From Caldicellulosiruptor diazotrophicus (GTDB lineage: Bacteria > Bacillota > Thermoanaerobacteria > Caldicellulosiruptorales > Caldicellulosiruptoraceae): DNA of 64,000 nucleotides. Under the pieces are notes generated by a model. It did not search any database. It saw nothing but the letters and a program-made list of their open reading frames with translations, and was not told the DNA's origin. The stretch's first letter is position 1, and each line of letters begins with the position of its first letter. Shown here one piece after another: positions 1 to 64,000 of the stretch. The position numbers and the translations under genes are program-made. The DNA lies in NCBI RefSeq assembly GCF_017347585.1, contig NZ_AP024480.1, positions 548,001 through 612,000 on the forward strand, given 5' to 3'.

Positions 1-255
1 AATTCATGGTTTGGAGCACTTTTGTATATAAATGATGCTGAGAAGTGGCCTGTACAGCTAATTTTAAGGCAAATAGTAATGTTGTCAACCACACTTGCTT
101 CTGATCTAACACAATTTGATCCCAATTTCCAACCCCCACAGGAGTCGCTGAAAATGGCAATAATTGTTGTGGCTACTTTGCCAATAATGCTTTTATATCC
201 ATGGCTTCAGAAGTACTTCATAAAAGGTATGTTTATTGGTTCATTGAAGGAGTGA
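1..255 (+). CDS. ABC sugar transporter permease, LplC type (3' end only)
   Basis: The frame is open from base 1, so the gene begins upstream of the window. The first residues read NSWFGALLYI, matching the conserved stretch just after the EAA loop of CUT1 inner-membrane permeases; the same position in the permease at the far end of the window reads GHWNSWFDTYLY. A last hydrophobic segment (about MAIIVVATLPIMLLYPWL) precedes the tail ending KGMFIGSLKE, typical of LplC-like proteins. It would form the transmembrane channel of an oligosaccharide importer with the binding protein 91 bases downstream. The substrate is probably a pectic or hemicellulosic oligosaccharide, judged only from the enzymes that follow. 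Confidence 0.85.
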   Translation, partial: NSWFGALLYINDAEKWPVQLILRQIVMLSTTLASDLTQFDPNFQPPQESLKMAIIVVATLPIMLLYPWLQKYFIKGMFIGSLKE

Positions 256-346
256 TGTGAAGATGTAAAATGTGTTATAAAAAAAGGATATATTCAAACT
301 CCAAAAAATTTATTTTCAAAAACAAAAAGCGGGAGGGAGTTAATTT

Positions 347-1912
347 ATGAGTAAAGTTAAGAAGATTTTGAGGTTATTTGTAGTTAGCATCTGTATTGTA
401 GGTTTATTGTTAACATCAATTGGAGTATTGGGTGCATCAAAATCAAAGTATTCGTTTAAACTCACGATCATGGCTCAGTATTTTGGGACAGAACCTGCGC
501 CTTCAAACAGTCCAGTTATTTTAAAAGCAGAGCAGTACTTAAAAACTGACCTGGAGTTTACATGGGTACCTGCTGATGGTTACAATGACAAATTAAACAT
601 TATGTTAGCAAGTGGAAATCTTCCAATGGTGGTTTATGTTGGAGGTAAGACTGCATCTATAATTGGTGCTTGCAAAGCAGGAGCATTCTGGGAACTTGGG
701 CCGTATATAAAGCAATATAAGAATTTGAAAACAATTCCAGATATAGTTCTTTGGAACTCATCAATTGATGGTAAAATATATGGTATACCGCGATCAAGAA
801 CTTTAGGAAGAAATGGAATTGTATATAGAAAAGATTGGGCTAAAAATGTTGGGATTACTAAACTTGAAACTATTGATGATTTGTACAACATGTTAAAGAA
901 GTTTACTTACAATGATCCAGATAAAAATGGAAAAAATGACACATATGGAATGATTGTTTGCAACTACAATGGACCATTCTATATTACTCTCACATGGTTT
1001 GGTGGTCCGAATGGATGGGGGTTGAACAAAAACGGACAGTTAGTTCCGTCTTTCTTAACAAATGCATATCTTGAAAATTTAAAATTCTGGCGAAAGATGT
1101 ATCAGGAAAAGCTGTTTAACCATGACTTCCCAAGTGTTCCAGGTGCAAGATGGGAAGATTATTACTCACAGGGTAAAGGTGGAGTAAAAATTGACGTTAT
1201 AGACTCTGCAAACAGAATTTACAATGGCCTCAAGAACAACGGTATCATTCCAAAAGATGCAAAAGATACGGATATAATGGACATTGTTGTGTCTGTCAAA
1301 GGTAAATACGGCCTAAGAAATATGCCGACTTCTGGTTACTCAGGATATTTAATGGTTTCAAAGACAAGTGTAAAAGATATGAATACATTCAAGAAAGTAA
1401 TGTCGATATTAGATAAATTTGGTGACAGAACAATACAGGACTTGTTTGGTTATGGACTGCCAAACAGACACTATAAGCTTGTAGATGGTAAAATAGATCC
1501 TATTCCTAACTTGCCAGCAGATTTGTCAAGAGAAATAAGCGGGCTTAATCAGGTTCTACATTTTTATCCTGCAAATGGTGGAACACCAAGATATATGACT
1601 CCACTTTTGCAACTACAGGCAGATATGCAGGCTTTAAATGAAAAGCTCAATATTCTTGTTCCAAACCCAGCAGAAGCGTTGATAGGTATGTCAGATACCT
1701 ATATCAAACGCGGTGTCACACTTGATAATATGATTGAGGATGCACGTGTTAAGTATATTACTGGTCAGCTCAATGACCAGGGCTTCAAGAAAGTTCTTGA
1801 CAACTGGAGAAAGCAGGGTGGAGACCAGATTATAAAAGAAGTAAATGCACTGTATCGTAAGTACAAAAAGAATATTCCATATAAAGAGGACTTGTATAAG
1901 ATTCTCAATTAA
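347..1912 (+). CDS. Extracellular solute-binding protein of ABC sugar importer (LplA-like)
   Basis: This 521-residue protein would capture sugars for the permease upstream. It starts with a basic end and a hydrophobic core (LFVVSICIVGLLLTSIGVLG), then SKSKYS. There is no lipobox cysteine, so it has a signal-peptidase I type leader or an uncleaved anchor rather than a lipoprotein signal. The body follows the large LplA/YtcQ pattern: KLNIMLASGNLPMVVY near residue 85, a DPDKNGKNDTYG loop near 190, and a C-terminal WRKQGGDQIIKEVN segment. The start is supported by a strong GGAGGGAG site before ATG 347. A hairpin just after the stop probably raises its expression over the enzyme genes behind it. 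The substrate cannot be read from sequence. Confidence 0.88.
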   Translation: MSKVKKILRLFVVSICIVGLLLTSIGVLGASKSKYSFKLTIMAQYFGTEPAPSNSPVILKAEQYLKTDLEFTWVPADGYNDKLNIMLASGNLPMVVYVGGKTASIIGACKAGAFWELGPYIKQYKNLKTIPDIVLWNSSIDGKIYGIPRSRTLGRNGIVYRKDWAKNVGITKLETIDDLYNMLKKFTYNDPDKNGKNDTYGMIVCNYNGPFYITLTWFGGPNGWGLNKNGQLVPSFLTNAYLENLKFWRKMYQEKLFNHDFPSVPGARWEDYYSQGKGGVKIDVIDSANRIYNGLKNNGIIPKDAKDTDIMDIVVSVKGKYGLRNMPTSGYSGYLMVSKTSVKDMNTFKKVMSILDKFGDRTIQDLFGYGLPNRHYKLVDGKIDPIPNLPADLSREISGLNQVLHFYPANGGTPRYMTPLLQLQADMQALNEKLNILVPNPAEALIGMSDTYIKRGVTLDNMIEDARVKYITGQLNDQGFKKVLDNWRKQGGDQIIKEVNALYRKYKKNIPYKEDLYKILN

Positions 1913-1934
1913 ATACTTAGTAAAAAAAATATTT

Positions 1935-1979
1935 AATCTCGTGCGAAATATTTCTGATATTTCGCACGAGATTTTTTTT
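1935..1979 (+). terminator. Perfect 17-bp hairpin with T-tract after the binding-protein gene
   Basis: Arms 1935-1951 and 1957-1973 pair perfectly around a 5-base loop (ttctg), and a run of T follows. It looks like a strong Rho-independent terminator. No clear promoter follows before the next start at 2011, so it probably works as a partial terminator that sets binding-protein mRNA above enzyme mRNA. Confidence 0.85.
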
Positions 1980-2010
1980 AAAACACTTATTGAATTTGGA
2001 GGTTTAAAAA

Positions 2011-4608
2011 ATGCAAGAAATAAAGCTAAAATGGCTTATAAAACCGCAGGTAGGCAATATTGGTGCAACGTTTTGTATTCCATGGAAAAAAGGAGAACTA
2101 AGGAATACAGAAGATGTTATTGTAAGAAACAAGGATGGAAGTATTATTCCTACTCAAAACTGGGCACTTTCATACTGGGGTGATGGGTCGGTAAAGGTGA
2201 GTAGCCACGCTGCTTTCTTTGGCACCAATTTACCTGATGAGCTCTTTGCATGTATTGAAGAAGATACCGTAACAAAATTCGAAACAATGGTTGAAGTTTA
2301 TGAAGGCAAAGATCATATTAGCGTTATAACAGGCAAGCTTGAGTGCAAAATTAGCAAGACCGGAGATAAAATTATTGAATATTTAAAAGTAGGACAAAAG
2401 ATTATTTGCTCTAATCTCACGCAAATTCTTATTACAGAAAGAATTTCTAATTTTACAGGATATAGGACTAAAGTTGAAGAAGAATACATTCCTCAAATAT
2501 TAGGTGCAAAAGTAGAGTCTCACGGACCTTTGAGATGTGTTATAAAGGTGTGGGGAAGACATTTGCGAAATACCAAGATGACATTTGATGGCTCTTTACT
2601 CAAACAAGGGTGGCTACCTTTTGAGTTGAGATTATATTTCTATGCAAATTCAGATAAAATTAAGATTGTCCATACATTTATTTACAACGGAAATCCCCAT
2701 CAAGATTTTATAAAAGGATTGGGCTTAAAATTTGATCTTCCTTTGCACTCTCCTCTGTACAATAGATTTGTAAGATTTGGAGGGGACAGTGGACTTTTTT
2801 GTGAGTCACCAAAAAATTTGATAGATGTGTACAGAAAAGAGAGATACATAACAATGTTTCAAAATCAGGTCAATGGACAACCGGTAGATTTTGATATTGA
2901 CGAGGACCACCATTATATTAGAGAGATTAACAATACTCCAGAGTGGGATGAATTTATTCTTTTTCAAGATTCTTCCGAGCACTATGTTATTAAAAAACGT
3001 ACATCTTGCCAGTGCAGTTTTGTAAAAGCAACAGAAGGCAGAAGATCTATGGGGTTTGCGTATGTTGGTGATGAGAATGGTGGGCTTGGAGTAGCTTTAA
3101 AGGATTTTTGGCAAAAATATCCTTCAGGATTTGAGGTAAAAGCTTTAACTTCTTCTGAGGCAAATTTAATAGTTTGGCTTTGGCCCCCTTATGCTGAAGT
3201 TATGGATTTGAGACACTATGATTTTGGTACATACACATCTTCTTCATATGAAGGGTTTGATGAGTATAGAAGTACTCCCTATGGTATAGCTAATACAAAT
3301 GAGCTGTGGCTGTACTGTTTTGATTATGCTCCAACAAGTGAGCAGCTTTTGGAATATGCAAAAATGCAAGGATTTTCACCTCTTCTTGTATGTAGCCCTG
3401 AAAGGTATAAAGAGACAGAGATATTTGAAGGATTAAATTTACCGGATAATAGCAACTCCAAGAAAGAAAAGATTGAAAGAATACTGACAGCTATTGTTGA
3501 TTTTTATCTAAAGGAAGTTGAGAGAAGAAAGTGGTACGGATTTTGGGACTATGGTGATTTTATGCATAGCTACGATATAGTAAGACATATGTGGAAATAT
3601 GATATTGGTGGATATGCTTGGCAGAACACAGAGCTTGTGCCAAACATTTGGTTGTGGCTTATGTTTTTGCGAACAGGACGTTTTGATATATTTAAAATGG
3701 CTGAGGCAATGACAAGACATACATCAGAAGTAGATGTGTATCATCTTGGGGAATACAAGGGACTGGGTTCAAGGCACAATGTTGTTCATTGGGGATGTGG
3801 TTGCAAAGAAGTGAGAATTAGCATGGCATACCTTCACAGGTATTACTATTATCTTACTGCCGATGAAAGAATAGGCCAGCTTATGGATGATGTAAAAGAT
3901 ATTGACAAACAAATTATGCACATGGACCCTATGCGTGCGTATTTTACGAATGATCCTGAAAATAGAGTACACATAAGGGTTGGACCGGATGTTATGACCT
4001 TTTGTGCCAATTGGTTTGTAAGATGGGAAAGGTACCAGGAAGAGATTTATAAACAAAAGATAATAAAAATACTGGATTTTTTGAAGAAAAATCCAGCAGC
4101 ATTTATTTCGGGTGGTGTATTTGCCTATGATTCCGAAAAAACCCAGTTAAAACCTATTGAATACACTGGTGGTTCAAATTTTGTATTTTGTTTTGGAAAC
4201 ACACTTGTTTGGCTTGAAATAGTCAAGAATTTTGAAGATAAAGAATTTGAAGAGTTGTGTGCTCAGCAGGGGCTTTTTTATACCGAATTTAAAGAAAACA
4301 AAGATGAGATTTTAAAAAGCTGGGGCGTTCCAAGCTTTGGATTTAAGTTGAACATGCTCAATATTGGGATGGCTGCCTTTGCTGCAATGAAAAAGAATAT
4401 TCCTGAATTGAAAAAAGAAATCTGGCAGATGTTTTTAGACTATAACAAAAATCCCTGGCTGAAATTTATTTGTGATGGAGGTATCAAGTTGCAATTGGCA
4501 ACTGTACCTGAGCCTGTTGTGGAAGTTCCTTTTATTTCAACTAATATAGCATCTCAGTGGTCATTAAACGCATTGCTTGCACTTGAATTTATTGGAGATG
4601 AGCTATGA
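2011..4608 (+). CDS. PcRGLX/YetA-like exo-rhamnogalacturonan lyase (PL26-like)
   Basis: This 865-residue cytoplasmic protein has no signal peptide and resembles the PcRGLX/YetA group (PL26). It carries the N-terminal RIFT-barrel signature (IGATFCIPWKKGEL, then IIPTQNWALSYWGDGSVKVSSHA near residues 45-65), a central beta-rich domain, and a C-terminal all-alpha domain rich in Trp and Tyr (KWYGFWDYGDFMHSYD, then HNVVHWGCGCKEVRISMAYLHRY). Characterised family members remove unsaturated galacturonosyl-rhamnose units from rhamnogalacturonan ends; intracellular action on imported fragments is inferred. GGAGG lies 9 bases before ATG 2011. The 3' end is close to the fucosidase gene (start 4640), so the two are one transcript. 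The exact activity is unproven, since many YetA relatives are untested. Confidence 0.75.
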   Translation: MQEIKLKWLIKPQVGNIGATFCIPWKKGELRNTEDVIVRNKDGSIIPTQNWALSYWGDGSVKVSSHAAFFGTNLPDELFACIEEDTVTKFETMVEVYEGKDHISVITGKLECKISKTGDKIIEYLKVGQKIICSNLTQILITERISNFTGYRTKVEEEYIPQILGAKVESHGPLRCVIKVWGRHLRNTKMTFDGSLLKQGWLPFELRLYFYANSDKIKIVHTFIYNGNPHQDFIKGLGLKFDLPLHSPLYNRFVRFGGDSGLFCESPKNLIDVYRKERYITMFQNQVNGQPVDFDIDEDHHYIREINNTPEWDEFILFQDSSEHYVIKKRTSCQCSFVKATEGRRSMGFAYVGDENGGLGVALKDFWQKYPSGFEVKALTSSEANLIVWLWPPYAEVMDLRHYDFGTYTSSSYEGFDEYRSTPYGIANTNELWLYCFDYAPTSEQLLEYAKMQGFSPLLVCSPERYKETEIFEGLNLPDNSNSKKEKIERILTAIVDFYLKEVERRKWYGFWDYGDFMHSYDIVRHMWKYDIGGYAWQNTELVPNIWLWLMFLRTGRFDIFKMAEAMTRHTSEVDVYHLGEYKGLGSRHNVVHWGCGCKEVRISMAYLHRYYYYLTADERIGQLMDDVKDIDKQIMHMDPMRAYFTNDPENRVHIRVGPDVMTFCANWFVRWERYQEEIYKQKIIKILDFLKKNPAAFISGGVFAYDSEKTQLKPIEYTGGSNFVFCFGNTLVWLEIVKNFEDKEFEELCAQQGLFYTEFKENKDEILKSWGVPSFGFKLNMLNIGMAAFAAMKKNIPELKKEIWQMFLDYNKNPWLKFICDGGIKLQLATVPEPVVEVPFISTNIASQWSLNALLALEFIGDEL

Positions 4609-4639
4609 AAATAATATAATTAACCTGGAGGGATATGAT

Positions 4640-6898
4640 ATGAAAGAAAATAGCAGCTTAAAAATATTCTTTGATACTCCCGCCAATGATTGGAATGAAG
4701 CGTTGCCGATAGGGAATGGAAGATTGGGGGCTATGATTTATGGAACTATTAAAAAGGAAATACTTCAGCTTAATGAAGACAGCATCTGGTCGGGAGGACC
4801 CATGGAAAGAGAAAATCCTGATGCTAAACAGTATCTACCTCGTATACGAGAACTCTTGTTAAAAGGAGAAGTAAAAGAAGCAGAAAGGCTTGCTACTTTT
4901 GCTTTAACGGCCACTCCACCAAGCCAGGGGCATTATGAGCCTTTGGGATATTTGTATATAGATTTTGATATTAATGAGGATAAGGTAGAAAAGTACAGTC
5001 GTGAACTTGATCTTGAAAGAGCAGTTGCAAAAGTAAATTTTGAGCTAAATGGAATAGTGTTTAAAAGGGAGTATTTTGCTTCATATCCTGATAATGTGAT
5101 TGTAGGAAGGTTTGAATGTAAAAAAGAAAAAGGCATTTCTTTTTCTGCAGTCTTGCGAAGAGAAAAAGGGAAATATGTTGACAGGTGCGGTCGCATAGGA
5201 GATGATACAATATTTATTGAGGTGTTCAACGGCGGCGCAAATGGGCTTTCGTTTTGTGGAATGGTCAAGGCATTGACACCAGATGGCAGAGTTTTTTCAA
5301 TCGGTGAAACGTTATTTGTAGAAGATGCATCAGAAGTTATATTGCTAATTTCTTCTGCAACCACATACAGAACATCTGACTATTTTGAACATACTTTAAA
5401 TACACTCCAGAAAGCTGCTCAGAAGGGTTTTGCGAAGCTATATGAAGACCATATTGCTGATTATACTTCTTTGTTCAGAAGGGTAGAGTTTTATATCGAT
5501 ACTGAAGACCAGGATAAGCTTGACTTACCGACACCTGAGCGGCTTAGCCGCTTGAAAGAATGCGAAACTGATTTGGGTTTGATACCTCTGTATTTTCAGT
5601 TTGGCAGATATTTACTAATTTCAAGCAGCCGGCCTGGCAGCCTTCCTGCGAACTTGCAAGGTATATGGAACAAGGATATGTTGCCACCATGGGATAGCAA
5701 ATATACTATTAATATCAACACACAAATGAATTACTGGCCTGCAGAAGTTTGCAATCTCTCTGAATGTCACCTACCACTATTTGATTTGATAGAAAAAATG
5801 AAAGAAAGAGGAAGAAAAACGGCTGAAAAGATGTATGGATGTCGAGAGTTTTGTGCACATCACAATACAGATATCTGGGGTGATACTGCACCTCAAGATG
5901 TGTATTTACCTGCAACTCACTGGCCGATGGGTGCTGCTTGGCTGTGCCTTCATATATGGGACCACTATGAATATACAGGTGATGTTGAATTTTTGAAATC
6001 TCACTATGAAACAATGAAAGAAGCAGCTATATTTTTGCTTGACTATATGGTTGAAGACCACAATGGCTATCTTGTGACATGTCCGTCTTTATCACCGGAG
6101 AACAAATATATTCTTCCCAATGGAGATGTATGCAGTTTAACATATGCACCGACTATGGATATTCAAATCATAACAGCGCTTTTTAGCAGAATTATTAAAG
6201 CAAGCGAAGTTTTAAATATGGACTTTGACTTTGCACAGCAGTTAAAGGAAACTTTAAAAAGATTACCACCAATAAAAATTGGAAAACATGGTCAAATTCA
6301 AGAATGGATTGAAGACTATGAAGAAGCAGAGCCCGGGCATCGTCATATATCTCACCTATTTGGGCTGTATCCTGAAAGCCAAATAACAAAAGAAAAAACA
6401 CCGCAGCTTTTTGAAGCAGCAAAAAAAACGCTTGAAAGAAGACTTTCTTTTGGTTCAGGGCACACAGGCTGGAGTAGGGCATGGATAGTATGTTTTTGGA
6501 CACGGCTAAAAGATGGTGAGAAGGCATATCAGAATATCTTAGAGCTTTTAAGAAAATCCACACTGTCTAATCTATTTGATAACCATCCACCTTTCCAAAT
6601 TGACGGGAACTTTGGTGCTACTGCAGGAATTGCAGAGATGCTTTTGCAATCGTATGATGAAATAATAGAAATTTTACCTGCCCTACCTTCAGATTGGAAA
6701 AGTGGTTATATCAAAGGGCTCAAAGCAAGAGGAGGACATATTATTGATATTGAATGGGAGAACAGAAAACTCAAAAAAGTTAAAATTAAATTTGGATTTA
6801 GGCAAGATGTTAATGTAAAATACAAAGATAAAATTGTACGAATTGAAGGCAAGTCAGGAGAAGAAAAAATAATTAAAGGTGAGGAATTTAATCTGTGA
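4640..6898 (+). CDS. GH95 alpha-L-fucosidase
   Basis: The protein has 752 residues from ATG 4640, preferred over an upstream in-frame ATG at 4577 because CTGGAGGG sits 8 bases before it and the earlier start overlaps the previous gene. It opens with FFDTPANDWNEALPIGNGRLGAMIYG and LNEDSIWSGGP, hallmarks of GH95. Candidate catalytic residues match the inverting family: N358 and N360 in NINTQMNYW, E487 in SLSPENKY and D655 in QIDGNFGATAGIAEM. There is no secretion signal, so it acts on imported oligosaccharides. GH95 enzymes remove alpha-1,2-linked L-fucose (for example from xyloglucan or pectin side chains); some remove L-galactose, which cannot be excluded here. Confidence 0.88.
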   Translation: MKENSSLKIFFDTPANDWNEALPIGNGRLGAMIYGTIKKEILQLNEDSIWSGGPMERENPDAKQYLPRIRELLLKGEVKEAERLATFALTATPPSQGHYEPLGYLYIDFDINEDKVEKYSRELDLERAVAKVNFELNGIVFKREYFASYPDNVIVGRFECKKEKGISFSAVLRREKGKYVDRCGRIGDDTIFIEVFNGGANGLSFCGMVKALTPDGRVFSIGETLFVEDASEVILLISSATTYRTSDYFEHTLNTLQKAAQKGFAKLYEDHIADYTSLFRRVEFYIDTEDQDKLDLPTPERLSRLKECETDLGLIPLYFQFGRYLLISSSRPGSLPANLQGIWNKDMLPPWDSKYTININTQMNYWPAEVCNLSECHLPLFDLIEKMKERGRKTAEKMYGCREFCAHHNTDIWGDTAPQDVYLPATHWPMGAAWLCLHIWDHYEYTGDVEFLKSHYETMKEAAIFLLDYMVEDHNGYLVTCPSLSPENKYILPNGDVCSLTYAPTMDIQIITALFSRIIKASEVLNMDFDFAQQLKETLKRLPPIKIGKHGQIQEWIEDYEEAEPGHRHISHLFGLYPESQITKEKTPQLFEAAKKTLERRLSFGSGHTGWSRAWIVCFWTRLKDGEKAYQNILELLRKSTLSNLFDNHPPFQIDGNFGATAGIAEMLLQSYDEIIEILPALPSDWKSGYIKGLKARGGHIIDIEWENRKLKKVKIKFGFRQDVNVKYKDKIVRIEGKSGEEKIIKGEEFNL

Positions 6899-6965
6899 AA
6901 TAGTTAATAACCTCTATTTTGAGCATTTATGGAAAATTGAAAAAATTTATAAGGAGGTTTTGTAA

Positions 6966-8750
<1,785 letters not shown>

Positions 8751-9235
8751 GTAACTTTTTATGTACAGAATTTTCTAAAAGTTTTACAATAGTTTGACTG
8801 AATTGAGTTTGTGGTTTACCATTTTGAAGAATTAAAAATATACATATTGACACAACAAAAACAAACTGATAAAATAAAATCGTGATTTAATAAAACAATA
8901 TTTTTAATAACAAACACAAGAAAAGTGAATGTATAGACAAAACAAAGCAAAAAACAACAATTGAGCGAAATTTATATTGATGATAAGTTCAGTATCTATT
9001 AGAAAGAAGCTAGTAATGGTAAATACAAGATTTAAAAGATATTTTATAAATTTAGTAGTCAAATTAATATAATTAAAATAAATACAAACTCAATAAGCTA
9101 AATTACGATTACAAATCAAAAAATATAAATTAAGAAAGACAAAATATTTTCTTCTTTTGGAGTGTTGTGGCAAAAATGCTCTTAAAAGAGCAATTGTAAA
9201 TATTACTACAAAAAACATAAAGGGAGGGAAGTTCA
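8751..9235. other. A-rich intergenic region with long 5' leader
   Basis: This 485-bp gap contains the sigma-A-like promoter at 8847-8875 and, downstream, about 350 bases of extremely A-rich leader before GTG 9236. I see no conserved riboswitch fold and no credible gene. A short frame starting at 9157 overlaps the next gene out of frame and is not supported. A weak hairpin follows the uidA stop but lacks a T-tract. Confidence 0.5.
8847..8875 (+). promoter_or_regulatory. Sigma-A promoter for the importer/redox operon
   Basis: Perfect -35 ttgaca (8847-8852), a 17-base spacer and -10 taaaat (8870-8875). Transcription would start near 8882. It is the only strong promoter seen before the operon that begins at 9236. 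Confidence 0.7.
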
Positions 9236-10540
9236 GTGAGAAAGTTTTTGTCAATCCTTTTTGCTATTTTGTTTTTACTTTCATGCGTTTTGACCACTCA
9301 GATAAAGACTTCACAAACTGCTCTTGGATCTTCTCAGTCAATAAAGCTGAGGATTGCGTGGTGGGGAAGCCAAACACGTCATGACAGGACTCAAAAAGTG
9401 CTTGAATTATATCGGGCAAAAGTTAATCGTAAGGTAAGTTTTGTCACTGAATTTGGTAGCTGGTCTGGATACTGGGATAAACTTACAACTCAAGCAGCAG
9501 CAAAGAATTTGCCTGACATTATTCAGATGGACTACATGTATTTAGCTCAATATGTTCAAAAAGGTTTATTAGCAGATTTGACCCCTTATACGAAAAATGG
9601 AATATTGAATTTGAAAGATGTAAGTGATGCAAGTATAAAAAGTGGATCAATCGGTGGAAAGGTTTATGCTATAAGTTTAGGAACTAACGCTTTGGCAATT
9701 ATTTATGACCCTGCTGTGGCTAAAAAAGCGGGTGTGAAGATACCTGAAGATGGTAACTGGAGTTGGAATGACTACAAGGAGATTATTAAAAAAGTTTATC
9801 AAAAAACCAAAATTAGAGCAGACTTGGCATTAACAGCTGATCCAAAATTCTTACTTGAATACTATGTAAGGCAGCAAGGTAAGAGCTTATATAAGCCCGA
9901 TGGGACAAGTTTAGGATTTACTCAAGAAAAATTTATTGTTGATGTATTTAATATCAATTTGGAACTCTTAAAAGGTGGATATACAGCAAGACCAGATGAA
10001 GTTTCAGCAACTTCTACAATTGAAGACAGTTTATTTGTTAAAGGGAAGACATGGATTGGCTGGACGTGGAGTAATATGTTTGTTGCAACAGCAAACGCAG
10101 CAAAACGTCCGTTAGCATTAGCATTACCTCCTAAGGGTGGAAAAAGGGCAGGATTGTATTTAAAACCCTCTCAATTTTTCTCTGTTGCAGCAACATCAAA
10201 ATATAAAAATGAAGCAGCAAAAGTTATAAATTTCTTTACGAATAGTGTAGAGGCAAACAAAATCTTGTTAGCAGAGCGAGGTGTGCCTATTTCATCTAAA
10301 GTTAGAGAAGGTATTAAAAATGCAGTAGAACCAGCAGTAAGACAGACATTTGATTATATAGCACTTGCTGAGAAAAACTGCTCACCTATTGATCCACCCG
10401 ATCCATCAGGAGGAACTGAAGTTGGTCAGCTATTTAAAGATTTGTATGATCAAGTTTTGTATGGTCAGATAAAGCCGGAAGTAGCTGCCAAGATGTTTAT
10501 ACAAAAGGCAAACCAAATACTTATGAGAAATAAAAAATAG
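9236..10540 (+). CDS. Sugar ABC transporter substrate-binding lipoprotein (CUT1)
   Basis: This 434-residue protein starts at GTG 9236, which follows GGGAGGG by 7 bases. The N-terminus has a lipoprotein signal with lipobox LLSC, placing the cysteine at residue 17 for membrane tethering. The mature part follows the ExtA/MalE-like fold: LRIAWWGSQTRHDRTQKVLELY, then LPDIIQMDYMYLAQYVQKGLLADLTPY (residues about 95-120) and WSWNDYKEIIKK near 175. It pairs with the two permeases downstream, from which it is separated by a hairpin. The ATPase is not encoded here; a shared MsmK-type ATPase elsewhere is likely. The ligand is unknown, but the operon context suggests it feeds the redox enzymes. Confidence 0.9.
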   Translation: MRKFLSILFAILFLLSCVLTTQIKTSQTALGSSQSIKLRIAWWGSQTRHDRTQKVLELYRAKVNRKVSFVTEFGSWSGYWDKLTTQAAAKNLPDIIQMDYMYLAQYVQKGLLADLTPYTKNGILNLKDVSDASIKSGSIGGKVYAISLGTNALAIIYDPAVAKKAGVKIPEDGNWSWNDYKEIIKKVYQKTKIRADLALTADPKFLLEYYVRQQGKSLYKPDGTSLGFTQEKFIVDVFNINLELLKGGYTARPDEVSATSTIEDSLFVKGKTWIGWTWSNMFVATANAAKRPLALALPPKGGKRAGLYLKPSQFFSVAATSKYKNEAAKVINFFTNSVEANKILLAERGVPISSKVREGIKNAVEPAVRQTFDYIALAEKNCSPIDPPDPSGGTEVGQLFKDLYDQVLYGQIKPEVAAKMFIQKANQILMRNKK

Positions 10541-10564
10541 TAAGAAAATAGAGTCATTTAAAAA

Positions 10565-10605
10565 ACGAGGGGCTATCCAGAAGGGTGGACAGCCCCTTGT
10601 TTAAA
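10565..10605 (+). terminator. Intra-operon hairpin between binding protein and permease
   Basis: Arms 10565-10579 and 10586-10600 pair over 15 bp, with one A-C mismatch and one G-U pair, around a 6-base loop. The following T-tract is weak. The position between binding-protein and permease genes suggests mRNA stabilisation or partial termination that favours the binding protein. Confidence 0.65.
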
Positions 10606-10635
10606 TTCCTGTATATAAGGAGGCGAAATAATTTA

Positions 10636-11571
10636 ATGTCAAAAATAACCTATAAAATGCCATTAAAAAATAGAGTTGATAGGATTTTAAATTCTGAAAA
10701 TATAGCAGGATATGTTTTTATTTTACCATGGCTGGTAGGATTTTTTGTATTTACCTTGATTCCAATTGTGGCTACATTTTACCTTTCATTTACTCAATAT
10801 GATTTATTATCACCGCCCAAATTTGTTGGTTTAAGGAATTATATTCAAATGTTTAAGGAAGATCCTTTATTTTGGAAGTCAATGTCAGTGACATTTTTCT
10901 ATGTATTTGTGACTGTCCCTTTGAAATTAGCTTTTGCTTTACTTCTTGCGCTTTGGCTATCTTATAAAAGTAAATTAACTCCTTTTTACAGAGCCGTATA
11001 TTATATCCCATCAATGATGGGAGGTAGTGTCGCAGTTGCTGTACTTTGGCAAAGACTATTTACAAGTGATGGCGTTATAAATTCTATATTAAAATTGCTT
11101 GGAATCGATTCAAATATTTCGTGGATAGGAAATCCTAAAACTGCAATCTGGACATTGATATTACTTGCAGTTTGGCAATTTGGTTCACCTATGTTAATAT
11201 TTTTAGCTGGTTTAAAACAAATACCTGAAAGCTATTATGAAGCAGCTATTATTGATGGAGCAAATAGTTGGCAAAAGTTCATTAAGATAACTTTACCAAT
11301 GCTTACACCGATAATATTTTTCAACTTGATAATGCAGATGATAGGTAGTTTTATGACTTTTACTCAAGGATTTATTATTACCAACGGAGGACCTGTAAAT
11401 AGTACTCTTTTTTATGCTATTTATCTTTACAGACGAGCATTTCAGTTCTATGATATGGGTTATAGCTGTGCAATGTCATGGGTAATGCTTATTATTATTG
11501 GAATACTTACAGCTTTTATATTTAAATCTTCTACATTTTGGGTCTATTACGAATCAAAGGAAGGTGAATAA
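10636..11571 (+). CDS. CUT1 ABC sugar permease, MalF/UgpA type
   Basis: The protein has 311 residues from ATG 10636, which sits behind AAGGAGG; an in-frame start 17 codons earlier lies inside the hairpin and is not used here. Six hydrophobic segments are visible, from AGYVFILPWLVGFFVFTLIP to the last one before the C-terminus. The EAA loop that contacts the ATPase is present (YYEAAIIDGANSWQKFIKITLP). It forms the channel with the next gene, whose start directly abuts its stop codon. Confidence 0.9.
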   Translation: MSKITYKMPLKNRVDRILNSENIAGYVFILPWLVGFFVFTLIPIVATFYLSFTQYDLLSPPKFVGLRNYIQMFKEDPLFWKSMSVTFFYVFVTVPLKLAFALLLALWLSYKSKLTPFYRAVYYIPSMMGGSVAVAVLWQRLFTSDGVINSILKLLGIDSNISWIGNPKTAIWTLILLAVWQFGSPMLIFLAGLKQIPESYYEAAIIDGANSWQKFIKITLPMLTPIIFFNLIMQMIGSFMTFTQGFIITNGGPVNSTLFYAIYLYRRAFQFYDMGYSCAMSWVMLIIIGILTAFIFKSSTFWVYYESKEGE

Positions 11572-11574
11572 TTG

Positions 11575-12417
11575 ATGAGAAGATCAAAGATGATAAGAAT
11601 GTTTCTATTTCATCTCATAACACTTTTATTTGGCTACATAATGCTTTATCCTCTTCTCTGGATGTTTTTTAGCTCATTTAAGGATAATAGTGAAATTTTC
11701 TTAAACGCTCATGAGTTATTACCTAAGAGATGGCTCTTTAAAAATTATGTTGATGGGTGGAAAGGTTTTGCCGGATATCCATTTTCAGTTTTTTTTAAAA
11801 ATTCATTTATTGTGACTGTAATTGGGACAATTGGTGCTGTAATTTCATCAGCCATTGTTGCATATGGTTTTGCAAGATGTAAGTTTAAAGGTAAAGGATT
11901 TTGGTTCGGATGTATGATTTTAACCATGCTTTTGCCATATCAGGTAGTTATGATACCTCAATATATTATGTTTCAAAAGTTAGGGTGGGTAAATTCGTTT
12001 AAACCACTACTTGTTCCAGCCTTTTTGGGTCAACCGTTTTTTATATTTTTAATGATTCAATTCATAAGAGGTATTCCTAATGAATTGGATGAAGCAGCAA
12101 AAATTGATGGTTGTAGCAAATATTCAATTTTTACCAGAATTATTTTGCCATTGATTTCGCCTGCTTTAATTACATCGGCAATATTTTCGTTTTTGTGGCG
12201 ATGGGATGACTTTTTAGGACCTTTGCTTTATCTCAGCAAACCAGAGCTATATACTGTTTCTTTGGGTTTGAGGATGTTTTCTGATCCGACAGCAGTATCA
12301 AATTGGGGAGCAGCATTTGCTATGGCTACTTTATCACTTGTTCCTTCGTTTATAATATTTATTTTCTTCCAGCGTTATCTAGTTGAAGGAATTGTCACTA
12401 CAGGGTTAAAAGGTTAA
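11575..12417 (+). CDS. CUT1 ABC sugar permease, MalG/UgpE type
   Basis: The protein has about 280 residues. ATG 11575 is preferred over the adjacent in-frame TTG 11572; GGAAGGTG precedes both. It has six membrane spans, including [22 protein letters not shown] at the start, and the MalG-type EAA loop ([23 protein letters not shown]). It is the second channel subunit of the importer. The gap to the next gene is 126 bases and holds only a weak ccaat/attgg hairpin with a T-tract near 12490-12515. Confidence 0.9.
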
Positions 12418-12543
12418 AAAAGAATAGGAGATTTATGGAAACGAAAAGGGTACACTTCTATTTTTTAATGGTGATTTTAGTGTTGTAAGTAGTAACCCAA
12501 TTATTGGTTTTTTTAAAAATTTTTTTCAGAAGGAGTGATAACA

Positions 12544-13689
12544 ATGCCAGACTTATCAATTACATATAGTAAACTAAGACTAAGATCACCTGTAATTGTT
12601 GCATCAGCAGGGATTACAGGAACTGTGGAGAGGCTTCAAAGATGTGAAGAAAACGGTGCTGGGGCTGTTGTGACAAAAAGTCTTTTTCAAAAGGAAATAT
12701 GCAGAATTGCACCCACTCCACGGTTTAAAATAGTCAAGCATGAAAACACGTTTACGCTTTACTCATATGAACAGGCAAGCGAATTTAACCCTCAAGAGTA
12801 TGCTGAATTTATATTCAAAGCAAAACAAAAGCTAAGCATTCCAGTCATTGCGAGTATAAACTGCTACACAGATGATGCATGGCTTGAGTATAGTAAGCTT
12901 ATGGAGCAGGCAGGGGCTGATGCGATAGAGCTAAACCTTTCATGTCCTCACGGTGTGCATATAATGTCTGGTATGGATGTAATTGAAGAGATGGTCCACA
13001 CAACAAAGCTTGTCAAAAGCAATGTCAAAATACCCGTAATACCAAAAATGACTCCTCAATCTACAAATCCGGGGTCTGATGCCTTAAGACTCGATAACGC
13101 AGGAGCAGACGGGCTTGTAATGTTCAATAGATTTACAGGGCTTGACATTGATATTGAGAAAGAAGCACCCATTTTGCACGGCGGTTATGCAGGGCATGGT
13201 GGTCCGTGGGCAATTATGTATGGTTTGAGGTGGATAAGCGCTGTATCGCCAAAAGTAAAATGTAGTATCAGTGCGAGCGGCGGTGCCATAAATGGAGAAG
13301 ATGTTGTCAAATACATATTGGCAGGTGCGTCGGCTGTTCAAGTTTGCACAACTGTTATTTTGAATGGCTATGGGGTTATAAAAAAGATAAACAAGTATTT
13401 AGAAGAGTACATGGAGAGAAAAGGTTACAACACAATTGATGATTTTAAAGGAAAGGTATGTGGCAAAATTCTTGACATGGACTCTGTTGACAGAACGCAC
13501 TGGGCTGTTGCAAGGATTGACAAAGAAAAATGCACATCTTGTGGCAAGTGCTTCACAGTTTGCATATATGATGCAATTGAAAAGGATGATGGAAAGTTTA
13601 AAGTAAATCAAAACTGTGATGGCTGCGGACTTTGTGCAGAACTGTGCCCAGCCAAGGCAATCTTAATGGTAAGAAGAGGTGAAGTTTAA
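12544..13689 (+). CDS. DPD/DHOD-like FMN oxidoreductase with C-terminal 2[4Fe-4S] ferredoxin domain
   Basis: The protein has 381 residues from ATG 12544 (AAGGAG 8 bases upstream; an in-frame GTG at 12535 overlaps that site). Residues 1-300 form a dihydroorotate/dihydropyrimidine dehydrogenase TIM barrel that binds FMN. LNLSCPHG puts the catalytic cysteine at residue 134. The loop equivalent to the Asn-Thr pair of pyrimidine dehydrogenase reads NRF, so pyrimidine is probably not the substrate. Residues about 325-375 hold two CxxCxxCxxxC cluster motifs (CTSCGKCFTVC, CDGCGLCAELC). The overall shape is that of PreA. No PyrK- or PreT-like partner is present; the flavoprotein starts 2 bases after its stop, so they probably exchange electrons. 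The physiological reaction is unknown. Confidence 0.8.
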   Translation: MPDLSITYSKLRLRSPVIVASAGITGTVERLQRCEENGAGAVVTKSLFQKEICRIAPTPRFKIVKHENTFTLYSYEQASEFNPQEYAEFIFKAKQKLSIPVIASINCYTDDAWLEYSKLMEQAGADAIELNLSCPHGVHIMSGMDVIEEMVHTTKLVKSNVKIPVIPKMTPQSTNPGSDALRLDNAGADGLVMFNRFTGLDIDIEKEAPILHGGYAGHGGPWAIMYGLRWISAVSPKVKCSISASGGAINGEDVVKYILAGASAVQVCTTVILNGYGVIKKINKYLEEYMERKGYNTIDDFKGKVCGKILDMDSVDRTHWAVARIDKEKCTSCGKCFTVCIYDAIEKDDGKFKVNQNCDGCGLCAELCPAKAILMVRRGEV

Positions 13690-13691
13690 AA

Positions 13692-15479
13692 GTGATATAC
13701 AAAGCAGATGTGCTGGTAGTAGGTAGTGGCGGAGCAGGTTTGAGAGCTGCAATTGCAGCGTGTGAAAGAGCCTATGAGAGCCGAAAAAGAATAAAAGTTT
13801 TGCTGGCAAGCAAAGGAAAAATAGGAAGTTGTGGTACTACAGCTCTTGCATACTCTGATAGAATGGCATTCCATGTCACACTTCCCACAACAGAGCCTAA
13901 AGGTGAAGATAACTGGAAATATCATGCAAAAGATATCTATGAGATTGGCGGACTTGTTTCTGATTATGACTTGGCTGAGATTTTAGCAAAAAACTCAGCC
14001 GATGCTTATTTTTACTTAGATAGTTTAGGTGTTCCCTTTGTAAAAGAAAATGGCGTACCCGTTCAATTTGTGACAGACGGCTCTATATATGCGCGTGCAT
14101 GTTTTACAGGACCTGATACTGCTGTTCAAATAGAAAAGGCATTGATTCGAAAGCTTGGTGAGATGAAGGATATTGAAGTTTTAGAAGATGTGATGATAAG
14201 TGATTTGATTGTTGTGAATAACAAAGTTTGCGGAGCAATTGGATTTAAAGAGAATCAAAATATCATAATACTTGCAAAAGCCATTGTTTTAGCAACAGGT
14301 GGTGCAGGAAGTATTTATAAAAGCAATGTATTTCCACCACGCATGACAGGTGATGGGTATGCAATGGCACTTCGTGCAGGAGCACAGCTTGTAAACATGG
14401 AATTTATCCAGATAGGTCTTTCATCCCCCAAAACAAAACTTGCGTGTTCGGGAAGTATAATGAGATGTGTCCCCAGGTTTGTAAATGAAAAAGGAGAAGA
14501 ATTTTTGTTAAATTATCCTATCACATACAATGATGTATTTGAAAAAGGTGCAACTTGGCCAATAAGCTACGAGCATAAGACATGCCTAATAGACATTGCA
14601 GTATTTAGGGAAATTGCACGTGGTGGAAAGGTGTTTTGGGACTTTACTCAAAATCCCAAAGGATTTGAGTTTGAACATCTAAGAGAAGATTTAAAACAAA
14701 GGTATTATAAAGAAGTTAAAAATCAGATTGGGAGCAGAAAAACTCCATATGAAAGACTCTGTGAAATAAATCCTCAGACAGTTGAGTGGTTTTTGAAAAG
14801 GGGAATTGACCTTAGAAACCAAATGTTAGAAATTGCACCATCAATTCAGCATTTCCAGGGTGGTGTAAAAATTAGAGAAAATGCAAATACAGCTATTGAA
14901 GGCTTGTATGCCTGTGGAGAGTGTGCAGGCGGACAACATGGAGCAAACAGACCAGGCGGAAATGCACTTTTGGATACTCAGGTTTTTGGTAAGATAGCAG
15001 GGGAAAGTAGCTTTGAATTTGCTTTGAATACTTCAATCGATGAAGAATCTATAGTTTGCCAAGCAAACCGCTTGTTTGAAAGCTATAAAAGCTATATAGC
15101 TGAAGATGGCATTGATTTGGAGAATGCCATATCAGAACTAAATAGGGTTATGGATTTGTACGCAAGTGTTGTGAGACATCAGGATGGACTTCAAAAAGCA
15201 CTTATGAAAATTGAGGAGTTGAAAACAAGAAAAATCAAGCCTGTTGAGTATGAATATCTTTTAGAGCTAAAAAACATGCTTTTGTGTGCAGAGGCAGTTG
15301 TAAAAAGTTGTATTTTAAGAGATGAAAGCAGAGGACCGCACTTGATGTTTGAAAATTACAGCGATTTGTGGCCAAAGCCAAGAGATGAAAGATACAACGT
15401 ATACCATGTATGCAGGCTAAACAAAGAGACTAATCAAATTGAAGTCTTTCCAATGCAGTCGGTAAAACCAAAAGCGTAG
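13692..15479 (+). CDS. Fumarate reductase/succinate dehydrogenase-type FAD oxidoreductase
   Basis: This 595-residue protein starts at GTG 13692, immediately after the DPD-like gene, whose last codons supply the ribosome site (AGAGGTGAAG). The FAD dinucleotide motif is VVGSGGAGLRAA at residues 8-19. The C-terminal flavin segment reads GLYACGECAGGQHGANRPGGNALLD, including the GANR arginine conserved in FrdA/SdhA, and HFQGG holds a candidate substrate-binding histidine. There is no signal peptide, no FrdB or membrane anchor partner, and no covalent-FAD histidine motif evident. The family removes or adds hydrogen across C-C bonds (succinate, aspartate, enoates) or handles sulfur compounds. Here the likely partner is the FMN-ferredoxin protein; the substrate is unknown. 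Confidence 0.8.
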   Translation: MIYKADVLVVGSGGAGLRAAIAACERAYESRKRIKVLLASKGKIGSCGTTALAYSDRMAFHVTLPTTEPKGEDNWKYHAKDIYEIGGLVSDYDLAEILAKNSADAYFYLDSLGVPFVKENGVPVQFVTDGSIYARACFTGPDTAVQIEKALIRKLGEMKDIEVLEDVMISDLIVVNNKVCGAIGFKENQNIIILAKAIVLATGGAGSIYKSNVFPPRMTGDGYAMALRAGAQLVNMEFIQIGLSSPKTKLACSGSIMRCVPRFVNEKGEEFLLNYPITYNDVFEKGATWPISYEHKTCLIDIAVFREIARGGKVFWDFTQNPKGFEFEHLREDLKQRYYKEVKNQIGSRKTPYERLCEINPQTVEWFLKRGIDLRNQMLEIAPSIQHFQGGVKIRENANTAIEGLYACGECAGGQHGANRPGGNALLDTQVFGKIAGESSFEFALNTSIDEESIVCQANRLFESYKSYIAEDGIDLENAISELNRVMDLYASVVRHQDGLQKALMKIEELKTRKIKPVEYEYLLELKNMLLCAEAVVKSCILRDESRGPHLMFENYSDLWPKPRDERYNVYHVCRLNKETNQIEVFPMQSVKPKA

Positions 15480-15492
15480 GGGGAAAACAAGA

Positions 15493-16581
15493 ATGAAAGC
15501 TTATGCAATGGTTTTAGAAGAGTTCAACAAACCTTTGAAGATGAAGGAGTTTGAATTAATGTCTCCAACTGACGGTAAGCTTTTGGTAAAGATAGAAGCA
15601 GCAGGTGTTTGTGGTTCTGATGTGCATATGTTCAGGGGTAATGACCCTCGCACAAAACTTCCCATGATTTTAGGGCATGAAGGTGTTGGACGTGTGTATG
15701 CTATTTCAGGTCAGTGGCGTGATATAAATGGCGAGAAAATTCAAGAGGGAGATTTGATAATTTGGGACAGGGGTGTTGTGTGTGGTAGGTGCTACTTTTG
15801 TGCTGTCAAAAAAGAAAGCTATCTGTGTCCGCACAGATGGACATATGGGATAAGCGTTAGCTGCGCAGAACCTCCGTATTTGAGAGGCTGCTATTCGGAA
15901 TACATTTATCTTCACAAAGATACGAAAGTTATAAAAATAAAAGAGAATGTTGCTCCGGAAATTTTAGTATCTGCCTCATGTTCTGGTGCAACGTGTGCTC
16001 ATGCTTTTGACATTGTTTCACCTGATTTTGGTGACAGTGTCCTAATTCAAGGACCAGGTCCTATAGGGCTTTATGCAATCATTTTTGCAAAACTTAGAGG
16101 AGCACGAAATATAATTGTGATTGGTGGCACAAAAGAAAGACTTAAAATGTGTGAAGAATTTGGAGCAACGCATGTGCTTGATAGAAATTCGACTACAGCT
16201 GGTCAAAGACAGGAAATAATAATGGATATCACAAATGGGCGTGGAGTCGATTTGGCAATTGAAGCTGTGGGACATCCATCAGCAGTAAGTGAGGGAATAA
16301 AACTTGTTCGAAATGGTGGAAGCTACTTATCACTTGGTTTTGGTGACCCAAACGGCAGCGTTACACTTGACTGTTATTATGACATTGTAAGAAAGAATTT
16401 AAGATATCAGGGTGTATGGGTAAGTAGCACAAAACATCTGTATATGGCAGTAAATGTTGTGCTGCAGAACAGGGAACTTTTCAAAAAGATGATTACAAAT
16501 GTTTACAAGTTGACTGATGCGACAAAAGCTCTTGAGGATATGGAAAACAGAAATACAATAAAATCTGTTCTGAAGCCATGA
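15493..16581 (+). CDS. Zinc-dependent medium-chain alcohol dehydrogenase
   Basis: This 362-residue member of the MDR superfamily has catalytic zinc ligands in AAGVCGSDVH and GHEGVGRV and a structural-zinc loop (CGRCYFC, later C). A Rossmann NAD(P) motif follows (VLIQGPGPIGLYAIIFAK) near residue 185. It resembles threonine/sorbitol-type dehydrogenases and would oxidise a secondary alcohol of a sugar or sugar acid. AGGGGGAAAACAAG precedes ATG 15493. Only 13 bases separate it from the flavoprotein, so it is co-transcribed. The substrate is inferred only from context. Confidence 0.85.
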   Translation: MKAYAMVLEEFNKPLKMKEFELMSPTDGKLLVKIEAAGVCGSDVHMFRGNDPRTKLPMILGHEGVGRVYAISGQWRDINGEKIQEGDLIIWDRGVVCGRCYFCAVKKESYLCPHRWTYGISVSCAEPPYLRGCYSEYIYLHKDTKVIKIKENVAPEILVSASCSGATCAHAFDIVSPDFGDSVLIQGPGPIGLYAIIFAKLRGARNIIVIGGTKERLKMCEEFGATHVLDRNSTTAGQRQEIIMDITNGRGVDLAIEAVGHPSAVSEGIKLVRNGGSYLSLGFGDPNGSVTLDCYYDIVRKNLRYQGVWVSSTKHLYMAVNVVLQNRELFKKMITNVYKLTDATKALEDMENRNTIKSVLKP

Positions 16582-16608
16582 ATATAATTTAAAAGGGGGT
16601 GTACAGTC

Positions 16609-17820
16609 TTGAACATTGCAAAGGTTGGTCTTATTGGAATTAGTGGGTTTGGAAGTATACACTTGCGGTCAATAGAACAGCTCCAAGGGAAGATGGTTGA
16701 CTTGAGAGCAATTGTTGCAACAAGCTACGAAAAAAATAAAGAAGTGATTGATAGATTGGCTTCTCGAGGTGTTAAGTATTATCAGGATTATAGATTAATG
16801 CTTGAAAATCATAAAGACTTAGATTTTGTTGCTATCTCAACGCCCATTCATTTACATGCTCCAATGGCAATTGATGCAATGGAAAGAGGTTTTAATGTCC
16901 TGCTTGAAAAGCCGCCTGCTGTGACAATTCAGGATATTGACGCTATAATTGAGACGAAGAGAAAAACAAAAAGGGTTTGTAGCGTGAACTTTCAAAACAC
17001 CTCTGGTAAAGCATTTAGAAAACTTCTTGAGTATATAAAAGAAGGCAAACTTGGCAGAATAAGATCAATTGTTGGTGTTGGACGTTGGAAAAGGGATGAA
17101 AGCTATTATCAAAGAAATGCGTGGGCTGGTAAGTTAATTGTTAATGGCAACTATGTCTTGGATGGAACAATAAACAATCCTCTTGCACATCTTTTGAACA
17201 ATGAACTGATTATTGCTGAGACCTTGGAAGAAAATGGGGGTGTGCCTCAGAAAGTTACTGCAGAACTTTATCACGGGCACAAGATTGAAGGGGAAGACAC
17301 AGCGTGTGTGAGAATTATAACAAAAACGGGAATCGAGGTTTATTTTTATTCAACGCTATGCAACAGGGAAGAAGAGCCACCCTATATCATAATAGAAGCT
17401 GAAAAAGCAAAAGTCTATTGGACATTTGCAAATAGGTTTAAAATAGAATACATTGATGGCTCTACAGAAGAATTTGATGGTGGGCGTGAAGATTTGTTTG
17501 TAAATATGTACATTAATATGGTAGAGCATCTGTTTGAAGGCAAACAGCTTTACTGTCCACTAGAAATAACGCGTAATTTTGTATTAGCATCAAACGGGGC
17601 TTTTGAATCATCGGGGTGTGTTTATGGTATTCCAGATGAATATTTAGAGATTAGCAATGAAAATGGTAAGATATATACTTATATCAAGGATATAAAAGAA
17701 ATCATAGATGAGGTTGCTGTAAATAAAAAACTATTTTCTGAAATAGAAGTACCATGGGCGAAACAAACAAGAGAGTTTGGTTTAATTGATTACTGTTGTT
17801 TTAGTATGTTTAAAGGGTAA
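16609..17820 (+). CDS. Gfo/Idh/MocA-family oxidoreductase
   Basis: The protein has 403 residues from TTG 16609, which follows AGGGGGTG by 7 bases. The N-terminal NAD(P) fold (VGLIGISGFGSIHLRSI) is followed by FVAISTPIHLHAPMAIDAMERGFNVLLEKPPA with the family's EKP lysine. The C-terminal half is the usual beta-sheet substrate domain and includes NPLAHLLNN. Family members oxidise sugar hydroxyls, often at C3, or sugar phosphates. As the last gene of the importer/redox operon it probably works on the imported ligand, and a terminator follows 48 bases on. It is only distantly similar to the other two Gfo copies in the window. Confidence 0.85.
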   Translation: MNIAKVGLIGISGFGSIHLRSIEQLQGKMVDLRAIVATSYEKNKEVIDRLASRGVKYYQDYRLMLENHKDLDFVAISTPIHLHAPMAIDAMERGFNVLLEKPPAVTIQDIDAIIETKRKTKRVCSVNFQNTSGKAFRKLLEYIKEGKLGRIRSIVGVGRWKRDESYYQRNAWAGKLIVNGNYVLDGTINNPLAHLLNNELIIAETLEENGGVPQKVTAELYHGHKIEGEDTACVRIITKTGIEVYFYSTLCNREEEPPYIIIEAEKAKVYWTFANRFKIEYIDGSTEEFDGGREDLFVNMYINMVEHLFEGKQLYCPLEITRNFVLASNGAFESSGCVYGIPDEYLEISNENGKIYTYIKDIKEIIDEVAVNKKLFSEIEVPWAKQTREFGLIDYCCFSMFKG

Positions 17821-17867
17821 AGTCTTATATTTTAAAATAGAATAGCTTGATTTATTTTAAAAAGTAC

Positions 17868-17910
17868 AGAGCTATCTTGAGTTTTATTTGGATAGCTCTT
17901 TTATTTTTTT
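17868..17910 (+). terminator. Terminator of the importer/redox operon
   Basis: Arms 17868-17876 (agagctatc) and 17891-17899 (gatagctct) pair over 9 bp, followed by a long T-rich tail. Confidence 0.8.
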
Positions 17911-17954
17911 AGAGTAAGAGAATAATATATTTACAATAATAATGATAAACAATA

Positions 17955-17983
17955 TTGACAAAATAAAATAGCAGATATAAAAT
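17955..17983 (+). promoter_or_regulatory. Sigma-A promoter of the SLH-anchored lyase gene
   Basis: Perfect -35 ttgaca (17955-17960), a 17-base spacer and -10 taaaat (17978-17983). The box sequences and A-rich spacer closely resemble the promoter at 8847. Confidence 0.7.
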
Positions 17984-18133
17984 AAAACATAGAAATAAAA
18001 TCAAATAATCATGCATAAACAAAAATACTATGCTTAGAGTTCTTTGTTTACTCAAAACATACATAGGTGATAATTGCTTTAAAACAAAATATTCAAAAAA
18101 ATAACAAATACAAATAAAAAGGAGGGAATTTGA

Positions 18134-21100
18134 GTGAAGAAGAAGGTATGTGCTTTTGTTGTTTTGATTTCGTTTTTACTTTTTAATATCTTTGGAAATG
18201 TATTTGTTGTAAAGGGCAATAATATTTTTGACCCATCAAACTATGTTTTATTTGATGGGACTAACTTTGAAGATGGTTCAACTTGGGGATTTACTGCAAG
18301 TGCGGGCGCAAGTTCAACAGTTGTTACAGATGTTTATGGTAACAAATATTTAGAAGCAAAAGGTTCAGGCAGTGGTACGCGCTCTGTTGTTAAGACGTTT
18401 ACAAGTTCAACTACAAAAGATAAAGTATTAATAATTTTCGATTGGCAGCCGATGGACGTTTCAACATCAGCAAATAATAGTGAAGTATTGATCAGCGATG
18501 AAAATAACAATCCTCTTTTTAGACTAGTAAAAAAAGGTGGGACAAACGGAGCTATAGGATACAGTGTTGGAACAACAGGAATTGATCTTTCAAAAGTTAC
18601 TTATATCAACTCAATTGACACAACTCAAAAATGGTTAACTGTTCACATTTTATTCGATTTTAGTGCAGAAACAGTTTCGTTTGAGATATTTAACAAAGAT
18701 GACCCTTCAAAGTATTTTTCAGCATATAACCTTGACTTGAAGAATATAATATATCTAAACAAAATCAAAAAAATATCAATTATTGGAAACAGGGCAAGTG
18801 GAAATACTTTGAACTTTACTACAAATATAGATAATATTTTTATATACACCTCTACAACAGATGCTCCGATACAAGGAGCTAAAAATATTGTTGAGATTGT
18901 AAGTAGCTACACATACAATTATGATTTTCCTTTGGGTACTTCTATTAATGATGTAATTTCATTTTTCCCTACAACACTTAATGTAAAACTTGAAAATAAT
19001 GTTGTAGTTAATAATGTGCCAGTGAGCTGGAGTTGTTATAATTATAATCCAAATCAGGAAGGGACATATCAGTTTATTGGCAATCTCATTGTTGACGGGA
19101 TAACTGGGGTTAAAAATGATTACAATATAACTGCCCAAATTAATGTAAGACTATTAAACCTTGTATTTATTCCACCACAAATTCCGGGTTATGAAGCGGT
19201 ATATGCAACTGATTTTGGCGATACAATTACAGTTGTTCCGAAGTACTGGGGATTTTCCACTCAAAATGCTACACTTAATATTAATACAAGTAATGTAAAA
19301 GGCAACTCAACACCTAAACTGGAATTTACACAAATTAATCAAACAGGTGGACGTGTTGCTACAAAATCTTTTGGTGAAACTATTAAAGGAGATTCAATAC
19401 TTATTAAGTTAGATTGGTATCCAGGACTACTAAATGATAAAGGAACAAATCCATATGAAAATGGTGGGGAATTAAGACTTGTCGATTCGTCAGGAAACAC
19501 ATTTTGGGTATTAAATAATACAAGAAATTCACCGCTTAAACTTGTATTGGGTGGAACAGTAAGTTATATGACATATTTTGCTGATCCAGAAAAGTGGTAC
19601 AATATTGAAGTTAATTGTGATGTTTTGAATAAATTAATTTATACAAAAATTACAGATACAGAAACTTCAACTGTCGTAGAATTTACCTATTCAATAGAAG
19701 GAATTGCATTTGACGGGACTCTTAAGTCAATGAGTTTAGTTGGTATTAGAACTTCCGGCAATAATATAACATGGACTACTTACTTAGACAATGTATGGAT
19801 TTACAACAAACCTATACCACAGAACAGAATAATAAATGTTGATAAGTTGCCCTATAAAACTGTATACGTAAATACTGTACAAGATGTATCTCAAATAGGG
19901 CTTCCATCAAAGGTTACAGTTACACTTGCGAGTGGTCAAAAAAAGGAAGTTGAAGTACAGAATTGGGAATCCATTGGTGGTCAGAGGTCACCGGATAAGC
20001 CGGGTATATATACATTTAAAGGCATATTAAAAGAAGATAACACAGTTGACAACACATATGGGAAGTATGCTGTATGTTATGTCTACAATAAATTACCACC
20101 GTCTAAAGCTGTAAGACAAACAGAGTGGCTTAATAGAGGTTTAATTGCTTTAAAAGCAGAAAATGGTATATTTATTAGTTGGAGATTGTTAGCTGATGAA
20201 TACAAAAAAGATATAAAATTTAATATTTATAGAAATGGACAGAAGTTGAATATAACACCGTTGACAGTAACAAATTATTTAGATTCAGATGGTAATCCAG
20301 GAGACATATACAAAATAGAAACCTTATTAAATGGGACAAAAATAGAAGAAATGCAGGTTACAGCACTTGATAAAGACTATATTTCAATACCACTTCAAAA
20401 GCCTGAAGATGGGATCAATGAAGCAGGGGAGAGTTACACATATGAAGCAAATGATTGCAGCGTAGGAGATTTAGATGGTGATGGTGAATATGAAATAATT
20501 GTTAAATGGTTGCCTTCAAATGCAATTGATAGTTCACAGACAGGGTTAACTGGTCCAACAATCTTCGATGCATATAAACTTGATGGAACGCTGTTGTGGA
20601 GAATGAATATGGGACTTAACCTAACATCTGGTGCACATTACAATCAGTTCTTAGTATATGATTTTGATGGAGATGGAAGAAGCGAATTTGTTGTCAAGAC
20701 CGCTGATGGTACAACCGTTTATGGCACAACATACGGAAAAGTTGATTATAGTAAAGTAATAAGTGTTATCGGAGACCCATCGAAGAACGGTGCATACCGT
20801 TTTGGACCAAGTGGTGCATTTCCAGGTAAAGTATGGGGCGGTCCTGAGTATATATCCATTTTTGATGGTGAAACAGGTAAAGTATTGGATAGTATAGAAT
20901 ATAGGTATTCTATAGAAAAAACAGGTGTTGCTTCATGGGGTGACACATGGTATAACAGATCAGATAGATTCTTAGCAGCAGTTGCATATTTAAATGGTAC
21001 AACACCGTCTATAGTATTTGGAAGAGGATATTATGCAAGAACGACTTTTGTTGCATACGACTTTATCAATGGGAAGTTGCAAGAAAGATGGCATTTTGAT

Positions 21101-23491
21101 ACTCAAGAAATTGGCGGCAAAGGTGAAGGCATGGGTAATCACAATCTTTCGGTAGCAGATGTAGATAATGATGGATGCGATGAAATAATTGCTGGGTCAT
21201 TAACGCTTGACCATGACGGTAAAATCTTGTATGTAATGGATGGAGAAATGGGAAGAGAATTGGGTTCGCATGGCGATGCATTGCATGTAGGTGCATTTTT
21301 CCCAGACCGTGAAGGGATTCAGGTATTTGGTGTTCATGAGGTACCTGCTGTAGCTTCGCTTGAGCTTCATGATGGTGCAACTGGCGAAACTTTACAAGCT
21401 TACTTTGCTTATAAAGACACAGGACGTGGAGTTTGTGCAAACATAGCTTCTGAGCCAGGTTATGAATTTTGGGGTGCTGGTGATTTCAATGATGTAAACA
21501 AAGGTGCAGGTATATATAATGTATATGGCAAGATAATTAGCAATGATTGTCGGGCAGCAGGACTTCCTATGAATTTTGCGCTGTACTGGGATGGGGACCT
21601 AATGCAAGAGCTTCTCGATGATGTTAGCATTTTCAAATATGATGAAACAAGAGATAAAACTGATATTATAAGAACTTTTGAAGGTGTAAAAAGTATTAAT
21701 GGAACTAAAGCAAATCCATGCTTGCAAGCCGATATTTTAGGTGATTGGCGAGAAGAAGTTATATATCCAACATTTGATAATACTGAGCTGAGAATTTATA
21801 GCACTACTATACCCACTCAATATAGAATCTATACTCTGATGCATGACCCTGTATACAGACTTGGGATAGCATGGCAGAACATTGCTTACAATCAGCCACC
21901 ACATACAAGCTTTTATCTTGGTGAGGATATAAAAGATGTTGTCTTGGCGAACAATTTACCAGTTAAAGACGTATATTATACTAATAAGCCGAAGAAAACT
22001 GATGACCCAGAAGAAAAATTGTTCTACAAGTCAGCTTCCGATAGTAAAGTAGATTTGTATTTTGAAAACAGCAAAGTTAAAGTAACAATTGAAAATAATG
22101 ATGAAATAATTGGTGCTAAGATTTCTATAAAACGCTCTAACATGGTCAATAATATCCCGTTGCTTTCTGAATTAAGTAGTACTAATAACTTTGTAGAAAT
22201 TAAAAAGAGCGAAAATATTATTAACTTACCAATTATGGTAGAGATAGAGTTTAATTCAGCTAACATAAATGGGTGTGATGTAAATTCATTAAAACTTTAC
22301 AGATACAATATCCCAGCGGCAAAATGGGAGCTTGTGAATGGACAGATACTGAATATTAGTAAGGGCATTGTATCTTTTGTTGATAATGTAGGAGGAATTT
22401 ATGGGATTTTTGGTGTAAAACCAATTGCATCATCTGGAACAGTAACAACAATTATTACAGTTCCTCAGTCGCAAGCTACAACTTCGACAACCGAAGCAAT
22501 AAAAGAACAAGAAAAAACACAGAAAGAAAGCTCAAAGGAATCATTACAATCAATGCCTCAATCTCAGGCTTTAGATAAGAATACTTTCGTTACTAATATA
22601 AATAAAGACTCTATAACAAACATAGACATAGGTAACCAGGCAAAAATTACAGTACCACCACAGTCTGTAGATGGTAATAAACCAGTTCTCAAAGTAGAAA
22701 TAATGAATAACTACACAGAAAAAGTAGATGTAGGAATGCCAATTACACAACCTATTAATGTAAACGTCGAAGGTGGAAATATTAAAAAACCAATTATTTT
22801 AGAAGTTAAAATAGCACCCGAAGTTGTTAAAAACGAAAAAGTTGTTGTAGGCTTAGTTTTTGATTCCCAGAATAAAAGATGGATACCAGCCTTAACTAAG
22901 AAAAATATGAATTCTGTTCAGGTAGAAATTAGTAAAACAGGTGTAGTTCAAATAATAGCTGCAAAATTACAAGAAATTTATGGTGATATAAGTGAAAATA
23001 ACTGGGCATATAATTCATTCAGTCAAGCAATCTCTAAAGGAATAATCACTGGATATCCTGATTTAAAACTCAAACCTGAAAAACAAATTTCATACTATGA
23101 GGCTGCTGTTATATTGGATAGGGCATTTAGCTTGAAATCTGCTGAAGATATTGAAATTTCTAAAGAAGTTCCAAAATGGGCTATAGATGCTATAAAGAAA
23201 ATGATAGATAATGGAATTTTTGAAAGCCAAAATGTTTCTGATGGGTTGCTAACGCGAATAGATGCTGTGAAATTCTTAGTAAGGATTTTAGAACAGCAAG
23301 GAATTACTATCAATGGCGATACTATACAGTTTAAAGATATAAATAATCCTTCATACATTGAAATTATTTCTAAAGCGTACAAATTGGGCATTGTGAAAGG
23401 CTATCCAGATGGTACATTTAAGCCAGAAAAATCAGTTACAAGAGCCGAATTCATTGCAATGTTAATGAGAGCCTTAAATAATGTAAAATAA
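18134..23491 (+). CDS. Surface-anchored PL11 rhamnogalacturonan lyase with SLH domains
   Basis: This 1,785-residue exported protein starts at GTG 18134 after AAAAAGGAGGG. In order, approximately: signal peptide 1-28; jelly-roll-like module 35-245; Ig-like (Big_4-type) module 250-322; a second jelly-roll 356-560; a second Ig-like module 570-652; PL11 catalytic propeller 658-1266; two beta modules; a Ser/Thr/Gln-rich linker near 1432-1490; and SLH repeats 1615-1785 (ISENNWAYNSFSQAISKGI, WAIDAIKKMIDNGIF, YPDGTFKPEKSVTRAEF). The lyase part has calcium-binding DxDGDG loops (DLDGDGEYEIIVKW, DFDGDGRSEFVVKT) and the PL11 ending IAYNQPPHTSFYLG. It would cleave the rhamnogalacturonan I backbone at the cell surface by beta-elimination. 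SLH domains bind pyruvylated wall polymer, linking it to the CsaB-TagA gene at 50664. Confidence 0.93.
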   Translation: MKKKVCAFVVLISFLLFNIFGNVFVVKGNNIFDPSNYVLFDGTNFEDGSTWGFTASAGASSTVVTDVYGNKYLEAKGSGSGTRSVVKTFTSSTTKDKVLIIFDWQPMDVSTSANNSEVLISDENNNPLFRLVKKGGTNGAIGYSVGTTGIDLSKVTYINSIDTTQKWLTVHILFDFSAETVSFEIFNKDDPSKYFSAYNLDLKNIIYLNKIKKISIIGNRASGNTLNFTTNIDNIFIYTSTTDAPIQGAKNIVEIVSSYTYNYDFPLGTSINDVISFFPTTLNVKLENNVVVNNVPVSWSCYNYNPNQEGTYQFIGNLIVDGITGVKNDYNITAQINVRLLNLVFIPPQIPGYEAVYATDFGDTITVVPKYWGFSTQNATLNINTSNVKGNSTPKLEFTQINQTGGRVATKSFGETIKGDSILIKLDWYPGLLNDKGTNPYENGGELRLVDSSGNTFWVLNNTRNSPLKLVLGGTVSYMTYFADPEKWYNIEVNCDVLNKLIYTKITDTETSTVVEFTYSIEGIAFDGTLKSMSLVGIRTSGNNITWTTYLDNVWIYNKPIPQNRIINVDKLPYKTVYVNTVQDVSQIGLPSKVTVTLASGQKKEVEVQNWESIGGQRSPDKPGIYTFKGILKEDNTVDNTYGKYAVCYVYNKLPPSKAVRQTEWLNRGLIALKAENGIFISWRLLADEYKKDIKFNIYRNGQKLNITPLTVTNYLDSDGNPGDIYKIETLLNGTKIEEMQVTALDKDYISIPLQKPEDGINEAGESYTYEANDCSVGDLDGDGEYEIIVKWLPSNAIDSSQTGLTGPTIFDAYKLDGTLLWRMNMGLNLTSGAHYNQFLVYDFDGDGRSEFVVKTADGTTVYGTTYGKVDYSKVISVIGDPSKNGAYRFGPSGAFPGKVWGGPEYISIFDGETGKVLDSIEYRYSIEKTGVASWGDTWYNRSDRFLAAVAYLNGTTPSIVFGRGYYARTTFVAYDFINGKLQERWHFDTQEIGGKGEGMGNHNLSVADVDNDGCDEIIAGSLTLDHDGKILYVMDGEMGRELGSHGDALHVGAFFPDREGIQVFGVHEVPAVASLELHDGATGETLQAYFAYKDTGRGVCANIASEPGYEFWGAGDFNDVNKGAGIYNVYGKIISNDCRAAGLPMNFALYWDGDLMQELLDDVSIFKYDETRDKTDIIRTFEGVKSINGTKANPCLQADILGDWREEVIYPTFDNTELRIYSTTIPTQYRIYTLMHDPVYRLGIAWQNIAYNQPPHTSFYLGEDIKDVVLANNLPVKDVYYTNKPKKTDDPEEKLFYKSASDSKVDLYFENSKVKVTIENNDEIIGAKISIKRSNMVNNIPLLSELSSTNNFVEIKKSENIINLPIMVEIEFNSANINGCDVNSLKLYRYNIPAAKWELVNGQILNISKGIVSFVDNVGGIYGIFGVKPIASSGTVTTIITVPQSQATTSTTEAIKEQEKTQKESSKESLQSMPQSQALDKNTFVTNINKDSITNIDIGNQAKITVPPQSVDGNKPVLKVEIMNNYTEKVDVGMPITQPINVNVEGGNIKKPIILEVKIAPEVVKNEKVVVGLVFDSQNKRWIPALTKKNMNSVQVEISKTGVVQIIAAKLQEIYGDISENNWAYNSFSQAISKGIITGYPDLKLKPEKQISYYEAAVILDRAFSLKSAEDIEISKEVPKWAIDAIKKMIDNGIFESQNVSDGLLTRIDAVKFLVRILEQQGITINGDTIQFKDINNPSYIEIISKAYKLGIVKGYPDGTFKPEKSVTRAEFIAMLMRALNNVK

Positions 23492-23516
23492 GTAATGAAA
23501 TTTTAACACAAATTAA

Positions 23517-23553
23517 GTGGGGCTATCCAAATTATGAATAGCCCCACTTTTTA
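23517..23553 (+). terminator. Terminator of the SLH-anchored lyase gene
   Basis: Arms 23517-23526 (gtggggctat) and 23538-23547 (atagccccac) form a perfect 10-bp stem followed by five Ts. It lies between convergent genes. Confidence 0.85.
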
Positions 23554-23594
23554 TTTAGATCTTGATTGGTTATTTTATGTTAAAGATTGTTATT

Positions 23595-24377
23595 TCAAAA
23601 TGTTATTACCCTGTTTTCGTCAGCTGACTGTCTTGCAAGCAATGAAGAAAGAGTAACATAAAAACTATCTTCAGCATTTACTAAACACTCGTCTTTTCCT
23701 CTTACGTAGTTAATAAAGTCTAAAAATACAATAGGTGGTGATTCTAAATGAACTTCTATAACTCCTTTCGTTTCATTATTAATCAAAAAAACCTTTCCAT
23801 TTATAACTTCAATTATTCCATTTGTACCAACAACTCTAATTCGGTCATCGTCGTGCGTTGGTGCATCGTTTGGACGCAAATAGTCGATATTTACAGTTGC
23901 AAAAATTTCATCTTCCATTACAAAACTACAAAAAGCAGTGGCTTCAAGCTCACCATGATCATTATTATAAAGTTTTGAATGTCTTGCAAAGACCGATTTA
24001 AATTTCTTGCCACTTAGCCAATAAATCCAATCAATAGCATGAATCCCAACCCAGGGAATTGTTCCGCCATATGTTCTTCTCTGTTTGTAAAAATCAGGTC
24101 GCATTCCAAGTTTATAAGATTTTTGAGCATGTATCAGTCTTATTCTACCTATCTTGTTTTCATTTATAAGTTTATAAGCAGTCCAAAAATGGGGTGTATA
24201 GCGCAATCCCAACATTGACGAAAGTTTTACTTTTGTTTGTTTCCACACACTCTTTAGTTCTTCAAGTTCTTCTATTGAAAGTGCAACAGGTTTTTCCATA
24301 TATACGTGGATTCCTCTTTCCATAGCCTCAATTGCAAGCTCAGAATTTTTATAAAAAAATGTATTAATCACAGCAAT
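23595..24377 (-). pseudogene. 5'-truncated Gfo/Idh/MocA oxidoreductase, mosaic copy
   Basis: It is homologous to the intact 330-residue protein at 33077-34069 but lacks about the first 72 residues, including the whole nucleotide-binding GxxGxxG motif, so it cannot work as a dehydrogenase. The remaining open frame (258 residues from an internal ATG at 24371) includes the EKPVALS segment and the substrate domain. The part covered by 23788-24377 is base-identical to the other copy, while the last roughly 66 residues are only about two-thirds identical. The homology ends abruptly at 24377, next to an IS3 remnant. It is convergent with the lyase gene. Confidence 0.85.
23788..24377. repeat. 590-bp perfect direct repeat, left copy
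   Basis: By eye every base matches 33273-33862 at a constant offset of 9,485. The first mismatches are at 23787/33272 and 24378/33863. Both copies lie inside Gfo/Idh/MocA sequences in the same orientation. Confidence 0.9.
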
Positions 24378-24444
24378 ACCTTAGCTGTTTGATTAATGAT
24401 ACTTTTTTCCATTTTAGTCAACTACATTATAACTTTTATTATAC

Positions 24445-24860
24445 AATGTACACAATTATATTTTATTACCCGAGACAGAAGTTATATAGCTTATTCTATT
24501 GGACGTTCGAATAGCAGTGAGTTAGTGTTTGAAACATTTGAGGCAGTGATATTAGTTAATCCAGAAGCGAGACCTATATTTCATAGTGATAGAGGATTTC
24601 AAGTATACAAGCAAAGCATTTAAAAAAAGCTTGAGGATAAGGGAATAGTATGGAGCATGCCAAGGGTTGGTTGTTGTATAGATAATGGACCTATGAAAGG
24701 ATTCTGGGGGATATTGAGTTTAGAAATGTATTATTCAAGTAATTTTAATGATTGTGATAGTTTGAATAAAGTAGTTAAAATATTAAATATAGATTATTAT
24801 AACACGAAAAGGTATCAAAAATGATTGAAGTGCATGTCACCATTGGGCATCGCGGACAAC
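24445..24860 (+). mobile_element. Degenerate IS3-family transposase (OrfB C-terminal half)
   Basis: One reading frame carries IS3/IS150-type integrase sequence: IAYSIGRSNSSELVFETF, IFHSDRGFQVY, KKLEDKGIVWSMPRVGCCID, DNGPMKGFWGILSLEMYY, YYNTKRYQK, LKCMSP. Two in-frame stops interrupt it (at 24621 and after YQK). The glutamate of the DDE triad, normally in MEGFWG, is replaced by lysine. The N-terminal half with the first Asp, OrfA and the terminal inverted repeats are not recognisable. It is a dead remnant touching the left repeat boundary. Confidence 0.85.
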
Positions 24861-25323
24861 TCCTTGGCATATTGGGATAATACAGGTAACAACAACAGCT
24901 GCAGTTAGAGTTACCTGAAAAATTATTATCATTTACTTTGTCAATTTGATTGAGACTAATTCATGTGCTTCAAGTTTTCTATTGTGAAAAACTATTGCCT
25001 TTGTCTTTAGCATTTTAAGTAAGGAATACTGATCTTTCCGACAACATAAAGCAATTTAGCAAGTTCTCTAGAAACTGTTATAAAATGGGCGAGTTGGATT
25101 ATTTTCGGAACAATGCATGTTTAGAACTTGTTTAATAGCCGCGTTTTTTAGCCATGTTTTTTGGGATTTTGATGATCTCATTTTACCATAATTATGATAC
25201 CCTTTTGATTATTACTCATTGATATTGTGACAGTACATACAATTTTCATTTTAAATCTACTTGAGTAGATTGTGGTTTGGTATTATCTATATGACATAGA
25301 AAGAACAGTAAAAATTAATAATA
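24861..25323. other. Non-coding or decayed sequence downstream of the IS remnant
   Basis: I find no credible gene, promoter or fold here. Short open stretches on the minus strand (for example near 25000-25110) are broken by stops and match nothing I can name. It is probably decayed insertion-sequence or intergenic DNA. Confidence 0.4.
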
Positions 25324-25366
25324 AAGGGTTGGTTAGCGATTTTGCCAAACCAACCCTCTTATTTTT
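25324..25366. terminator. Hairpin downstream of the secreted PL11 gene
   Basis: Arms 25324-25333 (agggttggtt) and 25348-25357 (aaccaaccct) form a perfect 10-bp stem. A T-rich tail follows on the plus strand, and an AT-rich tail (ttattattaattttt) on the minus strand. It could end the minus-strand PL11 transcript, 200 bases past its stop, and also block readthrough from the left. Confidence 0.65.
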
Positions 25367-25558
25367 TCCATCATAACTGAAAATTTATATTTAATACTAT
25401 CACTTGGCTTAATTTTGATTATTGAAAATTTATTATTTTTGGACACTAACTTTCTGATTTTTAGAGGCCAGTTCAGCTTTCATTTCAGTTACTCTCTTTA
25501 TTTAAAACTATTTTATTTTAAATTGTTAAATGTAATTTCTTCTCTTTCTGAATTAATT

Positions 25559-27418
25559 TTACGGCACTAAGTAAATATTAGGTGTTGGTGGAGTACTCAT
25601 TCCGTTACCTATGAAGAAACTTGTGTGTGGCGGTTGGTTGTATCCTACATTTTGCCATGCAATGGATATTCTATATTGGGGATCATGCATAAGTGTATAG
25701 ATTTTTGTGTTACACTGATATGTTGTTGTGTATATGCGCAGAGCTGTATCATCAGACGTTCTCCAGATAATTTCTTCTCTCCAATCACCAAAGATATCCG
25801 CTGTCAGGCAGGGTGTGGCTTTTGTTCCATTGTTAGAAGCACAACCCGACGCGGTTAGTAAGGTGGTAGTAGAATTGGTGCTTGGATCCCATTTATAGAC
25901 ATAAATATTATCAAGCAATTCTCTCAATAAGTCTCCATCCCACCATACAGCAAAGTTTATTGGGGGTGTAGTACTTGAAATTTTTGTGCCGTTTGAACTG
26001 TATAGTCCTACTGTTGAAGCAGCCCACACTTCCATGCCAGGATAATTAGCATCGATATCTGCTGCTAAGGCACGACCACAGTCTGATGAAGTAGTAACTC
26101 TCAATAAAATTGTTCCGGTTCTTGCATCTCTTAAACTTGCTCCTGCGCCCGTTGAAGTATTTTCGTGACATTGCCATACTTCTAAACCACTACGACTTGG
26201 TATTATATCAGCAAGATGAATAGCATCTCCATGACCTAATCCTGTTGTATACATTGGTGAACCATCATCATTTACTGCCATGGCACCATAAATTATTTCA
26301 TCTTTTCCATCTCCATCAACATCTCCTACACTTAAATTGTGGTTGCCTTGGCCTTCATAATTATCTCTATAACCATCGTTCATTTCACCTGTGTCAAATT
26401 GCCATACTTTTGTTAATGATCCATTTCGGTAGTTCCAAGCAACTATATAGGTTTTTGTATAATATCCTCTACACATAATCAAAGTAGGCCTTTGCCCATC
26501 AACATATGCTACCCCGCCTAAGAATCTGTCAACACGGTTTCCATAGGAATCGCCCCATGAAGAGACGGTACCACGAGGTGGAATATAATTTGTTGTTACT
26601 AATGCTTTACCGTCAGTTCCACGGAAAATTGTCAGATACTCTGGGCCATCTAATATTCTTCCAGCTGAATTTCTCCAATCTTTTGAGCCGTCACCGATTA
26701 TAGCACCTGTACCATCTCTTGTACCATCTGCAGTTTTACATGCAATTTCTGCTTTACCATCTCCATCAAAATCGTAAACAATAAACTGGGTATAATGAGC
26801 GCCTGCTCTAATATTTATTCCCAAATCAATTCTCCACTTTCTTGTGCCATTCAACTCATATCCATCCAAGTAAACATTGCTGGTGTAGCCATCTTGAGAC
26901 GGATCTTTCGCATCACTTGGTTCCCACTTGACAACAATTTCATATTCTTTATCACCATCAAGATCAGCAATACTACAATCATTGGCGGAATAAGTAGCGC
27001 CTAACGGTGAAGTAGACGGCCTTTGTAAAGGAACTGTCAGATAATTAGTTGTCCATACTCCTACTGTTTCTGAAGCCGTTCCTTCTGCTCCATTAATGAC
27101 TGGCTTAATGTAATATGTGCATGATGAATTCCCACCTGTATCTAAAAAGTTTGTTCTGTTTGTAACCACATTTGTATTAATCCTTGTACCATTCCGGTAA
27201 ATGTTAAAGCCTATATCTGAGGGGTCAGTTCCTAACATACGCCAGCTAAGGTACACTCCGTCACTACGTTGGATTGCGATTAGACCTCGATTTAAGTTTT
27301 CCATTTGGCGAGCAGCCATTGCAGGGGTGATGGCTATAGAATAAGTTATCACAGCACTTAATACAACAATAAGTGAAAGTAAAATTTTCTTCCATTTTTT
27401 CAGTTTGTTTCTTAACAC
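25559..27418 (-). CDS. Secreted PL11 rhamnogalacturonan lyase
   Basis: The protein has 619 residues from GTG 27418 (AGGAGGG upstream). A signal peptide with cleavage near ITPAMAA-RQ is followed directly by the PL11 catalytic module (MENLNRGLIAIQRSDGVYLSWRMLG). The calcium loops DLDGDKEYEIVVKW, DFDGDGKAEIACKTADGT and DVDGDGKDEIIYG and the ending VGYNQPPHTSFFIG match the SLH-anchored enzyme at 18134. There are no binding or anchoring modules; it is almost catalytic domain only. It would act as a free extracellular endo-lyase on rhamnogalacturonan I. It sits inside the repeat-bounded accessory segment with its own long upstream region. Confidence 0.92.
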   Translation of the reverse strand: MLRNKLKKWKKILLSLIVVLSAVITYSIAITPAMAARQMENLNRGLIAIQRSDGVYLSWRMLGTDPSDIGFNIYRNGTRINTNVVTNRTNFLDTGGNSSCTYYIKPVINGAEGTASETVGVWTTNYLTVPLQRPSTSPLGATYSANDCSIADLDGDKEYEIVVKWEPSDAKDPSQDGYTSNVYLDGYELNGTRKWRIDLGINIRAGAHYTQFIVYDFDGDGKAEIACKTADGTRDGTGAIIGDGSKDWRNSAGRILDGPEYLTIFRGTDGKALVTTNYIPPRGTVSSWGDSYGNRVDRFLGGVAYVDGQRPTLIMCRGYYTKTYIVAWNYRNGSLTKVWQFDTGEMNDGYRDNYEGQGNHNLSVGDVDGDGKDEIIYGAMAVNDDGSPMYTTGLGHGDAIHLADIIPSRSGLEVWQCHENTSTGAGASLRDARTGTILLRVTTSSDCGRALAADIDANYPGMEVWAASTVGLYSSNGTKISSTTPPINFAVWWDGDLLRELLDNIYVYKWDPSTNSTTTLLTASGCASNNGTKATPCLTADIFGDWREEIIWRTSDDTALRIYTTTYQCNTKIYTLMHDPQYRISIAWQNVGYNQPPHTSFFIGNGMSTPPTPNIYLVP

Positions 27419-27661
27419 TTTTTAGCCCTCCTTTTTTGATTTTAAAACTTTAAAATACTACTTTTCTTTTGCAACTTTGTTGTTTTTAGCTTTTGTAATG
27501 GTGTAAGTTTTTTTTTTAAAGAGTACATTGTTTTTTTGATTTTTCACCACCTTTACTCCCAGTTTTTTTACACTTTAATTATTGCAAATTATAAAATTCA
27601 AGTAAATTCTTCTTTTTTACTAAATCTTTAAAATTAATTCGTGTAAAGAAAAAGTAAATTA

Positions 27662-27877
27662 CTAATGAAAATCAAGAAATTGCTCTTTATGTTTATAATA
27701 ATAGGCAGCAATATCTACTCTGCTTCTTGCTTGTAGTTTTAACATAATCATCTTAATATATGTCTTCACTGTACATTCACTTATATTTAGTACTTTGGAT
27801 ATTTCTTTGTTACTGTATCCTTCAGCAATAAGCTTAATTATTTCTTTCTCTCTTTTGGTAAAGTCGATAATCGACAT
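27662..27877 (-). CDS. Stand-alone LuxR-type HTH regulator
   Basis: This protein of about 71 residues (MSIIDFTKREKEIIKLIAEG...) consists only of a LuxR/GerE-type helix-turn-helix, with the usual core SNKEISKVLNISECTVKTYIKMIMLKL. An in-frame ATG at 27955 would add 26 residues and overlap the propeller gene by 19 bases, but its ribosome site is poor; the choice is uncertain. No receiver or ligand domain is present, as in Bacillus GerE (about 74 residues). It follows the beta-propeller gene in the same direction, so the two are probably co-transcribed. The target is unknown. Confidence 0.75.
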   Translation of the reverse strand: MSIIDFTKREKEIIKLIAEGYSNKEISKVLNISECTVKTYIKMIMLKLQARSRVDIAAYYYKHKEQFLDFH

Positions 27878-27936
27878 CTTTGGGTTCTTCCCTGCCTTCC
27901 AATTTCCTAATTTAAAATATATAATTTTATAAATTT

Positions 27937-29430
27937 TCAAAATTTTAATAAACATACTAAAAAAGCATCTGATAATCCTTTAGAAATTCTTCTAAATATC
28001 CCTTTTTTAGAATTTGAATTTCCTACCATTACTATTTGACTACCGCTGATACTGATTGCATAGAGTACTTCATCATTTTCCCCGCCAAAGGTTTCGACTT
28101 TTTCTAATTGGCCTTCTTCACTTATTAGCGCTAAGAGTATATCATTTTTTCCTTTATTCTTTCTGTACAGATGATAGTCATTAGAATTTGAAACCCCGCA
28201 TAGGAGAATTTTGTTATTATATTTCTCTATTGATACAAACTTTTCATCATTACTACCACCAATGTTATTAATCCATATTAGATTACCTTGTCTATCATAA
28301 GAAACCAAGATAATATCATTATTTCCAAAGTTTCTACCTTTAAAATTGCCATCTGGTGAATTACTTATTCCACCTACTATAAACTTGCCTTTAGAGATTT
28401 CAGTCACTTTGAGGAGGACATCTTCTCCACTTCCCCTGAGATATGATGACCATTTAAGCTTGCCTTTAGAATCTAACAAAGCTATGAATCCATCCAACGA
28501 GCCACTTTTAATTTCTTCTGAACACCCAGCTATGACTATCTCGTTAGTTTGTGTTATACAGGCATCATTGATATAATCACTTCCGTCTTTTCCCCACACT
28601 TTAATCCAGTTTAGTTTACCATCAAACGAATATTTTGCTATAATTCCGTCCCATTTGCCCTTAGAATAACCTTTCATATCTTTATCTTGAGAGCCAGTGA
28701 TACCAATAACAACATATCCATCTTTAGTGACTAACACTTTTTTATATTCATCGTAACTGCTTCCGCCAAAAGTATTCAGCCAGTTGATATGTCCATCACT
28801 TTTCCTTAAAGAGACTATAAAGGCATCTGCTGTTCCTCTGTTTTTGTTGACGAAATCTCCATCATTTGAAAAAGTATATCCTACACATACTATGGTATCT
28901 TTTGATTCTACAATGTCATTAATACAATCAAAGTTGGAGCCGCCTATACACTTTTGCCATTGGAGATTGCCTTTTAATTTGAATTTTAAAATAAAGCTGT
29001 CATCATTTCCCTTAGAGAGGTATTTCACATCATGATCTACTGAAGAAGAGATGCCTAAGACGAACAATTCCTGATGCTTTGTAAGTAAAATTCTTCTAAA
29101 GGTATCAACATAACTCCCGCCAAAGCTCTTTTTCCAAAGAAATTTTCCAGTAAGAGAGTAGGCGACAATAATTCCATCTTCGTTTCCTTTTGAGATGTGA
29201 TATAAATTTTTATCATTAGAGAAGCTTGACCCTGCTGCAAATATTGTCTTACTTGCTTGATCAATTTCACAGTCAAGAAAACTATCATTTTTACTTCCGC
29301 CCCATAATGTTATCCAACCATTTTTATAATATGCCAGTTCTTGTGGAGAAAATAAGGTTAGATAAATACTAAAAGGGATTAATAATAATGTACAAAATAA
29401 AATTATTAAACTTTTTTTTTCATATTCCAA
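27937..29430 (-). CDS. Membrane-anchored beta-propeller protein of unknown function
   Basis: The protein has 497 residues. An N-terminal membrane helix (SLIILFCTLLLIPFSIYLTLF) is followed by about eight repeats of 50-55 residues with the pattern GGSxxD, then a strand with GxSxSxDxD, then KGxxDxIIxKYxxxGxLxWxK. This is an SBBP-like beta-propeller facing outward. I recognise no enzyme motif; such propellers often bind partners or glycans. The annotated start is TTG 29430, but GGGAGG ends only 2 bases before it. An ATG at 29423 has ideal spacing yet is out of frame across a run of nine A. LuxR-type genes lie on both sides. Confidence 0.75.
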   Translation of the reverse strand: MEYEKKSLIILFCTLLLIPFSIYLTLFSPQELAYYKNGWITLWGGSKNDSFLDCEIDQASKTIFAAGSSFSNDKNLYHISKGNEDGIIVAYSLTGKFLWKKSFGGSYVDTFRRILLTKHQELFVLGISSSVDHDVKYLSKGNDDSFILKFKLKGNLQWQKCIGGSNFDCINDIVESKDTIVCVGYTFSNDGDFVNKNRGTADAFIVSLRKSDGHINWLNTFGGSSYDEYKKVLVTKDGYVVIGITGSQDKDMKGYSKGKWDGIIAKYSFDGKLNWIKVWGKDGSDYINDACITQTNEIVIAGCSEEIKSGSLDGFIALLDSKGKLKWSSYLRGSGEDVLLKVTEISKGKFIVGGISNSPDGNFKGRNFGNNDIILVSYDRQGNLIWINNIGGSNDEKFVSIEKYNNKILLCGVSNSNDYHLYRKNKGKNDILLALISEEGQLEKVETFGGENDEVLYAISISGSQIVMVGNSNSKKGIFRRISKGLSDAFLVCLLKF

Positions 29431-29852
29431 GTCCTCCCTTCTCGTTGTTTTATAAAGTTTTTATATGTAATAAGATTGTTTTATTTAATTTTATCACATA
29501 TTTAAACAAAAGTAAATAGAAAACAAAATATTATTGCTAATTTTGACTTGTAGCAATAATGATATCAATACAGTAAACTTATTTTGGCTAATTTTTTTAT
29601 ATTTTTTATAAAAATTAAAGCAAATAAATAAGCTGCATATTGAAAGAATAAATTTATAATTGATTTTAAGGAGTTTTGAATTAACTATATTTCAATTAGT
29701 TTGTCAATGATTTTGTAGTTCGAGCTAAAAAATGAGAAAAAATCAAAGAAAATATTAATTTTTTTAAGGTAACATAATATTTTTTTTAGATAAAATATAT
29801 ACTGCATAGTTGTTTTGACTAAAAAATTGTACATAGGGTGGCTGATGATTAA
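29431..29852. other. Divergent AT-rich intergenic region
   Basis: This 422-bp gap lies between the minus-strand propeller gene and the plus-strand LuxR-type gene. It contains an inverted repeat, 29530-29538 (attattgct) with 29552-29560 (agcaataat), which could be an operator. I see no consensus promoter boxes and no gene. Confidence 0.4.
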
Positions 29853-30095
29853 GTGGTACATTTATGTGATGGAAACTATAATTTTACACAAAGAGAATTA
29901 CAAATTCTTCTTTTACTTTCTCAAGGAATGACAAATAAAGATATAGCCAATCAACTCAAAATAAAAATTGGGACTGTGCGTAATCATCTTAAAACAATAT
30001 ACAAAAAATTGGATATCGATAATAGAAATATGCTTATAAAATGGACTTGTGATCATCAAAACTGGATTTTGGCTATGTTGGAAAAAAGAAAATAA
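29853..30095 (+). CDS. Stand-alone LuxR-type HTH regulator
   Basis: This 80-residue protein is essentially one LuxR-type HTH: FTQRELQILLLLSQGMTNKDIANQLKIKIGTVRNHLKTIYKKL. There is no sensory domain. The start (GTG 29853) has only a weak upstream site (ggtggctga), so the N-terminus is uncertain. It points away from the propeller/LuxR pair and lies 215 bases before the GH53 gene. It may control that gene or its divergent neighbours; this is inference from position only. Confidence 0.7.
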   Translation: MVHLCDGNYNFTQRELQILLLLSQGMTNKDIANQLKIKIGTVRNHLKTIYKKLDIDNRNMLIKWTCDHQNWILAMLEKRK

Positions 30096-30310
30096 ATTTT
30101 TTGAGCCGTAATTATCCCTTCCTCAAAAGGATATTGGGTGTGCTGTTGATGGTGAGTATAATAAAGAGCAGAAGGAAAAGAAAGGAGGATGTAGTAAGAG
30201 GGAAAATAAAGAAAAAGGTTAAATTTTCAAAAATATTTTTAGGGAATACAAAAGACAAAAAAGCAAATGTAAAATTTCAAAAAATCACGTGAAAAGGAGG
30301 ATGTTGCAAA

Positions 30311-31357
30311 ATGGAAAAGAGAATAGCTGGATGGTGGAGTTTAACGGCTTTGATTGGCTTGGCAATAGTTATATTGTTTGTTGTAGCTATTATAGGGAAT
30401 TATCAATCAAGTGGAGCAGCTACATTTGCAAAAGGTGCGGACGTAAGTTGGCTGCCTCAAATGGAAGCAAAAGGTTATAAGTTTTACGATGATAGAGGGG
30501 CACAAAAAGATTGTTTGGATATTTTAAAAGAACATGGTATTAATTCTATAAGATTAAGAACATGGGTTAATCCATCTGATGACCCAGTAAATGGGCACTG
30601 TAGTGCAGATGAAACTGTTACAATGGCAAAAAGAGCGGCGAACAAAGGATTTAGGATAATGATTGATTTCCATTATAGCGATTCTTGGGCAGATCCAGGT
30701 AAACAATATAAACCAGCGGCGTGGACAAATTATAATTTTAATGAACTTATGAATGCAGTTTACGGTTACACAAAATGGGTATTAGAAAAACTCAAAAGCA
30801 ATGGTGTTACACCAGAGTGGGTTCAGACAGGTAACGAAACAAACGACGGAATGTTGTGGGAAGATGGACGTGCATCAAAAAACATGAAGAACTTTGCTTG
30901 GTTGGTTAACTGTGGTTATGATGCAACAAAGGCTGTATTTCCTTCTACTAAATGTATTGTACATCTTTCTAATGGATATGATAATTCGCTGTATAGATGG
31001 TTATTCGACGGTTTGAAGAATAATGGTGGCAAATGGGATGTTATTGGAATGTCTCTCTATCCTTCTACGGCTGATTGGCAATCAAAAAATCAACAATGCT
31101 TAAACAATATGAATGATATGGTTTCCCGTTATGGGAAAGAAGTAATGATTTGTGAGATAGGAATGGACTACACTGCAGAGTCCACAGCTTATAACTTTAT
31201 TGTAGATATCATTAACAAAACTCGCTCTGTAAGTAGTGGTAAAGGCCTTGGAGTCTTCTACTGGGAGCCACAATGTTACAATTGGGCAGGATACACAAAG
31301 GGTTGCTGGAGAACTGATGGCAGACCAAGCAGTGCATTGGATGCTTTCCTAAAATAA
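30311..31357 (+). CDS. GH53 endo-beta-1,4-galactanase, membrane-anchored
   Basis: The protein has 348 residues, with AAAAGGAGG before ATG 30311. An uncleaved-looking N-terminal helix (LTALIGLAIVILFVVAIIG) is followed by the GH53 barrel, from FAKGADVSWLPQMEAKGYKF to the end. E176 in QTGNETNDG is the acid/base and E282 in MICEIGMDY the nucleophile. INSIRLRTWVNP and MIDFHYSDSWADPGKQ are further family markers. It hydrolyses beta-1,4-galactan, the side chain of rhamnogalacturonan I, matching the PL11 lyases around it. There is no binding module or SLH domain; the signal could also be cleaved, releasing the enzyme. Confidence 0.93.
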   Translation: MEKRIAGWWSLTALIGLAIVILFVVAIIGNYQSSGAATFAKGADVSWLPQMEAKGYKFYDDRGAQKDCLDILKEHGINSIRLRTWVNPSDDPVNGHCSADETVTMAKRAANKGFRIMIDFHYSDSWADPGKQYKPAAWTNYNFNELMNAVYGYTKWVLEKLKSNGVTPEWVQTGNETNDGMLWEDGRASKNMKNFAWLVNCGYDATKAVFPSTKCIVHLSNGYDNSLYRWLFDGLKNNGGKWDVIGMSLYPSTADWQSKNQQCLNNMNDMVSRYGKEVMICEIGMDYTAESTAYNFIVDIINKTRSVSSGKGLGVFYWEPQCYNWAGYTKGCWRTDGRPSSALDAFLK

Positions 31358-31400
31358 TAGGAATAAAAACAAATTATGAAGGTTGGTAAAAAAATGAAAT

Positions 31401-31440
31401 GGGATGAGATTTCCGTAGGGAGGAAATCTCATCCCTTAAG
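31401..31440 (+). terminator. Perfect 14-bp hairpin after the galactanase gene
   Basis: Arms 31401-31414 (gggatgagatttcc) and 31422-31435 pair perfectly around a 7-base loop. The tail is not a clean T-run, so termination may be partial. Confidence 0.7.
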
Positions 31441-31488
31441 AATTTTAGTAAATAAAGGTTTATAGAATTTGAGTAAAGGAGTGCAAAA

Positions 31489-32904
31489 ATGAAAGGGAAG
31501 GGCTTAAATAAGGTGCGAAAACAGAAAAATAGGATATTTATTTTTTCTTTTTCTTTCATTTTTTTAATAGGAATTAATTTATTAAGTCAATTACATTTGC
31601 CTGAAATAGATTTAACTTCTAATAGGTTTTATACTTTATCGGCAGTTACCCATTCTTTCCTTAAAAAACTTAATACTCCGGTAACTATTTATGTGATTTG
31701 TAAAGATACAAGTAAAAATTTTCGATTATTAGAAATAGTCAAGCAATATCAAATTCATTCTCAATTTGTAAAAGTGAAATATATTAATCCTTCTAAAAAT
31801 GGATGGATATTGAAAAAGTATGAAGATTCTTTTAACAAAATTGAAGATGGCAGCTTAATTGTTGAATTAGGGAATAGATACATAATTATCAATCGAGATA
31901 ATATATTAGATATTTTGGTAAATCCTGCTACTAATCAAGAAAAGATATTAGGAGTAAGAATAGAAGAACAACTTACATACGCTATAATGTCTTTAACAAA
32001 AGAATCAAGCGTTTTAATATATGAATTAGAAGGTCATGGGGAGAAAAAACTTAAAGATCTTGGCATTCTCAATGAAATTAAATTAGCTAATTATCAAATA
32101 AAGAGCATCAATCTTCTTTCAATTTCTCAAATTCCCCGTGAAGCTAAAGTATTATTGGTAATGGCTCCGCAAGTAGACCTCTCAGAAAAAGAGATTGAAA
32201 TAATCCACAATTACTTAAAAAGTGGTGGAAAAGCAATTTTTTTGATTGATGTGGTAAATGAAAAGTTAACGAATTTTAATCGGTTATTTAATAGGTGGGG
32301 CTTTGAGTTGAAGCAAGGAATATTATTAAATTTAGAGGGTACAGAAGATGAAACTTTTTATATTGTTCCAAATTATACCTCTCACAAAATTTTAAAAACG
32401 GTGAGAAAAAATAATCTTAATGCTCTTTTTCCATTTTCACAACCCATTTTTGAAACAAAAATAAGAAAACAAAACTTAGTGATAGAAAAAATATTGACGA
32501 CAAAATCAAATACAGTTTTCAAAGGTGGAATGGGAGCTAAAATAATAGAGGATCCAATATTCCAGAAAGGAGATATAAGGGACACGTTTTGCATTGGCAT
32601 GACAGTCAGTGAGAAAACAAATGATATAACAGAAAGAAAAATAGTAATTTTAGGCAGCGCTAAATTTCTTCAGAAGGACTTGGTAAAAGTTGTAAGAGGG
32701 AATTTCTCAATATTTCTATCTTCATTAAATTGGTTGGTGGACCAAAAAGAACTTCCATATATTGAACCTAAAAGTTTGGTTACGTTTTATTTAACACTTA
32801 CTCCGTTTCAGTCATATGTTTATACAATTATTGTGGTTATTTTGATACCACTGTTAATTTTTTCAATAGGTATTAATATATGGATACACAGGGAGAATGC
32901 ATAA
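31489..32904 (+). CDS. Orphan GldG-like ABC transporter accessory protein
   Basis: The protein has 471 residues, with AAAGGAG before ATG 31489. It has one N-terminal membrane helix (IFIFSFSFIFLIGINLL), the GldG-type signature DLTSNRFYTLSAVTHSFLKKL, a long extracytoplasmic domain of the ABC_transp_aux type (including YELEGHGEKKL and a KSGGKAIFLIDVV segment), and a C-terminal helix (YVYTIIVVILIPLLIFSIGI). Family members normally sit beside an ABC ATPase and permease (GldA/GldF-like); none is present here. The function is unknown. It may depend on a transporter encoded elsewhere or on the neighbouring surface enzymes. It is the last gene of the accessory segment. Confidence 0.75.
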   Translation: MKGKGLNKVRKQKNRIFIFSFSFIFLIGINLLSQLHLPEIDLTSNRFYTLSAVTHSFLKKLNTPVTIYVICKDTSKNFRLLEIVKQYQIHSQFVKVKYINPSKNGWILKKYEDSFNKIEDGSLIVELGNRYIIINRDNILDILVNPATNQEKILGVRIEEQLTYAIMSLTKESSVLIYELEGHGEKKLKDLGILNEIKLANYQIKSINLLSISQIPREAKVLLVMAPQVDLSEKEIEIIHNYLKSGGKAIFLIDVVNEKLTNFNRLFNRWGFELKQGILLNLEGTEDETFYIVPNYTSHKILKTVRKNNLNALFPFSQPIFETKIRKQNLVIEKILTTKSNTVFKGGMGAKIIEDPIFQKGDIRDTFCIGMTVSEKTNDITERKIVILGSAKFLQKDLVKVVRGNFSIFLSSLNWLVDQKELPYIEPKSLVTFYLTLTPFQSYVYTIIVVILIPLLIFSIGINIWIHRENA

Positions 32905-33076
32905 AAATTTTTATAAGAACAGCATCAATTAAATAATTAACAATTTAAAAAATATTACTAATTCAACTGAATACAAAAAAATTTATAATAATTCGAATAT
33001 TTCAATAAAATATACAATATATCAACACAAAACACAGAATATAATCTCTGCTGTACTATCAACTAAATACACTGCA

Positions 33077-34069
33077 TTAATAAAACTCAATTACCCTTTC
33101 CCTATCTGCAGACTCCCTTGCCAAAAGTGAAGCTAATGTCATATAAAAGCTATCTTCGCTACTTACTAAGCACTTTCCTGTGCTGCGTACTTCATTCAAA
33201 AAATCTAAGAATATTACCGGCGGATCTTCTGTCTTAATTTCTATTGCTTCTTTTGTTTCATCATTTAGCAAGAAAACCTTTCCATTTATAACTTCAATTA
33301 TTCCATTTGTACCAACAACTCTAATTCGGTCATCGTCGTGCGTTGGTGCATCGTTTGGACGCAAATAGTCGATATTTACAGTTGCAAAAATTTCATCTTC
33401 CATTACAAAACTACAAAAAGCAGTGGCTTCAAGCTCACCATGATCATTATTATAAAGTTTTGAATGTCTTGCAAAGACCGATTTAAATTTCTTGCCACTT
33501 AGCCAATAAATCCAATCAATAGCATGAATCCCAACCCAGGGAATTGTTCCGCCATATGTTCTTCTCTGTTTGTAAAAATCAGGTCGCATTCCAAGTTTAT
33601 AAGATTTTTGAGCATGTATCAGTCTTATTCTACCTATCTTGTTTTCATTTATAAGTTTATAAGCAGTCCAAAAATGGGGTGTATAGCGCAATCCCAACAT
33701 TGACGAAAGTTTTACTTTTGTTTGTTTCCACACACTCTTTAGTTCTTCAAGTTCTTCTATTGAAAGTGCAACAGGTTTTTCCATATATACGTGGATTCCT
33801 CTTTCCATAGCCTCAATTGCAAGCTCAGAATTTTTATAAAAAAATGTATTAATCACAGCAATGTCAGGTTTGAGCTCTTCAAACATGCTTATAGGATTGC
33901 TATAAACCACAGGTGCAAATCCCATTTCATTTACTTGAGAATATAACCTTTCAATATTCTCTCCTTCACATCCAGGAGAGATTCCCACAATTTTGGCATC
34001 AGGGTCTTCTTTTATTCCTCTTAAAGCGTATACATAGTGCCCACTACTACCTACAATGCAAATTTTCAT
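33077..34069 (-). CDS. Gfo/Idh/MocA-family oxidoreductase (intact copy)
   Basis: This 330-residue protein has the nucleotide-binding start ICIVGSSGHYVYALRGI, the EKP motif at MEKPVALSIEELEEL and a C-terminal substrate domain with GIHAIDWIYWLSGKKF. GAAAGGTGTGG lies upstream of ATG 34069. It is the third gene of a minus-strand operon after a GH106-like hydrolase and an SGNH esterase, 34 bases from the latter. It probably oxidises or reduces a sugar released by those enzymes. Bases 33273-33862 are identical to the truncated copy at 23595-24377; outside that tract the two diverge. Confidence 0.88.
   Translation of the reverse strand: MKICIVGSSGHYVYALRGIKEDPDAKIVGISPGCEGENIERLYSQVNEMGFAPVVYSNPISMFEELKPDIAVINTFFYKNSELAIEAMERGIHVYMEKPVALSIEELEELKSVWKQTKVKLSSMLGLRYTPHFWTAYKLINENKIGRIRLIHAQKSYKLGMRPDFYKQRRTYGGTIPWVGIHAIDWIYWLSGKKFKSVFARHSKLYNNDHGELEATAFCSFVMEDEIFATVNIDYLRPNDAPTHDDDRIRVVGTNGIIEVINGKVFLLNDETKEAIEIKTEDPPVIFLDFLNEVRSTGKCLVSSEDSFYMTLASLLARESADRERVIEFY
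33273..33862. repeat. 590-bp perfect direct repeat, right copy
   Basis: It is identical to 23788-24377 and in the same orientation. The pair brackets a 9,485-bp unit. Confidence 0.9.
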
Positions 34070-34103
34070 TTAAAGTTCCACACCTTTCATTCAAATTTTT
34101 CTT

Positions 34104-34847
34104 TTAAAACATAATTGTTTCAAACAATGACCATGCAAAGAGCTTATGCATCGGGCGATTGGGGTGATTTATAAAATTTGAAAGAAGATTTGTTGTGTCA
34201 ACGCCACTATGATAAAGCTTTTTCCATTTTTCATAACAATCACAAACTACAACCTTTTCTTTTTGGCAAAGCTCCTTAGCTGAGTCTATGTAAAGGTCTA
34301 ATGTTCCATTGATTTGACTTTCCATATTTAATTTTGCCATCTCAATTAACGGCAAGCTCTTTATAGCTGGTGAAATATAAGTATTTTTCATGTTGGGAGT
34401 TAAAAAGATTACTTCAATATCGTGTTTTTTAAGTTCTAAAAATATCCCTGCTAAACTATCTAAATATTCATTCAAATACTCTTTTCCTTTGTTACTATCG
34501 TTTAATCCATAGCATACTACCACAAGGTCTGGGTTAAATCTTAAAACATCTCTTTCAAGTCTTTGTAAGCCACCTTGTGCTGTATCGCCGCTTATGCCTG
34601 CATTGACAATATTAATCGGAGCAAATGGAAACACCATTGATAAGATTTTTTTAAATTGATTATGATAGACAGCTTCGAAATCGCACACAACTTCTAATGT
34701 TCTTTTTGTTCCTTCAATGATCTCAAAGCAACCGTGGGTTACACTGTCACCCAAAAAGACAATTGTAGGTATTGGACCGGAGTGATAATTTTCATTTTTT
34801 TGTCTAATTTTTTCTACAATGCGCATCATTCCTGGGTCTGCCCCCAT
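34104..34847 (-). CDS. SGNH/GDSL-family hydrolase, probable carbohydrate esterase
   Basis: The protein has 247 residues and no signal peptide. The SGNH blocks are in order: GDSVTHG with nucleophile S35, the block II glycine in NAGISGDTAQGG, YGLNDSN with the block III asparagine, and a C-terminal NHPNRPMH with candidate histidine. In plant-polymer clusters such proteins usually remove acetyl groups, for example from rhamnogalacturonan; that role is inferred. The start is uncertain: ATG 34847 lacks a good ribosome site, and ATG codons 6-7 residues later are alternatives. It lies 15 bases after the GH106-like gene. Confidence 0.8.
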   Translation of the reverse strand: MGADPGMMRIVEKIRQKNENYHSGPIPTIVFLGDSVTHGCFEIIEGTKRTLEVVCDFEAVYHNQFKKILSMVFPFAPINIVNAGISGDTAQGGLQRLERDVLRFNPDLVVVCYGLNDSNKGKEYLNEYLDSLAGIFLELKKHDIEVIFLTPNMKNTYISPAIKSLPLIEMAKLNMESQINGTLDLYIDSAKELCQKEKVVVCDCYEKWKKLYHSGVDTTNLLSNFINHPNRPMHKLFAWSLFETIMF

Positions 34848-34862
34848 TTATATTGATGAGTT

Positions 34863-37800
34863 TCATATTGTTTTAATTTTATGTGTTATTGGTTCAATAA
34901 CTTCACCTTCAAACAGCTGCAGGCTCGAAGTTGATACTTCAAGGGTGAGCTTTACCTTCTTTGAAGAAAGTAAATCAGAATCTATCTTCCATCTGTAAGG
35001 TTGCCAGCACCTTGTACCTATATATTCATCATTTATATAAAGACTTACACACTGATCTATGTTATCTTCAATAAAGAGTTCCACAAAACCACTTTCCAAA
35101 GATGGCATTTGAAGTTCTTTTTCGTACTTTATAAAACCAGCATAAAAAGGAATGCCATTTTCAAGGTCTTTACCAAAGCAGCCTTGAGTTGGAAGGTTGC
35201 CTATATGCCAGCTGTCATCAACTTTGAATATACCTGCCATGCTGAAAATATAAATGGGTGTAAGAAGTCCATCAAAAGACCTGCTAATCTTAACGCATAC
35301 ACAAAGCTGATTTTCTCCCAATTTAATTAAGTTGCTAATGTCATATGCTAAATTAGTATGAGAATAAAATCTTTTAGGTACAAAATCTTTTGGTAAAATA
35401 GTGTAGCCATTCAAAAACATAAACCATTCACCTTTTATACCTTCATCTTCAATTACAAGCCAGAATTTTTGGTCTGCAACATCTACAAAAAATGAAGTAG
35501 TGTATATTGCCTCAAAGCTTGGCAATATTATTTCTTTTGGACATCCAAAGAAACTTTTTGTTTTTAGTGGTATTGGAATTTTTGCTTCTTCTATCTGATC
35601 AATTATCGGTTTTGGGGTCACTGTAATTTTTGAAGATGTTGAGTACTGTTCATTTCCGTTGTTGAAAATAAGTTTTAAATTCCATCTACCAAGCCTCAAT
35701 GGATTTAAACTCTCAATTGAAAATCTCCAGGAAGTTTCAAGAGGAATTTTATATTGAAAAATTTTCTTTTCAATATCCTTTTTGTTATCACTGTTCTTAA
35801 CCAAACCTTTTTCTAATTTGATTAAATACGATTGAAAAGGCTCAAAACTCATGGAAAAAGTCATTTGCTTTTTATCTAAAGAATTTTCGAAATTTATTTC
35901 CTTATCAAGTTCTTGCAATGTTAATGGAACCGAATAAATTCTGGTTATTTCATCAGCCTTGTAACCCACGTGTATCTTACAACTCTTTTTCTCCTTAGTT
36001 GGGTTTATTATGAATAAAAGATCATGATCTACATCCTCAAAGTAAGCACAGAGAATACCGCGGTCGTTAAGAGATTCATATGATATACTTACAGGCTTTT
36101 TACAAATCTTGTCAATTTTTGCAGCCAAATCTTCTATGTTACTAATGAAAATACAACTGTTTAGAAAAACTATATTGTTCAATTTAGAACCTGTTGTATA
36201 TGCCTTTGCGATGTCCATAGGATTTACTCCAAGAAGATTGCTAATATCTTTTGCAACATCAAAATCTTCGATGCTTTGAAATGGCAAACAGCCAATAAAT
36301 ATTAGCTTACATCCTTTAAATATTAGATCTTTTATCTTTAAGTAAGCCTCTTTTTCTAAATTGGTCACAGGTGGAATGATCAATAATTCAAATTTTTCAT
36401 TGTCATAATAGATCTTTTGATTCCTGCATTCCAAACTCCCCACTAATGACTGGTCAATCACATAGTAGTCTACATTTTCTTCTAAAAGAATTTGTTGAAT
36501 TCTACAGAAATCCTTTGAAATCTTTTCTTTTATCTCTCTCTCATTAAAACAGGTCCACTGGCTTGTAATTGGATCTACTACAAGTACATCAACTTTTCTT
36601 TTGCAATTTTTAAGCATTTTAGTTACATTTTCTACATACTCAGACAATATTTTTTGATGTTTCCACCAAGGCATCTGGAAAAAGGCTGAAGGTGGAGCAT
36701 CGTGTTTTTTAAGCCCATCTGCACTATAATAAAAAGCATGAGGAACAAACATGTCTATTCCCTGTAGTATTAGCCAATCAAATATCCATTTCATATCTTG
36801 AATTGTGATGCTCCAGCCGATACTATGAAAGCATTCACACAAAACCCTTTCCTTTTTATAAAAGTGAGCGGCAGATGATGCTATCTTTGGATTTGCTCTG
36901 TAGTTTTCAGATACAACCTGGGGAATGTCACCAGCCTTTTGGTGCCCTGCGTCTATTCCGGGAATGTCCATAAATGCTAATTGCGAGCTTCTCAAAATTG
37001 GTTTTTCACCTACATATAGAAGATTATTCTGGTGGCACCATTCAAGGATTAGTTTGTCGTAGCTTTCAATAAATGTGTCCACAACAAGCTTCCAAAACTG
37101 ATACTTAAATTTAGCATAAGCTGTATCAAATATGTCTGTGCAAATAATTTGAGGTAATTTTTCAATAAGATTTTCCCCATATGTTTGCTCAAAAAGCTTA
37201 GGAAGCAATTTTGACCAAGGAAGTTTGCCGGCAACTGGAGCTGTTTCATCCGTAAAAATTCCCTTTATTGTTTTTCCAAACTCATGACCTAAGTATTTTT
37301 TATATCTTTCATGAGTGGTTTGAATGAACAGTCTTACAGCATCTTTGTTTAGAGGGTCGATAAATGTTCCGAAATATTTAAAATTTTTTAATGGATACTG
37401 ATAAAACAAAAATATCTTCCACTCTCCTTTTGGTACTTTCCATTTAAGAACTTTTGCCCCATCTCCAACAAAGTATCTTTTCCTATTGTAAAACGTAAGC
37501 CCACTTTCTTGGTAAATGTGTTCTTTGTAGATTACACCAATATAATCAATCAAATCTATGTATTCATTCCATACTATATTATCGTTTCTTATTCTATAGG
37601 CTCTTGCTAATAACACTTCACACATGGGAATTTCAATGCAAATCTCTTCATTATCTTTTGCCTCAAACACTTTATAATCTAATATAAAAGCTTGATACTC
37701 AGGATGCTGAGCAACTACTTCACCAGCTGAAATTCCACTTGGATAAGGATATTCATCATAAAGCCACACTTCCATGTTATATTTTTTTGCACATTCAATT

Positions 37801-37982
37801 GCAACAGAAACCTTTTCAAACCACTCGTGAGAAAGGTAGGGTATTTCAAGGCCTTGCCGTGGATGAATGAAGAATCCACCAATTCCTTTGTCATGCATCT
37901 CTTTTATTTGCTCTGCTATTTCATCATTTTCCATTTTCCCATTCCAAAACCAGAAAGGTTTTATTTTAAAGTTGATATCCAT
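34863..37982 (-). CDS. Large GH106-like glycoside hydrolase (putative alpha-L-rhamnosidase)
   Basis: The protein has 1,039 residues from ATG 37982, with TTGGAG 8 bases upstream; an in-frame GTG three codons earlier overlaps that site. The N-terminal pattern is IKPFWFWNGKMENDEIAEQI, MHDKGIGGFFIHPRQGL and EVWLYDEYPYPSG, then GIFTDETAPVAG, a layout I associate with GH106 and related barrels. The C-terminal 250 residues are beta-sandwich-like, with a galactose-binding-type ending. It is cytoplasmic. Release of alpha-L-rhamnose from rhamnogalacturonan fragments fits the surrounding lyases, esterase and Gfo oxidoreductase, but the family call is from memory of motifs and could be a related uncharacterised family. 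Confidence 0.62.
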   Translation of the reverse strand: MDINFKIKPFWFWNGKMENDEIAEQIKEMHDKGIGGFFIHPRQGLEIPYLSHEWFEKVSVAIECAKKYNMEVWLYDEYPYPSGISAGEVVAQHPEYQAFILDYKVFEAKDNEEICIEIPMCEVLLARAYRIRNDNIVWNEYIDLIDYIGVIYKEHIYQESGLTFYNRKRYFVGDGAKVLKWKVPKGEWKIFLFYQYPLKNFKYFGTFIDPLNKDAVRLFIQTTHERYKKYLGHEFGKTIKGIFTDETAPVAGKLPWSKLLPKLFEQTYGENLIEKLPQIICTDIFDTAYAKFKYQFWKLVVDTFIESYDKLILEWCHQNNLLYVGEKPILRSSQLAFMDIPGIDAGHQKAGDIPQVVSENYRANPKIASSAAHFYKKERVLCECFHSIGWSITIQDMKWIFDWLILQGIDMFVPHAFYYSADGLKKHDAPPSAFFQMPWWKHQKILSEYVENVTKMLKNCKRKVDVLVVDPITSQWTCFNEREIKEKISKDFCRIQQILLEENVDYYVIDQSLVGSLECRNQKIYYDNEKFELLIIPPVTNLEKEAYLKIKDLIFKGCKLIFIGCLPFQSIEDFDVAKDISNLLGVNPMDIAKAYTTGSKLNNIVFLNSCIFISNIEDLAAKIDKICKKPVSISYESLNDRGILCAYFEDVDHDLLFIINPTKEKKSCKIHVGYKADEITRIYSVPLTLQELDKEINFENSLDKKQMTFSMSFEPFQSYLIKLEKGLVKNSDNKKDIEKKIFQYKIPLETSWRFSIESLNPLRLGRWNLKLIFNNGNEQYSTSSKITVTPKPIIDQIEEAKIPIPLKTKSFFGCPKEIILPSFEAIYTTSFFVDVADQKFWLVIEDEGIKGEWFMFLNGYTILPKDFVPKRFYSHTNLAYDISNLIKLGENQLCVCVKISRSFDGLLTPIYIFSMAGIFKVDDSWHIGNLPTQGCFGKDLENGIPFYAGFIKYEKELQMPSLESGFVELFIEDNIDQCVSLYINDEYIGTRCWQPYRWKIDSDLLSSKKVKLTLEVSTSSLQLFEGEVIEPITHKIKTI

Positions 37983-38035
37983 TTCTTTCACTCCAAATTG
38001 TTTTAGTTGTATTTATTTTAAAGTTATTTATTTTA

Positions 38036-38064
38036 ATTATACACAACAAAATAAAAAGAATCAA
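38036..38064 (-). promoter_or_regulatory. Promoter of the GH106-like/SGNH/Gfo operon
   Basis: On the minus strand: -35 ttgatt (38059-38064), a 17-base spacer and a perfect -10 tataat (38036-38041). Transcription would start about 50 bases before ATG 37982. Confidence 0.65.
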
Positions 38065-38177
38065 CAAAAACAAATCAAAACCTATGGGTATTTCAAACAA
38101 TGCTTACTAAAATTCTTGATTTAAGAGAGCTTAGGGTGGTAAAATAAACTAATAAAAAATTCATTGGACAAAAGAGG

Positions 38178-39194
38178 GTGATAAAAATTCCTGCGACCAT
38201 CAAAGACATTGCTCGCTACACAGGCTTGTCAATTGCAACAATTTCAAAATACTTAAATGGAGGAAATGTGCTTGAAAAAAATAGAATATTGATTGAAGAA
38301 GCCATAAAAGCCTTGGATTTTGAAGTGAATGAGATTGCAAGAGGCTTGAGGACAAATAAGACTATGACCGTGGGTGTGCTTATACCTGTGTTTGAGCAGT
38401 TCTTTAGCACTATTATTTCGAGTTTAGAAACAATCTTGCTTGAAACAGGCTATAGCGTTGTTGTATGCGACTATAAAGATGATGAGAAATTGGAAAAGGA
38501 GAGATTTGATTTTCTTTATAAAAAAAGAGTAGATGCTCTTGTAGTTGTTCCCTCTTCTTTGAAGGGCTCTGATATAAGAAAAATTGTAAAAAGAGATATT
38601 CCAATAATAGCAATTGATAGACCAATTCCAGATTACGAGTGTGACACAATTGTTGTAAACAATTTTGAGGTTTCGTACAAAGCGGTGGAAAAACTTATTA
38701 CCATGGGACATAGAAAAATTGGCATAATATGCGGCCCGCAAAATATTTATACAGCAAAGGAAAGACTGAGAGGTTACATTGAAGCACACAAGAATTATAA
38801 CGTGGAAATAGACCAAGGGTATATAAAATTTAGTGATTATCACAGTATGGAATCAGGATTTAAAAAGATGATGGAGCTTTTAGAGAAAGATAATCCTCCT
38901 ACTGCAGTATTCATCACAAATTACGATATGACTGTAGGGAGTATAATCGCTCTGAATGAAAAGGATGTCAAAATTCCCGATGAACTTTCTGTAATTGGAT
39001 TTGACAGCATTGAAATAGCAAGAATGGTAAAACCACCTCTATCTTTAGTGCTACAACCAACAGAGGAAATTGGCAAAGTAGCAGCTGAGCTTATTTTGAA
39101 AAGATTAAAAGGGGATAAAAGCGATTTTCCTCTCTTTAAAAAGTTGGATGCACAACTTTTGATAAAAAAGTCTATAAAAGAGATCAAATGTTGA
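38178..39194 (+). CDS. LacI-family transcriptional regulator
   Basis: This protein of about 338 residues has the LacI HTH at residues 6-27 (ATIKDIARYTGLSIATISKYLNGG), the hinge helix EIARGLRTNKT, and a periplasmic-binding-protein-like effector domain (VGVLIPVFEQFFSTI to LKRLKGDKSDF). GTG 38178 follows AAAGAGG by a single base, so the true start may be a later non-ATG codon. It lies between the divergent rhamnosidase operon and the fucose operon. Two perfect 14-bp operator-like sites in front of fucI suggest it represses fucI-GH29, relieved by a sugar or sugar-phosphate effector. The effector is not known. Confidence 0.88.
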   Translation: MIKIPATIKDIARYTGLSIATISKYLNGGNVLEKNRILIEEAIKALDFEVNEIARGLRTNKTMTVGVLIPVFEQFFSTIISSLETILLETGYSVVVCDYKDDEKLEKERFDFLYKKRVDALVVVPSSLKGSDIRKIVKRDIPIIAIDRPIPDYECDTIVVNNFEVSYKAVEKLITMGHRKIGIICGPQNIYTAKERLRGYIEAHKNYNVEIDQGYIKFSDYHSMESGFKKMMELLEKDNPPTAVFITNYDMTVGSIIALNEKDVKIPDELSVIGFDSIEIARMVKPPLSLVLQPTEEIGKVAAELILKRLKGDKSDFPLFKKLDAQLLIKKSIKEIKC

Positions 39195-39257
39195 TTTTAT
39201 TGGTTTTAAGATGATTTAGAGTGTTTTTGACTTATTTTTTATTTAATTTATTTGTTA

Positions 39258-39286
39258 TTGACAAGGAATGTATCAAAGAATATAAT
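39258..39286 (+). promoter_or_regulatory. Promoter P1 of the fucose operon
   Basis: Perfect -35 ttgaca (39258-39263), 17-base spacer, perfect -10 tataat (39281-39286). It lies 36 bases upstream of operator 1. Confidence 0.75.
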
Positions 39287-39322
39287 AAAATCAAAAGTAA
39301 AATTTTTATTTTGTCATGGTTT

Positions 39323-39336
39323 GTGAAACGTTTAGC
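39323..39336 (+). promoter_or_regulatory. Operator 1, LacI-type
   Basis: The site reads gtgaaacgtttagc, with a palindromic aaacgttt core typical of LacI-family operators. The exact reverse complement occurs at 39535-39548. Confidence 0.75.
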
Positions 39337-39461
39337 ATATGGTGAGTGAGTTTTAGTGATAATTGACTCTCTATTTTTAGAGTAAATAGAAAAATGTGAT
39401 ATACAATTGTGACTAAAGGACAATTATGTAGAAGTTTATAGCAAAAAATTAGGCAAATATA

Positions 39462-39490
39462 TTGACAAGTTGTGAAAAAGAGTGTATATT
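39462..39490 (+). promoter_or_regulatory. Promoter P2 of the fucose operon
   Basis: Perfect -35 ttgaca (39462-39467), 17-base spacer, -10 tatatt (39485-39490). Operator 2 lies 44 bases downstream, between the predicted start and fucI. Confidence 0.75.
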
Positions 39491-39534
39491 AGAAACAGGA
39501 TAAATAGCGTTATAATTATTTTTGTAAAACAAAA

Positions 39535-39548
39535 GCTAAACGTTTCAC
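39535..39548 (-). promoter_or_regulatory. Operator 2, LacI-type
   Basis: gctaaacgtttcac is the exact inverse of operator 1, 212 bp away start to start. It lies in the 5' leader, where a bound repressor would block P2 transcripts and could loop to operator 1. Confidence 0.75.
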
Positions 39549-39608
39549 GCACTTTCTTTCCATTTTGCCAATGTAATTTTGCATCTCAAAAACTGAAAGA
39601 AAGGAGAA

Positions 39609-41432
39609 ATGGCAAAAATGTCAAATGAAAGATTGAATGTTTTCATAGGTGAAAAAAGACTTGTTGAAGATTACCCCAAGGTGGGTATAAGACCAACTAT
39701 AGATGGAAGATATGGTGGAGTAAGAGAGTCTTTAGAAGAGCAGACATGGAGATTAGCAAAATCGGTAGCAGAATTTATTGAAAAGAATGTTTATTTGCCA
39801 AATGGCGAGAAGGTAAAGTGTGTACTCCCTCCTCGATGTATTGGTGGTGTTGTTGAGGCAAGAATGGCAGATGAACTTTTCAAAAAAGAGGGAGTTGGCC
39901 TTTCTATAACAGTCACGCCTTGCTGGTGTTATGGTTCTGAAACAATGGATATGACACTGGATATTCCAAAAGCTGTATGGGGATTTAATGGTACAGAAAG
40001 ACCGGGTGCTGTATATCTTGCTGCAGTGTCGGCCGCTCACAATCAAAAAGGGTTACCTGTCTTTAAGATATATGGGAAGGATGTTCAAGACAAAGATGAT
40101 TTTTCAATTCCTCAAGATGTCCAAGAAAAGATTTTAAAGTTTGTAAAAAGTGCCTTAGCAGTTTCTATAATGAAAAATAAGTCCTATCTTTCAATTGGAA
40201 ACGTATCGATGGGAATCGCAGGTTCTATTGTTGACCCTGACTTTTTTGAGGATTATCTTGGGATGAGAGTTGAGTGTGTTGACATGTCAGAGATAATAAG
40301 GCGAATAGAAGAAAAAATATACGACCAAGAAGAATTTGAAAGGGCAATACAGTGGGTGAGGAATAATTGTAAGGAAGGAAAAGATCCTAATCCACCAGAG
40401 AAAAGAGTTGACAGAAAAAAGAAGGATGAGGTATGGGAATTTGTGGTCAAGATGGCTATAATAACAAGAGATTTAATGATTGGTAACAAAAAGCTTGAAG
40501 CATTGGGTTATCCCGAAGAAGCACTTGGACATAATGCAATTTTAGCAGGATTTCAAGGACAGCGGCAGTGGACAGATCATTTTCCAAACGGTGACTTTAT
40601 GGAAACAATTCTCAACTCCTCATTTGACTGGAATGGACTAAGACAGCCCTACATACTTGCGACTGAAAATGATAGCTTAAACGGTGTATGTATGTTATTT
40701 GGGCATCTTCTTACAAATACAGCCCAGATTTTTGCAGACGTTAGAACATATTGGAGTCCAGATGCTATTTATAGAGTTACTGGATGGAAACCAGAAGGGC
40801 TTTCGGAAAATGGTGTGATTCATCTTATAAATTCAGGTTCAGCAGCACTGGACGGAACAGGTCAGCAAGAGATTGACGGCAAGCCTGCTATAAAATCTTT
40901 CTGGGAAATCACTGAAGAAGAAGTTAGAAAGTGTTTAGAGGCAACAAGATTCTGTTATGCAAATTTGGGCTATTTTAGGGGTGGTGGATTTTCAACAAAA
41001 TTTGTGACAAGAGGTGGTATGCCTGTTACAATCTCAAGATTAAATATTGTTAAAGGGTTGGGACCTGTTCTTCAGATTGCAGAAGGCTGGACAGTAGAAC
41101 TTCCTCCAAATGTTCATGAAATACTTGATAGAAGGACAGATCCGACATGGCCAACCACATGGTTTGTTCCAAAACTTACTGGCAAGGGAGCATTTAAGAG
41201 TGTATACTCTGTGATGGAAAACTGGGGAGCAAATCATTGTGCAATAACCTATGGACATGTGGGTGATTTGTTTATCACATTGGCATCTATGTTAAGGATT
41301 CCAGTGTGCATGCACAATGTAGAAGAAGAAAGAATATTCAGACCGAGTGCTTGGAGTGCGTTTGGAACAGAAGACTTAGAGGGTGCAGATTTTAGAGCAT
41401 GCAAGAATTTTGGCCCACTTTATAAAAAATAA
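39609..41432 (+). CDS. fucI: L-fucose isomerase
   Basis: This 607-residue protein converts L-fucose to L-fuculose in the cytoplasm; the family can also act on D-arabinose. [23 protein letters not shown] is the FucI N-terminus. The manganese-binding residues align as E353 (ATENDSLNG), D377 (FADVRTYW) and H543 (NHCAITYGH), with nearly the same spacing as E337, D361 and H528 in E. coli. AAAGGAGAA precedes ATG 39609. The fucosidase starts 26 bases after its stop. No fuculokinase or fuculose-phosphate aldolase is in the window, so the pathway must be completed elsewhere. Confidence 0.95.
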
Positions 41433-41458
41433 TTTGTGTACAAGGAGGTCTTTTACAC

Positions 41459-42919
41459 ATGGAGGAGTATTTAAAAACCATCCAACAAGGTCCATTCTCA
41501 CCAACATGGGAATCTTTAAGGCAGTTCAAATGTCCTCAATGGTTTTTAGATGCCAAGTTTGGTATTTGGGCGCACTGGGGACCTCAATCGGTTCCTATGT
41601 ATGGTGACTGGTATGCACGCAATATTTATATAGAAGGACAACCACAGTATTACTACCATTGGCGAAAGTATGGGCATCCTTCAAAGATTGGTTACAAAGA
41701 TATTGTTCAGATGTGGAAGGCCGAAAAGTTTAATCCAGAGGAATTAATTAACCTGTATATAAAAACAGGGGCAAAATATTTTGTTGCTCAGGCTGTTCAC
41801 CACGATAACTTTGATAACTGGAATTCCCGATACCATAGGTGGAATGCAGTAAATATGGGTCCCAAAAAAGATATTGTTGGAATGTGGGCAAAGGCTGCAA
41901 GGGAAAGAGGTCTTCCGTTTGGTGTATCAGAACATTTAGCAGCAAGCTTTTCATGGTTTGCACCAAGCAAAGGATGTGATTCAAAAGGACCATACAAGAG
42001 TGTTCCATATGATGGAAATGACCCTGCCTATGAGGATTTTTATCACCCAAATAGGGACGAGTATGAATTAGAAAAACGGCATGGAAAGATTGTCAATTGG
42101 TACTCGCAAAATACACAGTGGCATATAAAATGGTTTTTAAGAATAAAAGATTTAATCGACCAGTATGAACCAGACTTTTTGTATTCAGATGGTGGTGTTC
42201 CATTTGGTGAGATTGGTCTGAGTATAATTGCGCATCTTTACAATACAAGCGCAAAAAATTATGGCGGTGTAAATCAAGCAGTGTATACTCAAAAAGACAC
42301 AAATCCAGATGTGTATAAAATTGGTGTTTTGGACATTGAACGTGGAGCAGCCGAAGATATTCTACCTCATCCATGGCAGACAGATACATGTGTAGGTGGT
42401 TGGTTTTATGATGTAAGAGCTGTATATAAAACTCCTGAGCAGGTAATTGAAATGCTTATTGATATTGTCAGCAAAGGTGGAAACCTTCTTTTAAACATTC
42501 CACAAAAACCAGATGGCACACTGGATGATGAGTGTCTTTATATTCTTGATGAGATTGCAAAATGGATGAAAGTAAACGCAGAAGCCATATATGCAACACG
42601 TCCATGGATAAGATATGGAGAAGGTCCGACAAAAGCTCAAGGTGGAGCTTTCCAGGAGAAAAAGCTTGAGTGGACAAAAGATGATTTTAGATTTACCCAA
42701 AAAGATGGGAAAATTTTTGCTTTTCAAATGAAGTATCCAGAAGATAACAGAGCAATCATCAAAAGTTTGGGACTGTCAAGTGGTATCTCTGTCAAAGAGG
42801 TAAAACTTTTAGGTTTTGAAGATAAGCTTGAATTTGAACAGCTCAATAACGCTCTGATAATCAAATTGCCAGAAAAGTACTGCAGCACAGGATATCCACA
42901 CTGTTTTTGCATAAAGTAA
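41459..42919 (+). CDS. GH29 alpha-L-fucosidase
   Basis: This 486-residue protein without a signal peptide follows AAGGAGGT. Family markers are WFLDAKFGIWAHWGPQSVP, FVAQAVHHDNFDNW, GVSEHLAASFSWF and the nucleophile D244 in FLYSDGGVPFG; GNLLLNIPQKPDG near residue 345 is also characteristic. It releases L-fucose by a retaining mechanism from imported oligosaccharides, directly supplying FucI encoded upstream. It complements the inverting GH95 enzyme at 4640, which prefers other linkages. Both genes of this operon appear under the LacI-type regulator. Confidence 0.93.
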   Translation: MEEYLKTIQQGPFSPTWESLRQFKCPQWFLDAKFGIWAHWGPQSVPMYGDWYARNIYIEGQPQYYYHWRKYGHPSKIGYKDIVQMWKAEKFNPEELINLYIKTGAKYFVAQAVHHDNFDNWNSRYHRWNAVNMGPKKDIVGMWAKAARERGLPFGVSEHLAASFSWFAPSKGCDSKGPYKSVPYDGNDPAYEDFYHPNRDEYELEKRHGKIVNWYSQNTQWHIKWFLRIKDLIDQYEPDFLYSDGGVPFGEIGLSIIAHLYNTSAKNYGGVNQAVYTQKDTNPDVYKIGVLDIERGAAEDILPHPWQTDTCVGGWFYDVRAVYKTPEQVIEMLIDIVSKGGNLLLNIPQKPDGTLDDECLYILDEIAKWMKVNAEAIYATRPWIRYGEGPTKAQGGAFQEKKLEWTKDDFRFTQKDGKIFAFQMKYPEDNRAIIKSLGLSSGISVKEVKLLGFEDKLEFEQLNNALIIKLPEKYCSTGYPHCFCIK

Positions 42920-42933
42920 AAACTTTCCTTTTT

Positions 42934-42975
42934 CAGGGCTATTCCAAAAAAAGACGGAATAGCCCTGATGGTTTT
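42934..42975 (+). terminator. Terminator of the fucose operon
   Basis: Arms 42934-42945 (cagggctattcc) and 42956-42967 (ggaatagccctg) form a perfect 12-bp stem; the tail atggtttta is a weak T-tract. It lies between convergent genes. Confidence 0.75.
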
Positions 42976-42984
42976 ATCTGCTTT

Positions 42985-44118
42985 TTAAAGTTTTTTTGCC
43001 CTTAAAATCAAATTCACAATACTCTTTGTAGTTTCTTTCAAAAGCCGTGGTGCTTCTTTGAGACATCTGTCAAGCGATGATGCCATATCAACGATAGAGA
43101 AAATTGAAGTTATGCCTTCTTTTGAATATTCTTCAAAAGGACAATCAATAGACCCTGAAATAACAATTACCATCTTGCCAAGCTTAACCCCAAGTCTTGC
43201 AATTCCAATTGTAGATTTTCCAGATAAGCTTTGCCTGTCAAATCTTCCTTCACCTGTGATAATAATATCAGCCCACTTGACATGTTGTTCTGCATTTGAA
43301 GCGCTGAGTATATAATCTATTCCTGATACGTATTGAGCGTTCAAAAAAGCCAAAAGCGCAAATCCTAATCCTCCTGCGGCACCAGCTCCGCTTGACAGTG
43401 ACAAGTCTTTTCCGAGATACTCTTTGGCAACATTTGCAAAATTTCTAAGTCCCATATCAAGAAGCTTTACAGCATTTTCGTTTGCCCCTTTTTGAGGTGC
43501 AAACACATACGCTGCACCGTTTTCTCCATAAAGCGGATTTGTAACATCACACAAAACTGTAAATTTTATCTTGAGAGCATCTTTCAAAAATTCTGAATCA
43601 TCAATCTTTTTTATTTTTACCAAGTTTTCTCCAATTGGTTTTAACTCTTCTCCATTTTCGTCCAGAAATTTCATACCAAGGCTATTTAGCATCCCAACTC
43701 CTGCATCATTTGTTGCAGACCCACCAATGCCAATGATGATTTCTTTAACATTCTTTGAGATTGCGTATTTGATGAGCTCGCCAACACCGTATGTTGTTGT
43801 GTAAAGGGGATTTCTTTCTTCATCTTTCAAAATAAGAAGTCCTGAACATTCTGCCATTTCAATGATTGCTTTATCTTCAAAAAATCCTATCCTGCTTTTT
43901 ATCTTCCTAAAAAGAGGGTCATTTACCTCAACTTCTTCTATTTTGGCACCAAAGATTTTAGATAGAGCTGTCAGGGTCCCTTCTCCACCGTCGGCAAGCG
44001 GAAGCTGGAAAACTTCTGCGCTTTTGTCAACCTCAATAATAGCTTCTTTTATTATCTCAGATGCGACTAAAGCGTCAAATGACCCTTTATATTTATCCGG
44101 TGAAACTAAATATCTCAA
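42985..44118 (-). CDS. Glycerate kinase
   Basis: The protein has 377 residues from TTG 44118, with GAGGAGGAAT just upstream. The type-I glycerate kinase signature is clear: SPDKYKGSFDALVASEII, LADGGEGT, IIGIGGSATNDAGVGMLNSLG, SSGAGAAGGLG and GEGRFDRQSLSGKS. It phosphorylates glycerate, usually to 2-phosphoglycerate in the GarK/GlxK group, feeding lower glycolysis. In a sugar-acid context it may serve glucarate/galacturonate or serine-related flux. It is a single gene, convergent with the fucose operon and divergent from the ribosomal genes. Confidence 0.92.
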   Translation of the reverse strand: MRYLVSPDKYKGSFDALVASEIIKEAIIEVDKSAEVFQLPLADGGEGTLTALSKIFGAKIEEVEVNDPLFRKIKSRIGFFEDKAIIEMAECSGLLILKDEERNPLYTTTYGVGELIKYAISKNVKEIIIGIGGSATNDAGVGMLNSLGMKFLDENGEELKPIGENLVKIKKIDDSEFLKDALKIKFTVLCDVTNPLYGENGAAYVFAPQKGANENAVKLLDMGLRNFANVAKEYLGKDLSLSSGAGAAGGLGFALLAFLNAQYVSGIDYILSASNAEQHVKWADIIITGEGRFDRQSLSGKSTIGIARLGVKLGKMVIVISGSIDCPFEEYSKEGITSIFSIVDMASSLDRCLKEAPRLLKETTKSIVNLILRAKKL

Positions 44119-44249
44119 TAAGATTCCTCCTCTCTTTTCTCTTTAATGTATAATATACATTTATATTTTACCAAAATACTTATCAGATGTTTTGTATTTT
44201 TAACACTAAAACAATCTTGATTTTGTATTCAAATACTTATTCTGGGCGA

Positions 44250-44278
44250 TTGACATTGACATTATAATATATTAGAAT
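44250..44278 (+). promoter_or_regulatory. Promoter of rplM-rpsI
   Basis: -35 ttgaca (44250-44255), 17-base spacer, -10 tagaat (44273-44278). The leader to ATG 44381 is about 95 bases. No clear L13-type autoregulatory fold could be read by eye. Confidence 0.65.
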
Positions 44279-44380
44279 ATTTTATGTTTTAAAATAAGGC
44301 CCCGAGTATAAGTTGATGATATAGATTTTCGATTTTTAATAACAGAAAACAAAATTTCAAAAGGAGTGAAGAAGAAAGCG

Positions 44381-44809
44381 ATGAAGACATACCTTGCAAA
44401 GCCAAATGAAGTTCCAAAGAAGTGGTATGTGATAGATGCAACAGGAAAACCGCTGGGAAGGCTTGCAGCTAAAATTGCTGTGATTTTGAGAGGAAAACAT
44501 AAACCCCAGTTTACACCTAATGTTGACACTGGAGATTATGTAATTGTAGTAAACGCTGAGAAGGTTGTTTTAACAGGTAAAAAGCTTGACAATGATGGAT
44601 ACAGATATCATACAAAATATCCTGGGGGACTTAAGTTCATACCATATCGCAGACTTCTTGAAAAGCATCCAGAAAAGGCAATTGAGATTGCGGTGCGCGG
44701 AATGCTTCCTAAAAATAGGCTGAGAGATAGGTTCATGAGAAAGCTCAAGGTTTACAGAGGACCAAATCATCCACATGCGGCACAAAAGCCAGAAGTGCTG
44801 GAAATTTAG
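44381..44809 (+). CDS. rplM: 50S ribosomal protein L13
   Basis: The protein has 142 residues beginning [20 protein letters not shown], the usual L13 start. An in-frame GTG at 44366 overlaps the AAAGGAG site and is not used. [18 protein letters not shown] and [12 protein letters not shown] are conserved. It is an early assembly protein of the large subunit. It pairs with rpsI 18 bases downstream, the standard bacterial order. Confidence 0.97.
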
Positions 44810-44827
44810 TTTTAGTTAGGGGAGGAT

Positions 44828-45226
44828 ATGAAAGTGGCACAGATAAAATACTATGCAACTGGTAGAAGGAAAACTTCTGTTGCTAAGGTTTGGCTTTCAC
44901 CTGGAAATGGCAAAATTATTGTGAACGATAAGAACATGGAAGAGTATTTTCCTCTTGAGACATTGAGAATTATTGTGAAACAACCATTGACGCTTACTGA
45001 GACTCTTGGTAAGTTTGATGTAATTGCAAAGGTTAAAGGTGGCGGTCTTTCTGGTCAAGCAGGTGCAGTAAGACATGGGATTGCACGAGCGCTTGTGCTT
45101 GCTGATCCAACTTTAAGACCTGCTCTGAAAAAAGCGGGATTTCTTACAAGAGATCCGCGTATGGTGGAAAGAAAGAAATACGGTCTCAAGAAAGCAAGAA
45201 GAGCACCTCAGTTCTCAAAAAGATAA
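44828..45226 (+). CDS. rpsI: 30S ribosomal protein S9
   Basis: This 132-residue protein has the S9 start [16 protein letters not shown] and the conserved basic tail [12 protein letters not shown] that reaches the P-site tRNA. GGGGAGG precedes ATG 44828; a GTG two codons later is an alternative. It is co-transcribed with rplM and followed by a terminator. Confidence 0.97.
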
Positions 45227-45239
45227 AAAAGTTTTTTAC

Positions 45240-45268
45240 AGCTCCTTTTTTAAAGGAGCTTTTATTTT
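45240..45268 (+). terminator. Terminator of rplM-rpsI
   Basis: agctccttt (45240-45248) pairs with aaaggagct (45252-45260) around a 3-base loop, followed by a T-rich tail. Confidence 0.85.
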
Positions 45269-45300
45269 CTGCAATTCAGAAGTTTTTTTCTTTCAACCTA

Positions 45301-45329
45301 TTGACAATTTACACTCAAGAGAATATAAT
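45301..45329 (+). promoter_or_regulatory. Promoter of amt-glnK
   Basis: Perfect -35 ttgaca (45301-45306), 17-base spacer, perfect -10 tataat (45324-45329). Transcription would start near 45336, just before the leader hairpin. Confidence 0.8.
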
Positions 45330-45345
45330 AAAACTGTAGTTGCCA

Positions 45346-45390
45346 ATGGGGGCATACCAGAAAAGGTATGTCCCCATTTTGCATTTTAGG
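45346..45390 (+). promoter_or_regulatory. Terminator-like hairpin in the amt leader
   Basis: Arms 45346-45358 (atgggggcatacc) and 45365-45377 (ggtatgtccccat) pair over 13 bp with one G-U, around the loop agaaaa, followed by a T-rich stretch. It begins about 10 bases after the predicted start and 54 bases before ATG 45431, so full-length amt mRNA requires readthrough. This suggests nitrogen-dependent attenuation. Confidence 0.65.
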
Positions 45391-45430
45391 GGAATATAGA
45401 CTTTCAAAATAAAATTTGGGGGTGTTTTGG

Positions 45431-46651
45431 ATGAACTATGCTGATATTGTATGGGTTTTAATTTCAACTGCTTTAGTTATGCTGATGACACCAGCAGTAG
45501 GTCTTTTTTATGGTGGTATGGTCAGAAGAAAAAACCTTCTTTCCACAATTACCATGTCAGCACTGACTCTGGGACTTATCAGCATTGAATGGGTTTTGAT
45601 CGGTTATAGCATGGCTTTTGGACCTGACAGATTTGGATTGATTGGGAGCTTTGACTGGGCAGGGTTAAAAAATGTTGGATATAAGCCTAACCCTGACTAT
45701 GCAGGGAGCATTCCACACCTTTTGTTTATGGCATTTCAGATGATGTTTGCAGCAATCACTCCTGCACTTATTGTAGGTGCTTATGTTGAGAGAATAAAAT
45801 TTAGCAGTTATATACTTTTTACATTACTATGGTCAATATTTGTTTACAATCCGGTTGCGCATTGGGTATGGGCAAAAGGTGGATGGCTCAAAAACTTAGG
45901 GGCTTTAGACTTTGCAGGAGGTACTGTTGTTCATATTACTGCTGGTGTGTCAGCTTTAGCACTGTCGCTTGTGCTAAGAAAAAGAAAGGACTTTGGCAAA
46001 GTTCAGATGGAGCCAAATAATATTCCTTTAACACTTGTTGGGGCGTTTTTACTTTGGTTTGGCTGGTTTGGGTTCAACGGAGGTAGCAGCTTAGCCGCAA
46101 ATGAGATTGGGGTAAATGCTTTTGTTGTAACAAATGTTGCGGCAGCCTCTGCTGCAGTTTCGTGGATGTTAATCAGCTGGCTTTACAAAAAACCAAGCGC
46201 AATTGGAATTGCAACAGGTGCAGTTGTTGGGCTTGTTGCAATAACACCTGCATCAGGTTATGTAAATGCTCTTTCAGCAATTGTTATTGGTGCAGTTGCT
46301 TCTATAATCTCATTTTATTGTATTAGACTCAGAGAAAAATTAGAACTTGATGAGACATTAGACGTTTGGGCTTGCCACGGAATGGGTGGAACTTGGGGGG
46401 CGCTTGCAACAGGAATATTTGCAAGCAAGGCTGTAAATCCAGCAGGAAACGACGGGCTCTTATTTGGAAACTACAAGCTGTTTTTTGTTCAGCTTATCTC
46501 GGTGTTAGTTGTTTGGGCATTTTCGTTTATTGTGACCATAATAATTTCAAAATTACTTGATAAAACAGTTGGTTTGGCTGTGACATACGAAGAAGAGACT
46601 GTTGGTCTTGATATATCTCAGCATGGCGAAGAGGCTTATGGAGGAATTTAA
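45431..46651 (+). CDS. amt: Ammonium transporter
   Basis: The protein has 406 residues from ATG 45431 (GGGGGTG 6 bases upstream; an upstream TTG frame start is not needed). About eleven membrane spans, starting DIVWVLISTALVMLMTPAVGLFYGG. The pore histidines lie in FAGGTVVHITAGVSAL and WACHGMGGTWGALATGIF, both highly conserved. It imports ammonium at low concentration. The P-II gene 18 bases downstream would plug the channel when nitrogen is sufficient. Confidence 0.95.
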   Translation: MNYADIVWVLISTALVMLMTPAVGLFYGGMVRRKNLLSTITMSALTLGLISIEWVLIGYSMAFGPDRFGLIGSFDWAGLKNVGYKPNPDYAGSIPHLLFMAFQMMFAAITPALIVGAYVERIKFSSYILFTLLWSIFVYNPVAHWVWAKGGWLKNLGALDFAGGTVVHITAGVSALALSLVLRKRKDFGKVQMEPNNIPLTLVGAFLLWFGWFGFNGGSSLAANEIGVNAFVVTNVAAASAAVSWMLISWLYKKPSAIGIATGAVVGLVAITPASGYVNALSAIVIGAVASIISFYCIRLREKLELDETLDVWACHGMGGTWGALATGIFASKAVNPAGNDGLLFGNYKLFFVQLISVLVVWAFSFIVTIIISKLLDKTVGLAVTYEEETVGLDISQHGEEAYGGI

Positions 46652-46669
46652 TTTTGGGGGTGTTTTGAG

Positions 46670-47005
46670 ATGAAAAAAATAGAAGCTATAATAAGAGAAG
46701 AAAAACTTAACGACCTCAAAGAGTGCCTTGAAAAAGAGGGTATATACGGAATGACAGTTATGAGAGTTAAAGGAAGAGGTATCCAACGCGGTATTACCTT
46801 GCAGTGGAGAGCAGGAAGTTATACCGTGGATCTTCTCCCTAAGGTTCTGGTAATGATTGTTGTGAGTGATGAGAAGTTTGAAAAGGTGATTGACATTATT
46901 TTGGAATGCTGTTCAACAGGAAATCCAGGTGATGGTAAGATTTTTGTGTCAGAAATAAGTGAAGTTATAAGGATTAGCAGCAAAGAAAGAAATGTAAAGC
47001 TGTAA
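46670..47005 (+). CDS. glnK: Nitrogen regulatory P-II protein
   Basis: The 111-residue protein is of normal P-II length. The T-loop carries Y51 (RAGSYTVDLLPK) and K58; the B-loop reads STGNPGDGKIFV. It senses ATP/ADP and 2-oxoglutarate and binds Amt to block transport. Whether Y51 is uridylylated cannot be told; no GlnD is in the window. It is translated from GGGGGTG before ATG 46670 as the second gene of the amt operon. glnB versus glnK naming rests on its position next to amt. Confidence 0.93.
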   Translation: MKKIEAIIREEKLNDLKECLEKEGIYGMTVMRVKGRGIQRGITLQWRAGSYTVDLLPKVLVMIVVSDEKFEKVIDIILECCSTGNPGDGKIFVSEISEVIRISSKERNVKL

Positions 47006-47026
47006 ATTTTGAAAAATATATAAGTC

Positions 47027-47092
47027 AAAAGGGCTACTTTGCTATAAGGTTTTAAAATGAGGTTTTTAAAGCAAGTAGCCCTTTTATTTTTT
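47027..47092 (+). terminator. Terminator of amt-glnK
   Basis: Arms 47027-47042 and 47071-47085 pair (aaaagggctact core with one bulged T), followed by ttttatttt. The 3' arm overlaps the stop codon of the convergent glycosyltransferase gene. Confidence 0.75.
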
Positions 47093-48211
47093 CAAAAGTA
47101 TGCTTTTATAAATCTCAGATTGCATCATTGCCATATTTTCTGCGGAAAACTTTTCTTTTGCTTTTTTAGAAAGAAGTTGTCCAAATTCTTTGATAAGTTC
47201 TTTATTTTGCATAAGAATTTCTATCTTTTGAGCAAGTCCTTTATAATCTCCAATATCAAATAAAAAGCCGTTTTTTCCATCTTCAATTAAATCAGGCACA
47301 GAACCAACTTTACTTGATATACAACACTTTTCAAGTGCTGTGGCTTCTAAGATAGAATAGGGAAAGGTTTCAGAGTATGAACTTATAACATTTATATCTA
47401 TGCTATTAAAAAAGTCATATGGATTTTTTATACTGCCAAGTAGAAATACTCTATCAGTTAAGTTGTACTTACTTATCATCTGCTTTAAAAACTCCTTTTG
47501 AGGACCACTTCCACCGATTAAAAAAATGACATCAGAATGTTTTTTAGCTATTATACTGGCGGCTTTTATAAATACATCTAAACCTTTTACCTTATATAAC
47601 CTGCTCAAGTTTCCTATAACTATTTTAGAATCAAATACTTTTCTGTCAAGAAACTTCGATAAAAACTCATCCTTTTGCACATAATGTATCTCTTTTGAAA
47701 AATCAAAACCATTGTACAAAAGAAAAATCCTATCTTCTCTTACTCCAAGTCCTTTTATTTTGTCAACTAATGCAGATCCCACAGAAATAAAATAATCAAA
47801 TCTTTTTAAAGCAAGTTTGTTAAGAAATGAAAATACTACTCTTTTATAAAAAACATCTTGAAAATCTAAATCAAAATCGCTATGTACTGTTGTAATAAAT
47901 GGTATATTTTTGATTTTTTGTTTTAGAAACATTCCAATGAAATTTGCTCTTGCGCCGTGGCAATGAATTATATCATAACCTTCAACCGCAACAATATGCG
48001 CAATTTTATCAACCACGCTTAAATCAAATCGAGAAGATTGTTGAATAACATCTATATCAATTCCAGCATTTTTTACCTCTTCGTAGAATTGCCCATACAT
48101 GAAACATATAATTTTAAGACTAACAAGATCTTTTAGCTTTGAACACAGGTTTATTATATGTGTTTTTGCTCCTCCTGTATCACCACCGCTTATAAGGTGC
48201 AAAACTTTCAT
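47084..48211 (-). CDS. Group 1 glycosyltransferase (GT4 family)
   Basis: This 375-residue GT-B protein has the glycine-rich start HLISGGDTGGAKTHI, an acceptor-side HCHGARANFIG near residue 84, VIGNLSRLYKVKGLDVFIKA, and the EX7E-type donor motif region SSYSETFPYSILEATALEKC. It transfers a nucleotide-sugar residue, probably to a cell-surface polysaccharide or glycolipid. Substrates cannot be assigned. It stands alone, divergent from radA. Confidence 0.9.
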   Translation of the reverse strand: MKVLHLISGGDTGGAKTHIINLCSKLKDLVSLKIICFMYGQFYEEVKNAGIDIDVIQQSSRFDLSVVDKIAHIVAVEGYDIIHCHGARANFIGMFLKQKIKNIPFITTVHSDFDLDFQDVFYKRVVFSFLNKLALKRFDYFISVGSALVDKIKGLGVREDRIFLLYNGFDFSKEIHYVQKDEFLSKFLDRKVFDSKIVIGNLSRLYKVKGLDVFIKAASIIAKKHSDVIFLIGGSGPQKEFLKQMISKYNLTDRVFLLGSIKNPYDFFNSIDINVISSYSETFPYSILEATALEKCCISSKVGSVPDLIEDGKNGFLFDIGDYKGLAQKIEILMQNKELIKEFGQLLSKKAKEKFSAENMAMMQSEIYKSILLKK

Positions 48212-48339
48212 TTTTGAAAGACAGACCTCCTCAACTTAAATAACCTTCGATTAGATTATATCATAACTCTTTATAAAAGGGTGAAAATATGATAAAAATA
48301 TATCGTATAGATTTAAAATGATTCTGAGGAGAAAGTAAA

Positions 48340-49680
48340 ATGAAAACAAAGAGCATTTATATTTGTCAGGAGTGTGGCTTTAAAACCTCAAAATGGCTTG
48401 GAAGATGTCCAAACTGTTCAAGCTGGGACAGCTTTGTACTTGAAAGAATAGACCAAAACAAAAAAGAAACTTTCTCAATTTCGACTGAGACTTTAGCAAC
48501 ACTAAAGCTTTCTAATGTCAGTACAAATGAAGAAAGATTTTTGTCTGGATTAGAAGAGCTGGATACTGTCCTTGGTGGGGGATTTGTGAAGGGAGAGCTT
48601 ATTTTACTTGGTGGTGAGCCGGGGATTGGAAAATCAACCCTGCTTTTACAGGTTGCAAATATATTAAGTAAAAAAATTAAAGTATTGTATGTATCAGGAG
48701 AGGAAGGGGCAAACCAACTAAAGCTTCGAGCACAAAGACTCAACATAGATGGAAACTTTGATGTTGTGTGTGAAACCAATTTTGATTTAGTAAGAAATGT
48801 TATCTTAGAAACAAAACCAGAGTTTGTTATAATTGATTCCATACAAACTATGTATGTACCTGAAAACCAATCAGCACCTGGAAGTGTAACCCAGGTCAGA
48901 GACGTAACAATGCAGCTTTTAAAAATCGCAAAGACTTATAATGTGACAACAGTTATTGTTGGGCATGTTACAAAAGATGGTCTTATTGCAGGACCAAGGG
49001 TTTTAGAACACATGGTTGACTGTGTTTTGTATTTTGAAGGAGAGAGGTTTAACACCTACAGAGTAATCAGAGCTTACAAAAATAGATTTGGACCTACAAA
49101 TCAGTTAGGAATTTTTGAGATGACAGACAGTGGACTGGTTGAGGTAAAAAATCCTTCAAGCATTTTCTTGGAAAGTAGCTACAATGTAGAGGGTGTTGCT
49201 ATTTACTCTGCAATAGAAGGAACAAGGTCTATTCTTTTAGAGATACAGGCACTTAGCACTCCAACATCTTTTGGTACACCAAGAAGGACGGTAACCGGAA
49301 TTGATTACAACAGATGTGTGATGCTCTGTGCTGTGCTTGAAAAAAAAATGGGATTTGCATTAAATACTCAAGATATATATGTAAATGTAGCAGGTGGATT
49401 TAAGGTTTCAGAGCCTGCAGCAGACCTTGCTATTGTATGTGCTATAGCTTCAAGTTATAAAGGAGTTCCCATTGGAGATACTGTATTAATAGGTGAAGTG
49501 GGTTTGACAGGCGAAATTAGAGCTGTGTCAAATATAGAAAAGAGATTGAGCGAAGCCAAAAAGCTTGGGTTTAAAAGGGCTATCATCCCAAAAAGAAATA
49601 TGGAGACAATCCAAATTGATGGTACAATCGAAGTTTTTGGAATGTCAAATATTGAAGAAGTCTTGAATTTTGTATTTTAG
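48340..49680 (+). CDS. radA: DNA repair protein RadA
   Basis: This 446-residue protein has an N-terminal zinc finger (C9, C12, C23, C26), Walker A GGEPGIGKST, the RadA-specific YKNRFGPTNQLG motif and a C-terminal Lon-like domain (VNVAGGFKVSEPAADLAIV). It is a RecA-like ATPase that drives branch migration in recombinational repair. GAGGAGAAAG precedes ATG 48340. The Fe-S protein gene follows after 27 bases, probably co-transcribed. Confidence 0.96.
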   Translation: MKTKSIYICQECGFKTSKWLGRCPNCSSWDSFVLERIDQNKKETFSISTETLATLKLSNVSTNEERFLSGLEELDTVLGGGFVKGELILLGGEPGIGKSTLLLQVANILSKKIKVLYVSGEEGANQLKLRAQRLNIDGNFDVVCETNFDLVRNVILETKPEFVIIDSIQTMYVPENQSAPGSVTQVRDVTMQLLKIAKTYNVTTVIVGHVTKDGLIAGPRVLEHMVDCVLYFEGERFNTYRVIRAYKNRFGPTNQLGIFEMTDSGLVEVKNPSSIFLESSYNVEGVAIYSAIEGTRSILLEIQALSTPTSFGTPRRTVTGIDYNRCVMLCAVLEKKMGFALNTQDIYVNVAGGFKVSEPAADLAIVCAIASSYKGVPIGDTVLIGEVGLTGEIRAVSNIEKRLSEAKKLGFKRAIIPKRNMETIQIDGTIEVFGMSNIEEVLNFVF

Positions 49681-49707
49681 TTCTAGCCAAAGAGAGATGA
49701 TTGAAAA

Positions 49708-50397
49708 ATGCTCTTAGAAGAACTCAAAAAGATGTTAATTTTTGAGGGTGCGAGTGATGTAGGATTTTCTTCTATAAGTTTATATCTTCCGGAAGAACTA
49801 AAAATATTTAGAACATGTATAACAGTGGTTATAAAGCTTTCAGATGCCATCGTAAACGAGATTGTAGACTCACCAACGTTTACATACTATCATCATTACA
49901 GAGCTGTAAATAACCTCATTGACCTTCTAACCTTAAAAGGTGTATTGTTTTTAGAATCAAAAGGGTATTATGCTTATAGTATTGCTGCATCACAGAGCGT
50001 CCATGGTAAGGACAATGGATTTTCTGGGGTACTTTCACACAAAATAGGTGCTGTACTGTCTAGTATGGGTTTTATCGGGAAAAGTAATCTTTTTGTTCAT
50101 GAAAAATTTGGTCCGCGCGTGCGACTTGGAACAATTTTAACAACATATGAACCAGAAAATGGGATAAAAAATAATATTATTGAACCTAAATGTGGAGATT
50201 GTAATCTTTGTGTTGTGAGCTGTCCTGCACAAGCAATTTATGGAAGAATATGGCATTTAGGTATTGATAGAAACGAGATGATAGACCCCCATGCATGTAG
50301 CAGTTACATGAAAGAAAAGTTTAAATTCATAGGGCGTGGTCAGGTGTGTGGCATATGCATGAGGGTCTGTCCTTATGGAAGTGAAGTAAAAAGATAG
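49708..50397 (+). CDS. QueG-like 4Fe-4S double-cluster protein
   Basis: This 229-residue protein resembles the iron-sulfur part of epoxyqueuosine reductase. It has CGDCNLCVVSCPAQAI and CGICMRVCPYG cluster motifs, plus YHHYRAVNNLIDLL and IGFIGKSNLFVHEKFGPRVRLGTILT upstream. It is shorter than typical QueG (about 380 residues in E. coli) and lacks the C-terminal HEAT part. Queuosine synthesis is possible but unproven; such short relatives are often uncharacterised. AGAGAGATGA precedes ATG 49708. Confidence 0.7.
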   Translation: MLLEELKKMLIFEGASDVGFSSISLYLPEELKIFRTCITVVIKLSDAIVNEIVDSPTFTYYHHYRAVNNLIDLLTLKGVLFLESKGYYAYSIAASQSVHGKDNGFSGVLSHKIGAVLSSMGFIGKSNLFVHEKFGPRVRLGTILTTYEPENGIKNNIIEPKCGDCNLCVVSCPAQAIYGRIWHLGIDRNEMIDPHACSSYMKEKFKFIGRGQVCGICMRVCPYGSEVKR

Positions 50398-50400
50398 GTA

Positions 50401-50559
50401 TTATCTTCTGAGTTGGTATGTGTGGCAGTTTGTTTTCTCCTTTGTTCCTTGAGCAGAAGAACCGCCACCATCTACAGAGACTTCAATTGATGGTGCTGTG
50501 CATCTTTTATTATCCCAATACATGCAGTCGGAAACATTACATGTGATTCTATCTGGCAT
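50401..50559 (-). CDS. Short DUF1540-type cysteine-rich protein
   Basis: This 52-residue protein starts MPDRITCNVSDCMYWD and continues NKRCTAPSIEVS, ending TNCHTYQLRR. Four cysteines in the spacing Cx4C-x7-C and a late C fit the DUF1540 pattern, which suggests a small metal-binding protein; its function is unknown. A clear GGAGGT lies 7 bases upstream of ATG 50559. It is convergent with the Fe-S protein gene, whose stop is only 3 bases away. Confidence 0.85.
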   Translation of the reverse strand: MPDRITCNVSDCMYWDNKRCTAPSIEVSVDGGGSSAQGTKEKTNCHTYQLRR

Positions 50560-50663
50560 CTTTAATACCTCCATTTTGATTTAAATTTTGCAACTTTCAA
50601 GGTTTATTTTCTGCAACAAAACTTAAGTTTATTCAAAAATAATAATTTTGGGTGAGAAAAAGA

Positions 50664-52502
50664 ATGAAAAATATTGTAATATCAGGATATTATGGACAAT
50701 TAAATACTGGTGATGAAGCCATACTAAGGGTTTTGATAGATAGGCTGAGAGAATATGAAAGACAAGAAAATGAAGACATAAATATTGTTGTTCTTTCATC
50801 AAGACCGCAGCTTACAAGCAAGATTTACAAAATAGACTCTGTAAATAGAAAAAAGATTTGGAAAGTTGTAAAAGCAATAAAAAGATGTGATATTTTTATT
50901 TCTGGTGGAGGAAGTCTTTTTCAAAATGAGACAAGCAATAGAAGTCTTTATTATTACCTCTTTCAAATTTTTATTGCAAAACTATTTGGCAAAAAGGTTT
51001 TTATTTTTTCTCAGGGGATAGGACCAATAAAGAAGTGGTATAATGTCTTGGTTTTCAAACATATAATCAAACTTGCTGATTATATTACAGTAAGAGACTA
51101 TGATTCTTTTGACCTTTTACACAGACTGAAACTTAAAAACAAAATAGACCTCTCAGCAGATCCTGCATTTTTGCTAAGTCCTTGCTGTGAAAAAAGAGTT
51201 GAAAAATTATTTCAAACTTATAATATCGATTTGAGTAGAAAGACAATAGGAATAGTAGTAAGGAAATGGAAAAAAGAAAAGGACATGACTGTCAAAATTG
51301 CTCAAATTGCTGACATTCTTATAGAAGATGAAGGATATAATGTGGTTTTTATTCCTTTTCAGGGTAAGTGGGACATAATAAAGATAAACGAGATTGTCTC
51401 AAAAATGAAGAATAAACCATGTATTCTCTCTGAGAATTTTCAACCTCATGAACTTTTAGGTATTTTTAGATATTTCGACTTAATAGTTGGTATGCGTCTT
51501 CACAGTCTAATATTTGCGGCTAAAATGAACAAAAGGTTTATTGGAATATCTTATGACCCCAAAATTGACAGTTTTCTTAAAATGTATGGGCTAAAACCAG
51601 CTGGTTATGTTGACAGTTTTGATATTAACAATGTTCTTTTAAATATCCAGTATATGCTTAATGAGTCAAAAATTCAAAAGAAAATTGAACAAACAACAAA
51701 CAATATGATTCAAAAGGCGGAAAAATCATTTGAGATTTTAAAAGAAGCCTTAACCTCAATCAAGAAAAGAAAGAGCATCAATGTTTTGGGTGTAAGGATT
51801 GATTGTATCAATTTTGACAAGGCAAAGAAAAAATGTATTGACTTTTTATCTGCATCTTCACCCAAAGTAGTATTTACGCCCAATGTAGAGATGATAATGC
51901 TGTCTCAAAGGGATGAGAAATTTAAAAAAATTTTAAATTCGAGTGACTTAAACGTACCAGATGGTATTGGTGTTGTGTGGGCATCAAAGTATTTTGGTGA
52001 AAAGCTGTATGAAAGGGTCACAGGTTTTGACCTTATGATGTCTCTTATGACAGTTCTTGAAAAAAAAGGAGCAAAAGTATTTTTACTTGGTGCGAAACCG
52101 GGAGTTGCTGAAAAAGCGAAAGAAAATCTTTTAAAACAATTTAGAAGTTTGGAAATTTGCGGGGTGTATCATGGATATTTTAGTGAAGAAGAAAATGATA
52201 CAGTTGTAGAGATTATAAACTCCTCAAAACCAGATGTTTTATTTGTTGCAATGGGTATGAAAAGACAAGAAGAATGGATTTACAAAAATAAAAAGAAGCT
52301 CAAATGTAAGCTTATTATGGGCGTTGGTGGTAGTCTTGATGTTTTGTCAGGTGAGGTAAAAAGAGCACCCAAGATGTTCCAAAAGCTTGGTCTTGAATGG
52401 TTTTATAGGTTAATTACCCAGCCCTGGAGGTTCAAAAGGATGCTTGTGCTTCCTAAATTTGTATTTATTGTTTTGAAAATTAGGATATTTGGGGGAAGAT
52501 AA
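50664..52502 (+). CDS. CsaB polysaccharide pyruvyltransferase fused to TagA/WecG glycosyltransferase
   Basis: The protein has 612 residues from ATG 50664 (GGGTGAG upstream). Residues about 1-365 are CsaB-like: ISGYYGQLNTGDEAIL, FISGGGSLFQNETS, FSQGIGPI, and VGMRLHSLIFAAK. Residues about 373-612 are a WecG/TagA/CpsF domain: VLGVRIDCINFDKA, FTPNVEMIMLSQRD, LNVPDGIGVVWASKYFG, RVTGFDLM and GVGGSLDVLSGEVKRAP. CsaB adds ketal pyruvate to the secondary wall polymer that SLH domains bind; TagA-type enzymes add ManNAc to lipid-linked GlcNAc. One protein would thus supply two steps of SLH anchoring. The yitT gene starts at the next base. Confidence 0.9.
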   Translation: MKNIVISGYYGQLNTGDEAILRVLIDRLREYERQENEDINIVVLSSRPQLTSKIYKIDSVNRKKIWKVVKAIKRCDIFISGGGSLFQNETSNRSLYYYLFQIFIAKLFGKKVFIFSQGIGPIKKWYNVLVFKHIIKLADYITVRDYDSFDLLHRLKLKNKIDLSADPAFLLSPCCEKRVEKLFQTYNIDLSRKTIGIVVRKWKKEKDMTVKIAQIADILIEDEGYNVVFIPFQGKWDIIKINEIVSKMKNKPCILSENFQPHELLGIFRYFDLIVGMRLHSLIFAAKMNKRFIGISYDPKIDSFLKMYGLKPAGYVDSFDINNVLLNIQYMLNESKIQKKIEQTTNNMIQKAEKSFEILKEALTSIKKRKSINVLGVRIDCINFDKAKKKCIDFLSASSPKVVFTPNVEMIMLSQRDEKFKKILNSSDLNVPDGIGVVWASKYFGEKLYERVTGFDLMMSLMTVLEKKGAKVFLLGAKPGVAEKAKENLLKQFRSLEICGVYHGYFSEEENDTVVEIINSSKPDVLFVAMGMKRQEEWIYKNKKKLKCKLIMGVGGSLDVLSGEVKRAPKMFQKLGLEWFYRLITQPWRFKRMLVLPKFVFIVLKIRIFGGR

Positions 52503-53354
52503 ATGCTAAAAAAAATTTTCAGAGTTTTATATGAATATGCTGCAATAACTTTCGGTTCGCTTTTGGTTGCCTTGTCGCTGAATCTTTTTCTTGTTCCAAA
52601 TAAGATTGCAGCGGGTGGTTTTTCGGGAATTGCAACAGTTGTATATTATGTTTCACACTACAAGCTTCCTGTTGGTATGACAATGCTTGCATTAAATATT
52701 CCTGCATTTATTCTTGGTGTTAGGACAATTGGCGTGGACTTTGGTGTGAAAAGCGTTTACGGGACAATAATACTTTCGGTGCTCACAGACACAACAACAT
52801 TTGTGCCATGTATTACATATGATAAGCTTTTAGCGTCGGTGTTTGGAGGAGCGCTGATGGGGATTGGTCTTGCAATTGTTCTACTTTTTGGTGCAACAAC
52901 TGGTGGAACAGAGATGTTGGCAAAGATTATTCACAAATATATTTCGTTTATTTCTGTTGGTCAAATTCTTTTAGGGCTTGATATAGCTGTTATTGTACTT
53001 GCATCGGTTGTGTTTAAAAGCTATGAGCTTGGACTTTGGGCAATTTTAACTCTATTTGCATGTTCAAAGCTGATTGATGCAATACTTGAAGGTGTAAACT
53101 TTGCGAAGGCGCTCATAATAATCTCAGATAAATCTGAGGTAATTGCTGAAAAAATTTTAAAGGAACTTGACAGGGGAGTTACAGGTCTTCATGGCATAGG
53201 CATGTGGACAAGGACAGAGAAAAATGTTCTACTATGTGTTGTAAAAAGACATGAAGTGAGTCGTGTAAAAAACCTTGTAAAAAGCGTTGATAAGCGTGCT
53301 TTTGTTATTCTGACAGATGTCCGTGAAGTCTTGGGTGAAGGTTTTTCTGTTTGA
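52503..53354 (+). CDS. YitT family membrane protein
   Basis: This 283-residue protein has about five or six membrane segments (AAITFGSLLVALSLNLFLVP, PVGMTMLALNIPAFILGV, VFGGALMGIGLAIVLLFG) and a C-terminal cytoplasmic DUF2179-type domain (VTGLHGIGMWTRTEKNVLLCVV). The family is widespread in Firmicutes with no firmly established transport function. It begins directly after the CsaB-TagA stop, so it is translationally coupled to it. Confidence 0.9.
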   Translation: MLKKIFRVLYEYAAITFGSLLVALSLNLFLVPNKIAAGGFSGIATVVYYVSHYKLPVGMTMLALNIPAFILGVRTIGVDFGVKSVYGTIILSVLTDTTTFVPCITYDKLLASVFGGALMGIGLAIVLLFGATTGGTEMLAKIIHKYISFISVGQILLGLDIAVIVLASVVFKSYELGLWAILTLFACSKLIDAILEGVNFAKALIIISDKSEVIAEKILKELDRGVTGLHGIGMWTRTEKNVLLCVVKRHEVSRVKNLVKSVDKRAFVILTDVREVLGEGFSV

Positions 53355-53380
53355 GTAAAAAATGAACAATATGATATAAT
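53351..53380 (+). promoter_or_regulatory. Promoter of the split transketolase operon
   Basis: -35 ttgagt (53351-53356), 18-base spacer, perfect -10 tataat (53375-53380). It overlaps the yitT stop codon. Confidence 0.6.
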
Positions 53381-53470
53381 ATAAAAGGAAAAGATAGTTT
53401 GAAAAATTCATTTTTAAAGCCAAAACACAAACCAAATATTGTATTTTGCAAAGGAGGTTTAAAAAAGACA

Positions 53471-54313
53471 ATGGATAGAGCAAAAGAAATTGAACTCAAA
53501 AAAATAGCAACAGAGATAAGAAAGAGCATAATTATTCAAACTGCATCTGCAGGCTCTGGTCACCCTGGCGGTTCACTTTCTGGTGTTGAAATTTTGACAT
53601 ATCTTTACTTTGTTGAAATGAACATTGATCCTAAAAATCCAAAAGACCCTGACAGAGACAGGTTTGTTCTTTCCAAAGGACATGCATCCCCGCTTTTGTA
53701 CGCAGTTTTAGCTGAAAAGGGTTTCATCAGCAAAGATGAGCTTACAGGTTTTAGACAGATATATTCAAATCTCCAAGGCCATCCTGACATGAAGAAAGTT
53801 TCTGGTGTTGAGATGTCAACAGGGTCTTTGGGTCAGGGTTTGTCTGTTGCAAACGGTATGGCATTGGCTGCAAAACTGGATGGGAAAAATTACAGAGTTT
53901 ATGTTTTAATTGGTGATGGCGAGATTCAGGAAGGTCAAATTTGGGAAGCTGCAATGACAGCTGCACATTACAAGCTTGACAATCTTACAGCCTTTTTAGA
54001 CCACAATGGGCTTCAGATAGATGGAAAAATCACAGAGGTTATGTCACCTGAACCTGTAGAAGAGAAATTTAAAGCATTTGGCTGGCATGTTATAAAAATT
54101 GATGGTCACGATTTTAACCAGATTGAAAAGGCTGTAAATGAAGCAAAAACAATAAAAGGGAAACCGACAATTATAATTGCTGAGACAGTTAAAGGTAAAG
54201 GCGTATCTTTTATGGAAAATGAAGCTGGCTGGCATGGGACAGCACCAAATAAAGAACAAGCTCAAAAAGCTTTAGATGAGCTACAAAAGCAGTTAGAAAA
54301 TTTGGAGGTGTAA
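53471..54313 (+). CDS. Transketolase, N-terminal (ThDP-binding) subunit
   Basis: The protein has 280 residues from ATG 53471, which follows AAAGGAGGT; an in-frame start at 53399 would add 24 unlikely residues. It carries SAGSGHPGGSLSGVEIL, FVLSKGHASPLLYAVL, STGSLGQGLSVANGMAL and the thiamine diphosphate motif IGDGEIQEGQIWEAA through LDHNGLQIDG. With the next gene it forms a heteromeric transketolase linking pentose and hexose phosphates. Confidence 0.95.
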   Translation: MDRAKEIELKKIATEIRKSIIIQTASAGSGHPGGSLSGVEILTYLYFVEMNIDPKNPKDPDRDRFVLSKGHASPLLYAVLAEKGFISKDELTGFRQIYSNLQGHPDMKKVSGVEMSTGSLGQGLSVANGMALAAKLDGKNYRVYVLIGDGEIQEGQIWEAAMTAAHYKLDNLTAFLDHNGLQIDGKITEVMSPEPVEEKFKAFGWHVIKIDGHDFNQIEKAVNEAKTIKGKPTIIIAETVKGKGVSFMENEAGWHGTAPNKEQAQKALDELQKQLENLEV

Positions 54314-54320
54314 AATTAAA

Positions 54321-55262
54321 ATGGCAAAAATAGCAACAAGAGAAGCATACGGTCAGGCATTGGCTGAGTTTGGTGAAATATACAAAGACATTGTTGTGCT
54401 TGATGCTGACCTTTCAAAGTCAACAAGAACAGAGATTTTCAAGAAAAAGTTTCCTGACAGGTTTTTCAATATAGGAATTGCAGAGCAAGACCTTATGGCA
54501 ACAGCAGCAGGACTTGCAACATGTGGTAAAATTCCATTTGCAAGCACATTTGCAATCTTTGCCGCTGGAAGAGCTTATGACCAGGTGAGAAACTCAATAG
54601 GCTATCCACATCTAAATGTCAAGATTGGAGCGTCACATGCAGGTGTATCAATTGGCGAAGATGGTGCATCTCATCAGATGCTTGAAGATATAGCTTTAAT
54701 GAGAGTAATTCCTGGAATGGTAGTGCTTTCTCCTTCTGATGCTGCATCTACGCATGAATGCGTAAGGCTTGCAATTGAACATGAAGGACCTGTTTATATT
54801 CGTTTGGGAAGACTTGCTGTTGAGGAGATTTACAAGAAAGGTGAACTAAAACTTGAACTTGGGAAAGGTATTGTTCTACAAAAAGGAACAGATGTTGGAA
54901 TTTTAGCAACAGGGCTAATGGTCCATGAAGCTATAAAAGCAGCAAAAATGCTTCAAGAGGAAGGAATATCGGTTTATCTTGTTGACATGCCGTGCGTAAA
55001 ACCACTTGATGTTGATTTGATTTTAGATGTTGCAAAAGCCACTGGCTGTATTGTCACAGCAGAAGAACATAATATCTTGGGTGGTTTTGGAAGTGCTGTG
55101 TCTGAGGTTTTGATTCAAAATTATCCTACACCGGTAAAAATGGTTGGTGTTAATGATGAGTTTGGAAGGTCAGGAAAGCCTGAGGATGTTTTGAAATACT
55201 ACAAGCTCACAGCAGAAGAGATTGTAAATAAAGCAAAAGAGGTTATGAAGATGAAAAAGTAA
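54321..55262 (+). CDS. Transketolase, C-terminal subunit
   Basis: This 313-residue protein supplies the pyrimidine-binding and C-terminal domains. ATREAYGQALAEFGEIYKDIVVLDADLSKS and FFNIGIAEQDLMATAAGLA (catalytic Glu in AEQD) are visible, as is GASHAGVSIGEDGASHQMLEDIALMR. It starts 7 bases after the N-terminal subunit gene, with TTGGAGGTG as ribosome site. A terminator follows its stop. Confidence 0.95.
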   Translation: MAKIATREAYGQALAEFGEIYKDIVVLDADLSKSTRTEIFKKKFPDRFFNIGIAEQDLMATAAGLATCGKIPFASTFAIFAAGRAYDQVRNSIGYPHLNVKIGASHAGVSIGEDGASHQMLEDIALMRVIPGMVVLSPSDAASTHECVRLAIEHEGPVYIRLGRLAVEEIYKKGELKLELGKGIVLQKGTDVGILATGLMVHEAIKAAKMLQEEGISVYLVDMPCVKPLDVDLILDVAKATGCIVTAEEHNILGGFGSAVSEVLIQNYPTPVKMVGVNDEFGRSGKPEDVLKYYKLTAEEIVNKAKEVMKMKK

Positions 55263-55280
55263 AATATTATCATGTAGATG

Positions 55281-55325
55281 AAAAGCTGCCGCAGTCCAAA
55301 ATTTGTGGCAGCTTTTTATTTTGTT
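55281..55325 (+). terminator. Terminator of the transketolase operon
   Basis: aaaagctgccgca (55281-55293) pairs with tgtggcagctttt (55304-55316), with one G-U, followed by a T-rich tail. Confidence 0.85.
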
Positions 55326-55400
55326 GTGCTTGTGATAAAATTTATTTAAGATTAGTATATTGCTTTTATTGAAAACATACAAAAAAGTGGGGAAATTGCA

Positions 55401-56255
55401 ATGGATGAAAGGTTGAGGCTCAAAGAAAAGGTTCAACATGGCAGTGTGGTGTTTCCTATAAATGTATATGAAAAAATATTTGTTCACGAAAACAATACTC
55501 TTCTACCTCATTGGCATGATGAATTTGAGATAGTCTATCTTGAAAAAGGAACGGCAAGTTTTAGAATAGACGGCAAGGAGTATTTTTTAGGGCCAAAACA
55601 GTTTTTATTTGTCAACTGTGGTTCAATTCACGGTGGAAAAGCAGAAAATAATCCCGAACCTTATGCAATTGTATTTAGCTTGAATATGCTATTTTCTGGA
55701 GGACCAGATATATGTAAAAGCAAATATTTGCAGCCTATTTTAGAAAGAAGATTGCTTGTTCAAAATAGTTTTGATGATGAACGAATAGGAGAACTAATTT
55801 CGAATATAATAACAGTGTGGAAAGAAAAGCCAAAAGGTTATGAGCTTTTAGTAAAAGGCTATTTGTTCGGTTTATTTTATAATCTTTTTAATAATGGACG
55901 TATAACAGCCAGCAATTCTGATAGAGAACTTGATTTGAAAATTGAAAAGATAAAATCTGCACTTGATTATATCAATTCTAACTACTCATCTGATATAGAT
56001 GTTGACCTGCTCGCAAAGCTTGCAAACCTGAGCAAATTCTATTTTTGTCGTCTTTTTAAGGAGATTACTCATCTTACACCAGTTGATTACATAAATAAGT
56101 TCAGGGTTGAAAAAGCAATTGAGCTTATCAAAAACACAAACATGAGTATTTCTGAAATTGCATTTGAAGTAGGATTTAATAATGTGAGCTATTTTATAAA
56201 AGTATTTAAAGAGCATGTAGGTGTTACTCCATTTAAATACAAAAAAAATATTTAG
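55401..56255 (+). CDS. AraC-family regulator with cupin sensor
   Basis: This 284-residue protein has an N-terminal cupin (LLPHWHDEFEIVYLEKGTASFRIDGKEY) that likely binds a sugar, and two C-terminal AraC HTH motifs (VDLLAKLANLSKFYFCRLFKEITHLTPVDYINKFRVEKAIELI, then SISEIAFEVGFNNVSYFIKVFKEHVG). It lies 157 bases before the GH31 gene in the same direction and is a plausible activator of it. The GH31 promoter has a good -10 (tataat at 56337-56342) but no -35, as expected for an activated promoter. Confidence 0.92.
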   Translation: MDERLRLKEKVQHGSVVFPINVYEKIFVHENNTLLPHWHDEFEIVYLEKGTASFRIDGKEYFLGPKQFLFVNCGSIHGGKAENNPEPYAIVFSLNMLFSGGPDICKSKYLQPILERRLLVQNSFDDERIGELISNIITVWKEKPKGYELLVKGYLFGLFYNLFNNGRITASNSDRELDLKIEKIKSALDYINSNYSSDIDVDLLAKLANLSKFYFCRLFKEITHLTPVDYINKFRVEKAIELIKNTNMSISEIAFEVGFNNVSYFIKVFKEHVGVTPFKYKKNI

Positions 56256-56412
56256 TTAGCCATGTAAAAGTTATTTTAGAGCAAATCATTTATACTTTTT
56301 TGCAAAAGAGTATGAGAGATATAAAAAGAAGGTGTGTATAATAAAACTGGATTGTTTCTTTAATTTTCTTTTGCCAGTGACAAGCTTAATAATATAAAGG
56401 TGGGATTTTAAA

Positions 56413-58737
56413 ATGAAATTTACAGATGGCTTTTGGCGTGTAAAAGATGGAGTAAGATTATATCATCCAGCTCATGTGTATGATTATGAAGTTGCAAAAG
56501 ATACAGTTACTATTTTCGCGCCAGCTCAATCTATTACAAACAGGGGACAAACTCTACAAGGACCTGTTTTTACCGTACGTTTTTCCTCACCTTTTGAGAA
56601 TGTTATAAGAGTGCAAATTTGGCATTACAAGGGTCAAAAAGATAAAAAGCCACATTTTGAATTTTATAAAGAAGAATATTGTCCTTTGATAGAAGATTTT
56701 TCGGATAATATTGTAATAACAAGTGGAAAGCTCAAAGCTACCATTAGTAAAAAAGGTGAGTGGGGAGTAACATATTACTATGAAGATAAATATCTAACAA
56801 GAAATGGTTATAAATATCTTGGTTACGCAATCATGCCTGACAATACTACTTACATGAGAGAACAGCTTTCTTTGAGTGTTGGCGAAAGTGTTTATGGGCT
56901 GGGTGAGAGGTTTACCCCTTTTGTTAAAAACGGACAAGTGGTTGATATGTGGAATGAAGATGGTGGTACGATCTCTGAGCTTGCTTACAAAAACATTCCT
57001 TTTTACATTACAAACCGTGGTTATGGTGTTTTTGTGAATGACCCAGGACGTGTATCATTTGAAGTTGCCACTGAGAATGTGGAAAGAGTCCAGTTTTCTG
57101 TGGAAGGTGAATATTTAGAGTATTTCCTAATTGGTGGCAGCAGCATGAAAAATGTTTTGGAAAATTACACAAAACTCACAGGTCGGCCGAAGCTTCCTCC
57201 AGCATGGTCTTTTGGACTTTGGCTTACAACCTCATTTACTACAAACTATGATGAAAAGACAGTTACAAGCTTTATAGACGGAATGATCCAAAGGGGTATT
57301 CCACTTCATGTATTTCACTTTGACTGTTTCTGGATGAAGGATATGCACTGGGTTGATTTTGAGTGGGACAGAAGGGTTTTTCCTGAACCATCGCAGATGC
57401 TAAAGCGTCTAAAAGAAAAGGGAGTAAAAATATGTGTTTGGATAAATCCCTATATATCTCAGCTTTCAAAACTTTTTGACGAAGGCAAAGAAAGAGGATA
57501 TTTTTTGAAAAAGCCAAATGGTGATGTATGGCAGACAGATGATTGGCAGCCTGGTATGGCTATTGTTGATTTTACAAACCAAGAGGCGTGCAAGTGGTAT
57601 GCAGAAAAGCTCAAAGAGTTAATTAGAATGGGGGTTGACTGTTTTAAGACAGATTTTGGTGAAAGAATTCCAACAGATGTTGTTTATTTTGATGGTTCAG
57701 ACCCTCAAAAGATGCACAATTACTACACCTATCTTTACAATAAGACAGTATATGAAACATTAGAAGAAGAATTTGGCAAGGGAAATGCAGTTGTGTTTGC
57801 AAGGTCAGCGACGGCAGGAAGCCAGAAATTTCCTGTTCACTGGGGCGGAGACTGTTTGGCTTCATATGAGTCTATGGCAGAGACGCTCAGGGGTGGTCTT
57901 TCACTTTCACTTTGTGGTTTTGGATTTTGGAGTCATGACATAGGTGGGTTTGAAAGCACAGCAACACCAGATCTTTACAAAAGATGGGTTGCATTTGGGC
58001 TACTTTCTTCACACAGCAGACTTCATGGGAATTCTGCTTATAAAGTTCCTTGGCTTTATGACGAGGAAGCGGTTGATGTTTTGAGGTTTTTCACAAAGCT
58101 AAAATGTAGACTTATGCCTTATATCTTTGCAAAGGCTGTAGAGGCAGCAGAAAAAGGAATTCCTGTCTTGCGACCTATGGTGTTAGAGTTTCCAGATGAC
58201 CCAGCATGCAACTACCTTGATAGACAATATATGTTAGGAAGTAGCCTCTTAGTTGCTCCGATTTTTTCACCAGATGGCGAGGTTCAGTATTATGTTCCAG
58301 AAGGCATATGGACAAACATATTGACAGGTGAAAAGATTGTTGGTGGCAGGTGGAGAAAGGAAAAACATAATTATTTTAGCTTGCCGCTTTTAGCAAGGCC
58401 AAATTCTATAATTCCAATGGGAAGTTGTGACACAAGACCTGATTATGACTATGCTCAAAATGTAACATTGAATGTATATGAATTGGAGGATGGGAATACT
58501 GTTTCTGTAGCTGTAAAGAATACAAATGGCGAGACAGAACTTGAGTTAGAAGTAAAAAGAGACAATGACAAAATTTCAATAAATGTATTAAAAGATACTC
58601 AAAAGCCTTGGATACTTCTTTTCCATGGACTTAAGTTAAAGTCTCAATTTAATGCTATTGTAAATCAAAAAGAAAATGGGAGTGAAGTAATTTTAGAAGC
58701 AGCAAGTAAAGAAGCGTTGTTGAGTATTGAAAAATAG
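56413..58737 (+). CDS. yicI: GH31 alpha-xylosidase
   Basis: This 774-residue protein is collinear with E. coli YicI (MKFTDGFWRVKDGVRLYHPAH). D414 in KTDFGERIPTD is the nucleophile and D480 in HWGGDCLASYES the acid/base, with the same 66-residue spacing as D416 and D482 in YicI. FHFDCFWMKDMHWVDFEWD and GFGFWSHDIGGFE are further markers. It has no signal peptide. It removes alpha-xylose from xyloglucan-derived isoprimeverose units imported into the cell. AAAGGTGGG precedes ATG 56413. Confidence 0.93.
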   Translation: MKFTDGFWRVKDGVRLYHPAHVYDYEVAKDTVTIFAPAQSITNRGQTLQGPVFTVRFSSPFENVIRVQIWHYKGQKDKKPHFEFYKEEYCPLIEDFSDNIVITSGKLKATISKKGEWGVTYYYEDKYLTRNGYKYLGYAIMPDNTTYMREQLSLSVGESVYGLGERFTPFVKNGQVVDMWNEDGGTISELAYKNIPFYITNRGYGVFVNDPGRVSFEVATENVERVQFSVEGEYLEYFLIGGSSMKNVLENYTKLTGRPKLPPAWSFGLWLTTSFTTNYDEKTVTSFIDGMIQRGIPLHVFHFDCFWMKDMHWVDFEWDRRVFPEPSQMLKRLKEKGVKICVWINPYISQLSKLFDEGKERGYFLKKPNGDVWQTDDWQPGMAIVDFTNQEACKWYAEKLKELIRMGVDCFKTDFGERIPTDVVYFDGSDPQKMHNYYTYLYNKTVYETLEEEFGKGNAVVFARSATAGSQKFPVHWGGDCLASYESMAETLRGGLSLSLCGFGFWSHDIGGFESTATPDLYKRWVAFGLLSSHSRLHGNSAYKVPWLYDEEAVDVLRFFTKLKCRLMPYIFAKAVEAAEKGIPVLRPMVLEFPDDPACNYLDRQYMLGSSLLVAPIFSPDGEVQYYVPEGIWTNILTGEKIVGGRWRKEKHNYFSLPLLARPNSIIPMGSCDTRPDYDYAQNVTLNVYELEDGNTVSVAVKNTNGETELELEVKRDNDKISINVLKDTQKPWILLFHGLKLKSQFNAIVNQKENGSEVILEAASKEALLSIEK

Positions 58738-58757
58738 AGTTAAAAATTTTCCATTGT

Positions 58758-58788
58758 TTGACCGTCATGGTTTTAGTTAAAATAAAAT
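58758..58788 (+). promoter_or_regulatory. Possible promoter of the two-component gene pair
   Basis: -35 ttgacc (58758-58763) with a -10 of either aataaa (17-base spacer) or taaaat (58783-58788, 19-base spacer). It is a plausible but imperfect sigma-A site before ATG 58815. Confidence 0.45.
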
Positions 58789-58814
58789 TAAAGAAATCAA
58801 ATAGGTGAGAAAAG

Positions 58815-60566
58815 ATGAAGATCTTTTTTGCAAATTTAAAAATAAAGAAAAAATTCATATTAGCTTTTGTGATTTCTGCTTTAATTCCCCAAACTATTTT
58901 GGGGATTATTCTTTTTTTAAACCTCAGAGCAATTGCTTTGGAAAATGCTATCAAAGACACAAGAAAAAATGTTGAAGATGTAAAAATCAAGCTTATGGAT
59001 ATTGTACAGAATGCTGTTGATATTTCAAATAAATTATATCTTGACAAAAAACTTCTGAATATACTTTCAACAGAGTACAAAGATATATCCAAAATCTACG
59101 ATGATTATATTTCATATACAGAGCTTTCCAATCTCATGTCTATTTACAACAAGAATATTTATGCAATAAAAATTTATGCCTTTAATCCCACTTTACTTGA
59201 TACAGGCGAAATTGTAAAGGTTGACGATTATACAAAAAATCAAAAATGGTTTAAAGAAGCCATAAAAGGCGATGGGAAGATTTTATGGGAGCTTGTGTTT
59301 GACAATAATCCATTTCGGCCGCAGTATTATTTTAGCATGATAAGGCTTATAAAAAACTCTTATGGTGAAAGAATAGGTGTAATGGTAATTTACATAAAAA
59401 AAGAAAAGCTTGAAGAAGTGTTGTCATTGCACTTGAACACCTTAATTATAACTGACAAAGGAATAGTTGTTGCTACAAAGGACAAAGATCTTGTTGGTAA
59501 GAAACTGAATTTTAATTTTTCCTCTCAGGATGGCAAACTTATTGAGAATGTCAATATTGATGGTAAAAAAACAATGGCAATTTTAGGTACAATTAGTGCA
59601 AGTGAAAGCGGAAGCAGCTTTCTCAAAGTCATTTCTTTTTTCTCGAAGAGAGAAATATTTAAAAAAGTCAACAAAATAACTTTTATAACGTTTGCACTTA
59701 TATTCAGTAACTTGCTTGTATCACTTCTTCTTATGCTTTTATTTTCTAAACTAATAACTGACAGAATTGCAATCTTGAACAAAAAAGTGAATGAAATTTC
59801 GCATGGCAATTTGGATGCACAGATAAATATTTTAGGCAATGATGAAATTGGACAACTCACAGAGAATATAAAAACAATGGCTAAAAATATCAAAAACTTG
59901 ATTGACCAGGTGTATCTGGCAGAGGTACAAAAACAACAAATAATTGCTAAACAAAGAGAAATCCAGTTTGAGATGCTTTGTAGTCAAATAAATCCTCATT
60001 TTTTATTCAATACTCTTGAGGCTATCAGAATGAAGGCTTTTTGTACAGGTCAGCATGAAATAGCTCAAGTTGTTTATTTGCTGAGTAATTTGCTCAGGAA
60101 AAGCATTGAGATGACAATAGATTTAATAACTTTGGAAAAAGAAATTGAGATTGTTAAAGAATTTTTAGAGATTCAAAAGTTTCGATTTGGCGATAAGATA
60201 GATTACAAAATTGAAGTTCAAGATGACCTTCTTTCATCAAAAGTACTTCCATTTATTATCCAACCATTTGTTGAAAATTCAATTAGGCATGGTATTGAAC
60301 CGATGATAGGAAAAGGAACCATTGAAATAAAGGTATTTGAGAAAGATGGTACAATAAGGATAATTATTACAGACAATGGTGCTGGAATGCCTAAGGAAAA
60401 GCTTGGGGAGGTCTTACAGTCGTTAGATAGCAAAGACAAAAGTCATGTTGGATTGAAAAATGTTTATCATAGACTAAAACTATTTTATGGGGAAGAGGCA
60501 AAGATTTTTATAAATAGTGAACTTGGCAAAGGCACAAGTATTGAAATTCAAATTCCAAAGAGGTGA
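58815..60566 (+). CDS. YesM-type sensor histidine kinase
   Basis: The protein has 583 residues, with AGGTGAG before ATG 58815. A first membrane helix (FILAFVISALIPQTILGIILFL), an extracellular Cache-like sensor of about 260 residues, a second helix (FALIFSNLLVSLLLMLLFS), a HAMP segment, and the His_kinase domain with H395 in SQINPHFLFNTLE follow in order. The ATPase part has QPFVENSIRHGIE and DNGAGMP. Such kinases sense extracellular sugars and regulate LplABC importers. It pairs with the response regulator, which starts 8 bases after its stop. Confidence 0.93.
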   Translation: MKIFFANLKIKKKFILAFVISALIPQTILGIILFLNLRAIALENAIKDTRKNVEDVKIKLMDIVQNAVDISNKLYLDKKLLNILSTEYKDISKIYDDYISYTELSNLMSIYNKNIYAIKIYAFNPTLLDTGEIVKVDDYTKNQKWFKEAIKGDGKILWELVFDNNPFRPQYYFSMIRLIKNSYGERIGVMVIYIKKEKLEEVLSLHLNTLIITDKGIVVATKDKDLVGKKLNFNFSSQDGKLIENVNIDGKKTMAILGTISASESGSSFLKVISFFSKREIFKKVNKITFITFALIFSNLLVSLLLMLLFSKLITDRIAILNKKVNEISHGNLDAQINILGNDEIGQLTENIKTMAKNIKNLIDQVYLAEVQKQQIIAKQREIQFEMLCSQINPHFLFNTLEAIRMKAFCTGQHEIAQVVYLLSNLLRKSIEMTIDLITLEKEIEIVKEFLEIQKFRFGDKIDYKIEVQDDLLSSKVLPFIIQPFVENSIRHGIEPMIGKGTIEIKVFEKDGTIRIIITDNGAGMPKEKLGEVLQSLDSKDKSHVGLKNVYHRLKLFYGEEAKIFINSELGKGTSIEIQIPKR

Positions 60567-60573
60567 AGAGGTT

Positions 60574-62127
60574 TTGCTAAAAGCAATTTTGATTGACGAT
60601 GAGCCTATAATATTAGAAGGTCTTCAAAAAATTATTGATTGGAAAGCATTAGGATTTGAGATTGTTGCCACAGCTCAAGATGGAATAGAAGGATTAGATA
60701 AGATAAAGAAATATAAACCTGAAGTTGCATTGATTGATATCAGAATACCTGGAATAGATGGGCTTTTGCTTATAAAAAAGTTGAAAGAGGAAGGTGTGAA
60801 TACCAAAGTTATAATTCTTTCAGGATATTCTGAGTTTGAGTATGCAAAAGAAGCAATTGAGCTTGGTGTTGAAAGTTATTTGCTAAAGCCTGTTGACCCG
60901 CGTATGCTTGAGCAGAAGTTAGAGAAAGTGAAACAAAAGATTAGTCAAGAGATTGAACTGCAAAGGGCAGTTCGGACTACTCAAGAAATCGGTTTGGAAA
61001 AAGCAATAGAAAAACTTTTGCTGGGAGCATTTGATGAACATGAAATAAATTATATCAGTAGTTTTTACGGGCTCTTGCTTCCATGGAATAAATATCAGGT
61101 TGCTATAGTAACGTTTTGTAGCAAGAATAATCAAAAGGTTATAGAAGAAAAACTATCTCAATTAAAAAAAGAGATAGATTTGTTTTTAAAAAGAAATTGT
61201 TGTGGATATTCAACAATTGTTAATCATAATATATGTATTCTTTTCAAAGATTTTTGGTATCCATTCAATAGCAAGAGTATTAACATATTAAAGGAAAATC
61301 TGTCAAGAATAGTTAGCAACCAAGTAGTGATTTCAATTGGTAGTGAAGTTGATGACTACACTCTTATCAAGAAGTCATTTAAGGAAGCGATAGAATTGCT
61401 TGAAAGACGATTTCTTTTAGGATACAAAGGAATTGTTTACATAGGTGAGTATATGGAAAATATTGAAGGTAAAAAAGTCAACTTTGATAATAAAGAGTGT
61501 ACCGAAAAATTAGCAATGGCTATAGCACTAAATGGATTTGAGAACATTAATCGGATAGTTGAAGAAAAGAGTGAACAATTTTTGTATAGTAGAATGTCTG
61601 AAGAGGATATAAAGATAAATTTCTCAAACTTCTATATTGAGACTTTATATAAATTGACCCAAAATGATCTTTATAAACCTCTTGTTGAAAAATATCTTAG
61701 CCAAGAGATTTTAAAGAATTTTTACGTACAGCCTACCTTAACAGAATTAAAAGGTTTGATAAAATTCTACTTTGTATCTATTGCAGATGAGATTAATAAA
61801 TTAAGTCCTGATAGCTTAAAACAAAGGATTGCTGACTTTATAGAGAGAAACTATTTTGCAGATATAAAATTAGATACAATTGCCAGTGCTTTTGGATACA
61901 GTAGCTCTTATTTTAGTAAGCTCTTTAAAAAGATATTTGGAGAAAACTTCACGGTGTATTTAGATAGAATACGGGTAGAGAAGGCTAAAGTCTTTTTAAA
62001 AGAAGGATGTAAGGTATCTGAGACATGCAAAAAAGTTGGTTTTGAAGATGTTGATTATTTTTGTTCAAAATTCAAAAAATATGTAGGACTTTCACCAAAG
62101 GAGTATAAAGAGAAATTAAAAAATTGA
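60574..62127 (+). CDS. YesN-type response regulator with AraC output domain
   Basis: The protein has about 517 residues if TTG 60574 is used, just after AGGTGAAGAGG; earlier in-frame starts lie inside the kinase gene. The receiver has ILIDDEP and phospho-acceptor D55 in ALIDIRIPG. A long central region is followed by a C-terminal AraC HTH (KLDTIASAFGYSSSYFSKLFKKIFGENFTVYLDRIRVEKA, CKKVGFEDVDYFCSKFKKYVG). It would activate the LplB/LplC importer genes directly downstream, where a pair of direct repeats fits its expected binding mode. Confidence 0.92.
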   Translation: MLKAILIDDEPIILEGLQKIIDWKALGFEIVATAQDGIEGLDKIKKYKPEVALIDIRIPGIDGLLLIKKLKEEGVNTKVIILSGYSEFEYAKEAIELGVESYLLKPVDPRMLEQKLEKVKQKISQEIELQRAVRTTQEIGLEKAIEKLLLGAFDEHEINYISSFYGLLLPWNKYQVAIVTFCSKNNQKVIEEKLSQLKKEIDLFLKRNCCGYSTIVNHNICILFKDFWYPFNSKSINILKENLSRIVSNQVVISIGSEVDDYTLIKKSFKEAIELLERRFLLGYKGIVYIGEYMENIEGKKVNFDNKECTEKLAMAIALNGFENINRIVEEKSEQFLYSRMSEEDIKINFSNFYIETLYKLTQNDLYKPLVEKYLSQEILKNFYVQPTLTELKGLIKFYFVSIADEINKLSPDSLKQRIADFIERNYFADIKLDTIASAFGYSSSYFSKLFKKIFGENFTVYLDRIRVEKAKVFLKEGCKVSETCKKVGFEDVDYFCSKFKKYVGLSPKEYKEKLKN

Positions 62128-62139
62128 TAAATATATCAG

Positions 62140-62175
62140 AAAAGAAGCTACAAAAAATGGCTTCTTTTTTTGTTT
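62140..62175 (+). terminator. Terminator after the response regulator gene
   Basis: aaaagaagc (62140-62148) pairs with gcttctttt (62160-62168), and the T-run continues. Confidence 0.8.
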
Positions 62176-62180
62176 TTTAA

Positions 62181-62223
62181 ATGTCTAAACTGTAGGGTAT
62201 AAGATGTCAAAAAAATAGGGTAT
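62181..62223 (+). promoter_or_regulatory. Tandem direct repeats, likely YesN binding sites
   Basis: Two copies of ATGTC-N7-TAGGGTAT lie at 62181-62200 and 62204-62223, 23 bp apart (about two helical turns). A third half-related copy (ATGTCTAAACAGTGG) is at 62255-62269. They sit between the regulator and the importer genes, as expected for AraC-type tandem-site binding. Confidence 0.65.
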
Positions 62224-62304
62224 TGTAATTTTATTTTTTTCTTTAAAATTGTATATGTCTAAACAGTGGACAACAATGTGAAATATATTTTTGGAGGCTT
62301 TAAA

Positions 62305-63219
62305 ATGAATAGTTCAAAACTTTACAAAAAACTGTGGCGGCAAAGATATCTAATTTTAATGATTTTTCCTTTTATCATATGGCTTATTGTTTTTAGATAT
62401 GTTCCGCTATGGGGTTGGATTATGGCATTTCAAGATTATAAACCTGGTAAACCTATTTGGAATCAAGAATGGGTTGGATTTAAGTGGTTTGTTGAGATGT
62501 TTCAGGACCCTGACTTTTACAAAGCTATGAGAAATACATTAATAATGAGTTTTATGGGGTTGGTATTTGGCTTTCCACTACCAATAATCTTAGCTTTACT
62601 TTTAAATGAAATAAAAAATATAAGCTTTAAAAGAACAGTCCAGACAATTTCATATCTTCCGCACTTTGTTTCGTGGGTTGTTGTGGCAAGTTTAGTAAAC
62701 GAAATTCTATCACCAAGCGGTGTGATAAATCAAATTTTACAAAAGATTCATCTTATAAATTACCCAATTATGTTTATGGCAGAGCCACGCTACTTCTGGT
62801 GGATAGTTACATTTTCCGATATTTGGAAAGAACTCGGATGGAACACAATTATATACTTGGCAGCAATAACGTCAATAAATCCTGAACTGTATGAAGCTGC
62901 AACTGTTGATGGTGCGGGAAGATTCAGAAAGATGATAAGCATAACGCTGCCAGGAATAATGCCCACAGTTATAGTTCTTTTAATTTTAAGTATTGGAAAC
63001 ATAATAAACATAGGTTTCGAAAAGCAATTTCTTTTAAGAACTGCGGCGACAAGAGATGTTGCTGATGTCATCGACCTTTACATACTTACATATGGTATTG
63101 GAACAGGCAGATACTCTTTTGGAACAGCTGCAGGTGTTTTCAAGTCAGTTGTGAGCTTGGTTCTACTTGTTTTTGCTAATTGGTTTTCTAAAAAGACAAC
63201 TGGCTATCGCATGGTGTAA
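62305..63219 (+). CDS. ABC sugar permease, LplB type
   Basis: The protein has 304 residues from ATG 62305, which follows TTGGAGG by 8 bases; an in-frame start 13 codons earlier has no site. Six membrane spans, starting YLILMIFPFIIWLIVFRYVPLWGWIMAF, and the LplB EAA loop LYEAATVDGAGRFRKMISITLPG. It is one half of an oligosaccharide importer regulated by the upstream kinase/regulator pair. The substrate may be a xyloglucan oligosaccharide, given the neighbouring alpha-xylosidase; this is inference. Confidence 0.92.
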   Translation: MNSSKLYKKLWRQRYLILMIFPFIIWLIVFRYVPLWGWIMAFQDYKPGKPIWNQEWVGFKWFVEMFQDPDFYKAMRNTLIMSFMGLVFGFPLPIILALLLNEIKNISFKRTVQTISYLPHFVSWVVVASLVNEILSPSGVINQILQKIHLINYPIMFMAEPRYFWWIVTFSDIWKELGWNTIIYLAAITSINPELYEAATVDGAGRFRKMISITLPGIMPTVIVLLILSIGNIINIGFEKQFLLRTAATRDVADVIDLYILTYGIGTGRYSFGTAAGVFKSVVSLVLLVFANWFSKKTTGYRMV

Positions 63220-63247
63220 AAAACTTTACTCAAGGAGGCATTTTAAA

Positions 63248-64000
63248 GTGAAAAGGAAAACAACAGGAGATTTGGTATTTGAAGTATTTAATTACCTACT
63301 AATGATGATTTTGACAGTAGTCACTCTCTATCCTTTTTTACACGTTTTAGCTGTATCGCTTAATGACCCTTATGATACAGTAAAGGGTGGAATTACTATA
63401 TTTCCACGAAAGTTTACATTAGTAAACTATATAGAAACATTAAACTATCCTCAAATTCCGTGGGCAGTATTGATAACTGTGTTGAGAACAGTTATTGGAA
63501 CTTTTGCTGGTGTTTTGTCAACTGCTATGGTTGCTTATGTTATAAACAGGAAGGATTTTATTGCACGAAAACCAGTTGCAATGATGTTTATTATTACTAT
63601 GTATGTTGGTGGAGGCTTGATTCCTGATTACATGCTAATAAGAGGACTTGGACTTATGAATAACTTTTTGGTGTATATTCTTCCCGGTCTTATAAGTCCT
63701 TTTAATGTTATTGTTATAAAGTCGTATATGGAAGGGATTCCGCCCGATTTGGAAGAGTCGGCAATGATAGATGGTGCAAATGACTTTTTGATATTTTGGA
63801 AAATAATTTTGCCACTTTGTGCTCCTGTAGTTGCAACAATAAGTTTATTCATTGCAGTAGGTCACTGGAATTCATGGTTTGATACATACCTTTATTGTTC
63901 AAATGAACCAAGGCTTACAACACTGCAGTATGAACTTCAAAAAATTTTGTCTAATGCTGCAGCCTCCTCTCAGATTGACTACTACAGCAATCTTGACCCT
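63248..64000 (+). CDS. ABC sugar permease, LplC type (5' part, runs off window)
   Basis: The frame is open from GTG 63248 to the last base (251 codons, no stop). CAAGGAGGC lies upstream. It begins MKRKTTGDLVFEVFNYLLMMILTVVTLYPFLHVLAVSLNDP and contains the LplC EAA loop region GIPPDLEESAMIDGANDFLIFWKIILP and GHWNSWFDTYLY. It is the second channel subunit with the LplB protein. The related protein at the start of the window supplies the tail expected here. The binding-protein gene probably follows outside the window. Confidence 0.92.
   Translation, partial: MKRKTTGDLVFEVFNYLLMMILTVVTLYPFLHVLAVSLNDPYDTVKGGITIFPRKFTLVNYIETLNYPQIPWAVLITVLRTVIGTFAGVLSTAMVAYVINRKDFIARKPVAMMFIITMYVGGGLIPDYMLIRGLGLMNNFLVYILPGLISPFNVIVIKSYMEGIPPDLEESAMIDGANDFLIFWKIILPLCAPVVATISLFIAVGHWNSWFDTYLYCSNEPRLTTLQYELQKILSNAAASSQIDYYSNLDP

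Follow-up and report, generated by a model that had tools for sequence, protein, structure and literature searches.

A four-gene redox cassette carried by anaerobic bacteria beside plant-cell-wall utilization genes, with a possible role in uronic acid catabolism

What can a bacterium do with an imported sugar if the genes that follow the importer encode only oxidoreductases? The question is raised by a 64,000-nt stretch of DNA from Caldicellulosiruptor diazotrophicus (hereafter the window, to which all positions refer), in which the list of open reading frames gives seven genes at 9236–17820, all open, closely spaced and in one direction. They encode a CUT1 binding protein and two permeases, followed by a PreA-like FMN protein (PREA), a flavoprotein (FLAVO), an alcohol dehydrogenase (ADH) and a Gfo/Idh/MocA oxidoreductase (GFO). 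Gaps in the uronate catabolism of Caldicellulosiruptor, a biofuel genus, have been described by Rodionov et al. (PMC8579813), and the passages of that paper available to us assign the cassette genes no function. A literature search, with most subscription papers outside its reach, returned nothing relevant on the catabolism of 4-O-methyl-D-glucuronate (MeGlcA) or on the cassette. Here we show that the four redox genes stay together across many anaerobic bacteria, beside genes for plant-cell-wall utilization, and we propose that they encode an undescribed route from an acid sugar to a standard metabolic intermediate, by way of oxidation, dehydration and re-reduction.

The transcription unit opens with a sigma-70-type promoter (Table 1), which is also conserved in G001 and G004, the only further genomes arranged in this way, and is within the top three of 59 matches in a promoter scan, a total that is not above that of shuffled sequence (52.5 +/- 6.8). 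It is closed by an intrinsic terminator (-14.3 kcal/mol, z -4.6, 0 of 200 shuffles as good), identified from sequence and folding, its loop exceeding the length allowed by the terminator scanner. A strong hairpin lies between the genes for the binding protein and the first permease, and folding found no outstanding hairpin ahead of the PREA gene (12418–12545, z +1.0). The gene families named in a sequence-only reading of this DNA, a CUT1 importer and four redox families, were all confirmed with Pfam. Its statement that no hydrolase is present holds inside the operon but not around it: GH95, PL26 and a beta-glucuronidase that ends 97 bases ahead of the promoter lie upstream, and PL11 lies downstream. 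An importer accompanied only by redox enzymes is a matter of where the boundaries are drawn.

Table 1. Features of the locus, in window positions
Feature	Position	Strand	Evidence or remark
PL26-type (PcRGLX-like) rhamnogalacturonan exo-lyase	2011..4608	+	upstream
GH95	4577..6898	+	upstream neighbour
GH2 beta-glucuronidase	6969..8750	+	NF007538 850 bits (cut-off 544); upstream neighbour
Sigma-70-type promoter	8847..8875	+	TTGACA-17-TAAAAT, extended TG; kept in G001 and G004
CUT1 extracellular solute-binding protein	9236..10540	+	SBP_bac_8 91.5 bits, SBP_bac_1 74 bits
Strong hairpin, binding protein/permease 1 junction	10563..10602	+	-26.3 kcal/mol, z -6.1
CUT1 permease 1	10585..11571	+	BPD_transp_1
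CUT1 permease 2	11572..12417	+	BPD_transp_1
PREA, PreA/DHOD-like FMN barrel with C-terminal 2x[4Fe-4S]	12535..13689	+	Pfam, alignment
FLAVO, SdhA/FrdA-fold FAD flavoprotein	13692..15479	+	profiles, alignment, structure comparison
ADH, zinc-dependent medium-chain alcohol dehydrogenase	15493..16581	+	profile searches
GFO, Gfo/Idh/MocA oxidoreductase	16609..17820	+	Pfam, sequence and fold comparison
Intrinsic terminator, 10-bp outer stem then T-run	~17868..17910	+	sequence, fold
PL11 rhamnogalacturonan lyase with SLH domains	18134..23491	+	downstream
Second Gfo/Idh/MocA gene	33077..34069	-	adjoins cassette in G002, G004 and G007
GH106-type alpha-L-rhamnosidase	34863..37991	-	confined to cassette carriers

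The importer has the extracellular binding protein and two MalFG-type permeases that define the CUT1 class. No ATPase ORF lies in 8750–18134; PMC8579813 describes one promiscuous ATPase, MsmK, that serves the oligosaccharide importers of C. bescii, with a shared MsmK usual in these hosts. Of 12 Caldicellulosiruptor genomes, 7 hold the complete cassette with its gene order unchanged. In these carriers the importer stands upstream of the cassette (G000, G001 and G004), downstream (G007) or about 9 kb past its end (G003), and it is missing from two of the seven (G002 and G009). Since the cassette is kept without the importer in these two genomes, and also at the loci of other genera, the importer and the redox genes do not form the single unit that had been supposed; it is the four redox genes that are conserved together. 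Outside the genus, orthologous cassettes with 59–80% identity occur within rhamnosidase, rhamnose and xylan loci, namely in Thermoanaerobacterium (two copies in G020), where the xylan locus holds GH10, GH67, GH52 and GH39, or GH39 with CE7, and in a third genus, of which G031 has all four genes and G021 has three before its contig ends.

PREA, which by alignment probably starts at the ATG at 12544, shares the FMN barrel and C-terminal 2x[4Fe-4S] of the dihydropyrimidine dehydrogenase PreA/PreT, and 13 homologues retain every one of the eight cluster cysteines. However, it scores 217 bits with NF006183, under the equivalog cut-off of 335, has Ser145 at the position of the catalytic Cys of the LACGQD loop, and comes without a PreT; its Fe-S domain has no NAD(P)H module of its own, and in some homologues a PreT-like one is fused. 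FLAVO likewise has the full-length fold of the fumarate reductase/succinate dehydrogenase flavoprotein (against FrdA 5vpn_A, Z 48.9, rmsd 3.4, 538 aligned), yet it misses the curated cut-offs by far (TfrA 328 < 718 and sdhA_frdA 220 < 567 bits), has an invariant Gly242 where fumarate reductases place the substrate-binding His of MEFIQ(F/Y)H, and lacks an SdhB/FrdB partner gene. A plasmid collection held no FLAVO homologue at E 1e-60. The best sequence match of GFO is the glucuronide-3-dehydrogenase 8TDI (E 7e-16, only ~20% identity), which is also the top Foldseek match of the GFO model (1e-25) and has a WxRxxSYYxxxxxW segment in common with it. In the VIA comparison the top two rows are WlbA, at Z 38.3 and rmsd 2.4 with 329 aligned, and 8TDI, at Z 37.7 and rmsd 2.2 with 339, and other sugar oxidoreductases are close in Z (DgpA1 36.6, levoglucosan dehydrogenase 36.1). 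The modelled fold of GFO is closest to uronic-acid 3-dehydrogenases, and C3 oxidation of a glucuronide is a candidate activity of GFO. The breakdown of 3-keto glycosides (8TDI, levoglucosan dehydrogenase, DgpA) supplies its nearest fold and motif, whereas no AP_endonuc_2-type lyase/hydratase of that pathway is encoded in 9236–17820; such genes lie close to the cassette in G021 and G031. To our knowledge, the three remaining redox enzymes are not part of the known 3-keto glycoside pathway.

We compared 66 wider FLAVO loci from many phyla, many of them on short contigs, with 24 control loci: an FMN reductase was present in 46 (Fisher 4e-10), an ADH in 44 (2e-9), and KDG (2-keto-3-deoxygluconate) kinase and/or KDPG aldolase in 20 (0.001), each against none of the controls, with both lower-pathway genes in 12 of the 66. 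The FMN/Fe-S ene-reductase beside FLAVO was of the OYE type in 30 loci and of the PreA type in 16, never both together (P 9e-6), and the two were swapped at least 3–6 times across the flavoprotein tree. For example, the PreA-type locus L174 (KdgA, KdgK, LacI, TRAP, ADH, PREA, FLAVO) nests among OYE loci with support 100/87. UxaC, KdgK and KdgA adjoin FLAVO, OYE and ADH in L055 and L070, and L083 and L088 combine CUT1, Gfo, OYE and FLAVO with a relative of the second Gfo gene of the window, plus KDG kinase in L083. An OYE homologue had no match in the PDB at E 1e-25. These loci bear on the earlier suggestion of a non-phosphorylating pathway through a keto sugar and an enone. The pectin and uronic-acid setting agrees with the locus context, and the keto and enone steps gain support from the replacement of PREA by OYE-type ene-reductases and from the resemblance of GFO to uronide 3-dehydrogenases. 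A non-phosphorylating route is not supported, since KDG kinase and KDPG aldolase, a phosphorylating lower pathway, are encoded together in homologous clusters. The refuting conditions attached to the earlier suggestion give a mixed outcome: known pathway enzymes do occur in homologous clusters, at the lower end, and co-conservation with the importer is partial.

We tentatively propose, as a reading that may well be right but falls somewhat short of probable, that the four genes form a catabolic module turning a uronic-acid unit into KDG, with redox chemistry in place of the classical isomerase and dehydratase steps. The unit would be freed intracellularly, here from RG-I or arabinogalactan side chains and in Thermoanaerobacterium from xylan; the genomic context suggests that the CUT1 importer would take up an oligosaccharide, to be trimmed by the GH106 rhamnosidase and the beta-glucuronidase. 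In the order of steps that we infer from families and folds, GFO would oxidize C3 of the uronide, with the zinc ADH interconverting alcohol and ketone, so that an adjacent C-O substituent could leave. The resulting enone would be reduced by the FMN/[4Fe-4S] protein, a role that OYE-type ene-reductases would take elsewhere, and FLAVO would perform a second C-C/C=C step, probably swapping electrons with PREA via iron-sulfur clusters, as adjacency and the PreT-like fusions in homologues suggest. KDG would then be handed on to KDG kinase and KDPG aldolase, a route whose genes adjoin the module at many homologous loci and which, according to PMC8579813, C. bescii possesses. Several observations count against this route. 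The window operon has neither KDG kinase nor KDPG aldolase, only 30% of the wider loci have either in reach, and GH67 is found alike in carriers and non-carriers. In addition, the order of steps does not close, because C3 oxidation of a uronide alone does not yield the 3-deoxy pattern of KDG.

The same logic of oxidation, elimination and reduction that is proposed for the cassette operates in bile-acid 7alpha-dehydroxylation (Bai), where an alcohol is oxidized to a ketone, a neighbouring oxygen is eliminated, the enone is reduced by OYE-type FMN/Fe-S enzymes and the ketone is reduced. Unlike Bai, the cassette has a sugar-acid context, linkage to KDG kinase and aldolase, an SdhA-like flavoprotein, and a PreA-like protein that exchanges with OYE. 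The classical hexuronate pathway (UxaC-UxuB-UxuA-KdgK-KdgA) would share the product KDG, and KdgK/KdgA and sometimes UxaC are found in homologous loci, whereas minimal module operons such as L174 have no isomerase or dehydratase. A narrower version, which we consider unlikely, makes the module the missing anaerobe route for MeGlcA and other 4-O-substituted glucuronates: oxidation would activate the sugar acid, C4 would lose methanol, and the FMN/FAD pair would reduce the enone to KDG. The redox balance fits, in that MeGlcA + 2[H] -> KDG + methanol amounts to one reduction overall, the sum of two reductions and one oxidation, and such a substrate would explain one cassette in RG-I/arabinogalactan, beta-glucuronidase and xylan loci. 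GH67, a source of MeGlcA, was rejected as a discriminating partner, being present in most non-carriers of these genera as well.

Among other substrates, the 4,5-unsaturated GalA released by PL26 and PL11 is a candidate of similarly low probability, in which FLAVO and the FMN protein would reduce the carboxylate-conjugated C4=C5 bond in the manner of fumarate or acrylate reductases and ADH and Gfo would finish. PL26 is found in exactly the seven Caldicellulosiruptor carriers, PL11 adjoins and FLAVO has the fumarate reductase fold; against this, PL26 is missing at E 1e-40 from G016, G029 and G021, no lyase genes are visible in the xylan loci that house the Thermoanaerobacterium cassettes, L055 and L070 pair the module with UxaC and not KduI/KduD, and the substrate histidine of fumarate reductase is replaced. 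Slightly more doubtful is a service to L-rhamnose breakdown (e.g. L-lactaldehyde handling or a non-phosphorylating rhamnonate route); according to PMC8579813, the classical lactaldehyde enzymes are missing from Caldicellulosiruptor. L031 has the cassette immediately 3' of rhaA-rhaB, the other Thermoanaerobacterium copies are preceded by a rhaB fragment, and GH106 is restricted to carriers (10 of 12, versus 0 of 25 non-carriers). However, these fragments are compatible with one locus duplicated, lactaldehyde turnover needs no ene-reductase, and most wider loci have KdgK, KdgA, UxaC and TRAP/TTT instead of rhamnose genes; rhamnose isomerase also failed as a discriminating partner, with rhaA present in the non-carriers G005, G008, G010 and G012. 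PL26, GH106 and the cassette may have been gained jointly as one island, and their co-occurrence within one genus is therefore not independent.

A main function as an electron sink, in which a plant-derived enone or unsaturated acid would be reduced and ferredoxin or NADH re-oxidized with no carbon reaching KDG, is improbable; the lone Fe-S domain of PREA, the FrdA-like fold and the anaerobic hosts would suit it, but the linkage to KdgK, KdgA and dedicated importers recurs. Equally improbable as a substrate in place of a uronate is a cyclic polyol or a cyclohexane carboxylate, resembling inositol, quinate or shikimate. In its favour, aroE lies near the module in L059, L080, L095 and L100, and the ADH matches scyllo-inosose 3-dehydrogenase, although below that model's cut-off; against it, aroE is confined to more distant loci, and the closest relatives have CAZyme, UxaC and KDG contexts.

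If the uronate-to-KDG reading is true, oxidation-elimination-reduction would join the few known ways from acid sugars to KDG, in a route spanning Bacillota, Thermodesulfobacteriota, Myxococcota, Thermotogota, Atribacterota and candidate phyla. A function would be assigned to genes that resemble 'dihydroorotate dehydrogenase' and 'fumarate reductase', and two FMN ene-reductase families would be seen to substitute for each other repeatedly beside one flavoprotein.

LIV-type transporters or aroE are present at some of the wider loci, where other compounds may be used. Genes in Sporomusaceae loci that were suspected of corrinoid O-demethylation proved to be a LIV-type ABC importer, and URO-D-family genes are present in 6 of the 66 wider loci.

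Between a conserved promoter and a terminator in the window (G000:C1:548001-612000, in a genome of 2.6 Mb) lie the genes for a CUT1 binding protein, two permeases and four redox enzymes, as called in the sequence-only reading: a PreA-like FMN protein, an FAD flavoprotein, a zinc alcohol dehydrogenase (ADH) and a Gfo/Idh/MocA oxidoreductase (Gfo), hereafter the cassette. The description of an importer accompanied only by oxidoreductases is correct for this transcription unit. It does not extend to the locus, where PL26, GH95 and a GH2 beta-glucuronidase lie upstream on the same strand, the stop codon of the last being 97 bases from the promoter, and a PL11 rhamnogalacturonan lyase lies downstream. 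A very stable hairpin (-26.3 kcal/mol) between the binding-protein and permease genes is likely an expression-balancing element.

Coordinates of features in the window and in homologous loci
Feature	Location	Strand	Remark
PL26	window 2011-4608	operon's strand	upstream of operon
Promoter, conserved	window 8847-8875
Hairpin	window 10563-10602
Terminator	window about 17868-17910
Gfo/Idh/MocA frame	window 23595-24371
GH106-type rhamnosidase	window 34863-37991	second strand
Interrupted beta-glucuronidase	L023 11280-15256		G007
Interrupted beta-glucuronidase	L025 6089-10067		G003
Three URO-D-family genes	L033 8203-11655		G021

Within the window's genus, very probably Caldicellulosiruptor, the cassette is carried by 7 of 12 genomes, and the four redox genes keep their order and spacing in every carrier. 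The importer precedes the cassette in G000, G001 and G004, follows it in G007, sits about 9 kb past its end in G003, and is absent from the carriers G002 and G009, so the importer and redox genes do not form the single linked unit that had been suggested. It is therefore the four redox genes that constitute the unit, and we consider their status as a conserved functional unit well supported and highly probable. PL26 tracks the cassette (7/7 carriers, 0/5 non-carriers) and precedes it in G009; the beta-glucuronidase directly precedes it in G003 and G007, where this gene is broken by two opposite-strand, IS-like ORFs (254 and 400 aa) next to an intact cassette.

Four-gene cassettes of 59-80% identity were also detected in Thermoanaerobacterium and in a third genus (G031), another genome of which (G021) shows three cassette genes before its contig ends. 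Of the two copies in G020, one (L031) comes after rhaA-rhaB with GH4, GH106 and UxaC close by, and the other (L029) lies inside a GH10-GH67-GH52-GH39 xylan locus. Two further Thermoanaerobacterium genomes have the xylan-locus type only, ahead of GH39 and a CE7 acetyl xylan esterase. Because a C-terminal rhaB fragment of 148 residues precedes all three xylan-type copies (L029, L048, L049), gene order suggests that these were copied out of a rhaA-rhaB-cassette locus such as L031. In L049 (G029, T. saccharolyticum NTOU1) the PreA-like gene is broken into two frames, of 276 and 132 aa, through either mutation or a sequencing error. Across the class, GH106-type rhamnosidases related to that of the window occur in 10/12 carriers and 0/25 non-carriers (hypergeometric 2e-7, shared ancestry ignored), and neither GH67 nor rhaA separates the two groups. 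Three consecutive URO-D-family genes adjoin the GH106-cassette locus of G021; this family includes methyltransferases, and the genes are possibly relevant to methyl ethers.

Searching with the flavoprotein yielded a wider family of 66 non-redundant loci (about 43% identity or more, many phyla), in which same-strand neighbors within 10 genes were labeled by BLAST against representatives, most of them checked with Pfam. An FMN reductase was found in 46 loci, a zinc ADH in 44, a LacI-type regulator in 24, a TRAP or TTT importer in 15, and 2-keto-3-deoxygluconate (KDG) kinase and/or KDPG aldolase in 20 (both in 12); FMN reductase, zinc ADH and KDG genes were absent from all 24 control loci of distant flavoproteins (27-29% identity). 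We infer the kinase label from PfkB family membership and linkage to the aldolase. The cleanest operon, L174, combines KdgA, KdgK, LacI, TRAP, ADH, PreA-like protein and flavoprotein, while L083 and L088 (Atribacterota, Thermotogota) combine a CUT1 importer, two Gfo genes, an old-yellow-enzyme (OYE)-type reductase and the flavoprotein, with KDG kinase additionally in L083. Given the KDG genes in these 20 loci, the earlier proposal of a non-phosphorylating pathway is not supported. In Caldicoprobacter-type loci (L050-L054, L060, L061) an ORF of 1900-1950 residues follows the ADH; L052 and L054 have GH10 on its other side.

Of the 46 loci with an FMN reductase, 16 have a PreA-like one and 30 an OYE-type one (PF00724; four cysteines invariant in 28/28); no locus has both (P 9e-6). 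Along the flavoprotein tree, the reductase type switches six times, at least three of these switches being forced by well-supported branches, and L174 (PreA-like) sits inside OYE loci. We read these as two distinct FMN/Fe-S ene-reductases filling one role, and our best guess for the PreA-like protein is therefore that it reduces an activated C=C bond. It keeps 8/8 iron-sulfur cluster cysteines, but has serine where DPD has its catalytic cysteine, and scores far below the cut-off of the PreA model. Homologues carrying a fused PreT-like module (L035) show that supply from NAD(P)H is an alternative.

The modelled flavoprotein (pLDDT 93) superposes along its entire length on E. coli FrdA (Z 48.9, rmsd 3.4, 538 aligned). 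An invariant glycine stands where that family has its substrate histidine, and none of the curated SDH/FRD models was reached, so the protein has the FrdA fold but lacks the fumarate site. For Gfo (pLDDT 92, lower at residues 170-174), the best match by sequence and by Foldseek was 8TDI, a 'glucuronide-3-dehydrogenase'. VIA-align placed WlbA, in a structure that contains UDP-GlcNAcA (Z 38.3, rmsd 2.4, 329 aligned), and 8TDI (37.7, 2.2, 339) jointly on top, followed by DgpA1 (36.6) and levoglucosan dehydrogenase (36.1). For both 8TDI and WlbA the site of action is C3 of a glucuronic-acid unit; at about 20% identity, the likeness of Gfo to them offers a lead.

Cassette contexts converge on plant-wall acid sugars (beta-glucuronidase, RG-I lyases, GH106, GH67/xylan, UxaC) and on KDG as product. 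The route that we propose on this basis combines oxidation, elimination and reduction: Gfo and ADH would form ketones from the acid sugar, a C-O substituent would depart, and the FMN protein would reduce the enone; the flavoprotein would perform a second C-C/C=C step, and the two may swap electrons through iron-sulfur clusters. The balance, uronate + 2[H] -> KDG + H2O (methanol for a 4-O-methyl ether), is a net single reduction and permits this route. C3 oxidation alone does not give the 3-deoxy group. Conversion of uronate to KDG is offered as a tentative assignment, with the chances slightly against it, and 4-O-methyl-glucuronate as substrate is unlikely. The original observation is confirmed and its interpretation in part supported: gene contexts support the keto/enone chemistry and the pectin setting.

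The logic resembles bile-acid dehydroxylation and the Gfo step resembles the 3-keto glycoside pathway, but the cassette is not a demonstrated member of either. No description of it was found in the literature searched, which covered few subscription papers, and prior annotation elsewhere is possible. In the parts of PMC8579813 consulted, rhamnogalacturonide uptake and KDG metabolism of C. bescii are described, galacturonate and lactaldehyde metabolism have missing steps, and nothing is assigned to the four genes. These parts also term the C. bescii exolyase RglX secreted; the PL26-type lyase of the window (N-terminus MQEIKLKWLIKPQVGN) is probably cytoplasmic, since a signal peptide is not evident at its start, and RglX may be another gene. 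Elsewhere in the window, a Gfo/Idh/MocA frame of 258 aa, without most of the N-terminal nucleotide-binding part, is probably a truncated or decayed gene.
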